49,971 nt of DNA, taken from Chthoniobacteraceae bacterium. GTDB taxonomy: Bacteria; Verrucomicrobiota; Verrucomicrobiia; Chthoniobacterales; Chthoniobacteraceae. The notes under the pieces were generated by a model. That model was given only the letters and a program-made list of their open reading frames with translations, ran no database searches and was not told where the DNA came from. The translations under genes and the position numbers were made by a program. Positions 1 through 49,971 of the stretch are shown here, piece after piece. Where the stretch lies: NCBI GenBank assembly GCA_947471505.1, contig CANIWM010000045.1, positions 1 through 49,971 of the forward strand. The letters run 5' to 3'. The first letter of the stretch is position 1. Each line of letters opens with the position of its first letter.

Positions 1-326
1 TCCTCGTGGTTTTCTTTTTTCCGGCGTATTCGGCTGCTGCAAAGCTCAATTGTTTGTCCATCGCTGTTTGTGCTTTCCTTAGATCAGCATTTTCGCCCGC
101 TGTCCCGCTATTTTACAGGCGTAGCCGATTTCTTCAGCCTTTCCTTAGAGAATTCCTTGTGGGTGTTTTTCAAAAATCCGCCCTTCGTTGTGTTGACACG
201 TCCAACTCGGAACCCATACTCCGTGCAAGTTTAAGGAAGAAAACAGGCAGTTTTCGACCTGAAAACCAGACGCGACGCCTACAGTGGGCGAGCGCGTTTC
301 ACGCAACAATCCAACGCCCAAATACA
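1..326. other. Upstream region of the first bactofilin gene
   Basis: No convincing gene lies here. The bactofilin reading frame stays open upstream of its start almost to base 6, but the upstream translation is low-complexity and unlike bactofilins, so I treat it as non-coding. The stretch is more AT-rich than the rest of the window, with several T-runs. It holds one promoter-like pair at 193-220. The left edge of the window cuts whatever lies upstream. Confidence 0.5.
193..220 (+). promoter_or_regulatory. Putative sigma70-type promoter for the bactofilin genes
   Basis: A perfect -35 hexamer TTGACA (193-198) is followed by a 16-base spacer and CATACT (215-220, four of six matches to TATAAT). 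It lies about 105 bases before the ATG at 327, which would give a leader of roughly 100 bases. Pattern match only. Confidence 0.45.
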
Positions 327-725
327 ATGGCCGACACCACATCAAAGAACATCCTCAGCAGCGACGTAGAAATCAAAGGTTCGCTCAAATTCCAAAACGA
401 ACTGACCATAGACGGTAAGATCGAAGGCGAGATCACCTCGTCCGGCGTCCTCACCGTCGGCGAAAACGCCGAAATCAAAGGCGAGATCAAAACCAAGTCC
501 GTGACCGTCCTCGGCAAGGTCCACGGTAACATCACCGTCGAAGAACGCTGCGAACTCAAGGCGCACGCTATCCTTCACGGCGACTTGAAAGCACAGCGCC
601 TCGTCATCGAAGATGGCGCGACTTTCGTCGGCAAATCCGAAGTGACGCCGAACAAGGTGTCCATGCGCCAACCCGAGATCGTGCGCCCCGCCGCGACCGG
701 CACGCACGGGCCCACCCGCGTATAA
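327..725 (+). CDS. Bactofilin family cytoskeletal protein
   Basis: This encodes 132 residues of a typical bactofilin (DUF583), a family that polymerises without nucleotide into filaments scaffolding the cell envelope. The protein starts MADTTSKNIL. A core of about 90 residues shows the evenly spaced beta-helix pattern (GSLKF, GKIEGEI, GEIKTKSVTVLGKVHGNI, LHGDLKAQRLVIEDGATFVG) and ends in a short proline-rich tail. I chose the ATG at 327 because bactofilin homology begins there and the upstream in-frame codons are unlike the family. A second, larger bactofilin with zinc ribbons follows after a 167-base gap containing hairpins. Two PilT-type ATPases converge from the other side. Family identity is secure; the specific role (shape, pilus polarity or other) is not visible. 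Confidence 0.9.
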   Translation: MADTTSKNILSSDVEIKGSLKFQNELTIDGKIEGEITSSGVLTVGENAEIKGEIKTKSVTVLGKVHGNITVEERCELKAHAILHGDLKAQRLVIEDGATFVGKSEVTPNKVSMRQPEIVRPAATGTHGPTRV

Positions 726-760
726 CGAGAGCGCCCGCTGGAAAGCGGAGCCATGCTATT

Positions 761-818
761 TGCAACCCGCGCCCGCTGGCTGAGTGGATCCCACTCGCCC
801 AAGCGGGCAGCGGTTGCA
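761..818. repeat. Long imperfect inverted repeat between the bactofilin genes
   Basis: Three nested pairings share one axis: TGCAACC(C)GC (761-770) with GCGGTTGCA (810-818), GCCCGCT (771-777) with AGCGGGC (802-808), and GAGTGG (782-787) with CCACTC (791-796). Together they could fold into a roughly 58-base structured RNA. GCGCCCGCTGG also occurs just upstream near 731 and again near 769. It may be an mRNA stability element, part of a terminator, or a REP-like sequence. Confidence 0.6.
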
Positions 819-822
819 GATG

Positions 823-859
823 CGCCCCAGCCCGGCTGGGGCGATCGTCTCGCTTTTTT
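823..859 (+). terminator. Hairpin plus T-run, possible terminator or attenuator
   Basis: A perfect GC-rich stem pairs GCCCCAGC (824-831) with GCTGGGGC (835-842) around a CCG loop, extended by one more C-G pair. A run of six T follows at 854-859. The 11-base gap between stem and T-run is longer than in a classic intrinsic terminator. The site lies only 34 bases before the GTG start of the next bactofilin, so it could limit read-through between the genes. Confidence 0.45.
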
Positions 860-892
860 CCCAGCGCACTGTCGGAGCGCTGACATATTCCT

Positions 893-1747
893 GTGGCCAA
901 AAACCAACGTCGCAATACACAAAAACTCTCCGCGATGTGCCCGCACTGTGGGCACGTCCAAGAAGAGTCTGTCCTGCTGCGAACGACGGTCTGCCGGAAG
1001 TGCCGCAACGACTACCCACTGGAGCGTGTCTCGGACGATGCGGATACGAGCATCGTCAAAGAGCCCGGCCTTTTCCAAAAGCTGAGCCGCATGGTCTTCG
1101 GCGTGAAGCAGCGCGAGGTCGTCTGCTTTACCTGCGCGCATACGCAAATCCTCAGCACCGAGGCGCAGAGCACGATGTGCCCAGACTGCGGCTCCTATAT
1201 TGACCTGCGAGATTTCAAAATCACGACCCCCTTTAGCCGCAGCGTGCAGACTGCGGGCGAGCTACACATCGCGCCAAAGGGCGATCTCACCAGCACGAAA
1301 GTCTCCTGCGGCTCCGCAAGGATCGAGGGCAGCCTGCGCGGCTACATCGTCTGCACCGGCACAGCCGCCGTGCGTATGAAAGGCCGCATGACGGGCGGTA
1401 TTGATTGCAAACACCTGGTCGTAGAAAAAAAAGCGGACGTGGAATTTGTGCGCACGATGAAGTGCAAAGAGTTCGTAGTGAACGGCAAGTCCACCGCAAA
1501 GATTATCGCCGACAAAGTGACCATCAACAAAGGCGGATGGCTGGAGGGCACCGTCTATGCCCGCGCCATCACGGTAGAAAAAGGCGGCGTCTTTAGCGGC
1601 GAACTTTTCATTGGCCAAGACGACGGGATCGTCACGCCAGAGCCCATCGAGGAAGACAAAAATCTCGCACGGTTCGAGGAAGACGATCTCGGCTACGGGC
1701 CGATCAAATGGCAAGAGCCCCCGCGCGCGGACGACGGAGAGATCTAG
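893..1747 (+). CDS. Bactofilin with two N-terminal zinc ribbons
   Basis: This 284-residue protein joins two zinc-ribbon modules to a bactofilin-like beta-helix. The first ribbon uses C16/C19 and C34/C37 (CPHC, CRKC). The second uses C78/C81 and C96/C99 (CFTC, CPDC). From about residue 110 to 245 the sequence has the bactofilin rhythm (ARIEGSLRGYIVCTG, GRMTGGIDCKHLVV, GGWLEGTVYARAITVEKGG, FSGELFIG). The acidic tail resembles no domain I recognise. The GTG at 893 is used; an ATG at codon 15 would remove residues just before the first CxxC and is less likely to be wanted. It follows a simple bactofilin and probably works with it, perhaps as a metal- or nucleic-acid-binding partner in a mixed filament (inference). 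Confidence 0.85.
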   Translation: MAKNQRRNTQKLSAMCPHCGHVQEESVLLRTTVCRKCRNDYPLERVSDDADTSIVKEPGLFQKLSRMVFGVKQREVVCFTCAHTQILSTEAQSTMCPDCGSYIDLRDFKITTPFSRSVQTAGELHIAPKGDLTSTKVSCGSARIEGSLRGYIVCTGTAAVRMKGRMTGGIDCKHLVVEKKADVEFVRTMKCKEFVVNGKSTAKIIADKVTINKGGWLEGTVYARAITVEKGGVFSGELFIGQDDGIVTPEPIEEDKNLARFEEDDLGYGPIKWQEPPRADDGEI

Positions 1748-1826
1748 TGGGCCAGGTTGCCGCGATGCAGGGGCTTCTCAAATGACGAGTGACTAGCAGC
1801 CCGTTGAACAATCAGGCGCAGCATTA

Positions 1827-1945
1827 TTTCGTCCGCAGATTTCGCCGATTTTCGCAGATAAAGCCCGAGCATCGGTCTGCACAGTTTTATCCCGGCGAAT
1901 CGCTGCATCTACATCTGCGTAAATCTGCGGAATCTGCGGACGAAA
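1827..1945. repeat. Inverted-repeat intergenic element (copy 1)
   Basis: A perfect 15-base inverted repeat, TTTCGTCCGCAGATT (1827-1841) and its complement (1931-1945), encloses about 90 bases that contain further copies of the words CGCAGAT and ATCTGCG. It sits between the convergent bactofilin and pilT genes. A second element with the same CCGCAGATTTCGC core and inverted layout lies at 19845-19895, so this is a dispersed family. No transposase is nearby; it may be a MITE- or REP-like element. Confidence 0.65.
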
Positions 1946-1960
1946 AAGCGGCGTTCGGGT

Positions 1961-3043
1961 TTAGAGGACGAACTCGCCTTCGGAGCCGAGGAAGAGGCGG
2001 AAGCGGGATTTGTCGATGGCTTTCATGTAGGCTTCCATCGGGGTGATGAGGCCTTGCTGCATGGCGGTCCAGATGGCGTCGTCCATGAACTGCATCCCCT
2101 GCCCTTTTCCGCTGACGAGGACGTCTTGGAGCTTTTGGGTGGCGCCTTCGCGGATGATGGCGCTGGCGGCGGCGTTGACGACGAGGATTTCGTTGACGGC
2201 CATGCGTCCGCCACCGGCTTCGTGGGTCTTTTTCATGAGGAGCTGGGCGACGACGCCGCGGAGGGAGTTGGCGAGCATGGTGCGGACTTGCGATTGTTGG
2301 TCGGAGGGGAAGACGTCGATCATGCGGTCCACGGTTTTGCGGGCGTTGTTGGTGTGGAGGGTGCCGAAGACGAGGAGGCCGGTCTCGGCGGCGGTGAGTG
2401 CGAGCTGGATGGTTTCGAGGTCGCGCATTTCGCCGACGAGGACGATGTCGGCGTCTTCTCGGAGCGCGGCCTTGAGCCCTTGGGCGAAGGAGGAGGCGTG
2501 CTCGGGGACTTCGCGCTGGGTGATGATGCTCTGTTTGTTGTTGTGAACGAACTCGATGGGCTCTTCGACGGTGATGATGTGCCGTTTGAAGTTGATGTTG
2601 ATGTAGTCGATGAGGGCCGCCAGCGTCGTGGATTTGCCGGAGCCGGTGGGTCCGGTGACGAGGACGAGGCCGCCGCGCATGTGGCCAAATTCTTTGACGA
2701 TCTCGGGGATGCCGAGCTGCTCTAGCGTCATGATTTTGGTGGGGATGAGGCGGAAGACGCAGCCGTAGCCGTGGGTTTGCTTGAGGAAGTTGCAGCGGAA
2801 GCGAGAGTCGTCGTTCATCTCGTAGGCGAAGTCGAGGTCGCCGTGCTGGAGGTAGGTCTGCCAGCGGTCGGGGCCGGAGATTTCGCTCATCATGTAGGCC
2901 ATTTCGTCGTGGGTGAGGACTTCCTCGCGAATGGGGATGATGCCGCCGTGCCGGCGAATCTTCGGGGGCTGCCCTTCGCCGAGGTGAAGGTCGGACGCTC
3001 CTGCGCTGATGAGGACTTCGAAAAATTGGTCAATATAAGCCAT
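1961..3043 (-). CDS. pilT: PilT-type twitching motility ATPase
   Basis: A 360-residue secretion-superfamily hexameric ATPase of the PilT class, which depolymerises type IV pili in the cytoplasm. The N-terminal domain carries the ASDLHL motif (residues 16-21). Walker A is GPTGSGKST (131-139). An Asp-box ITVEEPIEF (about 157-165), Walker B region ADIVLVGEMRD (198-208) and His-box GTLHT (227-231) follow, and AIIREG resembles the PilT AIRNLIREG motif. Length matches the family. A 37-base gap separates it from a second pilT-like gene upstream on the same strand, so they probably form an operon. No pilin or PilB gene is in the window. A 15-base sequence repeated before the glycosyltransferase at 30 kb lies four bases before this ATG. 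Confidence 0.93.
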   Translation of the reverse strand: MAYIDQFFEVLISAGASDLHLGEGQPPKIRRHGGIIPIREEVLTHDEMAYMMSEISGPDRWQTYLQHGDLDFAYEMNDDSRFRCNFLKQTHGYGCVFRLIPTKIMTLEQLGIPEIVKEFGHMRGGLVLVTGPTGSGKSTTLAALIDYININFKRHIITVEEPIEFVHNNKQSIITQREVPEHASSFAQGLKAALREDADIVLVGEMRDLETIQLALTAAETGLLVFGTLHTNNARKTVDRMIDVFPSDQQSQVRTMLANSLRGVVAQLLMKKTHEAGGGRMAVNEILVVNAAASAIIREGATQKLQDVLVSGKGQGMQFMDDAIWTAMQQGLITPMEAYMKAIDKSRFRLFLGSEGEFVL

Positions 3044-3047
3044 TTGT

Positions 3048-3062
3048 TAGTTGAGAGTTGAG
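3048..3062 (-). repeat. 15-base repeat before the pilT start (copy 1)
   Basis: Read on the minus strand, CTCAACTCTCAACTA ends four bases before the pilT ATG. The identical 15-mer occurs at 29994-30008 on the plus strand, just before the glycosyltransferase gene. It is followed in the intergenic gap by a short direct repeat of GGTTTCG (plus-strand view). Neither copy resembles a Shine-Dalgarno sequence. Confidence 0.55.
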
Positions 3063-3079
3063 GTTTCGGGTTTCGGGTT

Positions 3080-4204
3080 CTAGCCCATCAAAGCAGTCCT
3101 CATCAGACTTTTCTGCTCGCTGCGCATGTATGCTTCCTCAGCGGTGATGGTGCCTTCTTTGTAGAGTTGGACGAGGGAGTCATCCATGAGGCGCATTCCC
3201 ATTTTGCCGCCGGTCTGCATGATGCCGGGGAGCATGTACGTCTCTCCTTTTCGGATGCAGGATGCGACGGCTTCGGTTCGCAGGAGGATTTCCAGGGCGA
3301 GGGCGCGGCCTTGGCCGTCGGCTTTGGGGACGAGTTGCTGGGAGACGATGCCGCGGAGGGATTCGCTGACCATGACGCGAATCTGATCGCGCTGGTCCGT
3401 GGGGAATACGTCGAGGACGCGGTCGAGGGTGCGCGCTGCGGTGCCGGTGTGCAGCGTGGCGAGGACGAGATGCCCGGTTTCCGATGCGGTGATGGCGAGC
3501 TGGATGGTTTCCAGGTCGCGCATTTCGCCGACCATGATGATGTCGGGGTCTTCGCGGAGCGCGCCGCGGAGGGCGTTGGCGAAGCTCTTGGTGTGAGTGT
3601 GGACTTCGCGCTGGGTGACGTGGCAGTTTTGGGAGCTGACGACGTATTCGATGGGGTCTTCGAGGGTGATGATGTGGTCCGTCCGCGTCTTGTTAATATA
3701 GTCCACCATCGCGGCAAGCGTGGTCGATTTACCCGAGCCTACCGCGCCGGTGACGAGGATGAGTCCGTTGTGGTATTGGGTGAGGCGCTTGAGGGTTTCG
3801 GGGAGGCCGAGGTCGTCCATGGTGCGGACGCTGGTATTGATGATGCGGAAGACGAGGTCCGTCCCGAGCCGATGCCGGACGACGGATGCACGAAACCGCC
3901 CGATGCTCGTCTCGTAGGCAAAGTCCACGTCGCCCCGGTCGGCGAGGATGCGTTTCTGCGCCTCGTTCAAAAAGCCGTCCGCGAGCCGCTGGGTATCGGC
4001 AGCAGTGAGGAGATCGGCTTGGAGCCAGATGGCCTCCAGCGTGCCGAAGCGCCGCCAGGTAGGCTTGCAGTTCACCGCGAGGTGGATGTCGGAGGCGGAT
4101 GACTCCTGCCCGACGCGGAGGTAAAGGTCCACATGTTCCAGGGTGTGAACTGCGCCCTCCTCCGGCCCGAGTTGGTCATTTTGGTTTTCAGGGTGTTGAT
4201 CCAT
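3080..4204 (-). CDS. Second PilT/PilU-like pilus retraction ATPase
   Basis: A 374-residue paralogue of the downstream PilT. It has ASDIHL (37-42), a Walker A of GAVGSGKST (153-161) where the usual Pro-Thr is Ala-Val, ITLEDPIEY, a PDIIMVGEMRD Walker B region and ATLHTGTAA. The frame remains open far upstream, into the rpsU gene on the other strand, but homology begins around residue 20 of the chosen protein, so I use the ATG at 4204 (MDQHPENQ). In other bacteria a second ATPase, PilU, assists PilT and cannot retract pili alone. Tandem placement suggests such a pairing, but I cannot assign PilU from sequence. It is divergent from rpsU with about 180 bases between. Confidence 0.88.
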   Translation of the reverse strand: MDQHPENQNDQLGPEEGAVHTLEHVDLYLRVGQESSASDIHLAVNCKPTWRRFGTLEAIWLQADLLTAADTQRLADGFLNEAQKRILADRGDVDFAYETSIGRFRASVVRHRLGTDLVFRIINTSVRTMDDLGLPETLKRLTQYHNGLILVTGAVGSGKSTTLAAMVDYINKTRTDHIITLEDPIEYVVSSQNCHVTQREVHTHTKSFANALRGALREDPDIIMVGEMRDLETIQLAITASETGHLVLATLHTGTAARTLDRVLDVFPTDQRDQIRVMVSESLRGIVSQQLVPKADGQGRALALEILLRTEAVASCIRKGETYMLPGIMQTGGKMGMRLMDDSLVQLYKEGTITAEEAYMRSEQKSLMRTALMG

Positions 4205-4305
4205 CAGAAGAAAATTGGCGCATTTCCCTACGTGGCTCCGTGGCGGATGAAAAGCAAAGTTTGTGTTATCCCCGCAGAAAAGACGGAAGAATGCCAAATC
4301 ACACG

Positions 4306-4334
4306 TTGACGTTCCGAATGCTGCCTCATAGCGT
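4306..4334 (+). promoter_or_regulatory. Possible rpsU promoter
   Basis: TTGACG (4306-4311) is followed by a 17-base spacer and TAGCGT (4329-4334). The -35 is close to consensus and the -10 is weak (three of six matches). It lies about 55 bases before the rpsU start in the divergent region shared with the pilT-like gene. Confidence 0.35.
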
Positions 4335-4387
4335 GCGCGTCCATTTTCAGAATTGCAACCAGCCATCGAAAGGAGGGAAATTACCAC

Positions 4388-4588
4388 ATGCCAGAAGTAC
4401 AAGTCCGTAAAGGAGAACCCATTGACCGCGCGCTCAAACGCCTAAAAGGCAAGCTTGAGAGCGAAGGAATCATGGATGAAGTGCGCCGTCTGCGCGCCTT
4501 CGAGACGCCAACCGAGAAATCGAAACGTAAGGCGAAGCTGAACGCCAAGCGCGCCAAGGCCAAGAAGAACCGCTTTAACATGAGCTAG
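4388..4588 (+). CDS. rpsU: 30S ribosomal protein S21
   Basis: A 66-residue, highly basic protein with the S21 pattern: MPEVQVRKGEPIDRALKRLK, then a Lys/Arg/Ala-rich C-terminal helix ending KKNRFNMS. S21 binds the 30S subunit near the anti-Shine-Dalgarno end of 16S rRNA and helps initiation. The start is well supported by AGGAGGG at 4371-4377, ten bases upstream and one of the clearest ribosome-binding sites in the window. It is a single-gene unit closed by a strong terminator at 4618-4645. Confidence 0.96.
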   Translation: MPEVQVRKGEPIDRALKRLKGKLESEGIMDEVRRLRAFETPTEKSKRKAKLNAKRAKAKKNRFNMS

Positions 4589-4617
4589 GCTGTTGCCTGC
4601 TTTGTTTTTTCACAGAG

Positions 4618-4645
4618 AGCCGCTGGAGGAATCCGGCGGCTTTTT
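4618..4645 (+). terminator. Intrinsic terminator after rpsU
   Basis: A ten-pair stem, AGCCGCTGGA (4618-4627) with TCCGGCGGCT (4632-4641), has one T-G wobble and a GGAA tetraloop (4628-4631). It runs directly into five T (4641-4645). This is textbook intrinsic terminator geometry, 30 bases after the rpsU stop codon. Confidence 0.9.
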
Positions 4646-4696
4646 CGTGTACCGATGCTGGACGCCGCCCCACGGGTCGGGCATATCTGAGCGCCT

Positions 4697-5725
4697 ATGA
4701 GCAAAGCATTGATACCCGTTTTAGCCCTCGCAGCCATCGGCGGCACCGTTTTCTCCGTCCTCGAATGGAACGCCCGCGCCAGCGCGGAAGCCGCGGCCGC
4801 CGAACGCGACCAACGGATCGCTGCGCTGGAGCAGTCTCTCCGTGACGCTCTTGATGCGGCGAATAAGGCGAAAAGCGACCATTCTGCCGAGCTGGAAAAT
4901 ACCGCCCGGCTCAAGAAGGAGCGCGACGAAGCGCAGGAGAAGGCCAAAAACGTCGCCACCGCCGCACCAGCCGTTGAAGCGCCAGGGGCGGATGCAAAAC
5001 CGCAGATCGATCTCCGCAATATGGTGGGCAATTTTGCCAAGGGACTCGACGACCCAGAGCAGCGCAAGATGATGAAGACCATGCAGGAGCGAATGGTCAG
5101 CGGTGCATACGACAAGGTCTTCAAGCAGCTCGGGCTCAACGAAGCAGACTCGAAGCTCGTCTCTGAACTCATCGGTGAGCGGAACTTCCTCGCGATGGAT
5201 CGCGGGCGGAAATTGCTGACCGGGAAGGCCGACGAAGCCACCATCGCGGCAGTCCGCAAAGACATCGAGACGACCAAGACCGAATACGACAACAAGGTGA
5301 AAGCCGTGCTCGGCGAGCAGAAATACAGCGAGTTTTCCGCCTACGAGCAAACCGTGGGCGACCGCCGCGCGATGGAGTCCCTCGCCCGCGACTTCGAGCG
5401 CAAGGGAGTCCCGCTCGACGACAGCCTGAAGGAAAAGCTCACGGCGATCATGACGGAAGAGCGCCTCAAAACTCCCTCGAACGACATTCCTGACCTCGGC
5501 GGTGGCCCCGGAATGCAAATCCTGATGCCCGATGCTGAGGTGAAGGCCCGGCAAAAACAGGAGGAAGATTACCAACAGCGCGTCCTAGCCCGCGCCGGGC
5601 AAGCCGGGCTCTCGCCGGACCAGGTGAACGCCCTTCAGAATTCGCAAAAACGTCAGAATGAGATCCGCGCTTTTGGAAACACGATGACGCGCGCATTCCT
5701 CTTCCCCGCCCCAACGCAGAAATAG
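4697..5725 (+). CDS. Membrane-anchored coiled-coil protein, paralogue A
   Basis: I do not recognise the family. The 342-residue protein starts with a hydrophobic segment (about residues 4-22, LIPVLALAAIGGTVFSVL) that is either an uncleaved anchor or a signal peptide. A long charged, Ala/Glu/Lys-rich coiled coil follows (about 28-85), then an alanine/proline linker and a helical domain rich in Lys, Glu, Asp and Met. The next gene is a divergent paralogue with the same layout. Matching blocks are the coiled coil ending RLKKERD, DDPEQRKMMK against DSPEMKNMMR, and LSPDQVNAL against LTPDQVSGL. The LSPDQ motif with flanking helices recalls LTXXQ/Spy-like periplasmic helical proteins, but I would not assign that. 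A periplasmic location is inferred from the N-terminus. Confidence 0.75.
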   Translation: MSKALIPVLALAAIGGTVFSVLEWNARASAEAAAAERDQRIAALEQSLRDALDAANKAKSDHSAELENTARLKKERDEAQEKAKNVATAAPAVEAPGADAKPQIDLRNMVGNFAKGLDDPEQRKMMKTMQERMVSGAYDKVFKQLGLNEADSKLVSELIGERNFLAMDRGRKLLTGKADEATIAAVRKDIETTKTEYDNKVKAVLGEQKYSEFSAYEQTVGDRRAMESLARDFERKGVPLDDSLKEKLTAIMTEERLKTPSNDIPDLGGGPGMQILMPDAEVKARQKQEEDYQQRVLARAGQAGLSPDQVNALQNSQKRQNEIRAFGNTMTRAFLFPAPTQK

Positions 5726-5738
5726 AGCAGTCGCGCCC

Positions 5739-6758
5739 ATGTATCGCGTTCTCACGATCTGCTTTCTCGTCGTCAGTATGGCTCTCGCTTGGTGGGCGCT
5801 AGAGCTTCAGAGCAAGCTCGTCTTCAAGGAAGTAGAACTGCTCGCCCTGCGCAAACAACGCGACGCCGCGCAAGCCTCAGAGAAGCAATCCCGCGCGGAC
5901 ATTGCCCCGCTTCAGGAGGATGTAGCGCGACTGAAAAAAGAGCGCGATGATGCACAGACAACGGCAAGCGCATCGCCTGCCGCGCCAGTCGAAGATGTGA
6001 ACGCCGGGCTCCTCGGCGGACTGCTAAAGCAGATGGATTCCCCAGAGATGAAGAACATGATGCGCAGTCAGGAACTCGCCGCCGTGCGCAAGGAATACGC
6101 CGCGCTCCTGAAACGCTGGAACCTCCCGCCAGCCGACGCTGAGACGGTGCTCAACTTTTTGACCGACCGCGAAATGGGGGCCGGTCTCGACGCACTTTCC
6201 GCGTTCGGCCCGAATGGCGCGCCGAGCGACTTGGCCGAGAAAATCGAGAAGCGTCAGTCGGAAAACAAAGAACGGCTCAAGACGCTCCTTGGCGCAGAAC
6301 GCATGGCCGAGCTAGAGTCTTTCGAGCAGGAAAAGGGGCGCGCAGACGTCATCGCGAGATACGCTGAACACTTGGACATCACAGGTTCCCCGCTGAATTC
6401 CCAACAGCGCACGCAGCTCGCAGAACTCATCCGCGCTGAGACCGGCACCGATACCGAAAGAGCCGCTGCAGAAGCCGCCGAGATGAAATTGATCGCAGGT
6501 GGAGTGACGGACGAAACCATCGCGAAGATGCGCAAGGACAGCGAGACTCAGCAGTCACGAATCATCCAAAAGGCTGGCACGATCCTCACGCCGGACCAAG
6601 TGAGCGGGCTTCAATCCGCCTTCCGCGAAGAGAACGACGAACAGGAATCCTCCATGAAAATGGTGAAGCAACTCCTCAAAGAAGGCGGCGGGGCTGCCAT
6701 CGGCGGCGCGAAGGTGCAGGTGAAAACCCAAGTCATCTCGAGCCCGAAGAAGCCGTAG
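5739..6758 (+). CDS. Membrane-anchored coiled-coil protein, paralogue B
   Basis: A 339-residue protein of unknown function, 13 bases downstream of its paralogue and probably cotranscribed. The N-terminal hydrophobic stretch (about residues 4-20, VLTICFLVVSMALAWWA) is followed by a coiled coil (about 22-72, ending RLKKERDDAQ) and a helical C-terminal domain. The shared LTPDQVSGLQ block lies near the C-terminus. Overall identity to paralogue A is low, but order and spacing of the blocks are kept, so an old tandem duplication is likely. A Gly/Ala-rich and lysine-containing tail is unlike paralogue A. It probably faces the periplasm. The next gene is convergent, with only three bases between the stops. 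Confidence 0.75.
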   Translation: MYRVLTICFLVVSMALAWWALELQSKLVFKEVELLALRKQRDAAQASEKQSRADIAPLQEDVARLKKERDDAQTTASASPAAPVEDVNAGLLGGLLKQMDSPEMKNMMRSQELAAVRKEYAALLKRWNLPPADAETVLNFLTDREMGAGLDALSAFGPNGAPSDLAEKIEKRQSENKERLKTLLGAERMAELESFEQEKGRADVIARYAEHLDITGSPLNSQQRTQLAELIRAETGTDTERAAAEAAEMKLIAGGVTDETIAKMRKDSETQQSRIIQKAGTILTPDQVSGLQSAFREENDEQESSMKMVKQLLKEGGGAAIGGAKVQVKTQVISSPKKP

Positions 6759-6761
6759 GGC

Positions 6762-7568
6762 TCACCGCCGCAAAAAAGCGTCCGCCTTTTTCACCCACGG
6801 CACCTCCGGCCCCGTGCCGAATCCGTTGTGCGTGGTCTCCGGTAGCTCTATCAGCAGCTTCGGCCCGGCGTAGCTCTCGTGGAGCTTCCGACCTTGCTCC
6901 ACGCCGACGACTTCATCATTCGCGGCGACGACGAAGGCGACCGGGCCGTGATATTTCCCGAGTGCCGCGACGTTGTCATACGCATCGCGGAGGAGGAGTC
7001 GCGCGGGCAACCACGGCATCACGCGCTGTGCGACTTCCGCCAGCCGTGCGAAGGGGACGACGAGCAGGACGCCCGAGATCGCTTCAGGATGCTCGCCTGC
7101 CATCGCGCAAGCAGTCCCGCCGCCGATGCTCTCACCGAGGAGGTAAAGCGGGCGCTCATCCGCCGTGCGCAAGGTCGCGATAGCTGCACGGCCTGCGGCG
7201 AAAAATGCCGCCATTCCCGGCGAACAGGGACGCGCTCCGTAGCCGGGATATTCCATGACGTAAGGCTCCCAGCCGAGCGCGTGAAACGTGTGAAGGTATT
7301 GCGCACGGATGACCGCATCTCCGGCGTTGCCGTGAAAAACCAGCAGCCGCGCCTTGGCCCTAGGAGCCCCCATTTTCCAGCCGATGAGCGCACCCGACGC
7401 ATCGCGCCACGGCTCGATGCGCGCCTCGCGCGCCTGCTCAAGCAAGACGGGCTCCGCGCTCACTCGCGGGTGGTAGATGAGACGACTCTGGCATCCCGCG
7501 ACGAGAAGCAAGAACGCCACGTAGGCGATGGCAAAGAGTCGTAGGATGCGAAGCGTAAACCGTTTCAT
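6762..7568 (-). CDS. Alpha/beta-hydrolase lipoprotein
   Basis: A 268-residue serine hydrolase of the BAAT/Abhd13-like type. The N-terminus MKRFTLRILRLFAIAYV leads to a lipobox VAGC with Cys26 as the likely lipidated residue, which points to an envelope-anchored enzyme. FHGNAGDA (78-85) would form the oxyanion region. The nucleophile elbow is GESIGGG with Ser147, and Asp218 (ANDEV) and His247 (ETTHNGF) complete a plausible triad. I chose the ATG at 7568 because it gives a clean lipoprotein signal; the frame stays open 20 codons further upstream. The substrate cannot be told from sequence. Confidence 0.85.
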   Translation of the reverse strand: MKRFTLRILRLFAIAYVAFLLLVAGCQSRLIYHPRVSAEPVLLEQAREARIEPWRDASGALIGWKMGAPRAKARLLVFHGNAGDAVIRAQYLHTFHALGWEPYVMEYPGYGARPCSPGMAAFFAAGRAAIATLRTADERPLYLLGESIGGGTACAMAGEHPEAISGVLLVVPFARLAEVAQRVMPWLPARLLLRDAYDNVAALGKYHGPVAFVVAANDEVVGVEQGRKLHESYAGPKLLIELPETTHNGFGTGPEVPWVKKADAFLRR

Positions 7569-7683
7569 TTGAGCGAGGATGCCCATGACACGCCCCGCGC
7601 AAAAAGTATAGCGCATGTGCATTTTCATCGGGTGACATTTTCAAAGCGAACGGGCATTCTCCGGTTGAACGTCCCACTTACAC

Positions 7684-10600
7684 ATGCTCAGACCACTCAC
7701 ACTCCTCGCCATTCTCACCGCATCGCTTTACGCCGAACCTGTCTCGCTCTTCGACGGCAAGACGCTCGATCAATTTGAGGGCGATACGAAACTCTGGAAG
7801 GTCGAGGCTGGCGAGATTCACGGTGGCTCGCTCACGGAGACGGTGACGCACAACGACTTTCTCGCCACGAAGAAGTCGTATTCGAATTTCGACCTGCGCG
7901 TGAAGCTGCGGCTCACGGGCACGGGCTTTGTGAACAGCGGCGTGCAGATTCGTTCGCTGCGGGTGCCGGGGAACTCGGAGATGTCCGGCTATCAGGTGGA
8001 TTACGGCGATGGCTGGTATGGCAAACTTTACGACGAATCGCGGCGCAACAAAGTTGTCGGCGAATCGAAAGACCCAGCAGCGGCGGCGAGCATCAAGCCC
8101 GGCGAGTGGAACGAATACCGCATCCGCACGGAAGGCGCGCGGATTCAGTCGTGGATCAATGGCGTGCCGGCGCTCGACTTCATCGAGGCTGACCCGAACA
8201 TCGCGCAGGACGGGCACATCGGCATTCAGGTCCACGGCGGCGGCAAGGCGCTCGTGCAGGTGAAAGACATCACGATTGAGGAACTGCCCGCGACGCCGAA
8301 TGCGCCGACTTGGGAGAAAGTCGGGAAGCCGGGCGAGAAGAAGCCGAAGCCTGCTGCGGAGAAACCAGACGCTGGCGGACAGACCAAGGGCCAGAAAGCG
8401 GGTGCGCAAACGAACATCAACGCCGGCCCTAAAACGCCCGCCGAAGAGCTCGCGACGTTCACGCTGCCCGAGGGGCTGGAGATGGACCTCATCGCGAGCG
8501 AAATCCCGGAGCAGGGCGTGGGGAAATTCATCGCGACTTATTTCGATGCGAAGGGCGCGATGTGGACGATGACGGCGCTGGAGTATCCGGTGGATGGAAA
8601 TGAAAACGCCGCCGCTGCGGATGCGCTCTACGCGAGCAAGGCGAAGGACAAAATCCTCATTTACGACCGCGACCCGAAGTCGCCCACAGGCTTTGTCTCG
8701 AAGCCGCGCGTGTTTGCCGACGGGCTGGCGATTCCGCTCGGCATCCTGCCTTACCAGGACGGTTGCTATGTGCAGCACGGTCACGATTTGGTGTTCCTTC
8801 GCGACACGGACGGCGATGGAAAAGCGGACAAACGCGAGGTGATTCTCACTGGTCTAGGCGTGCAGGACTCGCATCTTTTCCCGCATCAATTCACCCGCGC
8901 GCCGGGCGGCTGGATTTGGATGGCGCAGGGGCTTTTTAATAACAGCAAAGCGCAAAAGCCGGGCGACCCGAAAGTGGTGGATTGGCCGCAGTGCTCGATG
9001 GCGAAGATGCGTCCGGATGGCAGCCAGTTTGAAGTCACGAGCACCGGCCCGAACAATATCTGGGGCCTCGCGATGACGGCGGAGGGCGAGACGTTCATCC
9101 AGGAGGCAAACGACTACGGCTACCCCGTGATGCCGTTCCACGAATACGCCTACTATCCCGGCGGAATGGAGGCGCGGAAGAAGAGCTACCAGCCGGACTT
9201 CCCGCCGCAGGCCGAGTTCCGTATGGGCGGCACGGGGCTGAGCGGCCTCGCGCTCACGGATAAAGACGGCATTTTCCCCGATGGCTGGCGCGATGTGATG
9301 CTCGTGGCGAACCCCATCACGAACCGGATCCAGACCATCAAAATGCACCGCGACGGCCCGCGCTGGAAGCTGGAGCAACGCGCCGACGTTGTGCAGACGA
9401 CCGACTCGTGGTTCCGCCCCGTGGCGCTCACGCTCGCGCCGGACGGCTGCGTGTATGTGGTGGATTGGTACAACAAAATCATCTCGCACAACGAAGTCCC
9501 CCGCAATCACCCCGACCGCGACAAAACGCGCGGCCGCATCTGGCGCATCAAGCCGAAAGGCAAAGCGCCGATGGAAGTGCCGGATTTTACGAAGCTGAGC
9601 GGGGATGAGTTGATTGCGAAGCTGGGTGGGGCTTCGACGGCGCAGCATCACATGGCGTGGCAGGCGATTGGAGATCGGGGGATGAAGGAACTCGTGCCGA
9701 AACTGAAAGAGAATATTGCGAGAGGGAAGAATGACGCAGCGCGGATTGGTGCGCTGTGGGCAATGGAGGACGTTGGAGGCTTCGTTGAAGCCTCTGATGT
9801 GATTTCAAAAGACATGGGACCCTTGATTAAAAGTGGGTTTCAAAGCGACAATCGAAATGTTCGGCGGGAATTCGTAAGGGCTCTCGCGAAACCCATGGCA
9901 ATCGACAACTTTTGGTCAATTGGGTTTTCGGACCGACCAACCGAGATCGATTCGTTCGGGCTTATCGCCATCTTGGCCGACGAACGGGATCCCGAAGTTA
10001 GGGCAATGCTAATTAAGTTTTGGAACGAGTGGGCCACTAAATTCAGTAAGGTAACGAAGCCTGGTGGATTCTTTCGGCGACTCATTTCATTTTCTCTTCC
10101 ATCTCTCGCCGAGCCCACCGCCAAAGCCTCCCACGCAAACAAGACCATCAAAGTCGGCGAAGCCTACGAGCGTGAATACGAGCGGTTCCTCGTCCGCATG
10201 TTCCTTGAGCGCAATCCCGAGGCGGTCGCGAAGTTTCTCGAAACGGACGACGCGAAGAAACTTCCCATCGAAGCTCGCCTGCTCGCCTCGCTTGCGCTGG
10301 AGCCGAAGGCCAGCGCCCCGCGTGTCGCCGCGCTGCTGCCTCAGCTTACGCGTCCACCCGAAAAGGAGGAGATTCTCCGTCTTGTGCAGTTTCTCGATGA
10401 ACCGGGGGTTGCGGATGCCGTGAAGGCCACGTTGGGAAATCCCGCCACTGCGCCCGGTGTGCTGAGTGCGCTGCTCGAACTCCGCGCAAAGCTCGACCCG
10501 GCGAAGCTCTCGCCGCTCGTCGCCGATGCCGCGACGAAGCTGCTCGCCAGCAAGGACGCTGCTCAAATCGAAAGCGGCGTGAAGCTCGCCGGTGCGTTTA

Positions 10601-12030
10601 AGATTTCTGCCGCCGAGCCTGCGCTTATGGCACTCACGGGCAGCGACACATCCGCGCTGCTTGCGCTCCGTGCACTCGGCGAAATGGGCAGCGCGAAAGC
10701 CGAGCTGTTTGAAAAGCTCGTCGTGGAATCCAAAGACCCGCTCGTCCGCGACGAAGCCCTCGCCGCGCTTGCCGGCTCCAAGGCTGCCGACGCTCCAGCC
10801 CGCGTGCTCGCGCTTTATCCAAAGCTCGCTCCCGCCCAGCGCCGCCTAGCGCTCGATAAGCTCACCACCACCAAAGCCGGCGCTTCCGCAGTGGTCGCCA
10901 GCCCGGCGGTAAAAGCCGACATCGACGCCGCAACGCTCGACCGCCTGCTCGCCGTGCTCGGCGAAAAGGACGCGGAGCTTGCGAAGCTCGTCGATAGCCT
11001 CGGCTCGCTGTTCCGTCCCGTGCTCGCGCTCGACGGCACCGACAACGCGACCATCGAAACCGGGCTCACGCTCGACGGCGCATTCACCGTGGAGACATGG
11101 GTGAAACTCGACGAAGGAATCAGCAACGCCGACGGAATCCTCGGCGCGCCGGGCAAGCTCGACATGAATTTCTACAGCGGCCAGTTCCGCGTGTATGTCT
11201 TCCCGCCGCTCGGCGACGTGGTGACCGCGAAAAAGGCGACCGTCCCCGGAATGTGGCAGCACCTCGCCGCGACCCGCGACGCCGCAGGCAACTGGAAGAT
11301 TTACGTCGATGGCGAACTCAGCGCGACCGGCACAAAGACCTCCGCCGAGAAGATCGAAAAGCCGGTCATCGGCTGGACCAGCTCGCCCGGCGGATTGAAG
11401 GGCCAGCTCGCGGAGTTCCGCATTTGGAAGAGCGAGCGCACCGCGGAGCAGATTCGCGGCACGTTTGATCGGGCGGATCGGTCTGATCTGCCGGATCTCG
11501 CCACCCTGAAGCTCGGCGCCGGCGCAAAGATCGTGAAAACCAGCGACCTCCCGCCCGTCCTGACCGCGGACGCCGCCGCAAAGCTCGACGCCGACTTTGC
11601 GAAATACCGCGCCCTTTCCACCAAACCCGGCGACAAAGAGCGCGGCAAAACCGTCGCAGCGATGTGCCAGGCATGCCATCTCTTCGGCAACACCGGCGGA
11701 CAAATCGGCCCGAATCTCAGCGGAGTGGGCGCAATGGGAAGCGAGGCGATTTTACGCAACATCCTCACGCCAAACGCAGCCATGGAAAGCGGCTACCGCA
11801 TCTTCCGCGTGGAACAGCGCGACGGCTCGGTGATCGACGCCTTCTTCGTCAGCGAAGACAAAGACGCCGTCGTCATCCGACTGCCCGGTGCTGCCGACCA
11901 GCGCATCGCAAAAAAGAACATCGTCAAAACGACCTACCTCCGCCGTTCCATGATGCCCGAAGGCCTGCTCGCCGGCATGAACGACCAGCAAGTGAGCGAC
12001 CTCTTTGCGTATCTGCTGTCGCTAAAGTAG
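7684..12030 (+). CDS. Giant PVC-type DUF1080/dehydrogenase/HEAT/LamG/haem-binding protein
   Basis: A 1448-residue secreted protein with a short signal peptide (LLAILTASLYAEP). In order: a DUF1080 (3-keto-disaccharide hydrolase) domain (about 20-205), a charged linker (about 210-250), a PVC-type membrane-bound-dehydrogenase beta-propeller (about 255-625), HEAT-like helical repeats (about 640-1090), a LamG/concanavalin-like domain (about 1110-1265), and a C-terminal Pirellula/Verrucomicrobium haem-binding domain with one CQACH site (C1328-H1332) ending in SDLFAYLLSLK. Such proteins are thought to handle sugars or polysaccharides outside the cytoplasm, but their reactions are mostly unproven. 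Bases 9,690-10,120 inside the HEAT region look clearly less GC-rich than the flanks. It is a lone gene converging on tyrA with an 11-base gap. Confidence 0.9.
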   Translation: MLRPLTLLAILTASLYAEPVSLFDGKTLDQFEGDTKLWKVEAGEIHGGSLTETVTHNDFLATKKSYSNFDLRVKLRLTGTGFVNSGVQIRSLRVPGNSEMSGYQVDYGDGWYGKLYDESRRNKVVGESKDPAAAASIKPGEWNEYRIRTEGARIQSWINGVPALDFIEADPNIAQDGHIGIQVHGGGKALVQVKDITIEELPATPNAPTWEKVGKPGEKKPKPAAEKPDAGGQTKGQKAGAQTNINAGPKTPAEELATFTLPEGLEMDLIASEIPEQGVGKFIATYFDAKGAMWTMTALEYPVDGNENAAAADALYASKAKDKILIYDRDPKSPTGFVSKPRVFADGLAIPLGILPYQDGCYVQHGHDLVFLRDTDGDGKADKREVILTGLGVQDSHLFPHQFTRAPGGWIWMAQGLFNNSKAQKPGDPKVVDWPQCSMAKMRPDGSQFEVTSTGPNNIWGLAMTAEGETFIQEANDYGYPVMPFHEYAYYPGGMEARKKSYQPDFPPQAEFRMGGTGLSGLALTDKDGIFPDGWRDVMLVANPITNRIQTIKMHRDGPRWKLEQRADVVQTTDSWFRPVALTLAPDGCVYVVDWYNKIISHNEVPRNHPDRDKTRGRIWRIKPKGKAPMEVPDFTKLSGDELIAKLGGASTAQHHMAWQAIGDRGMKELVPKLKENIARGKNDAARIGALWAMEDVGGFVEASDVISKDMGPLIKSGFQSDNRNVRREFVRALAKPMAIDNFWSIGFSDRPTEIDSFGLIAILADERDPEVRAMLIKFWNEWATKFSKVTKPGGFFRRLISFSLPSLAEPTAKASHANKTIKVGEAYEREYERFLVRMFLERNPEAVAKFLETDDAKKLPIEARLLASLALEPKASAPRVAALLPQLTRPPEKEEILRLVQFLDEPGVADAVKATLGNPATAPGVLSALLELRAKLDPAKLSPLVADAATKLLASKDAAQIESGVKLAGAFKISAAEPALMALTGSDTSALLALRALGEMGSAKAELFEKLVVESKDPLVRDEALAALAGSKAADAPARVLALYPKLAPAQRRLALDKLTTTKAGASAVVASPAVKADIDAATLDRLLAVLGEKDAELAKLVDSLGSLFRPVLALDGTDNATIETGLTLDGAFTVETWVKLDEGISNADGILGAPGKLDMNFYSGQFRVYVFPPLGDVVTAKKATVPGMWQHLAATRDAAGNWKIYVDGELSATGTKTSAEKIEKPVIGWTSSPGGLKGQLAEFRIWKSERTAEQIRGTFDRADRSDLPDLATLKLGAGAKIVKTSDLPPVLTADAAAKLDADFAKYRALSTKPGDKERGKTVAAMCQACHLFGNTGGQIGPNLSGVGAMGSEAILRNILTPNAAMESGYRIFRVEQRDGSVIDAFFVSEDKDAVVIRLPGAADQRIAKKNIVKTTYLRRSMMPEGLLAGMNDQQVSDLFAYLLSLK

Positions 12031-12041
12031 GGTCGAACGGA

Positions 12042-12878
12042 TCACTTTGGAGGGAGCGGCCAAATCCCATCGCGCATCTGCTTTGCTTCGGCGAGGGCTT
12101 GGTGGAGTTGCGCTCCGTTGTCCGTTTGCGCGAGGGTTTTTCGGAAGTCGGCGAGCTTTGAAATCATTGCGTCGATGGCTTCGAGGACAGCGGGGCGGTT
12201 GGCTTGCAGGATGCCTGTCCACAACTCAGGTGGGCCGCTGGCGACGCGGGTGGTGTCGCGAAAGCCGGGACCGACGACCTCAAATGCGCAGGCGTTTTTC
12301 TCCGCGACAGCACGGACGAGGTTGCCCGCGACGAGGTGCGGGAGGTGGCTGATTAAAGCGACGCATTCGTCGTGCTCACGGGCGGTCATCGCGACGACGC
12401 GGCAACCGAGTAGTTCCCAAAAAGCCTGCACGTCCGCATCCGGGGTGGTGATGATGCAGTTTGTGCCCGCAAAAAGCCCAGCCTCAGCGGCGGCGATGCC
12501 AGACTCGGCTTTGCCAGCCATGGGGTGACTGCCGACATAGCGGCACTTCCCCGCGAAGATGGGCGCGAGTTCCGCATCTACGCAGCCTTTCACACTACCG
12601 ACATCGGTAACGATGCAGCGCGACGGGATAATGCGGGCGATTTCTCGCGCGAGCGCGCCCATCGCGTCCACGGGGGCGCACAGAACAACGAGGTCGGCAT
12701 CACGAGCGATTTCCTCGATGTCGCTGGAGACGAGGTCGGCGAGGCCGCGCACGCGCAGGTCGTCGAGTGCAGCAGCGCGACGCGCCCACAGGCCGATGTG
12801 CCAGCCACCAAGAGCGCGGAGTTTCAGCGCGATGGAGCCGCCGAGTAAACCGGGGCCGAAGATAGCGATTTTCCGCAT
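12042..12878 (-). CDS. tyrA: Prephenate dehydrogenase family protein
   Basis: A 278-residue NAD(P)-dependent dehydrogenase of tyrosine synthesis, converting prephenate to 4-hydroxyphenylpyruvate or arogenate to tyrosine. The Rossmann loop is GPGLLGGS (8-15). VLCAPVD, VTDVGSVKG and the substrate-binding block SHPMAGKAESG are all present, followed by the helical dimerisation domain with ISHLPHLVA. No ACT or chorismate mutase domain is attached. Length is normal for a stand-alone TyrA. Substrate choice between prephenate and arogenate cannot be read off. A strong hairpin just upstream (12892-12925) ends transcription from the lipoprotein genes. Confidence 0.92.
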   Translation of the reverse strand: MRKIAIFGPGLLGGSIALKLRALGGWHIGLWARRAAALDDLRVRGLADLVSSDIEEIARDADLVVLCAPVDAMGALAREIARIIPSRCIVTDVGSVKGCVDAELAPIFAGKCRYVGSHPMAGKAESGIAAAEAGLFAGTNCIITTPDADVQAFWELLGCRVVAMTAREHDECVALISHLPHLVAGNLVRAVAEKNACAFEVVGPGFRDTTRVASGPPELWTGILQANRPAVLEAIDAMISKLADFRKTLAQTDNGAQLHQALAEAKQMRDGIWPLPPK

Positions 12879-12891
12879 GGCTTAAAAAGAA

Positions 12892-12925
12892 ACCCGGCTT
12901 GCAGCGCGCACGCTACAAGCCGGGT
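12892..12925 (-). terminator. Terminator after the small lipoprotein gene
   Basis: ACCCGGCTTG (12892-12901) pairs with CAAGCCGGGT (12916-12925), with a further AGCG/CGCT pairing inside the loop. Read on the minus strand the stem is followed by TTCTTTTTAA. It lies 28 bases after the stop of the lipoprotein gene at 12953 and just before tyrA. Confidence 0.85.
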
Positions 12926-12952
12926 GAAAAGTTCACATCGAAATGACTGCGA

Positions 12953-13345
12953 TTACGGAACGAGCAGCGACCGGCGAGTGTATGGACACTCGATCTCGGT
13001 GCCGGGCGGGAGTCCACGAACGTCGATCAATTTCCCAGGAGCATACGGGCTCTCGATGAAGCCGGGTTTGCCTTCGGATTTCTTGCCGTATTCGGGATTT
13101 GGAGTCGGCAGCGGGACAGGCTTCGTCGTGCGCTCCACGACTGGCGCTGGCTCTTCGATCTCGTCCTTCGGAGGCTTGGCATTTTCAACCTTCGGCGTCT
13201 TGAGTTCTGTGCCGTCGATTGCCGCTCCGGGCTCACGAGTGTTGGGATTGCCACGCGAAGGCTTGTTGCGCGCGCGCTGAGGATCGCAGGCGGTGAGCAG
13301 CAGGATCGCTGCGAGGATTGTGCCGGTGAAAGTGAGGTTCTTCAT
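12953..13345 (-). CDS. Small lipoprotein with a conserved C-terminal motif, copy 1
   Basis: A 130-residue putative lipoprotein of unknown function. The signal MKNLTFTGTILAAILLL leads to a lipobox LTAC. A long low-complexity, Pro/Lys/Glu-rich linker reaches a conserved C-terminus: GFIESPYAPGKLIDVRGL, PPGTEIECPY, then the end RRSLLVP. The upstream paralogue shares that C-terminal block almost residue for residue, but its linker is different and much shorter. This suggests a surface or periplasmic tether whose C-terminal 35-40 residues carry the function. The ATG at 13345 is chosen because it yields a clean lipoprotein signal. A 77-base gap separates it from the paralogue. The gene ends at a strong terminator. 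Confidence 0.8.
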   Translation of the reverse strand: MKNLTFTGTILAAILLLTACDPQRARNKPSRGNPNTREPGAAIDGTELKTPKVENAKPPKDEIEEPAPVVERTTKPVPLPTPNPEYGKKSEGKPGFIESPYAPGKLIDVRGLPPGTEIECPYTRRSLLVP

Positions 13346-13422
13346 AGATTGCGTTGCGGTGTTAGATGATTTCTTAAAAATACACAAGTGCTAAATTTGC
13401 AGCATTTGCGTTTTCTTTGTCA

Positions 13423-13722
13423 TCAAGGGACAAGAAAAGCTCGCCCCGTGTATGGGCACTCCACTTCCGTGCCGGAACGAAGGCCGCGGACATCGATCAA
13501 CTTTCCGTTCGCAAACGGGCTCTCGATGAAGCCGGGAGGATGCAGCCGCATCACCTTGATTCGACAAGCGGGCTCACCGGGACGATCGGGTTGCGGTGGT
13601 TTCGGCACGCGACACGATATTGCGCCTCGCGCTGCCTTGGATGGATGTCCGCGATGATCTGCGCACCCGGTGAAGGACATGGCGAGTGCGACGAACGTTC
13701 CGATGAGAGTGATGTGTTTCAT
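13423..13722 (-). CDS. Small lipoprotein with a conserved C-terminal motif, copy 2
   Basis: A 99-residue paralogue of the neighbouring lipoprotein. The signal peptide (MKHITLIGTFVALAMS) ends in a lipobox FTGC. A short Pro/Arg-rich linker with one extra cysteine (ISCRVPK) and another (EPACRI) precedes the shared block GFIESPFANGKLIDVRGL, SGTEVECPYTGRAFLVP. Its ATG overlaps the stop of the upstream nucleotidyltransferase gene by four bases (ATGA), so it is probably translated with the heptose genes. That placement hints at a link with surface glycans, but nothing in the protein itself shows it. Confidence 0.8.
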   Translation of the reverse strand: MKHITLIGTFVALAMSFTGCADHRGHPSKAARGAISCRVPKPPQPDRPGEPACRIKVMRLHPPGFIESPFANGKLIDVRGLRSGTEVECPYTGRAFLVP

Positions 13723-14441
13723 AGTGGTTTAAGCGACTGTGCCAAGAACGCCTCCAGCTCCGCCAAGCCTGAGTGCGAGCCGATTTCGTAGAAGCGGTGG
13801 CTCGACTCGAAGCCTGCCATTTTTCCGGCAATGACTAAGTCGCGCTGAATCTCCGAGAGGTCGAATGCCTCCGGGCGTCCGGCAAATGTGGCACTGGTGA
13901 AAATGGAGAGGCCGTAGTCAATGTGCAGCATCGCGGGAGTGCGGTCCTTTTTATCGTAGCGGACGATGCGCCCGTCGGCGAACTCGACGTTACTCGTATC
14001 CCACGCGCCTTCGTTGCGAAAGACGGTCATCAGTGCGGGCTGCGCGCTGGCTCGCCACGCAGCCTCCACTGCACGGTATTCGATGGGCAAATACGAGTCG
14101 CCGTAGAGGACGAAAAACGCACTACCCAGTAGCGGGAGCGCCTGCCGTAGCGCGCCGCCGGTGCCGAGCTGACGCGGGCCGTCGTAGGAGTAAGACAGCT
14201 CGATCCCCCACCCTGCTCCGTCGCCGTATTCCGCCTCGATCCGCTCGCCGAGATGCCCGATGCACAGGACTGCGCGAGTGACGCCCTGCGCCTTCAGCAT
14301 CCGCAGTTGATGCGACATAAACGGCTCGCCAGCGACGTGGACGAGCGACTTCGGGATCGTCTCGGTGATAGGCCGCAGCCGTGTGGCAAGGCCACCTGCG
14401 AGGATGGCGACGGGGAGCGAGACTGGCGCGGTGTCGCTCAT
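13719..14441 (-). CDS. hddC: HddC-like sugar-1-phosphate nucleotidyltransferase
   Basis: A 240-residue nucleotidyltransferase close to D-glycero-alpha-D-manno-heptose 1-phosphate guanylyltransferase. The nucleotide-binding signature is LPVAILAGGLATRLRPIT, with IPKSLVHVAGEPF next and the metal-binding FFVLYGDSYL further on. These enzymes activate sugar phosphates to NDP-sugars. Its partner upstream, three bases away, is an HddA-like kinase, which supports the heptose assignment over glucose- or mannose-1-phosphate types. GmhA and GmhB, the other enzymes of the GDP-heptose route, are not in this window. The base donor (GTP or other) is inferred from the family only. Confidence 0.82.
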   Translation of the reverse strand: MSDTAPVSLPVAILAGGLATRLRPITETIPKSLVHVAGEPFMSHQLRMLKAQGVTRAVLCIGHLGERIEAEYGDGAGWGIELSYSYDGPRQLGTGGALRQALPLLGSAFFVLYGDSYLPIEYRAVEAAWRASAQPALMTVFRNEGAWDTSNVEFADGRIVRYDKKDRTPAMLHIDYGLSIFTSATFAGRPEAFDLSEIQRDLVIAGKMAGFESSHRFYEIGSHSGLAELEAFLAQSLKPL

Positions 14442-14444
14442 TGA

Positions 14445-15431
14445 CTAATCCTGCGCCACCACTTTCGTCCCCTCGAAATCGAAGCGGAAGCGTACCTCCC
14501 GCAGCCCCTTCTCCCGCATCGCACGACGCAGCCGCGTGTTGTCCTCCGTGTAAAACATCAGGAAGCCGCCGCCGCCTGCGCCCACGAGCTTTCCGCCTAG
14601 TGCGCCGTTGGCCAGCGCGTGGTCGTACCACTCGTTCACCTGTAAATTGCTCATGCCCGCAGAACGCTGCTTTTTCCGCTGCCAGTGGACATCCATGAGC
14701 CGTGCAAACTCCCGCAGATTGCCACCTTCCAGCGCCTCCATGCTTTGCACGCCCAGCTCTTTTACGAAGTGCAGATTCTCCACCATCTCGCGGTCCAGCG
14801 CCTTCGTCTTCTCGTTCTGCTCTTTCAAAATCCCCGACGCCGAGCGCGTGTAGCCGGTGAAGAAAAGGAGCATGTTGTCCTGCAAATTAAACAGCGTCTC
14901 CTCCGGCATTTGCAGCGGCATCACCTCCACGGAGCCGTTCGCGAGATAGTGAAAGCAGGTGATCCCGCCGAACGCCGCGATGTATTGGTCCTGCTTGCCG
15001 ATCGGCTCGCGGAGCTTGTTCAGCTCGATGTCGCACGCCTGCGCCGCGATTTCGCGTGGGTGCAAAATGTTGTGCCTATACGTGTGCAGCGCCTTGAGCA
15101 GCGCGGTGGTAAATGCGCCGCTGGAGCCGAGGCCCGTGCCCGCAGGGATGTCGGCCATGGAAGCGATTTCCAGCGAGGGATGCTCGTCCATGCCGACCAT
15201 GCGCAACGCCTCGCGGACGATGGGATGTTCCACTTCGCTGATCGATTTGCACCGCTCCATCCGCGAGTATTTCAGCAGGATGCCGGGCTCGAACATCTCC
15301 ATGAGCGTGATATACACGTACTTATCAATCGCCGCAGCGACGAGGAAGCCGTCGTGCTGCTCGTAGTAGCTGGGCAGGTCCGTCCCGCCCCCTCCGAGGG
15401 TGATGCGAAGTGGTGAGCGTGTGATGATCAT
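14445..15431 (-). CDS. hddA: HddA-like D-glycero-D-manno-heptose 7-phosphate kinase (GHMP)
   Basis: A 328-residue GHMP-superfamily sugar kinase. The N-terminal RSPLRITLGGGGTDLPSYY is typical of HddA-type kinases. Motif 2 is IPAGTGLGSSGAFTTALLKA, and the C-terminal glycine-rich loop is KLVGAGGGGFLMF. The enzyme would phosphorylate the heptose before the nucleotidyl transfer by the next gene. The ATG at 15431 (MIITRSPL) fits the family; the frame is open nine codons further upstream. It leads a probable operon: kinase, nucleotidyltransferase, lipoprotein 2, lipoprotein 1. Confidence 0.87.
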   Translation of the reverse strand: MIITRSPLRITLGGGGTDLPSYYEQHDGFLVAAAIDKYVYITLMEMFEPGILLKYSRMERCKSISEVEHPIVREALRMVGMDEHPSLEIASMADIPAGTGLGSSGAFTTALLKALHTYRHNILHPREIAAQACDIELNKLREPIGKQDQYIAAFGGITCFHYLANGSVEVMPLQMPEETLFNLQDNMLLFFTGYTRSASGILKEQNEKTKALDREMVENLHFVKELGVQSMEALEGGNLREFARLMDVHWQRKKQRSAGMSNLQVNEWYDHALANGALGGKLVGAGGGGFLMFYTEDNTRLRRAMREKGLREVRFRFDFEGTKVVAQD

Positions 15432-15513
15432 TGGGCGCAGAGTTTCTCCACGATGCAAAATGCAGTCATGGCGTCTTCTAAGCCCAGCGCGGGCACAAAG
15501 GCACTTACAAAAG

Positions 15514-15882
15514 CTACTTTTTCAGCTCTCGGATTGCGGCGACTACGTCGTCGAGAGTCGCCGGCGGCGGACCGACGGGCGCTGGCGGCACCGGTTGCGC
15601 TGCTTTGAGTTTACTCGCCGGCTTCACGATGACGAAGAATACGACGGCGGCGAGGATCGCAAATGCCATGATGGCGTTGAGGAATTTGCCGAGCATCACC
15701 GGACCGACTTTGATGGCCGAAAAATCCGGCTGACCTCCGGCCAACCCGATAATCGGCATGATTACGTCTTTCACGACTGACTCAACGATGGTGCCAAAGG
15801 CCCCACCGATGATGACACCGACCGCGAGGTCGAGTACGTTTCCCTTGAGGGCGAATGCTTTGAATTCTTGAATGATGCTCAT
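15514..15882 (-). CDS. mscL: Large-conductance mechanosensitive channel
   Basis: A 122-residue MscL, the emergency valve that opens under membrane tension during osmotic downshock. The amphipathic N-terminus (MSIIQEFKAFALKGNV) runs into TM1 (LDLAVGVIIGGAFGTIVESV). A periplasmic loop and TM2 (FLNAIMAFAILAAVVFFVIV) follow, and the C-terminal helix ends in VVAAIRELKK after a proline-rich hinge. Length is normal. It has its own gap of 82 bases before hddA and is divergent from the Gfo/Idh/MocA gene, with 264 bases between them. I see no firm promoter in that gap. Confidence 0.95.
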   Translation of the reverse strand: MSIIQEFKAFALKGNVLDLAVGVIIGGAFGTIVESVVKDVIMPIIGLAGGQPDFSAIKVGPVMLGKFLNAIMAFAILAAVVFFVIVKPASKLKAAQPVPPAPVGPPPATLDDVVAAIRELKK

Positions 15883-16146
15883 AAGACCCCGAGATTTCGC
15901 GACTCAATGGCTGAGGTAAAGCACTGAGTTGGCAATCCGAACTTCGCAACCGCGTGCGAGTGTAGGAGATGATAGAGGCGACGGTGAAGGCGTAGTTGAG
16001 TGCGGCGAACCACCGTAGCGAGAGGAAGACAGGAGCGAGACGCAAAATTCAGGAATTGCGACAAAAGCGTTGACGCCTCGCGGCGTGGCCCGCTTCACTC
16101 CGCGCTCTTCCGCCACTACGGAAGCACCTTTTTTAACCAACCAGCA

Positions 16147-17274
16147 ATGTCCAAAGGCAAAATCAACATCGCAATCGTCGGCCTCGGGTTCGGGGCGGAG
16201 TTTATCCCCATCTATCAACGGCATCCCAACGCCAATATGTATGCGATTTGCCAGCGCGACCCGAAGAAGCTGGCGGCGGTGGGCGATGCGTTCGAGATCG
16301 AGACGCGCTATACGGATTTCGCCCAAGTGCTGAAGGACCCAAAGGTGGACGCGGTTCATATCAACTCCCCGATTCCCGACCACGGCTGGATGACGATTGC
16401 GGCGCTGAAGGCGGGCAAGCATGTGAGCTGCACGGTGCCGATGGCCACGAGTATCGCTGAGTGCAAACAGATCGTTGATTTGGTAAAAAAGACAGGCCTG
16501 AAATATACGATGGCCGAGACGGTGGTGTATGCCCGCGAGTATCTTTACATGAAGGAGCTCCTCGACACCGGGAAGCTCGGGAAGCTGCAATTCGTGCAGG
16601 CTTCGCACCAGCAAGACATGGACGGGTGGCCGAATTATTGGCCCGGCCTGCCGCCGATGTGGTATGCGACGCACTGCGTCGGCCCTGTCTCCGGGATGAT
16701 CGGGGCTCCGGCGGAATACGTGTCGTGTTTCGGCTCGGGCACGGTGCGTAAGGAGCTACAAAAGCACTACGGCTCGCCCTTCGCGGTGGAGACGGCGCAT
16801 ATTAAATACAAAGGCAGCGACGTGAGCGCGCGGATCATCCGCTCGCTCTTCGACACCGCCCGGCAATACCGCGAGAGCATCGACGTGTATGGCGACAAAG
16901 CATCCGTCGAGTGGCCGCTCATCGAGCACGAGCCGCTCGTCATGCACACGGCGAAACTGCCGGAGCCGAAGATTCCCAAGACGGTGAAGACGCCCGATTT
17001 CGCCAAGCGCCTGCCCAAAGCGATCCAGCCCTTCACCACTGGCGGCGTGTATGGTGGCAAAGGCAAAAAGGGCCATCTTTCCTTCACCCAAGGCGCAGGC
17101 CACGGCGGGAGCCACCCGCACCTCGTGCATGAATTCGTCAGCGCCCTCGTGGACAACCGCGACCCATTTCCGAACGCCAAGCAATCGGCCAACTGGACCT
17201 GCGTCGGCCTCTGCGCCCACGAATCCGCGATGAAAGGCGGCAAGATCATCAAATTGCCAGCGTTCACCCTGTAA
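16147..17274 (+). CDS. Gfo/Idh/MocA family oxidoreductase
   Basis: A 375-residue NAD(P)-dependent sugar or cyclitol dehydrogenase-type protein. Residues 6-22 hold the Rossmann loop (INIAIVGLGFGAEF), VHINSPIPDH is the usual post-Rossmann block, and GKHVSCTVPMA corresponds to the catalytic EKP region, here with Thr-Val-Pro in place of Glu-Lys-Pro. The catalytic lysine is therefore not obvious and activity should not be assumed. A basic segment, GGKGKKGHLSFTQG, lies near the C-terminus. The ATG at 16147 (MSKGKINIAIVG) fits the family start; the open frame upstream does not. A toxin-antitoxin pair starts 14 bases downstream and an MFS sugar-type transporter follows. Confidence 0.85.
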   Translation: MSKGKINIAIVGLGFGAEFIPIYQRHPNANMYAICQRDPKKLAAVGDAFEIETRYTDFAQVLKDPKVDAVHINSPIPDHGWMTIAALKAGKHVSCTVPMATSIAECKQIVDLVKKTGLKYTMAETVVYAREYLYMKELLDTGKLGKLQFVQASHQQDMDGWPNYWPGLPPMWYATHCVGPVSGMIGAPAEYVSCFGSGTVRKELQKHYGSPFAVETAHIKYKGSDVSARIIRSLFDTARQYRESIDVYGDKASVEWPLIEHEPLVMHTAKLPEPKIPKTVKTPDFAKRLPKAIQPFTTGGVYGGKGKKGHLSFTQGAGHGGSHPHLVHEFVSALVDNRDPFPNAKQSANWTCVGLCAHESAMKGGKIIKLPAFTL

Positions 17275-17288
17275 AGTATCGTCCCGGT

Positions 17289-17525
17289 ATGGCTGCCACA
17301 GTCACATTAAATCAAGCACTGGAAATCTTCGGGAAACTCTCATCCGAAGACCAAACCCTCATGCTCGAAATCGCCGAAAAGCGAAGAATTGACGACTGGC
17401 GGAAGAAGACAGCAGCTTCGGGACGAAGAGCCATTACCGACTCGAAAGCCGGAAAACTCAAGAGCTACACCGCCGAGGAACTCATCCACCGACTGCACAC
17501 ACAATGGAATCCGACGGATGATTAA
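17289..17525 (+). CDS. Antitoxin of a type II toxin-antitoxin pair
   Basis: A 78-residue acidic-to-neutral helical protein with no strong domain signature of its own (MAATVTLNQALEIFGKLSSE). I call it an antitoxin by context: it precedes a RelE/YafQ-like toxin, and the two overlap by eight bases (17518-17525), typical of such modules. The C-terminal segment SYTAEELIHRLHTQ is a plausible toxin-binding tail. Codon use and base composition look more AT-rich than the adjacent oxidoreductase gene, consistent with a mobile module. It starts only 14 bases after the oxidoreductase stop. Confidence 0.72.
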   Translation: MAATVTLNQALEIFGKLSSEDQTLMLEIAEKRRIDDWRKKTAASGRRAITDSKAGKLKSYTAEELIHRLHTQWNPTDD

Positions 17526-17814
17526 ACCGAAACGCCTCCTCCAACCAACACCTCACTTTGAAAAAGCATTGGAGCGGTATGTTTGGAGGAACGCAAAAAG
17601 GCAGAAATGTATCGTTGAAACAATCGCACGAATGGAAGCAGACCTTTACGAGCCTAAATTAAAGACGCACGCCCTTAGTGGCGCCCTCGCGGGATTTTAT
17701 GCGAGCTCTTGCGGCTACGATTGCCGAATCGTCTTTTCCATCGTCGAAGACAAAAAGTCTGGCATCGAGAAGATCGTTCTCGTCAACGTCGGCACGCACG
17801 ACGAAGTCTATTGA
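17518..17814 (+). CDS. RelE/YafQ-like mRNA interferase toxin
   Basis: A 98-residue small basic protein of the RelE/ParE fold, most like the YafQ or mRNA-degrading RelE/StbE group. The pattern is a basic N-terminus (MIKPKRLLQPTPHFEKALER), a helical pair, then beta strands with THALSGALAGFYASSCG, DCRIVFSIVED and a final IVLVNVGTHDEVY. The C-terminal GTHDEVY is characteristic of the group, including the conserved histidine. The ATG at 17518 lies inside the end of the antitoxin gene. Such toxins cut mRNA on the ribosome when the antitoxin is lost. Specific target not shown by sequence. Confidence 0.8.
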   Translation: MIKPKRLLQPTPHFEKALERYVWRNAKRQKCIVETIARMEADLYEPKLKTHALSGALAGFYASSCGYDCRIVFSIVEDKKSGIEKIVLVNVGTHDEVY

Positions 17815-17871
17815 CCACAATTTCCCTCCTAAAAAACAACCAACAACAAACACAACACACCCTACAAATAC

Positions 17872-19521
17872 ATGTCATCATCATCAGAAGGTAACGCACC
17901 AAACGCCTCCCGGCTCCTATTGGCCGGATTTATGGCCATTCTCGCAGCCGGCGTCGGCTTCGCATTGCGCAACGGTCTCACTGGAGAGTGGAAAACGCTC
18001 TTTGGTTTTACAGACGGTCAAGTCGGACTCATCGGCGGCGCGGGCTTTTCAGGTTTCTGCTTCGGTATTATTATCGGCGGCGTCGTAGTAGACAAAATTG
18101 GCTACGGAAAACTCGTAGCAACCGCATTCGCGCTCCACGTGCTGTCTGCCGTAGTAACGCTATCTCCTGCTCCAGATGTCAGCCAGGCAACCGCCTTTAA
18201 TTTGCTCTTCTGTGGATCCTTCGTTTTCGCGCTGGCAAACGGCACGCTTGAAGCCGTTGCGAACCCGCTCATTGCGACCGTTTTCCCGAAAAACCGCACA
18301 CACTATCTGAACATCCTCCATGCAAGCTGGCCTGCTGGAATGATTCTCGGCGCGCTCATCACTCTTTTCTTGGGTGAGGCTCTCCCTTGGAAAATGAAAC
18401 TGGGACTATACCTTATCCCTACAGCAATCTACGGCTTTTTGTTCTTGGGTCAGACGTTCCCTAAATCCGAAGCTTCATCCAAGGGCCTTTCGCTTGGTCA
18501 GATGATGAAAGACGTTGGAATTATGGGTGCCAGCATCGTTGGTATTCTGCTCTTCTTGTTCTTCCGTGACTCGTTGGGCGGCATCCTTGGTGGCATCACT
18601 GGTAACGAATTTTTTGGTTCCCAAACTTGGGTCATCATCTCGGCCTTGGTTGGTGTTGGTTTTGTGGCTTGGGTAGCTGTCATCACTCAATTTGCAATCG
18701 GGCACTGGATGATGTTCATGCTTTTCGTTGCCCACGCCATCCTTGGGTCGCTCGAGCTCGGCACAGACTCGTGGATTGAGAACATCAACGGCAGCATCCT
18801 GAGTCCGAAAGAAGGCACGGTTCTCTTTATCTTCGCTTCAGCGATGATGTTTTCACTTCGATTCTGCAGCCACTGGATCGAGTCGCGCCTGAAACTCTCG
18901 CCGGTTGCGATTCTTTTCACCTGCTCAATTTTTGCAATCGTCGGCCTACTCGCCTGCTCAACAGTCACAACACTGGCTTTCGCATTCGGCGCAATGCTCC
19001 TCTACAGCATCGGCAAGACCTTCTTCTGGCCGACGATGCTTGCTGTTGTCGGTGATCGCTTCCCTCGCACTGGTGCGGTGGCGATGTCGATCATGGGCGG
19101 AATTGGGATGCTCTCCGTCGGCCAGATTGGTGGCCCTGGACTCGGTTATTCCAAGGATCGTTTTACTGCCGAACACTTGGAAGAAAAAGGCCAACGCGCT
19201 GTGCTCGACGCAAATAAAGCAGAAAAGCCTTCAGGTTTGTTGGGGCTCTTTAAAGAAGTGACGGCTCTCGACGGTGGTAAGATGCAAGCAGCAAGGAAGC
19301 TGGCCGATCAAGAAAAGCACGACAACGTCGCCCCTGAAAAATCTGCGCTTACCGCAGATCAAAAAGCGATGGTCGAAGCAAATATCACTGGCAGCCGTAA
19401 GACCCTCAAAGCAGATGCCGCCCTCCCAGTTGGGATGGCAGTCATCTATCTTTTGTTGATTTTCTTCTTTAAGGCGCAGGGCGGCTACAAGCCGGTAAAG
19501 ATCGATGATCAGGCAGCGTAG
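17872..19521 (+). CDS. MFS transporter
   Basis: A 549-residue Major Facilitator Superfamily permease with about twelve membrane segments. The first region holds VVDKIGYGKL, the loop 2-3 signature, and FALANGTLEAVANPL resembles the sugar-type (FucP-like) MFS proteins common in Verrucomicrobiota and Planctomycetes. A soluble insert of about 80 residues (around 425-515, rich in Lys, Glu and Ala) sits between the eleventh and last membrane segments, which is unusual. Substrate unknown; a sugar or organic acid is likely from the neighbouring Gfo/Idh/MocA gene. Codon use is visibly less GC-rich than in most neighbours. A strong terminator follows. Confidence 0.87.
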   Translation: MSSSSEGNAPNASRLLLAGFMAILAAGVGFALRNGLTGEWKTLFGFTDGQVGLIGGAGFSGFCFGIIIGGVVVDKIGYGKLVATAFALHVLSAVVTLSPAPDVSQATAFNLLFCGSFVFALANGTLEAVANPLIATVFPKNRTHYLNILHASWPAGMILGALITLFLGEALPWKMKLGLYLIPTAIYGFLFLGQTFPKSEASSKGLSLGQMMKDVGIMGASIVGILLFLFFRDSLGGILGGITGNEFFGSQTWVIISALVGVGFVAWVAVITQFAIGHWMMFMLFVAHAILGSLELGTDSWIENINGSILSPKEGTVLFIFASAMMFSLRFCSHWIESRLKLSPVAILFTCSIFAIVGLLACSTVTTLAFAFGAMLLYSIGKTFFWPTMLAVVGDRFPRTGAVAMSIMGGIGMLSVGQIGGPGLGYSKDRFTAEHLEEKGQRAVLDANKAEKPSGLLGLFKEVTALDGGKMQAARKLADQEKHDNVAPEKSALTADQKAMVEANITGSRKTLKADAALPVGMAVIYLLLIFFFKAQGGYKPVKIDDQAA

Positions 19522-19546
19522 TCTGAAACGATAACTCAAACTCACA

Positions 19547-19578
19547 AACGGGGCACGCTTCACGGCGTGCCCCGTTTT
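19547..19578 (+). terminator. Terminator after the MFS gene
   Basis: AAACGGGGCACGC (19546-19558) pairs with GCGTGCCCCGTTT (19565-19577) around a TTCACG loop, with four T at 19575-19578. The stem of at least 12 pairs ends 26-55 bases after the MFS stop. A shortened copy of the same hairpin lies 240 bases downstream. Confidence 0.88.
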
Positions 19579-19696
19579 GCTTTGTTCGGGAACGTCCCGC
19601 GTGGAACGTGGAACATTTTTCAGACGCATTCTCCTACAATTTCGGCGGATATTGCGTAAATTCCTCTGCGCGAGCATGTAAAACCAATGTCGTTTG

Positions 19697-19759
19697 GCTT
19701 CAAACTACTGCGAACGAGCTTCAAACGATTGCGCGTTAGCTTCCGAAGACCGCGCGTGA
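19697..19759. repeat. Degenerate 21-base tandem repeat, three units
   Basis: Three units of 21 bases: 19697-19717, 19718-19738 and 19739-19759. Units one and two share GCTTCAAAC at their start; units two and three share GCGCGT near their end. The third is followed by a partial GCG. Units differ at several positions, so the array is old or only loosely maintained. Confidence 0.6.
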
Positions 19760-19791
19760 GCGAATGCTCGGCACCATCACATTTGCAAGCA

Positions 19792-19818
19792 GGGCACGGT
19801 TCACGGCGTGCCCCGTTT
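19792..19818 (+). repeat. Second copy of the MFS terminator hairpin
   Basis: GGGCACG (19792-19798) pairs with CGTGCCC (19807-19813), loop GTTCACGG, and is followed by CGTTTT. Loop and right arm match the hairpin at 19547-19578 (TTCACGGCGTGCCCCGTTTTGC is common to both), while the left arm is shorter. It seems to be a duplicated terminator segment or a repeat-borne hairpin. Confidence 0.6.
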
Positions 19819-19844
19819 TGCGTTTCGGGGGGAACGCAGTTCTT

Positions 19845-19895
19845 CCCGCAGATTTCGCAGTTTCCAATGCAGCGGAAATCTGCGAAATCTGCGGG
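19845..19895. repeat. Inverted-repeat intergenic element (copy 2)
   Basis: CCCGCAGATTTCGCAG (19845-19860), continued by TTTCC, is inverted at 19874-19895 with one extra base in the second arm. The core CCGCAGATTTCGC is shared with the element at 1827-1945. It ends just before the thioredoxin-like gene and would fold into a hairpin of about 20 pairs. Confidence 0.65.
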
Positions 19896-19939
19896 CCAAA
19901 ATGGTTGAATACGACACCAACGTGGCGGAGGGTCTGCGC

Positions 19940-20539
19940 ATGGCTCATCAATCTACCATGCTCGCACTCGGCACTCCGGTGCCTGAGTTTGCACTGCCGG
20001 ATGTTTCTATGGGAAAAGTCGTGAAGCTCGCCGACTTCCACGAGCGCCACGCTTTGCTCGTCATCTTCCTTTGCGCGCATTGCCCGTATGTCGTCCACGT
20101 CCTGCCGGAGCTTGTGCGGCTGGGGGCGGATTATCCGAAGCGGGGCGTGGGCATTGTCGGCATCACCTCCAACGACATCGCGCAATACCCGCAAGACGCG
20201 CCCATTCACATGGCCGCGCTCGCACGGAAAGAAGGGCTCACTTTCCCCATCCTCTACGACGCCACGCAGTCCGTCGCCAAAGCGTTCACTGCTGCATGCA
20301 CGCCCGATTTCTTCCTCTTCGACGGCGGTAAATGCCTCGCCTATCGCGGTCAGCTCGATGCCTCCCGCCCCGCGCGCGGCCCCGGACGCCCGGCGAACGG
20401 CGCGCTGGACGGCAACGACATCCGCGCTGCGCTGGATGCCGTCCTCGCGGGCTGGCCGGCGAACCCCGACCAGCGCCCCAGCATCGGCTGCAACATCAAG
20501 TGGAAGCCTGGCAACGAGCCCAGCTACTTCAGCCACTAA
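19940..20539 (+). CDS. Thioredoxin-like (AhpC/TSA-type) protein
   Basis: A 199-residue thioredoxin-fold protein of the group often annotated as thioredoxin family or redoxin. It has the AhpC/TSA-like start (LGTPVPEFALPDV), the motif CAHC (45-48) in LCAHCPYVVHV, then ITSNDIAQYP, the cis-Pro loop TPDFFLFD, and the group's ending PSIGCNIKWKPGNEP. I chose the ATG at 19940 because GGAGGG (19927-19932) lies seven bases upstream. The earlier ATG at 19901 sits right after a hairpin and has no such site. The next gene, a radical SAM protein, begins immediately after the stop codon. The redox partner is not visible, though trxB is encoded at 29 kb. Confidence 0.87.
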   Translation: MAHQSTMLALGTPVPEFALPDVSMGKVVKLADFHERHALLVIFLCAHCPYVVHVLPELVRLGADYPKRGVGIVGITSNDIAQYPQDAPIHMAALARKEGLTFPILYDATQSVAKAFTAACTPDFFLFDGGKCLAYRGQLDASRPARGPGRPANGALDGNDIRAALDAVLAGWPANPDQRPSIGCNIKWKPGNEPSYFSH

Positions 20540-21592
20540 ATGCGCCCGCCTGCACGCGGCGCGGGGTTTAACCCCGACAACCGATTCGCCGCCCAACACA
20601 TCGAGCTAGAGCCCGACGCCCGCGTGGACGACGAGGGCAAGCCGCTGCCGCTACGCACCACGTTCCTGCGCGACGACTCGCAGAGCATCATCTCTTGGAA
20701 CGACTCGCCCGACATCCCCTTCCGCGCCGGGCTGAACCCTTATCGCGGCTGCGAACACGGCTGCGCCTACTGCTACGCGCGGCCCACGCACGAGTATCTC
20801 GGCTACAGCGCCGGGCTCGACTTCGAGAGCCGCATCATGGTCAAACTGCGCGCCGCCGAGCTACTCCGCGCCGAGTTCAGCAAGAAATCGTGGACGCCCC
20901 AGACCATCATGATGAGCGGCGTCACCGACTGCTACCAACCCGTCGAGCGCCGCCTCGAGCTCACCCGCGCCTGCCTCGCCGTCCTCGCCGAGTTCCGCAA
21001 CCCCATCGGCATCGTCACGAAGAACCACCTCGTCACACGCGACACCGACCACCTCCGCGAACTCGCCAAATACAACGCCGCCGGAGTCGGCATCTCCATC
21101 ACCACTCTCGACGGCGACCTCGCCAAAATCCTCGAACCCCGCGCCAGCACGCCCACGCGCCGCCTCGCCGCCATCGAGGAACTCAGCGCCGCTGGCATCC
21201 CCGTCCGCCTCATGCTCGCCCCCATCATCCCCGGCCTGAACGACCACGAGATGCCCGCCATCCTTACCGCTGCGCGGAAAGCGGGCGCGCGCTTCGCCAG
21301 CTACACCATCCTCCGCCTCCCGCACGCCGTCGCCCCCATTTTCACCGCATGGCTCGAAGCCCATCGCCCCGGCGAAAAAGAGAAAATCCTCGGGCGCATC
21401 CGCGAACTCCGCCACGGCGCGCTCAACGTCTCCACCTTCAAAGAGCGGATGCGAGGGAGCGGCCCCGCCGCCGACCAAATCCGCCAACTCTTCGCCGTCG
21501 CAAAACGCCGCGCCGGATTCACTGAAATAGATCAGCCGCTAAACACCGCCGCCTTCCGAGTCCCCACGCAGCAGATGTCGCTGTTCGATTGA
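20540..21592 (+). CDS. PA0069-family radical SAM protein
   Basis: A 350-residue radical SAM enzyme of the PA0069 / SPL-like family. The iron-sulfur cluster motif is C71-x3-C75-x2-C78 in GCEHGCAYCYARPTHEYLG. ARCN-like and barrel blocks follow: IMMSGVTDCYQPVER, IVTKNHLVTRD, GVGISITTLD, EPRASTPTRRL and LMLAPIIPGLND. The ATG directly follows the stop of the thioredoxin-like gene with no gap, implying translational coupling. The family's reaction is not established; PA0069 relatives are compared with spore photoproduct lyase but lack proven activity. Membership is clear, function is not. Confidence 0.9.
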   Translation: MRPPARGAGFNPDNRFAAQHIELEPDARVDDEGKPLPLRTTFLRDDSQSIISWNDSPDIPFRAGLNPYRGCEHGCAYCYARPTHEYLGYSAGLDFESRIMVKLRAAELLRAEFSKKSWTPQTIMMSGVTDCYQPVERRLELTRACLAVLAEFRNPIGIVTKNHLVTRDTDHLRELAKYNAAGVGISITTLDGDLAKILEPRASTPTRRLAAIEELSAAGIPVRLMLAPIIPGLNDHEMPAILTAARKAGARFASYTILRLPHAVAPIFTAWLEAHRPGEKEKILGRIRELRHGALNVSTFKERMRGSGPAADQIRQLFAVAKRRAGFTEIDQPLNTAAFRVPTQQMSLFD

Positions 21593-21596
21593 GCCG

Positions 21597-21830
21597 CTAC
21601 ACCTTCGCGGACTTCGTCTCGATTTCCGCAACCAGCGCAGGATTCAGCATCCGCGCCTTCGTCCCATCGTCATAGATGACCCAGCCGGAAAGCGTCACCG
21701 TCAAGACATCCGGGTTCTTCACTCGCAGCCGCTCCCCCGAATGAAGCACGAGCACGAAAGGCTGAAATGGCGCGGCATGAAGCCGGTCACGCATCATATC
21801 AATGATGCTGAACTTTAAGTCGAATTTCAT
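21597..21830 (-). CDS. Small conserved protein of unknown function
   Basis: A 77-residue protein of the type MKFDLKFSIIDMMRDRLHAA with the core PFQPFVLVLHSGERLRVKNPD and ending in ALVAEIE. Short proteins with the pattern PFxPFxxxLxxGxxLxVxxPD are widespread in Planctomycetes and Verrucomicrobiota, usually unannotated. It may be a small beta-barrel fold. It converges with the radical SAM gene, four bases from its stop, and lies just upstream of the AmmeMemoRadiSam genes on the same strand direction but separated by 62 bases. No role can be inferred. Confidence 0.7.
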   Translation of the reverse strand: MKFDLKFSIIDMMRDRLHAAPFQPFVLVLHSGERLRVKNPDVLTVTLSGWVIYDDGTKARMLNPALVAEIETKSAKV

Positions 21831-21892
21831 GCTTACCCACTGCCACTAATCGCCGCTTTGAGCAAGCGAATGCTCCCGCCAACGAAGACACC

Positions 21893-22972
21893 TCACCGCC
21901 CCAGCCGCACGGGCTGCCGCTTCGAGCCCCAGTTACCGGGGCGCGGGTCGAAGTGGCCCGGAATCGTGGTGCCGCAGTGAGCGCAGGCATTTCCCCGCAG
22001 CGCCCATTTTCCAAGCTCATACCAGTCGCGCTCGATGATGACTTCGCCACAGCCAGGACACCAAGTGCTGCCGCCGGTGCGGTCGTGGACATTGCCCGTG
22101 TAAACGTAGCGCAGGCCCTTCGACATCGCGATGTCGCGAGCCCGTGTGAGCGTGGCGGGCGGAGTGTTGGGCTTGTCGCGCATTTTGAAGTCGGGGTGAA
22201 ATGCGCTGAAGTGCCACGGCACATCGGGGCCGAGGTTTTCGGCGATCCATTCGGCGGCGCGGTGCAGCTCGGCATCGCTGTCGTTCTCGCCGGGGATGAG
22301 CAGCGTGGTGATCTCAAACCAGACGTTCGTGTGGTGCCGGAGAAAGCGCAGCGTCTCCAGCACGGGAGCCAGCGCGCCGTAGCATTGGCGGTGGTAAAAC
22401 TCTTCGGTGAAGCCCTTGAGGTCCACGTTCGCGGCGTCCATCTCGCTGTAAAATTCCGCGCGTGCTTCGTCGGTGATGTAGCCAGCCGTAACGGCGACCG
22501 TTTTCACTCCCCACGAGCGGCATGCGCGAGCGACATCCAGCGCGTACTCGGCGAAGATGACCGGGTCGTTGTAGGTGAAGGCGACGGACCGACAACCAAG
22601 GCCCCGCGCGGCGTGGACGATGGTGGCGGGGCTGGCGGCGTCCATGAGTTTATCCATCTCGCGCGCTTTGCTGATGTCCCAGTTTTGGCAGAACTTGCAG
22701 CCGAGATTGCACCCCGCCGTGCCGAAGGAAAGGACGGGCGTGCCGGGGTAAAAGTGGTTCAGCGGTTTCTTCTCAATCGGGTCGATGCAGAAGCCGCTGC
22801 TGCGCCCGTAGGTGGTGAGGACGATGCGCCCTTCATGGACCTTGCGCACGAAGCAGAACCCGCGTTGCCCTTCGCGGAGCTTGCAGTATCTCGGGCAGAG
22901 TGTGCATTCGATGCGGCCATCCGCCAGCGGGCGCGACCAGCGGCCTGGGTGTGTGGATTCGGTGATGGGCAT
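21893..22972 (-). CDS. amrS: AmmeMemoRadiSam system radical SAM enzyme
   Basis: A 359-residue radical SAM protein of the AmrS/PflA-like group. The cluster motif is C88-x3-C92-x2-C95 in GCNLGCKFCQNWDIS. An N-terminal cysteine set (C23, C26, C30, C40, in CTLCPRYCKL) is typical of this group. FTYNDPVIFAEYALD, VTAGYITDEAR and DLKGFTEEFY are characteristic barrel motifs. The C-terminus adds a zinc ribbon with two pairs, CPGCGE and CAHCG, which not all family members have. It is five bases downstream of the fused LigB-AMMECR1 gene, so the two are cotranscribed. Function of the system is still debated; a redox or one-carbon chemistry role is only speculation. Confidence 0.93.
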   Translation of the reverse strand: MPITESTHPGRWSRPLADGRIECTLCPRYCKLREGQRGFCFVRKVHEGRIVLTTYGRSSGFCIDPIEKKPLNHFYPGTPVLSFGTAGCNLGCKFCQNWDISKAREMDKLMDAASPATIVHAARGLGCRSVAFTYNDPVIFAEYALDVARACRSWGVKTVAVTAGYITDEARAEFYSEMDAANVDLKGFTEEFYHRQCYGALAPVLETLRFLRHHTNVWFEITTLLIPGENDSDAELHRAAEWIAENLGPDVPWHFSAFHPDFKMRDKPNTPPATLTRARDIAMSKGLRYVYTGNVHDRTGGSTWCPGCGEVIIERDWYELGKWALRGNACAHCGTTIPGHFDPRPGNWGSKRQPVRLGR

Positions 22973-22977
22973 AGTGC

Positions 22978-24330
22978 TCAGTTCGGGCAGCCGGGTTCTT
23001 TGAACTTGTCCACGGCGTAGCGGACGAGAGTGACAGGCTCGACGGGGCTGATGCCGCCTTTTTCGCAGACGATGCGGAACTGCTGCTCGGCGGTGTCGAT
23101 GCCGACGAGCGCAGGCAGGAGCGTTGCGCGGCGTCCGTCGGCAGTGCGAACGATGACGCCGTAGCGCGCTGGGTCTAGCTCGGCTGGCGATGCGATGGGC
23201 TGGAAGGAGTGAAGCACGCTGACCTCGAAGCGGAGGTTGTGCAGCTCGACGCTGGTGACGCGCGGGAAACGCGGGTCGGCAAAGGCGGCACTGCGAGCGT
23301 TGAGCAGAGTCTCCTCGACGACGTTGGGCGTCTGCGGAGTCTCCAGCGAGCCGATGCAGCCCCGCAGTTTGCCACCGGAAGTCTTGATGGTGACGAAGAC
23401 GCCCGCCTGTTGCCGGAGGTAATCGCTGCCGGGCTCGGGGGCTGTGACATTTTCTCCCGCGAGGGTGGCCTCGACCACTCGACGGGCGAGGCGCGGGAGG
23501 TCTTCGCCGGTGGTGAACTCGTGCGAGCGATCCTGCGCGGCGGAGTAAAGAACGGCGACACCGTAGCCGACGCCGAATGGCCCTTCGTAGCTGAGCACGC
23601 GCCCGCCGTCAGTCTTCCAACCAGTCGCAGCAAGGGCGACGGCGGTAGAATCGACCACGTCTTCGGCAGCGCGCGCTTGGAGTCCGGGCGAAATGCGCTC
23701 GATGTCCCGGTATGCCTTGGCGCGCAGGAGCTCGATGAAGCGGGCGTCGAAGTCTTTGGCCGTCGGTTCGTAGCCCGCTGGCGCGCTGGGAATGAGGCGA
23801 TGGCTCATGTCGCCGCTGGCAATGACGGCAATCTTTTTCCCCAACGAATCCGCAGCCAGCGCGATGGCGTGGCCGATGCCATGAATGCCGCCCGCGCCCG
23901 GAGAATTGAGCGCGATGACAACAGTCGGCCCGCGCCATCCGGCTTCTGCGAGGAACCAAAGCGGGACCGCCGCGCCGTGGTCAAGATTTCCAGCGGGGAT
24001 ACCAGAAATCTGCACGCCAGCACGCGGCGCGACTCGGGCGAGTGCTTGGACAAACGCGGCATCCACAGGCAACGCAACGCCCTCATCGGGCGCACCAAAA
24101 GGCGCAAACGTCCCGCGCAGCTCAGCGCAATTCCAAACCCCAAACGCAAACGGCGAACGCGGCGAATGCGGGGAGATGAGCACAAGCGTCTCGGGCTGCG
24201 TAGCGACAATTTCGCGGGAAATCTCGCGCATTGCTGCGAGCGATGCGTCCACCTCGGCAAGGCGTTCGCGCCCGACGGCTGGGACGAGGATAGGGGGATG
24301 CGGCATGAGGGCGGCGATACTGATGTTCAT
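22978..24330 (-). CDS. Fused LigB/Memo-like dioxygenase and AMMECR1 protein
   Basis: A 450-residue protein that joins two members of the AmmeMemoRadiSam system. Residues 1-265 are a class III extradiol-dioxygenase/Memo-like domain with plausible metal or catalytic residues H11 (MPHPPI), H55 (SPHSPRS), H118 (LDHGAAVPLWFL) and the SGDMSHR block (172-178). Residues 270-450 are an AMMECR1 domain with its hallmark KLRGCIGSLE (GCIG at 324-327), ADPRFP and a C-terminal RYAVDKFKE. The radical SAM partner follows five bases later. Memo and AMMECR1 are usually separate proteins, so the fusion indicates physical contact between them. The N-terminal fold could be LigB-type dioxygenase or Memo; I favour LigB by the LDHG and SGDMSH motifs. 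Confidence 0.9.
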   Translation of the reverse strand: MNISIAALMPHPPILVPAVGRERLAEVDASLAAMREISREIVATQPETLVLISPHSPRSPFAFGVWNCAELRGTFAPFGAPDEGVALPVDAAFVQALARVAPRAGVQISGIPAGNLDHGAAVPLWFLAEAGWRGPTVVIALNSPGAGGIHGIGHAIALAADSLGKKIAVIASGDMSHRLIPSAPAGYEPTAKDFDARFIELLRAKAYRDIERISPGLQARAAEDVVDSTAVALAATGWKTDGGRVLSYEGPFGVGYGVAVLYSAAQDRSHEFTTGEDLPRLARRVVEATLAGENVTAPEPGSDYLRQQAGVFVTIKTSGGKLRGCIGSLETPQTPNVVEETLLNARSAAFADPRFPRVTSVELHNLRFEVSVLHSFQPIASPAELDPARYGVIVRTADGRRATLLPALVGIDTAEQQFRIVCEKGGISPVEPVTLVRYAVDKFKEPGCPN

Positions 24331-24473
24331 GGGGAGCTTTTACGCAGATCCTCCAGCGGACCGCAAACCTCGTCGAAGTATATATCCCAGCCACACTCAG
24401 GGGCTGCACTGCGGGCGCAGGTGGGACTGAGTTGGCGGCTAATACTTCGCGCTGACTGCGGGTTGATGCGGCT

Positions 24474-27400
24474 GTGACTAAATATCCCGCCGCTTTTTTC
24501 TTCATCGCGATTTCCGCGCCGGTGCATGCCGCGCCTGTGGACTTCAATCGCGATGTCCGGCCTATTCTCTCGGAAAACTGCTTTTACTGCCACGGGCAGG
24601 ACCCGAATAAACGCGAGGCCGACCTGCGCCTGGACGTCCGCGATGTGGCGCTGAAGCTGAAGGCGTTTGTGCCGGGCAATGCGGACGCGAGTGAGCTCAT
24701 CACGCGAATCAATACCGACGACCGCGACGACCTCATGCCGCCGCCAAAGTCGAACCGCCGCCTTTCGCCCGCGCAGAAGGAAACGCTGAAGCGGTGGATC
24801 AGCGAAGGCGCGAATTATTCGCAGCACTGGGCCTACGTGCCGCCCGCCCGCCTGCAAGCGCCGGCGGTGAAGAACCCGGCATCGGCGCGCAACCCGATTG
24901 ACGGGTTCGTTTTGGAAAAACTGGACGCGGCGGGTTTGCAGCCATCGCCGGAAGCGAGCCGCGAGACGCTCATCCGGCGGCTGTCGCTCGACCTCATCGG
25001 GCTCCCGCCAAAGCCGGAGGAAGTGGACGCTTTTGTCGCCGATACTTCGCCGGACGCTTATGAAAAGGTCGTCGAGCGGCTGCTCGCGTCGCCGCACTAC
25101 GGCGAACGGATGTCGCTCCCGTGGCTCGATGCGGCGCGTTATGCGGACAGCAACGGCTTTCAGCAGGATGGCGACACGCATCAGTATTTCTGGCGCGATT
25201 GGGTGGTGAAGGCGCTCAATGCGGACATGCCGTTCGACCAGTTCAGCATCGAACAACTCGCGGGCGATTTGCTGCCGAACCCCACGGAGGAACAGCTCGT
25301 CGCGACGGCGTTTAATCGAAACCATTTGCTCAACGGCGAGGGCGGCGCGATTCCCGAGGAACAGCGCAACGTGATCCTGTTTGACCGCATGGATACGACG
25401 GCGACGAACTGGCTCGGCCTCACGATGGCGTGCACGCAATGCCACGACCATAAATACGACCCCATCACCCAGCGCGATTACTACTCGATGCTCGCGATGT
25501 TTAACAATGTGCCCGAGTCCGGCACGCCGTCCGGCGGCGGACAGTATCGCATCGCGGATCCTTCGATCACGGTCGGCACGGACGAGGAAAAAGCGAAGCT
25601 CAAATCGCTGGAGGCCGCACTCGCCGAAGCGAAGAAAACGGAGGGCGCTGCGGAGAAATCGCCCGAAACTGCGGCCGCTTACGAGGCTGCGGAGAAAGAC
25701 CTCCTCGACGACAAGCCGGTCGAGTGGACCGTGCTCACGCCGCAGTCGATGACCGCCACGGGCGACGCAATGCTGAGCGTGCTCGACGACCAGTCGATCT
25801 TCGCCGACGGCCCAAGCCCGGATAAATCGAACTACACTATCACGCTCCCCGCGGGCAGCGTGCCGATCACTGGCTTTCGCATCGAGACCATCCCGGATCG
25901 CCGCCTGCCAAAAAAAGGCGCAGGCCGCGGAGACAGCGGGAACGCCGTGCTCACGAAGCTCCGGGTAAAAGCAGGCGGCGCGGAAGTGAAGCTCAACGCC
26001 GCGAGCGCCACGTATTCGCAGGGCGGATTCTCGCCGCAGGGAGTCATCGACGACGACCCGAATACTGCGTGGGCATTTTTCCCCGAGACCACAAAGCCAT
26101 ACATCCTCATCGTGCAATGCGCCGCGCCGATTGCCACGCCTGCGGATGGAAAAGTGGAGCTCACCTTCGAGTTTCAGTCGGCGAACAAACAGCACACGCT
26201 GGGACGTTTTCGCATTGCCTCGACCGGAGCGCCGCAGCCCGCATCGCGCAAGGCGCTGCCCGACGAAATCGCGGCGATCGTGAAGAAACCGGAGCGCTCG
26301 AAAGACGAGGCGAAGAAGCTCCGCGATTACGTTTCCAAAAACGCCGCACCCGCCGCGCTCGTCGCCGCTCGCGACAAAACAAAAGCCGCCGACAAGGCGA
26401 TGAACGACTTCAAACAGAATCTGCCGCGCGTAATGGTCATGAGCGATTCCAAGCCACGGAAATCGCACATCCTCAGTCGCGGCGAATACCTCCAGCCAAA
26501 GGACGAAGTGACGATGAGCACGCCCGCTTTTCTCGCGCCGATGCCTGCCGAAGCGCCGCGCAACCGGCTCGGATTTGCGCGCTGGCTTTTCCAGCCCGAG
26601 CATCCGCTGACTGCGCGCGTCCAGATGAACCGCATGTGGCAGTACTTCTTCGGCGTGGGCATCGTGAAGACCGTCGAAGACCTCGGCGTGCAAAGCGAAG
26701 TGCCAGTGCATCAACCGCTACTCGACTGGCTCTCCGTCGAGTTTCGCGAAAAGGGCTGGAGCCAGAAACACATGGTCCGCCTCATCGTGAATAGCGCGAC
26801 ATACCGACAAAGCAGTCGTGTTTCCAAAGAACTCGTCGCCCGCGATCCCGAGAACCGGCTCTTTGCACGCGCCTCGCGGTTCCGCTCGCCGTCGATGGTT
26901 CTCCGCGATGTTGCGCTCGCCGCGAGCGGACTGCTGGATACACGCATGGGCGGCAAGCCGGTTTATCCGTACCAGCCGGGCGAAGTGTGGGAGACGCTCG
27001 GCATTACGAAGGAGCGCGATTTTACGTATCCGGGCTCGAAAGGCAGCGACCTCTACCGGCGCAGCATTTACACATTCTGGCGGCGCACGATCGGCCCCGT
27101 GAACATGTTCGACGCGTCGTCGCGCCAAGTCTGCAAAGTGCGCGGCGGCACGACGTCCACACCGCTCCACGCGCTCACCACGCTGAACGATCCCACCTGG
27201 GCCGAAGCCTCGCGCGTCCTCGCGCAACACGCCATGGAAAACGCGCCGGATACTGCCGCGCGCACGACGTGGGCATTCCGCCGCGTGCTCGGCCGCGTGC
27301 CAAAGCCGGAGCAACTCGCCATTCTCCAGCGGGCATACGAAAAACAACTCGTCTTCTACACGCAGGACGCGAAAGCCGCCGAGGCCGCAGTCGCCATCGG

Positions 27401-27503
27401 CACCGCACCGCGCGCAGAAAAACTCAACACCGCCGAGCACGCCGCCATGAGCGCCGTGTGCCTCGCCATCCTCAACCTCGACCAAGCACTCACACGCGAA
27501 TGA
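24474..27503 (+). CDS. PSCyt1-DUF1549-DUF1553 cytochrome-type protein
   Basis: A 1009-residue exported protein typical of the PVC superphylum. After a signal peptide (KYPAAFFFIAISAPVHAA), a PSCyt1 haem domain carries CFYCH (C36-H40). DUF1549 follows (about 145-350) with a second haem-like site CTQCH (C320-H324) in a CTQCHDHKYDPI block. A beta-rich region and a coiled, charged region (about 600-665) lead to DUF1553 (about 690-985), with FARWLFQPEHPLTARV, NRMWQYFFG and FLxRT-like endings. The GTG at 24474 is used. The DUF1501 gene downstream overlaps by four bases. Such pairs are abundant in these genomes; their reactions are unproven, though extracellular polysaccharide or sugar oxidation is usually proposed. 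Confidence 0.93.
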   Translation: MTKYPAAFFFIAISAPVHAAPVDFNRDVRPILSENCFYCHGQDPNKREADLRLDVRDVALKLKAFVPGNADASELITRINTDDRDDLMPPPKSNRRLSPAQKETLKRWISEGANYSQHWAYVPPARLQAPAVKNPASARNPIDGFVLEKLDAAGLQPSPEASRETLIRRLSLDLIGLPPKPEEVDAFVADTSPDAYEKVVERLLASPHYGERMSLPWLDAARYADSNGFQQDGDTHQYFWRDWVVKALNADMPFDQFSIEQLAGDLLPNPTEEQLVATAFNRNHLLNGEGGAIPEEQRNVILFDRMDTTATNWLGLTMACTQCHDHKYDPITQRDYYSMLAMFNNVPESGTPSGGGQYRIADPSITVGTDEEKAKLKSLEAALAEAKKTEGAAEKSPETAAAYEAAEKDLLDDKPVEWTVLTPQSMTATGDAMLSVLDDQSIFADGPSPDKSNYTITLPAGSVPITGFRIETIPDRRLPKKGAGRGDSGNAVLTKLRVKAGGAEVKLNAASATYSQGGFSPQGVIDDDPNTAWAFFPETTKPYILIVQCAAPIATPADGKVELTFEFQSANKQHTLGRFRIASTGAPQPASRKALPDEIAAIVKKPERSKDEAKKLRDYVSKNAAPAALVAARDKTKAADKAMNDFKQNLPRVMVMSDSKPRKSHILSRGEYLQPKDEVTMSTPAFLAPMPAEAPRNRLGFARWLFQPEHPLTARVQMNRMWQYFFGVGIVKTVEDLGVQSEVPVHQPLLDWLSVEFREKGWSQKHMVRLIVNSATYRQSSRVSKELVARDPENRLFARASRFRSPSMVLRDVALAASGLLDTRMGGKPVYPYQPGEVWETLGITKERDFTYPGSKGSDLYRRSIYTFWRRTIGPVNMFDASSRQVCKVRGGTTSTPLHALTTLNDPTWAEASRVLAQHAMENAPDTAARTTWAFRRVLGRVPKPEQLAILQRAYEKQLVFYTQDAKAAEAAVAIGTAPRAEKLNTAEHAAMSAVCLAILNLDQALTRE

Positions 27504-28939
27504 ACCCTGACTTCCAAACCAACATCGACCGCGTCAACCGCCGGCAATTCTTCGGACGCGCGGCACAAGGAATCGGCGGCGCGGCGCTGGCCTCGCTGCT
27601 TACCGGAAACGGCACGGCTGCCGAGACACTTCCCGGGCTTCCGCACTTCGCGCCGAAGGCCAAGCGCGTCGTCTGCCTTTGGCAGGGCGGCGGATGCTCG
27701 CACGTCGATCTTTTCGACCCGAAGCCGACCCTCACAAAGATGCAGGGCCAGGACATTCCCGCCAGCGTCCGCGGGACCACGCGGCTCTCGACGATGACGT
27801 CGGGCGCTTCGAGATGGCCGATGGTCGGACCGATCAAACCCTTCCAAAAATACGGCCAGTGTGGAATGGAACTCAGCTCGATGCTTCCGAGCCTCGGCAA
27901 ACTCGCCGACGACATCTGCCTCGTCCGCTCCATGCACACGGAAGCCGTGAATCACGCGCCGGGCGTCACCTTTTTCATGACGGGTTCGCAGGTTCCCGGA
28001 CGCCCCAGCCTCGGCTCGTGGCTGACGTACGGCCTCGGCTGCGAGAGCCAGGACCTTCCGGCTTACGTCGTGATGACCTCGTCGGACAAAGGCAAAACGT
28101 GCGGGCAGCTTTTCTACGATTACTATTGGGGCTCCGGCTTTCTCCCGAGCCGATTCCAAGGCGTGCGCCTGCGCAATACCGGCGACCCTGTGCCGTATCT
28201 CGAAAGCCCCGCGGGCACCACGCACACTTCCCGCCGTGCGCTGCTCGACGACATTCGCGCGCTCAACGAAGAGCACCTCGCGGACTACGGCGACCCCGAG
28301 ATCGACACGCGCATTTCGCAATACGAAATGGCCTACCGCATGCAGACGAGCGTGCCCGACCTCATGGATTTCTCAAAGGAGCCGAAGAGCGTCATCGAGC
28401 GCTACGGCCCAGATGCATTGGTGAAAGGAACCTTCGCCAACAACTGCCTCATCGCCCGCCGGCTGCTCGAACGCGGCGTTCGCTTCGTCCAGCTCATGCA
28501 TGCCGGATGGGACCAGCACGGCAACCTCTTCACCCAACTCGAAGTCCAGTGCCGCGACACCGAAGTCCCAGCCGCCGCGCTCATCGCCGACCTCAAAGAG
28601 CGCGGTCTTCTCGATGACACACTCGTCTATTGGGGCAACGAATTTGGCCGCACGCCGTTTGGCCAGGGCGACCCCGCCAAGCCCAACGGACGCGACCACT
28701 TTGGCCGCGCATACAGCGTCTTCCTCGCCGGCGGCGGCGTCCGCGGCGGCACCGTCTATGGCGAGACCGATGAATTCGCATGGAACATCGTCCGCGACCC
28801 CGTGCACGTCCATGACATGCAAGCCACCATCATGCATCTCTGCGGCATCAACCACGAAGCCTTCACCTTCCGTTATCAAGGCCGCCAATTCCGACTCACC
28901 GACGTCCACGGACACCCGGTAAAAGGCATCATCGCGTAA
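27500..28939 (+). CDS. DUF1501 family Tat-exported protein
   Basis: A 479-residue DUF1501 protein, a member of the sulfatase/alkaline phosphatase-like superfamily. The N-terminus has a Tat-type signal with RRQFFGRAAQGIGGAALASLL (residues 14-34). The body includes the usual CLWQGGGCSHVDLFDPKP, YGQCGMELS, HAPGVTFFMTG, WDQHGN, GNEFGRTPF and GRDHFGRAY blocks. The ATG overlaps the upstream DUF1553 stop (ATGA), so translation is coupled. The two proteins are a recurring pair in Planctomycetes and Verrucomicrobiota. A role in extracytoplasmic degradation of sulfated or complex polysaccharides is suggested for related clusters, but this gene has no sulfatase signature I can identify. Confidence 0.93.
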   Translation: MNPDFQTNIDRVNRRQFFGRAAQGIGGAALASLLTGNGTAAETLPGLPHFAPKAKRVVCLWQGGGCSHVDLFDPKPTLTKMQGQDIPASVRGTTRLSTMTSGASRWPMVGPIKPFQKYGQCGMELSSMLPSLGKLADDICLVRSMHTEAVNHAPGVTFFMTGSQVPGRPSLGSWLTYGLGCESQDLPAYVVMTSSDKGKTCGQLFYDYYWGSGFLPSRFQGVRLRNTGDPVPYLESPAGTTHTSRRALLDDIRALNEEHLADYGDPEIDTRISQYEMAYRMQTSVPDLMDFSKEPKSVIERYGPDALVKGTFANNCLIARRLLERGVRFVQLMHAGWDQHGNLFTQLEVQCRDTEVPAAALIADLKERGLLDDTLVYWGNEFGRTPFGQGDPAKPNGRDHFGRAYSVFLAGGGVRGGTVYGETDEFAWNIVRDPVHVHDMQATIMHLCGINHEAFTFRYQGRQFRLTDVHGHPVKGIIA

Positions 28940-29026
28940 AATCGGGCTGAGCAGGAATAACTGCCTCATTTTCCACTCCCATGCTTGCCCGCGACGCCGG
29001 GACCTGATTTCACAGCACCTCATTTT

Positions 29027-29956
29027 ATGGAAAAAGTCATCATTCTCGGGACCGGCTGCGCTGGTCTTACCGCCGCAATTTACGCCGCTCGCGCCAATCT
29101 CAGCCCGCTCGTCCTCGAAGGCGCGGAGCCCGGCGGGCAGCTTTCCACGACGACACTGGTGGAGAACTATCCCGGCTTTCGCGATGGAGTGATGGGGCCG
29201 GAGCTTATCATGAATATGAAGGCGCAAGCAGAACGGTTCGGCGCTCGCTTTCAATACGCGGAATGCACGGGGCTCAAGCGCGGCGAGGGGCATGTGAGCG
29301 TGGAGGTGGAGGGCGAATGGATCGACACTGGCTCGCTCATCGTCGCCAGCGGTGCCAGCGCAAAATGGCTCGGGCTCGACCGCGAGCGCGAGCTGCGCGG
29401 GCATGGACTGACGAGCTGCGCGACGTGCGACGGGGCGTTCTACCGCAACGTGCCGGTGTGCGTCGTCGGCGGCGGCGACTCGGCGGCGGAAGAGGCTACG
29501 TTCCTCACCCGCTTCGCCAGCAAAGTGTATCTCATCCATCGCCGCGACACGCTGCGTGCGTCGAAGGTCATGATCCAGCGCGTGCTGGATAATCCGAAGG
29601 TCGAACCCGTCTGGAACTCCGCCCCGACCGAGTATCTCACGGACGACGAAGGCCATGTCCGCGCGGTGAAACTCAAAAACCTCGTGTCCGGCGTGGAGAG
29701 CGAACTGGAGATGAAGTGCGTCTTCGTCGCCATCGGCCACACGCCGAATACCGCGCCGTTCAAAGGCATCCTCGACCTCGATGAAAACGGCTACCTTTTG
29801 CAGCAACCCGGCAGCACCGCGACGAACATCCCCGGCGTCTTCGCAGCAGGCGACGTGAGCGACCATCGCTACCGGCAAGCAGTCACCGCAAGCGGCCAAG
29901 GCTGCGCCGCCGCGCTGGATGCCGAGCGTTACCTCGCGGACATCGGGGTGCATTGA
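29027..29956 (+). CDS. trxB: Thioredoxin reductase
   Basis: A 309-residue FAD/NADPH thioredoxin reductase of the low-molecular-weight type. The FAD-binding loop is GTGCAGLTAA (8-17), the active-site disulfide is C131/C134 in TSCATCDGAFYR, the NADPH loop is GGGDSAAEEA, and GVFAAGDVSDHRYRQAVTA closes the FAD domain. The ATG at 29027 (MEKVIILGTG) fits the family. It keeps thioredoxins reduced in the cytoplasm. The gap before it, after the DUF1501 gene, shows no terminator. The downstream glycosyltransferase frame is in phase with trxB, separated by its TGA. Confidence 0.96.
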   Translation: MEKVIILGTGCAGLTAAIYAARANLSPLVLEGAEPGGQLSTTTLVENYPGFRDGVMGPELIMNMKAQAERFGARFQYAECTGLKRGEGHVSVEVEGEWIDTGSLIVASGASAKWLGLDRERELRGHGLTSCATCDGAFYRNVPVCVVGGGDSAAEEATFLTRFASKVYLIHRRDTLRASKVMIQRVLDNPKVEPVWNSAPTEYLTDDEGHVRAVKLKNLVSGVESELEMKCVFVAIGHTPNTAPFKGILDLDENGYLLQQPGSTATNIPGVFAAGDVSDHRYRQAVTASGQGCAAALDAERYLADIGVH

Positions 29957-29993
29957 AAACGCGGAAGCCCCGCACGTCTCTCAACTCTCAGCC

Positions 29994-30008
29994 CTCAACT
30001 CTCAACTA
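29994..30008 (+). repeat. 15-base repeat before the glycosyltransferase (copy 2)
   Basis: CTCAACTCTCAACTA here is identical to the minus-strand sequence at 3048-3062 before pilT. It is preceded by a related CTCTCAACTCTCA at 29978-29990, so the site is a short partial tandem array. It ends two bases before a CTG that may be the true glycosyltransferase start. Confidence 0.55.
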
Positions 30009-30046
30009 AGCTGAAGGTCTGCGACGTCACTCAATTCTGGTCCCCC

Positions 30047-31159
30047 GTGAGCGGCGGCGTGCGGCGATACGTGGCGGAGAAAGTACGCGCGCTGCGTAAG
30101 TGCGGAGGGCAGCATGTGCTCATCATCCCCGGCGCGTGCGACTCGGTGAGCGGCGACGATTCGGCGCGCGTCTATACAATCGCGAGCCCGTGTGTATCGC
30201 GCGTGACGCAGTATCGTGTGATGCTCCGCCTCGGAGAAATCGCGCGCATTTTAGCGGCGGAGCAGCCGGACATCGTGGAGAGCGGCGACCCATACCAAGT
30301 CGGCTTTGCCGTGGCGCGACATGCGGCAGCGCTAGGGATTCCGAGCGTGGCTTTTTACCACTCGCACTTCGCAGAATCCGAAGTCCGCCCGCTTGGACGC
30401 TGGATTGGCAGGACGGCGGCGGAGTTGTTCGTGTCGCTCGCATCGCGCTACACGCGGCAGCTCTACGGGCGATTCGCACGGACGCTTGTGGCGTCGCCGA
30501 TGCTGGCGACGGTGCTGGAAACATGGGGCGTTTCCAACACAACCGTCGTTGATCTCGGAGTGGACGCCGGGCGCTTCGTGCCGGGAGATCGCACTGCTGC
30601 ACGAGCGACGCTCGGCATTGCACCGGGCGCGCGCGTGCTGCTCTCCGTGGGCCGACTCGCGGCGGAAAAGAATACGCGCCTGCTGTGCGATGCGTTCCGT
30701 CTGGTGCCGGGATACCACCTCATCATCTCGGGCGAAGGGTTGCAGCGCGACGCGGTGGAGCGCCTGCGCGCCGAGACGGGCGCGGTGACGTGGCTGCCCT
30801 TCCTCAACAGCCACGAGGAACTGCTCCGGCTTTTCCACGCGGCGGACTTATTTGTGCATCCCGGCGTGCAGGAGACGTTCGGCCTCGTGACGCTGGAAGC
30901 ACAAGCGTGCGGCCTGCCGGTGGTCGGAATCGTGGGCACGCCGATGGACCGCATCGTGCGCCACACGCAGGACTTCTGGGCGCGCTCGGCCACGGCGGAA
31001 AGTCTCGCTGGCGCTATCGCCGCCGCATTTTCCCACGACCTGCCCGCGCTCGGCGCAGCGGCCCGCTCGGCGGTGGCTGCGGAGTTTGCGTGGAGCGTCG
31101 TCATGGCGCGGTTGTTTGACGTGTACCGCGAAGTCATCCACGAATACGCGCGGCAATGA
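30047..31159 (+). CDS. Glycosyltransferase family 4
   Basis: A retaining GT4 glycosyltransferase with a GT-B fold. The N-terminal domain starts at GGVRRYVAEKV, the donor domain has SVGRLAAEKN, and the EX7E motif is QETFGLVTLEAQACGLP. Using the GTG at 30047 gives 370 residues, but family homology begins earlier: codons from 30011 read (L)KVCDVTQFWSPVSGGV, and there is no ATG, GTG or TTG between the trxB stop and 30047. The true start may be CTG at 30011, giving 382 residues. The next gene's ATG overlaps this stop. Products of such genes add sugars to lipid or exopolysaccharide acceptors; the acceptor here is unknown. Confidence 0.87.
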   Translation: MSGGVRRYVAEKVRALRKCGGQHVLIIPGACDSVSGDDSARVYTIASPCVSRVTQYRVMLRLGEIARILAAEQPDIVESGDPYQVGFAVARHAAALGIPSVAFYHSHFAESEVRPLGRWIGRTAAELFVSLASRYTRQLYGRFARTLVASPMLATVLETWGVSNTTVVDLGVDAGRFVPGDRTAARATLGIAPGARVLLSVGRLAAEKNTRLLCDAFRLVPGYHLIISGEGLQRDAVERLRAETGAVTWLPFLNSHEELLRLFHAADLFVHPGVQETFGLVTLEAQACGLPVVGIVGTPMDRIVRHTQDFWARSATAESLAGAIAAAFSHDLPALGAAARSAVAAEFAWSVVMARLFDVYREVIHEYARQ

Positions 31160-31815
31160 ACTCGAACGTCCACATCCGAAAATTCTGCGGCTCCGACCGC
31201 GAGGCCGTTCGGCAACTGTGCTGCGACACGGGCTTCCTCGGGCAGCCGATTGACCCAGTGTTTGAGGACCGCGAACTCTTCGCGAACTACCTCACCCGCT
31301 ACTACACCGACGCGGAGCCGGAGGCGGCATTCGTCGTAGAAAAGGACGGCGTCGTGCGCGGCTACCTGCTCGGCTCTCGGCGACCGTTCCGGCAACAGCT
31401 TTTCAACACCTTCAATAACCTCAGCCTGCTCGCCAAAGGCCTCGTGCGATACCGACGCTACAACGAAGCATCGCGCAAATTCGTCCGCTGGATTCTCACC
31501 CAGGCTTGGCGCGAAGTTCCCGCCGCGCCACGCCGCACGGCACATTTTCACTTCAACGTGATGCCCGACGCCCGCAGTCTGAAAACAATGAGGGAGCTGA
31601 CCTCGCAGTATTTCAACTTCCTCCGCGCACACGGCGAAACACAGGTCTTCGGGCAAATCGTTGCCTTCGATGGCCGACGCGGCGCAGCCCTCTTCGAGCG
31701 CCACGGCTTCACCGTGCTGAACAGGGCCGAGATCACCAAGTATCGCGACGTGCATCCGGGGAAAGTTTTCCTCTGCACGGTGATGAAGGAACTCGGGGAA
31801 GCCGGGAGCGATTAA
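31156..31815 (+). CDS. GNAT-like acetyltransferase
   Basis: A 219-residue protein that I place in the GNAT N-acetyltransferase superfamily by pattern: MNSNVHIRKFCGSDREAVRQ at the N-terminus, FVVEKDGVVRGYLLGS as the central beta-alpha unit, and a C-terminal GAALFERHGFTVLNR, which resembles the acetyl-CoA-binding end of GNAT proteins. The middle 60 residues are unusual. Its ATG overlaps the stop of the glycosyltransferase (ATGA), so the two are cotranslated; modification of a sugar or glycolipid would fit that context. Confidence in the fold is moderate, in the substrate none. Confidence 0.7.
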   Translation: MNSNVHIRKFCGSDREAVRQLCCDTGFLGQPIDPVFEDRELFANYLTRYYTDAEPEAAFVVEKDGVVRGYLLGSRRPFRQQLFNTFNNLSLLAKGLVRYRRYNEASRKFVRWILTQAWREVPAAPRRTAHFHFNVMPDARSLKTMRELTSQYFNFLRAHGETQVFGQIVAFDGRRGAALFERHGFTVLNRAEITKYRDVHPGKVFLCTVMKELGEAGSD

Positions 31816-31833
31816 GCACGGAGACATTTTGCC

Positions 31834-32670
31834 ATGCTCACGACACGCCGCCAATTCATAGCACTGCTCCTCGCTGCCACGTCGCGCGCCGCCGAGACCG
31901 GCGGACGCACACTCGACTTCCGAATCGGCGACGACTTTGGAAAAGCGAGCGCCGCTGACATCACCGCCGTGCTCCGCTCCGCCGCAGATACGATCTGGAA
32001 GCACTGCCCGAACACGCGCTGGGAAGTTCCCGGCTTCTTCATCTTTCACTCCGAAAAGGCTCCGATCACCCTCTTCGATCACCGCGCCGACGGGCGCATC
32101 GCCATCGGGCTCACCTCACAAGGCACCTTGTGGTCGCAGTTCGCCTACCAGTTCTCGCACGAGTTCTGCCACGCCCTCGCCGGGCACTCGAACGACTGGC
32201 GCAAGCCGTGGATCAAAGCGAGCAAGGCGAACCACTGGCTCGAAGAATCGCTGTGCGAAACCGCCTCGCTCTTCGCCATGCGAGCGATGAGCAAGAGCTG
32301 GCAAACCGCGCCGCCTTACCCGAACTGGAAGAGCTACTCGGAATCCCTCGCCAACTATGTCGCCGAGCGCATAGAGAAAGTCGCGACCGACAAAGGCGAA
32401 GGATTTGTCTTCGCGAAATGGCTCGCGGAAAACGAACCCGCGATGCGCGAAAACTCCACCCTCCGCGAGAAGAACAACATCATCGCCGTGGAGCTACTCC
32501 CGCTCTTCGAGGCGAACCCCGCAGGCTGGGAAGCCATCACGTTTTACAACCTCGGCGACAATCGCGATGGGAAGAAAACGCTGGCACTTCATTTCGCCGA
32601 TTGGTCCGCCGCCGCTCCCGCCACGCAGCGCGAATTCATCGCGAAGCTCGCAGCGGTGTTTGGGCTCTAA
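31834..32670 (+). CDS. Exported HExxH metallopeptidase-like protein
   Basis: A 278-residue protein with a Tat-like signal ([17 protein letters not shown]) and the zinc-binding motif HEFCH (H109-E110-x2-H113), in [15 protein letters not shown] downstream [13 protein letters not shown] gives candidate third ligands E137, E138 or E142, as in gluzincin peptidases. I do not recognise the exact family. It might cleave a periplasmic or cell-wall substrate, or be an inactive relative. It is 18 bases after the GNAT gene, so it could be the last gene of that operon. Its stop overlaps that of the pyrophosphatase gene on the other strand (32667-32670). Confidence 0.72.
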
Positions 32671-34808
32671 AAGAAAATCGGGATGATGATGATGGCGACG
32701 ATGTTCACCACTTTGATCATCGGGTTGATGGCGGGGCCGCTGGTGTCTTTATACGGGTCGCCTACGGTGTCGCCGGTGACGCTGGCTTTGTGGGCTTCGC
32801 TGTGTTTTCCGCCGTGATGGCCGTCTTCGATGTACTTCTTGGCGTTGTCCCATGCGCCGCCGGAGCTGGTCATCGCGATGCCCATGAAGAGCCCGGTGAC
32901 GATGCTGCCGACGAGGACGCCGCCGAGGATTTTCGCGCCGTCTGGCAGTGCGGCGACGCCGATGACTGCGATGAGCGGGAGGAGCGCGGGGATGATCATT
33001 TCTTTCAGCGCGGCCTTGGTGACGATGTCCACGCAGGTGCCGTAGTCGGGCTTGTCGTCGCCGCCTTTGATGAGGATGCCGGGCTTCGCGGCGATCTGAC
33101 GGCGGACTTCCGTGACGACGGCTCCGGCTGCGCGCCCTACGGCGCTCATGCTGAATGCGCTGAATAGATATGGCAACAGGCCGCCGATGAAGAGGCCGAT
33201 CATCACTTTCGGGTCGTTGAGGGAGAAGCCGAGGGTGTCGGCCATTTTCGCTTTTGCGGCGGCGAGCACTTCGGGTGTGGCTGTGGCTGCGAGTGCGGCG
33301 ATGCCTGTTTCGAGGTGGTGCTTCAAATCCACGAAGTAGCTGCCAAAGAGGACGACTGCGGCGAGGCCGGCGCTGGCGATGGCGTAGCCTTTGGTGACGG
33401 CTTTCATCGTGTTGCCGACGGCGTCGAGCTCATCGGTGGCTTTGCGGACTTCGGCGGGGAGTTCGCTCATGACGGCGATGCCGCCCGCGTTGTCGGTGAT
33501 GGGGCCGAACGCATCGAGCGAGATGATGATTCCCGCCATGGAGAGCATGGCCATCACCGCGATGGCGATGCCGTAGAGCCCAGCGAATGCGTGGCTCGCC
33601 CAGATGGCGCTGCCGATGCAGAGGACCATCGGCGCAGTCGCCTGCTGCCCGATGGCGAGTCCGGCGATGATGTTGGTCGCGTGCCCCGTCTCAGAAGCCT
33701 TGGCGATTTTCCGCACCGGGCCGTGCTCGGTGGAGGTGTAGTAATTGGTGATCCAGCAAGCGAGGCCCGTCATGGCGAGCCCGACGAGGCTGGAGAGAAA
33801 GATGCCGTTCATCGTGAGGGTCGTGCCGTCCTTCATGGCGAGACCTGCTGGGAAAAACTGCTGGGTGATAGGCCAAAATGCCACCGCTGAGAGAACGCTG
33901 CTGACGAGCACGCCGCCCATGAGCGCAGCGGCTGGCTTGGCGTTTGTGGCGTTCACGTAGAGGACGCCGATGATGCTGGCGATGACTGCCGCGCCGCCGA
34001 GGACGAACGGGTATGCGATGGCCGCACCCGCTGCCCCTGCCGCCGTGGTAAGCGCGCCGACGAGGATCGCTCCGATGAGGGACACCGCATAGGTCTCAAA
34101 AACATCCGCCGCCATGCCCGCACAGTCGCCGACGTTGTCGCCGACGTTGTCTGCGATGGTAGCTGGGTTCCGTGGGTCATCTTCTTCGAGATTCTGCTCC
34201 ACTTTGCCGACAAGGTCTGCACCCACGTCCGCCGCCTTTGTATAAATACCGCCGCCGAGCCGTGCGAAGACGGAGATAAGCGATGCGCCAAGCGCGACTC
34301 CCACGAGGCTGTTGATCTCTTTGCCCGGCGCGTATTTCAGCACGAGTAAATAGAACGCTCCCGTGGAAATGAGCGCGAGGCCGACGACGAGCAGGCCCGT
34401 CACCGCGCCACCGCTGAAGGCTGCGACGAGCGCCTTCTTGCGGCTCTCGCGGGCTCCTTGTGCCGTGCGGACGTTCGCTTTCACCGCGATGCGCATCCCG
34501 ATGAACCCTGCGACGAGCGAGCATACCGCTCCGACGACGAACCCAACTGCGGTAGGCGCGTCCTTTTTCCAAAGAACGAGGGCGGCGATGATGACGCCGA
34601 TGGTGGAAATGGAGATGAGCTGCCGTGAGAGGTACGCCTTCGCACCTTGCTCGATGGCGTTGGCGATGAACTGCATTTTCTCTGTCCCAGAAGGAATGGA
34701 GAGCAGCGATTTAATCAGCCAAAGGGCAAAGAGCAGCGAGACGCTGCCGCAAGCGATTGCGAAGGTGATGCCGTTGTCTAGTAATAGTGAAGCGAGCGGG
34801 AAGGCCAT
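32667..34808 (-). CDS. hppA: Membrane-bound proton-translocating pyrophosphatase
   Basis: A 713-residue integral membrane pyrophosphatase with about 16 membrane segments. It hydrolyses pyrophosphate to pump H+ out of the cytoplasm. The substrate site is [11 protein letters not shown] (194-204), followed by [20 protein letters not shown]. At the cation-selectivity position [10 protein letters not shown] (465-474) there is Lys469 and Thr472; in this family Lys there with Thr three residues later marks K+-independent H+-pumping enzymes, while Ala marks the K+-dependent ones. I start at the ATG at 34808 (MAFPLASLL); the frame is open 13 codons upstream. It lies between the metallopeptidase-like gene and the giant surface protein. 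Confidence 0.96.
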
Positions 34809-34927
34809 GATTTGTAAGGGTAAAGGGCGCGGGAGAATAGGGGGCAAACTACGGCTGGCAAGCCGGGATTTGTGCGTTTGCGGGATTTTTTCGAATCTGA
34901 ACTTTCGACGGGCTCAATGGATTGAAA

Positions 34928-34960
34928 ACCGGCCTCCGACGCAGTGCGCCGGAGGCCGGT
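34928..34960 (-). terminator. Terminator after the giant repeat-protein gene
   Basis: ACCGGCCTCCG (34928-34938) pairs perfectly with CGGAGGCCGGT (34950-34960). On the minus strand the stem is followed by TTTTC. It sits about 27 bases beyond the stop of the repeat protein and upstream of hppA, so it separates the two. Confidence 0.9.
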
Positions 34961-34986
34961 GTGATGTTTTGATTTCGATTGCCCGC

Positions 34987-37900
34987 TTATGCCTTGCGGC
35001 GGCGGCGTTGGAGACCGAGGAGCATTCCGACACCTCCGAGGAGCATGGCGACGGCGCCGGGCTCTGGGACTATAACGATGTCGTTGTTGTTCGATCCGCC
35101 TGCGTAGGAGATGGATAACGCATTGCCGGAGACAACGAATGCGTCGCCTTCTGCAAGCGGCGTGCCGAGGTATGTGAAGCCAAATCCGCCGAGATTTACT
35201 GGATCGGTGCCGTCGTTGTTCACGAGCGTGAAGGACCCGCCGGACGGGTCGAACGCGCCGAGGTCAATCGTCAGCGGGGTGTTCGCGGTGAAGGCAACGG
35301 TGCCGGTGACGTTGAGCTGGTCATAGCCAGTGCCTGCGGTACTTCCAAATATCTCGATTGCAGCAGTGCCTCCGTTAAAGCTGGTGTTACCCGCGTTGAG
35401 GATGCCAGGGCTGACGCCGGGAGCGAGAGTCCCACCTGCATCTAGGCTGAGGCTGCCAACGCTACCGATGCCTCCGAGGGTGCCGGTGCCGGACACGGTG
35501 ACAGCGCTGCCGCTGATACTTCCGGAGACTCGGAGGACGCCGTCGCTGATAAGCGTCGCGCCGGTCGTGGTGCTGGTTCCGCCGAGTTCGAGAATGCCCG
35601 CGCCACTCTTGGTGAGGCTGGTCAATCCGGTGATTGTGCCGCCGTAAACGGTGCTTCCAGACTGGTTCACTACGAGCGACCCGGCTGCGACGCTGTTAAT
35701 CACTCCGGTCGCTCCTTTTAGGCCTGCCACTGTTTGGGCCGTGCCATTGAGGTCCACGGTGCCGCCGTTCATGTCGAGCGTGGTCGCTGTAGATAAAATG
35801 CCGGTCGCGCTGACACGGAGAGTGCCTGCACTGACCTTGGTCTCTCCCTGCCAGTCGTTGAGGGCGCTTTGCAGTTCTACGGTGCCGGTGGTGAGCTTCT
35901 CGAAGCCTTGCGCTCCGGTTACTTTCCCGCCGAGGTTGAGCAGCAATCCCACACCGGGGCTGACCCGGTTGGTCGTTCCCGTTCCGCTAAGGGTGATGGT
36001 GCCGTTCCAGCTATTGGTATTGTTGTTGGTCGCGAGGATACCGCCGTTGATTTCGATGTCCTTAGTGTTGGTCTGGCCTCCGAAGGTATTCAGGGTGCCG
36101 GCCGAGTTGATGATTATTTTGTGCGCCGCACTTCCGAGATTGTTCGAGCTCTGGACGCCAAATGTGCCGCCATCAATGACGATGTTGCCGACGGTTGCGC
36201 CTGCGTTTGGTGCCCACCACGTTTCATTCGCGCCCACTTTGGTGAGGGTGAAAGTGCCGCCGTTAATGGTGGTGCCGCCAGTGCCGCCGTTGAGATCGTA
36301 GCGGTTGATTCCGCCGATCGACGTGTCGCCGGTGAGGTTGAGGGTGCCATAGACCGGGTTGTTAGTCTGACCGCCGCCGCTGTTCCAGATGGCAGCCTGG
36401 CCGGCCACACCCGCGCCGGAAACGCTGACGACGTAACGGGTCGCGGCGTTGTTCGCCACGCCGCCGACATCGAGCGTCGCCCCGTTGGCGATGGTGACCG
36501 CGGTGTTCGTGCCCATTGCGGTGTTAGAGCCGAGCTTTAGGACACCGCCATTGATCGTGGTGGCTCCCGTCTGGGAATTCACCCCGGATATAGTCAATGA
36601 ACCAATGCCTTCCTTGGTAAGCGCAACAGCGCCTGTCAGCACGCTGGCGTAGGTGGTCGTGCTCGACTGATTCACCGTCAGAGTTGCGGCTGTGGTGCTG
36701 GTGATGGATTTTCCGGTCGTGTTCGCGCCGACGGTCGTCGGATTCGAGGCGAGGCTGCCGACGGTTTGACTAAAACCATCCAGAGCGAGGACCGCAGTGT
36801 TGGCATCGTTTTGGCCCAAGACCAAGTTCGATGCGGCAGGGAGGGCGCCATTGGCCCCCATGCGCACCGTGCCGACTAGAACGCCCGTGGTGAGCCAGTC
36901 ATTGCCCGTCGAATTGATTGTCCATGAGTTGGCATCGGTTTTGGAGAGTTGGGCACCTGGAAGCGTGATCATTCCGTTCACCACTCCATTGCCAGCAGCG
37001 CCGCGGAGGAAAAATACGGAGCTAGGTCCGTTGAATCCACCGCCGCCGGCCGTCACGTTTCCGTTCAGGGTCAACGTTCCGTTTGTGATACTCATCTGAA
37101 CGATCGTTGTTCCAGATGCGGTTATCGGGCCATTGATTGTTGAGTTTCCGGTGTTCGTCACCTGCGAGCGTAGGCTAATCGCTCCATTAAGAAACGAGGT
37201 CATATTCAGCGTCGTTGCCCCAAGGAGCGTCACACCATTCAAGGTCAGCGTCGTGGCGTTCCCGGTTACACCCGCTGCTGGGTAGTTCAGCGTGATGGAT
37301 GAAGCGTTCGGCACCGATGCTTGCGAGGCGAAGTTCAGGGTTGAGAGCCCCGTCCCAATTGAATCAACTGTGATGGCGCCCGTGTAAGCCGAGTTGTTGC
37401 TTCCCGACAAAAGGAACGTTCCACCGCCAGCGAGCGTGCTATTGAGGGCGAGCGCTCCACTTCCACTGAGGTTGCCTGGGATGGTGATGGTCGCCGCAGT
37501 TGCGTTGCGATGCGAGATCGTCCCGCCACCCGTGCCAATTGCAATGTTTCGGTTAGTCCCGAGGTTTGCAGCGACCGCGCCGGTGTAGGCGAGCGTGCCG
37601 CCATTGCTCAGGGATATCGTGTTGCCTACTCCACCACCACCGAGACTCACTGGGTCTGCGATGCTCAGGATGCCGGCTCGGACGGTTGTCTTGCCCGGGT
37701 AGGTGTTTGGACCGACTAGAGTGAACGTTGTGGAGCCATCTTTCTCGATCGCGCCACCGGCGATCCCTGCACCGGTCGAAGTGAGCGTGAAGTTATTCGT
37801 TGTGCCGCTCACTTGCACAAGCGCCGGCGCGACGCCTGCGGTGACGGTGACTGCTGTGCCACCGACTGATGTGTCGTCAAATGTCACCACGTCGGCGCTG

Positions 37901-40900
37901 AAGAATTTGTCGGGCGCATTCGCATTGGCAGAATCGCCCCAGTTTGTCGTCGTATTGACGTCCCATGTGCTGCCGCCCGCTGCAAGCCAGACAAGCGCTT
38001 TCGTATTACTAATGACGACGTCCACCGCCGTAGGGCCTTCGTTCACGACGGCGCTGCGATAGTTTGCAGCGCCAGCGAGGCTGAAGGTGCCAGAACCGCT
38101 TTTCGACCCAAAGCTAAGGGCGGGATATGTTCCATCTCCCGGAACCGGCGCGGAGAAATCGAGCACGGTGTTGGCTGGCGCATTGAGCGTCGTTGCAGTG
38201 AGCGCACCGCTCGGGGTCGGGTTGAAGAACAGAGTCGTTCCTGTCGTTGTGCCCAGGGTGAGAACATCGACAGTCGGCTCGCCAGAGAGGATCGCGCCAT
38301 CGGCCACAGTGATGCTCGAAGTTGCCCCGAGCGCTCCATTCACGTTGAGGCGTCCAGCCGAGACGGTGATTGGCCCTGTGTAGCCAGAGCTAGCGCCGCT
38401 CAGCGTCGTTATGCCAGCGCCGATCTTGTTGACTGGGTTTGCACCAGAAAGTGAAGGCGAGATTCCTTGGAGGCCTGCCGTCGAAAGGTTGATCGCGCCA
38501 CCGCCAGTCAAGGCCAGCGTGCCGGTGCCGCGAATATCCCGGGACAATGTGAACGCATTCGTCGCACCGTTTGTGTCGAGCGTCGTGGTCGATGCAGCAA
38601 CAGTGTCCACCGTAACATCAAGCGGGACTGTGAGGTTCGCTCCTGTGTTTCCGGCGGGTCCGCCCGTGCCAGTGTTGTCCACCCGGATGGTGCCGCCGCC
38701 AAAGCTGACTGCGTATGAGCCTTCGTTGCCGGTAATATTGCCGCTGCGCATTCCCCATGCACTGCGGAGGTTCAAGATTGCTGAGCCGCTGATGTTATAC
38801 CGGTCAATACCGTCGGGCGTGTTTACCCCCGGTCCGGTCGCGACACGGTTATCGAGGACAATCCAGTTTGTCGTCACCGTCCCGCCGGTATGGTTCATCA
38901 CGCCCGTTCCGTCGTTTCCGAGATAGATACCACCACCCAGAATCGTGACCGTCGCGAGCGCGTTGATGTTGTTGTCGCCCGTCGCGCTCACTCCGCCGCC
39001 CGTCGCGGTCGATGGCGTCAGGAGCGGTGATGCACCCGTGAGGGTAAGGTTGCCACCAGACAGGTTGTAAACCGACGTATTGTTCGGGAAGTGACCGAGT
39101 CGAAGCTGGGCATCGACATTTACGGCGGATCCAGCGGCTTGGTTGACGATGCCGATGCCTCCGGAAACCTGACCCGCGAAGAAGGTTTTCGCAGTCACAG
39201 TGGATCCATTGTTGATGTTCAGGGTATTCGCTACGTTGACCGCTAGACCAAGTCCCAGTTGGACGAAATCCGCGTTAACATTCGCTGTGTTGTTCAAATT
39301 GACCGTCGCACCCGGCGCGTTGGAGCCAACATTAAAGTTCTGAGCCGTGACATTCCCGGTGAGGCTCGTCACTGTGTTGGCACGAGCTTGACCGAAGCGG
39401 AGGTTCCCCCCCGATGCCGTTGTTCCGAGCGTTATGGCGTTGCCGGCGTTATCGAAGCCCGCTCCTGTTGTGTCAAAGTCGATGAACGTCGTTGTGAAGG
39501 TACCATCAGCCGTGATGGTCTGGCCCGACGTAAGGGTGTAGCCGTCCGAGCGATCAAATCCGAGGACGCCGTTGCTCGCGGCATCACCATGAATGGTGAC
39601 GGTGCCGACACCGAGCGTGCCCGCAGTGCCGCCACTGCCGATATTGAGCCGCTGCGATCCCGCAGTTCCGCCCGAATTGATCCAGACGTTGTTTAACGGC
39701 GACGCACCCGTGTTGTTTGTGCCAGTGAAGATGATCGTAGTCCCATTACTACCGCCGCCGATAACGAGTAAATCCGATGAGTTGGTTACGCCGACGCTCC
39801 CCGAAACAGTCGCCGTCCCATTGAAACTTTGGATCTTGGCGTTGCCGTTCAGTGTGAGAGTTCCGGCGAGCGTTGCACCACCATCGATCCGGATCGCTCC
39901 GATCCCTCCGTATGTGAACCCAGTGCCCCCGACCGGCGTGCCACCTGCCGCTTCAGCGTAGCCAGTGCCGGTAATGGTGATGTTGTTGGTGTAGGTGTTA
40001 TTCGCCAGCCAGAGCTGACCTCCATTGTCCACCTGAACGGCAGCCGTGCCGAGCGTCGTCGGAGTCATCGACGCGTTTGTTCGGAAACTGCCAAGTCCCG
40101 CTGCGCCCACATTACTCGGCGAGAGCTTCCACAGGCCGGAAAATCCGGTGTTCGTTCCAGTAATCGCGACGTCACGCACTGCGGTGCCTGCTGCCGTATG
40201 CGGGTCGATCACAACCGTACCTGCACCAGAAATGTTGCGGTTGAAAGTGATGTTGCCGTCGTCGCGCGTGAGGTTGAGCGTTGCACCAGATGCCACGCTC
40301 ACTCCGCTCGTGGCGGAAAGCACCACATTGCCCGTCACATCATGGTCCAATTCGAGCGTGCCATTCGAGATTGTGGTCGCGCCGACATAGGCATTCGCCG
40401 TGCGAAGCGTGACGACGCCGTTGCCGGTCTTCGTCAGACCAGTGGCTCCATTGATACCTATGGCGCTCGCAGCGGCGACGGTATATGGCGTCGCGATCGT
40501 GTTTGTGAACTCGACACTGTTCGGCACCACGTTGCTCACGAGCGTCACTGCACCCGCCGTCGCACCCGTCGGTGAATCTTGGAAAACGACCGCGTCACCT
40601 TCGAAATAGTTCGTCGAGGTGCCCCCGAGTTGCGTCAGCCAGTTCGCCGTCGTGTTAATGTTCCAGTTGCCATCGGTGGTCGCGTCCCAGACCACTTTAT
40701 CATTTCCGGTGACGGTAAGCGCAATGGCAGTACCTGTGTCGGAAAGCGAACCAAGAACGTGGCCGGGCAGCGTGCCAAGCGCAAACCCACCCAAGCCCGG
40801 CGAAGTGCCTGTGTAGTTGATCAGCGGATAGGTCGTGCTCGCCGCGAGCAAGCCGCCCTGCTGAATAAGGTTGAAGGTCGCAGTGCCCGCAGTGGTGACG

Positions 40901-43797
40901 GTACCACCGTTGATGATATCCAGACCCGTGCCTACTCTCATCCGGATCGTCGTCGCACCCGCGCCGAAAGCGAGCGAACCGGTTGTAAGGGAACCGAAGT
41001 TCGAGCTGTTCTGCTGGGATAGCGCGATCGTGCCCGCGTTCACCACGAGCGGCCCCGTGACGGTGACATTGCGCGTCAAAAGCGTGCCAGCCCCCGCCTT
41101 AACGATGCCGCCAGTGCCACTGATAGCCGCGCCAGTGATGACGAGGTCATCTGCGGCAAGGGTATCTGCCACTGTGAAGTTCCGCTGCGTCGCGCCGACG
41201 CTAATCGTGCCGCCGACACCGGAGGTAATCTGGTGCGACACGTTCGCCGTGGCCGTGGAAATGGTGCTCAAGTCGCCATTGAGTGTGAGCGTCTTGGTAC
41301 CGAGATTTACCGTCGCTAGATTGTTATTCGCCGCTCCGGCGTTTCCGAGATTCAGTGCTGCAATCGCCTGATCGAAGCCATTGAGATCCAACGTCGCAGC
41401 GGCCGAACCGCCGAGCGTCGGAACCAGCGCCACAGGCAGACCGTTGGTCGCACCGACCAGCACTGTGCCTGTCGCGGTGAACGTGCCGCCGACCGTGCCG
41501 CCTCCTTTGTAAATCACCCGTCCGTCGCGCTGCGAGAGACCCAAATTGGACGCACCGTTGATCGCACCACCGATGACCAACTCATTTCCGGCTGTGTTAT
41601 TTCCCAGAAAAACGCCACCTGCACCGGAGAGACCATTCAGGGTGATGGTTCCATTGAAGGTCGCCTGGCCGGTTCCCGTCTGCGAAAGTAATCCTTGTCC
41701 AGTCGCACCCGCTTGACCCGTCCCCACGACGAGGTTGTAATTGGTAGTGACGCCTCCGTTTTGAAAGAGCCGACCGGAACCGCTGTTTGGGAGCGTGATT
41801 GTGTTGTTTGTTCCTGCCGCTGTCGCGTTGTTGAGTTGCAGGATTCCCGCCGAAATCGTGGTGCCGCCTGAATAAGTGCCGGCAGCAGTTAGTACCGTCG
41901 TGCCCGCACCGTTTTGCGTGAGGCTGAACGCGCCCCCGACAGCACCGAGGCTGAGCTGTGCGCTCGCAGCGGGCGCGAAAGTCGCGTTGCCTGTGAGCGT
42001 CGTCGCGCCAAAGGTGATGCCGCCAATGCCCGCACCTGTGATGTTTGCGCCGCGCGTAACATTGAGCGTCTGCGCGCCGATGCTGAGCGCGCCGAGCGTA
42101 TGCGTGGTGGTCGTCGCTGCGGACGTCGCACGGTTAGCCGACACCGTCGAGGTCGTCGTCACGGTGGTGCCGGTGTTGGTAAAAGTCGTGCCGGTGTCGT
42201 TGAGGAGTTCAAGCGTCCCGCCGCCGAGCGAGATCGCCGCAGCGCCCGTATTCGCGCCGAACGAGCCCGCGACGATGCCGCGCAGGGTGCCGGCGGTGAC
42301 CGTGGTGCCGCCGGTGAAAGTGTTTGCGCCGCCTAGCACCCACAAGCCCGCGCCAGTCTTGCTCAGCGCCGTCGTCCCGGTGGTGGGATTGGCAATGATG
42401 CTCGTCATCGTATTCGCACCGGTGCTCGCGCCGGTCAGCGTCAGCGTGCGATTTCCCGAGCCCGAGGCGACCAGCGAGCCGGTGCCGCTGAAAGTGAGGG
42501 CTGCATTCGAGGTGCCGTTCGCGTCGATCGTCGCGCCGCCAGCCCCGATGGTGAACAGCCGGTTCGTGCTCACTACCGCGCCGGAGTATTTCAGCGTGCC
42601 GTTGTCGATCACCAGATCGGTGGCCGCGCTGCCCGCGGCTGCGCTGGACCCAGAATTGCCGATGGAACTGTTGCTGCCGCCAGCCGCCAGTGTGGTCGCT
42701 TCCAACGTTGCGCCGTTACCGATGGTCGTGATGCCGCTATAGGCGTTCGCCGCATTACTCAGCTTCACCGTCCCCGAGTGCGTTGCATCGCCGATGGTCA
42801 CGTTGGCGACGGTCGTATTACTCGTGTTCTCGTTGAAAACACCCGAGAAATCCACCGACCCACCGCTTAAAGCGACGAGGGTAACATTCTTCGCTGCTAC
42901 TGCCCCGCTCGTCCCGAGCAGCACCGCACCGCTAAAGACGGACGCCGCTGCAGTATTCCCACCGAGGGTCATCGTTCCGGTGTTCCCCGTCTGCAAAGTG
43001 ATGGCCCGTGCCACCGTGAAAGCTCCGCTCGTGAGGATCGACGCATTGACCGCCCCCGAAGTATTGCCCAACAGCACCGCCGATGCGGCATTTCCCAGGG
43101 CACCGGCAGCTCCCGACGGCGCCGCAGCACCGACGAATAACGTGCCGCCCAGCGCCGATGTCACTCCGGTGTAGGTGTTGGCCCCCGACAGCGTGACGCT
43201 TCCGGTGCCCGTCTTGGTAAGACCACCAGCACCGTTGCCAATGACCCCCGCGATGGCCGTAGCGCCAGTACCGTCAATGGTCAAAAGGTTCGCACCGTTG
43301 GTGACTCCGTTGTTGATCGTCAAGGTCGTCGAGGCGTTGTTCAGCCAAGTCTGCGCTGCGCCGAGGGTGATGGCCACATTCTGCCCGGCAGTCGCCGATC
43401 CGATGGTGACGGCACCCGCACTCGCGTTCACAACGATGCCGCTGGCCCCGAGCGCGAGCGTCTGATTGGTCCCGCCCCCTTGCAGGGTCGTTGCGGCCGT
43501 ATTCGTGCCGAGGAAAGCCAAACCGAGCGCCGACTGGGCCGCGTTCAAGCTCACCGTCTGTGCTGTATTGACGGTGCTGATGCTAAAAGTCGCGATGTCC
43601 GCAGCTCCCGGAACGGCACCTGGGTCAGGGGTCGTGGCGCCAACGGCGGTGGACCATGAACCGACAGCACTCCAGAGTGTGCCTGTGCCATCCCAGTAAA
43701 TGGAAGCTGCGTCGCTGACGGCCGTAGTGAATATGCCTACGGCGGCGAGTGCGGCGATGCTGGAAGTAAGAATACGTGCGGGTTTGCGAGTGATCAT
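34987..43797 (-). CDS. Giant autotransporter-like beta-strand-repeat protein with PEP-CTERM
   Basis: A 2936-residue surface protein. A signal peptide (ITRKPARILTSSIAALAAV, cleavage probably after SDA) precedes a Thr/Gly/Asn-rich body. I recognise about nine autotransporter-associated beta-strand (PATR, TIGR02601) units of the type LTKTGxGxxxLSGANTYTG, for example GLTKTGTGSVTLSGANTYTG and ALSKTGAGLWVLGGANTFTG. Three modules with a Trp-rich start (IYWDGTGTLW; VVWDATTDGNW; LVWLAAGGSTWDV) suggest large internal duplications. The C-terminus is PEP-CTERM: VPEPGAVAMLLGGVGMLLGL, then RRRRKA. No exosortase gene is in the window and no beta-barrel is seen, so export and anchoring are inferred. The ATG at 43797 is used; the frame opens 124 codons upstream without a signal. 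Confidence 0.9.
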   Translation of the reverse strand: MITRKPARILTSSIAALAAVGIFTTAVSDAASIYWDGTGTLWSAVGSWSTAVGATTPDPGAVPGAADIATFSISTVNTAQTVSLNAAQSALGLAFLGTNTAATTLQGGGTNQTLALGASGIVVNASAGAVTIGSATAGQNVAITLGAAQTWLNNASTTLTINNGVTNGANLLTIDGTGATAIAGVIGNGAGGLTKTGTGSVTLSGANTYTGVTSALGGTLFVGAAAPSGAAGALGNAASAVLLGNTSGAVNASILTSGAFTVARAITLQTGNTGTMTLGGNTAAASVFSGAVLLGTSGAVAAKNVTLVALSGGSVDFSGVFNENTSNTTVANVTIGDATHSGTVKLSNAANAYSGITTIGNGATLEATTLAAGGSNSSIGNSGSSAAAGSAATDLVIDNGTLKYSGAVVSTNRLFTIGAGGATIDANGTSNAALTFSGTGSLVASGSGNRTLTLTGASTGANTMTSIIANPTTGTTALSKTGAGLWVLGGANTFTGGTTVTAGTLRGIVAGSFGANTGAAAISLGGGTLELLNDTGTTFTNTGTTVTTTSTVSANRATSAATTTTHTLGALSIGAQTLNVTRGANITGAGIGGITFGATTLTGNATFAPAASAQLSLGAVGGAFSLTQNGAGTTVLTAAGTYSGGTTISAGILQLNNATAAGTNNTITLPNSGSGRLFQNGGVTTNYNLVVGTGQAGATGQGLLSQTGTGQATFNGTITLNGLSGAGGVFLGNNTAGNELVIGGAINGASNLGLSQRDGRVIYKGGGTVGGTFTATGTVLVGATNGLPVALVPTLGGSAAATLDLNGFDQAIAALNLGNAGAANNNLATVNLGTKTLTLNGDLSTISTATANVSHQITSGVGGTISVGATQRNFTVADTLAADDLVITGAAISGTGGIVKAGAGTLLTRNVTVTGPLVVNAGTIALSQQNSSNFGSLTTGSLAFGAGATTIRMRVGTGLDIINGGTVTTAGTATFNLIQQGGLLAASTTYPLINYTGTSPGLGGFALGTLPGHVLGSLSDTGTAIALTVTGNDKVVWDATTDGNWNINTTANWLTQLGGTSTNYFEGDAVVFQDSPTGATAGAVTLVSNVVPNSVEFTNTIATPYTVAAASAIGINGATGLTKTGNGVVTLRTANAYVGATTISNGTLELDHDVTGNVVLSATSGVSVASGATLNLTRDDGNITFNRNISGAGTVVIDPHTAAGTAVRDVAITGTNTGFSGLWKLSPSNVGAAGLGSFRTNASMTPTTLGTAAVQVDNGGQLWLANNTYTNNITITGTGYAEAAGGTPVGGTGFTYGGIGAIRIDGGATLAGTLTLNGNAKIQSFNGTATVSGSVGVTNSSDLLVIGGGSNGTTIIFTGTNNTGASPLNNVWINSGGTAGSQRLNIGSGGTAGTLGVGTVTIHGDAASNGVLGFDRSDGYTLTSGQTITADGTFTTTFIDFDTTGAGFDNAGNAITLGTTASGGNLRFGQARANTVTSLTGNVTAQNFNVGSNAPGATVNLNNTANVNADFVQLGLGLAVNVANTLNINNGSTVTAKTFFAGQVSGGIGIVNQAAGSAVNVDAQLRLGHFPNNTSVYNLSGGNLTLTGASPLLTPSTATGGGVSATGDNNINALATVTILGGGIYLGNDGTGVMNHTGGTVTTNWIVLDNRVATGPGVNTPDGIDRYNISGSAILNLRSAWGMRSGNITGNEGSYAVSFGGGTIRVDNTGTGGPAGNTGANLTVPLDVTVDTVAASTTTLDTNGATNAFTLSRDIRGTGTLALTGGGAINLSTAGLQGISPSLSGANPVNKIGAGITTLSGASSGYTGPITVSAGRLNVNGALGATSSITVADGAILSGEPTVDVLTLGTTTGTTLFFNPTPSGALTATTLNAPANTVLDFSAPVPGDGTYPALSFGSKSGSGTFSLAGAANYRSAVVNEGPTAVDVVISNTKALVWLAAGGSTWDVNTTTNWGDSANANAPDKFFSADVVTFDDTSVGGTAVTVTAGVAPALVQVSGTTNNFTLTSTGAGIAGGAIEKDGSTTFTLVGPNTYPGKTTVRAGILSIADPVSLGGGGVGNTISLSNGGTLAYTGAVAANLGTNRNIAIGTGGGTISHRNATAATITIPGNLSGSGALALNSTLAGGGTFLLSGSNNSAYTGAITVDSIGTGLSTLNFASQASVPNASSITLNYPAAGVTGNATTLTLNGVTLLGATTLNMTSFLNGAISLRSQVTNTGNSTINGPITASGTTIVQMSITNGTLTLNGNVTAGGGGFNGPSSVFFLRGAAGNGVVNGMITLPGAQLSKTDANSWTINSTGNDWLTTGVLVGTVRMGANGALPAASNLVLGQNDANTAVLALDGFSQTVGSLASNPTTVGANTTGKSITSTTAATLTVNQSSTTTYASVLTGAVALTKEGIGSLTISGVNSQTGATTINGGVLKLGSNTAMGTNTAVTIANGATLDVGGVANNAATRYVVSVSGAGVAGQAAIWNSGGGQTNNPVYGTLNLTGDTSIGGINRYDLNGGTGGTTINGGTFTLTKVGANETWWAPNAGATVGNIVIDGGTFGVQSSNNLGSAAHKIIINSAGTLNTFGGQTNTKDIEINGGILATNNNTNSWNGTITLSGTGTTNRVSPGVGLLLNLGGKVTGAQGFEKLTTGTVELQSALNDWQGETKVSAGTLRVSATGILSTATTLDMNGGTVDLNGTAQTVAGLKGATGVINSVAAGSLVVNQSGSTVYGGTITGLTSLTKSGAGILELGGTSTTTGATLISDGVLRVSGSISGSAVTVSGTGTLGGIGSVGSLSLDAGGTLAPGVSPGILNAGNTSFNGGTAAIEIFGSTAGTGYDQLNVTGTVAFTANTPLTIDLGAFDPSGGSFTLVNNDGTDPVNLGGFGFTYLGTPLAEGDAFVVSGNALSISYAGGSNNNDIVIVPEPGAVAMLLGGVGMLLGLQRRRRKA

Positions 43798-43850
43798 GGC
43801 GGTGCGTTTCGGAGTGAGTTTTTTTGATGTAATGGGTTGAGGTACTGGTA

Positions 43851-43878
43851 CTGATAAAAGATTCCAGCGATGTGACAA
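43851..43878 (-). promoter_or_regulatory. Putative promoter of the giant repeat-protein gene
   Basis: On the minus strand TTGTCA (43873-43878) is followed by a 16-base spacer and TATCAG (43851-43856). Upstream of the -35 there is an AT-rich run, GATTTTTTAATTCG in plus-strand view, resembling an UP element. The predicted leader is about 45-50 bases and has no obvious Shine-Dalgarno sequence. Confidence 0.45.
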
Positions 43879-43961
43879 CTGATTTTTTAATTCGTGTGTA
43901 ATATTTTTTCCACTCGGTAACGCGCTTGGCATTCTCCGAGGCGGATGGCACGGTACGCCAT

Positions 43962-45278
43962 ATGGATGATCCCTTTTCTGAACACGGGTTTTTACATGGT
44001 GTAGACGCTGCAACTCTATGGTCGTGGGTCGCGCGGCAGCGGTGGTTTGGCGGCAAGGCGCGCACGGTGAAGTCCTGGGCGGTGCGCAATACGCTGGCAG
44101 CAGGCGACGCGCTTTTGCTGGCGCTGGGGGTGACGTATGCCGATGGCAACGAGACTTATCTCGTGCCACTCGGCTGGGCAGCGAGCGCGCCGGAGGAGGC
44201 CGTCGTTTTTAAGAAAGGGCGTGAGGTGTTGTGTGATGCCACGGTTTTGCCCGAGTTTCGCGACTGGCTTTTCCGTGCGCTCGTGCCCGGCGTGGCGCTG
44301 CGTAGGCTGTTTCGCGAGGGCGAACTGCCGCCGTCGCGCGTGCTGAAGGCGGAGCAGAGCAATACGGCGCTCATCTACGGCGAGCGGCTATTTGTGAAGC
44401 TCTACCGTCGCCTCGTCGCCGGCGCGAACCCCGATGCGGAGCTGACGCAATTTCTCTCCGAAGCGAGCGGGTTTCGGAATGTTTGCGGGTTTGGCGGGAC
44501 GGTGACTTGGGACGGTGCGGCTGTCGCTTTGGCCACAGAATTGACGGCAAATAAAGGCGATGCGTGGCCTCTCGCGCTCGCCGCCGCTCGGGAGTTCTAC
44601 GCCACGGGAAAGCTGGGCGATTGGCTGGGCAAGGCCGCCCTGCTTGGCCGACGCACGGGCGAGATGCACACGGCGCTGGCAGCGGCGGCGGGTGAGGACT
44701 TCGTGGCCGAGCCATTTGACGATGAGGATTTGCGCGGACTACGGGCAGAAATTGCGCGACTGGAATCGACCGACCGCACCGCTCTCGCCGAGCGCATCGC
44801 ATCGCTCTCGGAAACGGCAGCATCCTTGGCCCAGCGCTATCTGGCGAGCCCGGTGGAACGCTTTCATATCGAGCTCCCCGACGGCGCAGTGAAGACGCGC
44901 ACCCATGGCGACTATCACCTCGGGCAAGTGCTGTGGACGGGGGCGGATTTTGTCATCATTGATTTTGAAGGAGAGCCCTCGCGTTCCCTCGCCGAGCGCC
45001 GGGCCAAACGCTCGCCCCTGCGCGACGTCGCGGGGATGCTCCGCTCTTTCCACTACGCAGCACACGCGGCAGCAGCGAGCGGTGACGCAGCGGCAGAACA
45101 ATGGGCGGCGGATTCACAAGTTGCGTTCCTGGCAGCGTGGCAAGAGGCCGCACCGAGCCTCGCACCGGGGCTCGGCCTCCTGCCTCTGTTCGCGGCGGAA
45201 AAAGCCCTCTACGAACTAGCCTACGAGCTGAATAACCGCCCAGACTGGATCCGCATCCCGCTTCAGGCGCTGGCGTAA
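43962..45278 (+). CDS. Maltokinase-like protein (APH-fold sugar kinase)
   Basis: A 438-residue protein resembling actinobacterial maltokinase and the kinase part of TreS-Pep2 fusions. RQRWFGGKART (26-36), TRTHGDYHLGQVLW with D317 as likely catalytic base, and IIDFEGEPSRSLAERRAKRSPLRDVAGMLRS with metal-binding D334 are present. Maltokinase turns maltose into maltose-1-phosphate for the GlgE glucan route. No treS or glgE is in the window. I use the ATG at 43962; a TTG 12 codons upstream in frame is an alternative. It is divergent from the giant protein. Activity on maltose is a family inference. Confidence 0.85.
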   Translation: MDDPFSEHGFLHGVDAATLWSWVARQRWFGGKARTVKSWAVRNTLAAGDALLLALGVTYADGNETYLVPLGWAASAPEEAVVFKKGREVLCDATVLPEFRDWLFRALVPGVALRRLFREGELPPSRVLKAEQSNTALIYGERLFVKLYRRLVAGANPDAELTQFLSEASGFRNVCGFGGTVTWDGAAVALATELTANKGDAWPLALAAAREFYATGKLGDWLGKAALLGRRTGEMHTALAAAAGEDFVAEPFDDEDLRGLRAEIARLESTDRTALAERIASLSETAASLAQRYLASPVERFHIELPDGAVKTRTHGDYHLGQVLWTGADFVIIDFEGEPSRSLAERRAKRSPLRDVAGMLRSFHYAAHAAAASGDAAAEQWAADSQVAFLAAWQEAAPSLAPGLGLLPLFAAEKALYELAYELNNRPDWIRIPLQALA

Positions 45279-45293
45279 GGAAAGGCGAACGAG

Positions 45294-45313
45294 GGGAACG
45301 GCCCTTCCCTTTT
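45294..45313 (+). terminator. Weak terminator between converging genes
   Basis: GGGAA (45294-45298) pairs with TTCCC (45305-45309) around CGGCCC, followed by four T. A small stem, but located between the converging maltokinase and cyclo-ligase genes, so plausible. Confidence 0.4.
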
Positions 45314-45322
45314 AAGCCCCCG

Positions 45323-45856
45323 TCATTCAGCGATGACCATATCGACTTCGATATCGTGGTTTTCCATGGGGAGTTCTTCGACGAGTTGCTCGATGAAGCA
45401 AACGCCGACTTTGACTGCGGCGGCGGGAAGCGCTGCGAGGAGGCGGTCGTAGTAACCGCCGCCACGCCCACAGCGGAGCCCTTCTTCGGTAAAAGCGACG
45501 CCCGGGATGACAACGAGATCCACAGAACCCATGGGAATGCGCATTTCTGGATTCGCGAGCGGTTCACGGAGATTTTTGCGTGTTGGTTTGAGTTCGGAGC
45601 TGGATTCGACGGCGTAGAGCCCGAGCGTTTCGCCTTCGATGCGGGGATAGGCAAAACGGCGGCCCGCGCCGAATTTCCATAGGAGTTCCACGTCGGGCTC
45701 GCGGGTCTGCGGTGAGAAAAGGATTACCGTGCGGGCGCTGTGCCACGCAGCGATGCGGGTGATCCGCTCGCAAATCCGTTTACTCTTTTCCGCGCGCGCC
45801 GCCGGAGGAAGTGGAAGCCGTGTGCGCATGTGCTCTCGAAGCTCTTGTTTGGTCAT
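45323..45856 (-). CDS. 5-formyltetrahydrofolate cyclo-ligase
   Basis: A 177-residue enzyme that converts 5-formyl-THF to 5,10-methenyl-THF using ATP, returning the folate to the one-carbon pool. The start is MTKQELREHMRTRLPL. The nucleotide/substrate loop GRGGGYYDR (130-138) is the diagnostic motif, with VIPGVAFTEEGLRCG before it. Length fits the family. It stands alone on the minus strand between the maltokinase gene and the TonB receptor gene. In some Proteobacteria this gene follows 6S RNA; I see no such structure here but cannot exclude a diverged one. Confidence 0.93.
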   Translation of the reverse strand: MTKQELREHMRTRLPLPPAARAEKSKRICERITRIAAWHSARTVILFSPQTREPDVELLWKFGAGRRFAYPRIEGETLGLYAVESSSELKPTRKNLREPLANPEMRIPMGSVDLVVIPGVAFTEEGLRCGRGGGYYDRLLAALPAAAVKVGVCFIEQLVEELPMENHDIEVDMVIAE

Positions 45857-45967
45857 CTGAGATGCAAACTATCCTAAGTCGCTACAACCGCAATGCTGCT
45901 GTTCCATTCCTTGCCGCGATCCGACTCGAAACACTCGCACGGCACGTGCTTTGGCAAGAACGCTGAA

Positions 45968-48070
45968 ATGAAAACGCATACTCAAAAATCGCCTGTTTCC
46001 CGAGAATCCTCGGGAAGCCTGCCCATTCAGAGCCCGCGGATTCTGCTGCAGCGAAGCGTCGCCCTCGCCGCGACCGCTTGCCTCACGCTCTCCGGTGCGG
46101 GCGCGGCGGATGAAGATGCGAAGCTACGACTGGCTCGAGATATTACGGAGGTGAGCCTTGATGATTTAATGACGATCAAGGTGCCATCGGTCACCGGGGC
46201 GTCCCGTTTCGAGCAAAAGGAGACGGATGCGCCAGCGAGCGTGACGGTGGTGACGGCTGAGGACATCCGAAAGCACGGCTGGCGCTCGCTCGGCGAGGCG
46301 CTCAACAGCGTGCGCGGGCTCTACACCATTTACACCCGAAGCTACACAGTTCTCGGTGTGCGCGGCTACAATCGGCCCGGCGACTTCAATGGCCATACGC
46401 TAATGCTCGTGGACGGGGTGCGGATGAATGAGAACATCTACAGCACGTCGCTGCTGGGGCCGGAGGCGGTCGTGGATGTTTCTTTGATCGACCATATCGA
46501 GGTAATCCGGGGATCATCGTCGTCCCTCTATGGCAGCAACGCGTTTTTCGGAGTGATCAATGTGGTGACGAAAAAGCCCTCCGACTACCAGAACGGCGCA
46601 GCGGCGGTAAGCTGGGGGAGTTTCGACGCGGGACGGGCGGAGTTGACACTCGCGCGGACGTTTGAAAGTGGGCTCAAACTTTTGCTCCACGGCTCGTGGT
46701 TCGAAAGTCAGGGCTCAACGCTCTATTTCCCGAAGTTCGATGCGCCTGCGACGAATAACGGAGTGATCCCAAGCCTCGACTCGGAAGACACGCAGAAGTT
46801 TTTCGGGAAGGCCATCTACGGGGACTTCACCCTCACGGCAGCCTACTCGCGGCGCGATAAACAAGTGCCGATCCCTTACACGGGCTCGCCGTTTAACGAC
46901 CGCGCTGCACGCGAAGCGGACCGGCAAGCGTTCGTCGATTTGCGCTACGCGAAAAAGTTCGGCGATGGCTGGGATGTGCAGGCCCACAGCAGCTACAATT
47001 GGTATTGGTTCGATTCGTATTTCTCTTTCCTCGACGTGATCCCGAGTGAGCCAAATCGCGCGGTGGAAAACCACGACATCGGGCGCGGACGCTGGGTAGA
47101 GGCCGAAGTGCAAGTGAACAAGACCATCGCCAATAAACACACGATCACCTTCGGCGCCGACACTCGGAGAAACCTTCAACAAAGCCAGAAGAACCTCGAT
47201 ACCGCGCCGCACCGAGTCTATCAGGACGAGGATGAGACTTCGTATAACTACGGGATTTTCGCCCAAGGCGATGTGCGGTTGCACGAGAAACTCCGGCTGA
47301 ACGCAGGCGCTCGTATCGACCACTACTCGACGTTTGGGAATACGACGAATCCCCGCTTCGGACTCATCTACCAGCCGACCTCCAAATCGACCATTAAGCT
47401 CCTACACGGCACTGCGTTCCGCGCGCCGATTCCCTACGAGTTCGATTACAGCGGCGCGAACACTCGCCCCAACCCAGAACTCAAGCCTGAAGAAATCAGC
47501 AGCACCGAAATCGTGTTCGAGCAACAGTTGGGAAAGCGCGCTCGAGTCACAGTCGCCGCGTATAATAATCGGATCAAAGGGATGATCGAACAGGTCGTCA
47601 TCGACCCAACCGACGGGACCAGCCAATACCAAAACCGGGCGAAAACCAAAGCTCAAGGCATCGAAGCCGAGTTTGAGGCCGAGTGGAAGAACGGCACGCG
47701 CCTCAAGGCCAGCTTCGCCAGACAGCACGCCGAGGACGAATCGACTGGCATCACTCTCTCCAACTCCCCGCGTAACCTCGCAAAAGTCTTGCTCTCATTC
47801 CCCCTCGTCGAAAATCGCCTCACCGCCGGAATCGAGGCGCAGTATCGAGGGAAGGTCCAGTCTGCGGGAGATCATCAAGTCGATGACTTCTGGTTCGCCA
47901 ATTTGAACCTGACGGCAAAAGACGTAGGCTTCAAGGGACTAGATCTCTCCTTTGGCGTCTTCAATTTATTCGACGAACGCTACGAATACCCAGGGATCGA
48001 CCCCGACAGTAGCGAGACTATCCGGCAAGACGGCCGCACCTTCATGCTCCAAGCGAACTATCGATTCTAG
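45968..48070 (+). CDS. TonB-dependent outer-membrane receptor
   Basis: A 700-residue receptor. A basic N-terminus with a hydrophobic stretch (about residues 29-48) is the signal region. A plug domain (about 65-195) carries TDAPASVTVVTAEDIRKHG, GLYTIYTRSYTVLGVRGY, MLVDGVRMNE and EVIRGSSSSLYGSNAF. The barrel follows and ends in ANYRF with the C-terminal aromatic of outer-membrane proteins. The block LDDLMTIKVPSVT marks receptors commonly found next to YfiR-like and sensor kinase genes, as here. The ligand is unknown. The ATG at 45968 (MKTHTQKS) fits; the frame is open 25 codons upstream. Confidence 0.93.
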   Translation: MKTHTQKSPVSRESSGSLPIQSPRILLQRSVALAATACLTLSGAGAADEDAKLRLARDITEVSLDDLMTIKVPSVTGASRFEQKETDAPASVTVVTAEDIRKHGWRSLGEALNSVRGLYTIYTRSYTVLGVRGYNRPGDFNGHTLMLVDGVRMNENIYSTSLLGPEAVVDVSLIDHIEVIRGSSSSLYGSNAFFGVINVVTKKPSDYQNGAAAVSWGSFDAGRAELTLARTFESGLKLLLHGSWFESQGSTLYFPKFDAPATNNGVIPSLDSEDTQKFFGKAIYGDFTLTAAYSRRDKQVPIPYTGSPFNDRAAREADRQAFVDLRYAKKFGDGWDVQAHSSYNWYWFDSYFSFLDVIPSEPNRAVENHDIGRGRWVEAEVQVNKTIANKHTITFGADTRRNLQQSQKNLDTAPHRVYQDEDETSYNYGIFAQGDVRLHEKLRLNAGARIDHYSTFGNTTNPRFGLIYQPTSKSTIKLLHGTAFRAPIPYEFDYSGANTRPNPELKPEEISSTEIVFEQQLGKRARVTVAAYNNRIKGMIEQVVIDPTDGTSQYQNRAKTKAQGIEAEFEAEWKNGTRLKASFARQHAEDESTGITLSNSPRNLAKVLLSFPLVENRLTAGIEAQYRGKVQSAGDHQVDDFWFANLNLTAKDVGFKGLDLSFGVFNLFDERYEYPGIDPDSSETIRQDGRTFMLQANYRF

Positions 48071-48079
48071 CCCTCAGAC

Positions 48080-48622
48080 GTGACCTTCAACCCGACAATA
48101 TCATCACGCCGTCTCCCCCTTCTCGGTGCCCTATTGGCTCTGCTCGGAATCATCGCTGGGCTTTTCCCCACCTCCATCGCTCAGGATGATTTGGAAGATC
48201 GGGTGAAGGCTGGGTGGATCTATCAGTGCGCCCAGAAATTCGTCTGGCCCGCCTCACGGACGTCGGATGGAAAATTTATCATCGGCGTGATCGGCAACGA
48301 TGATATCCGCTCCATCCTTGCGAGTGCCATCGCGAAAAATGGAAACAAGATCGGTGACCGGCCAGCGACCGTGATTTCGGCTTCCGCGACCGACGTGCCG
48401 CGTTGCCACCTCGTATATGTCGCCCGCAGCTCGCGGACCATCACCACTGCCGCCATCACTCAGGCACGAGGAAACGCGGTGCTCACCATGGGCGATACAG
48501 ACGATGGCTTTATGGTGAAATTTATCCCCGTGAACGAAAGCCTGGGAATCGCCGGAGACCGGGCACTCATTAAGCAAGAGGGAATCAAATTCACCGCCGA
48601 TATTTTACGCGTCTTAAAATAA
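48080..48622 (+). CDS. YfiR-family (DUF4154) periplasmic protein
   Basis: A 180-residue periplasmic protein with a signal ([21 protein letters not shown]). The body follows the YfiR/DUF4154 pattern: [61 protein letters not shown] and [11 protein letters not shown]. In Pseudomonas YfiR binds and restrains a diguanylate cyclase. Members next to TonB receptors and kinases are thought to relay an envelope signal, but this is unproven. Start is the GTG at 48080, nine bases after the receptor stop, so the genes are cotranscribed. The kinase gene follows four bases later. Confidence 0.9.
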
Positions 48623-48626
48623 CAAA

Positions 48627-49838
48627 GTGACCAACCAGAAAACCATCATCGAACGCCTTCGCCGCATCGCCCTTGTGACCTGCGGCACCGCCTTGATCGT
48701 CGCGTGCTTCTGTTTGTTCGTGTTCCAAATGTACACGGTTCGCGAGACCTTCATCCGAAACACCAAGGCGCTCGCCATCGGCGTAGCGACCAGCAGTTCC
48801 GTCGTCTTGGAAGCGGAAGATCGAAGTGCTGCCGAAAATACGCTCGCCCCCCTCAGCGCCCAGCCAAACATGCTGACAGCGGCATTCCTCTACCCCGACC
48901 ACCGGCCATTTTTCGTTTTGGGCTCATCCGAAGAGCTCAGCGCCCAAGAAACGCGGGACTTGCAGCAAGGGTATGCTTTTCACGGACTGAAACTCATCGT
49001 CAAACAGCCGGTCCTCGGGACGAACGAAACCGTCGGCCATCTGCTCCTCATATCTGATTTCGGGGCAGAACTACTGGCGCAATCGAAACGCTCCGGACTC
49101 ATCCTCGCCTGCGTCATCGTCTGCTCGCTCTTTATCGCGACGAAGCTCTCTATCCGAATGCAGCGAGTCATCACCGTCCCCCTCGAACGCCTCGCCGCCA
49201 CGGCCAACCTTGTGGCCGAAAAGCGCGACTACTCCGTCCGCGCCGAGAAGCTCGCAAACGATGAATTCGGCGTGCTCACCGACGCCTTCAACCAGATGCT
49301 CCAGCAGATCCACACGCAGGCCAATACCATCAGTGCAGCGCACGAGTTTCAAAGCGACCAACTCGACCAGATGCGCAAGGAAATCAACGAGCGTCAACGA
49401 GCCGAGCGCGAACTCGCAGACACTCACCGCGTCCTTATGGAAACCTCCCGCCAAGCCGGCATGGCGGAAGTCGCCACCGGCGTGCTCCACAACGTCGGCA
49501 ACGTACTTAATAGCGTCAATGTCTCCGTCAACTGCATCACAGACCTCGTCGCCAAATAGAAGATCGGCAACCTATCCCGCCTCACCAGTCTTCTCCCGAA
49601 AACACCCGACGAACTCTCCACCTTTATCCGGGACAACGACAAAGGAAAAATCCTCCCCACCTACCTTCCACAGCTCGGCATCTACCTCGCAGACGAATTT
49701 GCACAAATCGCCCGCGAGACCGGCTTACTCGGGAAAAACATCGAGCACATCAAAGACATCATCAGCCGCCAGCAGACCTACGCAAAGGTATCGGGAATCA
49801 TCGAACCGCATGACGTCCAATCGCTAAGGAATGCCTGA
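48627..49838 (+). pseudogene. Sensor histidine kinase, interrupted by an amber codon and truncated
   Basis: The intact part (48627-49556, 310 residues) has a membrane segment (about 14-36), a periplasmic CHASE8-like sensor region, a second segment (about 160-180), a HAMP linker ([20 protein letters not shown]) and a coiled coil leading to a phosphoacceptor helix [14 protein letters not shown] (His288). A TAG at 49557-49559 stops it. The same frame continues as convincing kinase sequence: KIGNLSRLTSLLP, FIRDNDKGKILPTYLPQLG and KNIEHIKDIISRQQTYAKVSG. It ends at a TGA (49836-49838) with no ATPase domain. I read it as a nonsense-mutated gene also cut off at its 3' end by an insertion. A sequencing error at the TAG, or amber read-through, remains possible. 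Confidence 0.82.
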
Positions 49839-49971
49839 ATAAAGCGGCGTGATTCTGGCGCGATTGCGATGAGACGCCTCGTTGAGCGTTCCGGGTGGTG
49901 TTTTTTGGGCGAAATCGGGTTAAAGCCGTCGTTTTTGGTGAGTTCCGTACAGGGTCAAGCCTTTGGCAGCA
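49839..49971. mobile_element. Possible edge of an insertion sequence
   Basis: Kinase similarity stops near 49820-49838 and unrelated sequence begins. On the minus strand a short frame (49920-49970) ends in AAKGLTLYGTHQKRRL and a stop, which looks like a transposase C-terminus. A 3' end of about 80 bases before it would be the element's non-coding end. The rest of the element is outside the window, so family and boundaries are guesses; no terminal inverted repeat can be confirmed. Confidence 0.35.
49920..49970 (-). CDS. Possible transposase C-terminal fragment
   Basis: Sixteen codons and a stop remain in the window, read from the right edge. The residues AAKGLTLYGTHQKRRL are basic and transposase-like by feel, but 16 residues cannot establish a family. 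The gene continues past base 49971. Confidence 0.25.
   Translation of the reverse strand, partial: AAKGLTLYGTHQKRRL

Follow-up and report, generated by a model that had tools for sequence, protein, structure and literature searches.

The AmmeMemoRadiSam system is named after three components: protein A (AMMECR1, TIGR04335), protein B (Memo, TIGR04336) and a radical SAM enzyme (TIGR04337). Memo and AMMECR1 are both conserved up to humans, and we know of no activity for any member of the system. The iron ligands listed in PMC11081632 (eLife 2024) are H13/H62/E251 in aminophenol dioxygenase, H12/H61/E242 in LigB and H49/H81/C244 in MEMO1. The authors of that paper report that dioxygenase activity was not detected for MEMO1, a result with no direct bearing on LigB-AMMECR1 proteins. 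In a table passage of PMC13386939, AMMECR1 outranks the other anaerobe-indicating Pfam families by weight, with values of 3.38 and 50.66 in columns taken to give the percentages of aerobes and of anaerobes. A literature search over titles and the first lines of abstracts returned no paper on LigB-AMMECR1 fusions. They may be described in the study of Memo-AMMECR1 systems by Burroughs and colleagues (2019), which PMC7159879 cites.

The window is a stretch of 49,971 nucleotides from a Chthoniobacteraceae bacterium (phylum Verrucomicrobiota). Its minus strand encodes a protein in which a LigB-type domain is fused to AMMECR1, followed directly by the gene of a radical SAM enzyme. The pair is read here as a LigB-type variant of the AmmeMemoRadiSam system with a proposed shared function, and this explanation as a whole is given a probability of about 0.65. 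The identity of the pair as such a variant is by itself well supported and very probably correct; the chemical steps proposed below are a tentative working guess. The computed support consists of the domain assignments, the co-occurrence of the genes, the common lineage of AMMECR1 and its metal-site partner, and the partner changes of the radical SAM enzyme. The features of the locus are as follows.

22978..24330, minus strand: LigB-AMMECR1 fusion protein ('AB module'), 450 aa + stop (ORF, Pfam, NCBIfam, AlphaFold2 model)
23557..24315, minus strand: LigB-type domain, residues 6-258 (Pfam LigB; VIA-align to 3VSH_B and MEMO1 7KQ8_A)
24298..24300, minus strand: His11, predicted metal ligand (His in 80/82 LigB domains, 2 gaps; aligns with H13 of 3VSG_B)
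24166..24168, minus strand: His55, predicted metal ligand (His in 81/82, 1 gap; aligns with H62 of 3VSG_B)
23800..23802, minus strand: His177, predicted second-sphere His (His in 82/82 LigB domains)
23659..23664, minus strand: Glu223-Asp224, of which Glu223 is the predicted third ligand and Asp224 aligns with the Memo Cys (alignments)
23002..23493, minus strand: AMMECR1 domain, residues 280-443 (Pfam 136.5 bits, cut-off 25; VIA-align Z 22.1 to PH0010, 1VAJ)
23350..23364, minus strand: Arg323-Gly-Cys325-x-Gly327 motif of AMMECR1 (conservation in aligned rows)
21893..22972, minus strand: AmmeMemoRadiSam radical SAM enzyme, 359 aa + stop (TIGR04337; Cys motifs)

The fusion frame runs from an ATG start to a TGA stop and encodes 450 residues without interruption, with LigB preceding AMMECR1 in the Pfam assignment. 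The preliminary description had placed the radical SAM gene five bases past the fusion stop on the same strand, and this spacing is read directly from the sequence: gcact separates the tga from the atg. The same open fusion is present in three further assemblies of the genus, in frames of 453, 466 and 531 codons, and the nearest homologue in the genus is 96% identical and has no breaks. The AlphaFold2 model of the fusion, built from an input alignment of 52 sequences, includes both domains with a mean pLDDT of 94.1; its pTM is 0.78, and the arrangement of the predicted domains is less sure than the domains themselves. A frame error, which had been named as a possible origin of the fusion, is excluded, as is an assembly artefact, by the open copies in the genus, by the single frame found at 58 of the 80 LigB loci described below, and by the AlphaFold2 model.

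Both halves of the polypeptide are what they had been taken for at the level of Pfam families: the N-terminal half matches LigB (PF02900) with 110.8 bits against a cut-off of 26.3, and the C-terminal half matches AMMECR1 with the score listed above. All 52 fused proteins scanned match PF02900 at E up to 0.001. The preliminary description had called the N-terminal domain LigB/Memo-like, and the second part of this label does not hold for the window. Pfam Memo (PF01875) gives no match to the domain up to E = 1, and AmmeMemoSam_B (TIGR04336) reaches only 16.3 bits in the fusion, under its cut-off of 26. Among the 52 fused relatives, Pfam Memo matches seven at E up to 0.001, one of them above the cut-off (L167, 27.8 against 27). 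At the same E-value the NCBIfam model of protein A matches each of the 52 fused proteins and that of protein B 25 of them, so the curated models already reach LigB-AMMECR1 fusions.

The fold of residues 1-269 of the model is closest to TK2203 (5HEE; VIA-align Z 30.9), followed by aminophenol 1,6-dioxygenase (3VSH_B; 29.8), 3,4-dihydroxyphenylacetate 2,3-dioxygenase (8IQ8; 26.7) and LigAB (1BOU; 23.4). MEMO1 (7KQ8, 7L5C) has the same superfamily fold and aligns with Z of 18.6-18.9 at 10-11% identity, and comparison of the LigB-type profile with that of bacterial Memo gives a probability of 95.6-96.4%. The domain has the fold of the class III extradiol dioxygenases in common with them, as well as the alignment of two His and one Glu with aminophenol dioxygenase. 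Unlike these enzymes, members of the family of the window come with AMMECR1 and a radical SAM enzyme, by fusion or by linkage, have a second acid or a Cys at residue 224, and also occur in anaerobes. 'Dioxygenase' is only a fold label for the LigB-type domain.

The AMMECR1 half matches AmmeMemoSam_A (TIGR04335) with 114.4 bits against a cut-off of 99, which makes it a member of the protein A family, and residues 271-448 of the model match the structure of PH0010. Cys325 is present in all 124 aligned AMMECR1 rows, 60 with LigB in the frame and 64 others. R323, G324, C325 and G327 are invariant across 52 fused proteins.

The radical SAM protein scores 630.5 bits with AmmeMemoSam_rS (TIGR04337; cut-off 220) and is aligned over positions 2-349 of the 349 in the model. 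Its CX3CX2C cluster motif is formed by Cys 88, 92 and 95; further cysteines are found near the N-terminus (23, 26, 30 and 40) and in a C-terminal ribbon (305/308 and 330/333). The preliminary description had spoken of an extra C-terminal zinc ribbon. The ribbon is there, but it is an ordinary feature: of 99 related enzymes, 90 share the C-terminal CxxC...CxxC ribbon, and the CX3CX2C motif and the N-terminal four-Cys motif are each present in 97. Internal stops in the radical SAM matches proved to be ordinary terminators after the ribbon in the 10 loci read (L052 left out). With the AmmeMemoSam_A and AmmeMemoSam_rS models both above their cut-offs, the AmmeMemoRadiSam context proposed earlier for the locus is borne out.

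The chief rival to the mechanism proposed below is that the radical SAM protein is a PflA-like activase, that the RGCxG loop of AMMECR1 receives a radical or a modification, and that LigB or Memo provides the metal site of the finished enzyme. This would agree with the tight linkage of the genes, with the invariance of the four residues of the loop, and with the matches of the radical SAM protein to PflA in the PDB and to the PflA-type model TIGR02493, the latter at 51.6 bits and below the cut-off of 231.75. The likeness to PflA, however, lies at the level of the superfamily and is common to radical SAM enzymes acting on small molecules, such as MoaA, and the Pfam and NCBIfam scans returned no glycyl-radical family for the fusion. 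An activase of this kind is considered rather unlikely.

The two His and one Glu pattern of the iron site is found in the LigB domain of the window by sequence alignment. The predicted third ligand, which aligns with E251 of the aminophenol dioxygenase chain 3VSG_B, is Glu in 78 of 82 LigB domains and Gln in four; residue 224 is Asp in 57 and Cys in 25, and D174 is kept in all 82. His177 is the predicted counterpart of LigB His195 and of Memo His192. In Memo itself, two His and a Cys are invariant across 52 rows. Profile-profile alignment pairs this Cys with residue 224, not 223 (probabilities 95.6 and 96.4), and the window has Asp224 in that column in place of the Memo-type third ligand. A structure alignment in PMC11081632 pairs MEMO1 C244 with LigB E242, one residue away from the profile pairing. 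With either pairing, the family has the predicted dioxygenase ligand plus a neighbouring position occupied by Asp or Cys throughout the 82 domains. The likely metal site comprises two His and Glu; the residue next to this Glu, Asp or Cys, takes the place of the iron-binding Cys of Memo. The site of the window differs from that of MEMO1, where C244 is the iron ligand according to PMC11081632, in having Glu/Asp. The Cys form (ECG, as opposed to the ED form of the window) occurs in Bacillota, in two Actinomycetota MAGs, in three unassigned bacteria and in the genome G133. Four Acidobacteriota LigB proteins (L129, L135, L139, L141) have Gln-Asp instead of Glu223-Asp224, and the counterpart of Asp224 would be the sole acid of the pair in them.

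That the fusion is a degenerate or moonlighting copy with a metal site that does not work is very improbable. The distribution is indeed patchy, AMMECR1 being found in 8 of 197 genomes of the order of the window and the LigB fusion in 4 of the 10 genomes listed for the genus. Against this, the ligand and second-sphere residues are nearly invariant over the 82 sequences and intact in the window, and the closest copy in the genus is, as stated above, unbroken.

Like the AmmeMemoRadiSam system as named, the locus has protein A and the radical SAM enzyme encoded by adjacent genes; in contrast to it, the LigB-type domain is fused to protein A and no Memo was found in the genome. Memo gave 0 matches in the genome of the window, which is 96.7% complete, in a search that found it in 5 of 14 named control genomes. 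The search for Memo covered 53 distinct genomes with LigB-AMMECR1, of which 50 were searched as a set (53 handles minus three repeats, the genomes of L099, L100 and L101 being G426, G430 and G363, to judge by COX1 matches at identical places) and the other three are the genomes of the window, G099 and G133. Memo is present in 10 of the 53, that is, in 10 of the 50, counting matches of more than 90 bits, and in none of the three. Within the set, 16 genomes have any Memo match and 11 have one above the Memo cut-off of 27. Ten matches score 130 bits or more; the remaining six are weak (18-28 bits, one at 28.3 and just above the cut-off), lie in frames of 440-492 codons, and are taken to be the LigB-AMMECR1 fusion itself, three of them because they have the same radical SAM neighbour as a fusion (L189/L167, L190/L173, L191/L159) and those of G515, G516 and G521 because of the frame length. 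A radical SAM protein above the TIGR04337 cut-off was found in all 51 LigB-AMMECR1 genomes searched (in G490 and G497 by partial matches), and the enzyme is also present in the genomes of the window and of G099. By these numbers, the radical SAM enzyme accompanies the fusion, and Memo is usually absent. The replacement of Memo by LigB is not strict, since the ten genomes keep Memo too. Linkage and co-occurrence suggest that the components may form one biochemical system here.

Among 288 genomes drawn from the phylum, 140 have AMMECR1 and 146 have Memo, and 134 of the 140 AMMECR1 genomes also have Memo. The LigB fusion is present in three of the six that lack it (the genome of the window, G099 and G133; the others are G218, G232 and G266). 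The components had been described as normally separate, which is not the case in this draw: among the 150 AMMECR1 matches listed, 78 share a frame with Memo, as judged by a Memo match on the same contig with the same frame length. The remaining matches listed are 67 in frames of their own of less than 350 codons and 5 in other long frames. The fusion-frequency survey, which had been suggested earlier, thus finds fusion of proteins A and B in about half of the cases listed; what is unusual within the phylum is the identity of the partner, LigB, and not the fusion itself. The Memo-AMMECR1 fusions of the phylum (e.g. L062, L064) have the same domain order as the window, in frames of about 500 codons, and a TIGR04337-like enzyme is encoded close by in eight such loci. 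They differ in the metal site, which has two His and Cys there (52 rows) and two His and Glu223-Asp224 in the window.

An alignment scan of named genomes with the LigB domain gave 223 relatives, of which the best 80 were analysed. By title, their hosts are Verrucomicrobiota, Planctomycetota, Acidobacteriota, Myxococcota, Gemmatimonadota, Bacillota and a few others, mostly metagenome-assembled; the LigB-type variant of the AmmeMemoRadiSam system occurs in several phyla. The contents of the loci were scored by profiles built from the loci. LigB and AMMECR1 are in a single frame at 58 of these 80 loci, which were chosen by LigB similarity, i.e. on the trait. A TIGR04337-like gene is in view at 58 loci as well (47 fused and 11 not), and Memo at none of the 80. 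At the 47 fused loci, the radical SAM gene lies downstream on the same strand in 46 cases and upstream in one; the other 11 fused loci have no radical SAM gene in view. Among the 22 unfused loci, AMMECR1 lies beside LigB in six, with a radical SAM gene also in view (L123, L129, L135, L139, L141 and L166). The three proteins have neighbouring genes of their own there, so the fusion joins parts which also exist apart. At the remaining 16 unfused loci, LigB is alone, is beside AMMECR1 with no radical SAM gene in view, or is cut by the end of the contig. An AMMECR1 match is present in 14 of the 16 genomes of these loci (partial for L119); some of these matches, which lie in long frames of a different contig, may be part of a different module. 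A search of 72,556 plasmid records with the LigB domain gave 0 matches.

Two further arrangements were seen among the relatives. In five Holophagaceae/Holophagales loci (L140, L144, L149, L153, L175) the LigB gene directly adjoins the radical SAM gene or overlaps it, and AMMECR1 is absent from the locus; it is found elsewhere in the genome in four of the five. The G133 locus (L196, 796-2184) encodes an ECG fusion of the Bacillota kind, the end of which is overlapped by a short radical SAM gene. G133 belongs to the phylum of the window and has no Memo or COX1 match, and its fusion looks like a gene transfer.

The trees of the two proteins differ in how they follow the partner. Partner labels were taken from neighbours within 1.5 kb, and the loci were picked by LigB or family similarity. 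In the AMMECR1 tree of 119 rows, Memo-partnered and LigB-partnered rows are separated by one split (100/100; 200/200 bootstrap trees), and the same single branch is found in a tree of 118 rows with an SH-aLRT of 100. Twelve rows without a partner in view were dropped from both trees, and the two-state count is still one when they are included. The AMMECR1 halves of the Memo fusions and of the LigB fusions thus lie on opposite sides of one branch, and the split by partner counts as one event. In contrast, the radical SAM tree of 77 rows, from which 22 rows without a partner in view were dropped and which includes the long rows L061 and L064, has three partner changes. They are forced by the starred branches, and none of 200 bootstrap trees has a single change. 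Within the LigB-linked part of this tree there is a Memo-linked group (L033, L034, L036, L039, L047). We read these trees as pointing to two AB modules, each apparently inherited as a unit and exchanged beside one kind of radical SAM enzyme.

Based on these findings, the following working scheme is proposed. A single polypeptide would supply both the metal-site partner (LigB, in the slot of Memo) and the AMMECR1 partner, and would act together with the dedicated radical SAM enzyme, the gene of which comes directly downstream. His11, His55 and Glu223 would hold one Fe(II). The radical SAM enzyme would make a 5'-deoxyadenosyl radical and start a radical reaction, acting either on a substrate which is processed by the AB module or on one of the module's own residues. 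The substrate may be bound across the domain interface, between the iron site and the invariant Cys325 of AMMECR1. The AB module would then finish the reaction without O2, and the iron would probably be a Lewis acid or an electron-transfer site. An O2-dependent ring-cleaving centre is disfavoured, since strict anaerobes have fusions of this kind too, and with the His/His/Glu pattern unchanged.

The LigB half could instead be a true O2-dependent extradiol dioxygenase of aromatic degradation, with AMMECR1 as an accessory and a radical SAM gene that is a neighbour by chance. The Pfam LigB match, the two-His-one-Glu pattern, which is that of the dioxygenases, and the two dioxygenases that come directly after TK2203 among the PDB folds all agree with this, as does the presence of a haem-copper oxidase gene in 35 of the 37 carriers of the ED type. 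Against this, the radical SAM enzyme is encoded in 51 of 51 genomes and is a neighbour across several phyla. The family is, moreover, found in Moorella thermoacetica and Syntrophomonas (loci L158, L152, L171). Moorella and Syntrophomonas are strict anaerobes, and COX1 has no match in the genomes of L158 (Moorella) and L152 (Syntrophomonas), which argues against O2 as an obligatory co-substrate. The neighbouring genes also speak against a dioxygenase of this kind: no aromatic-degradation family stood out in the families listed, 25 of 48 upstream and 25 of 56 downstream. An O2-dependent dioxygenase is therefore considered improbable.

The neighbours were also considered as a clue to the substrate. 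Scanned were 66 of 76 upstream and 58 of 69 downstream neighbours, with 10 and 11 left out. Amidase_3 (PF01520, N-acetylmuramoyl-L-alanine amidase) is the only frequent family, being found in 14 of the 66 upstream neighbours; downstream, no family is found in more than 3 of the 58. The amidase flanks, assigned by an identity of 36% or more to the neighbour in L158, are those of L145, L147, L152, L155, L158, L160 and L167, and further of L168, L171, L172, L173, L176, L177 and L178. Since these are Bacillota loci, the amidase was taken as local synteny and no pathway was deduced from it.

Returning to the LigB-type AmmeMemoRadiSam variant, residue 224 goes with the haem-copper oxidase gene. In 53 rows, COX1 is present with 35 ED proteins and absent with two (L104, L113); it is present with two ECG proteins (L151, L155) and absent with 14. 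Fisher's test on these raw counts gives p of about 5e-9. Residue 224, however, changes only twice on the AMMECR1 tree and an independent-pairs test is not significant, so that the association is indistinguishable from shared descent and is kept as a hypothesis. L130 and L136 (Acidobacteriota, ED, with COX1) nest in the ECG clade, which is one further change in the expected direction. COX1 is also present in 21 of the 134 AMMECR1-plus-Memo genomes of the phylum draw, again as a single split. The use of Memo in genomes with COX1 counts against a simple oxygen reading.

A speculative extension, which is doubtful as it stands, is that the AB modules are interchangeable and that their iron centre is tuned by one residue. 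Memo would have Cys; the LigB-type ECG form, mostly of Bacillota and of other genomes that lack a haem-copper oxidase gene, would have Glu and Cys; and the ED form, mostly of genomes with one, would have Glu and Asp. By exchanging a thiolate for a carboxylate, a single reaction that needs no O2 would then have been adapted to life in the presence of oxygen, and the LigB domain would be no dioxygenase here.

The locus represents a natural version of the system in which Memo is exchanged for a domain of a well-studied iron family, within one polypeptide and beside the radical SAM partner. The whole module can be purified, and Glu/Asp, Glu/Cys and Cys centres can be compared with related radical SAM partners for a shared chemistry. 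The better understood metal site thus offers a handle on what the AmmeMemoRadiSam system does.

The surroundings of the pair in the window contain several other genes. A PSCyt1-PSCyt2-PSD1 (DUF1549/DUF1553) gene and then a DUF1501 gene (24474-28939, plus strand) point away from the fusion gene; the start codons listed for the fusion gene and the PSCyt1-PSCyt2-PSD1 gene are about 140 bases apart. The DUF1501 gene is followed by that of a pyridine nucleotide-disulphide oxidoreductase at 28985-29956. On the other side, a further radical SAM gene, which is of a different kind (Pfam Radical_SAM, 70.8 bits; 20540-21592, plus strand), converges on the AmmeMemoRadiSam pair and is directly preceded by a Redoxin/AhpC-TSA gene at 19808-20539. 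An open frame of 3060 codons is located at 34987-44169 on the minus strand.
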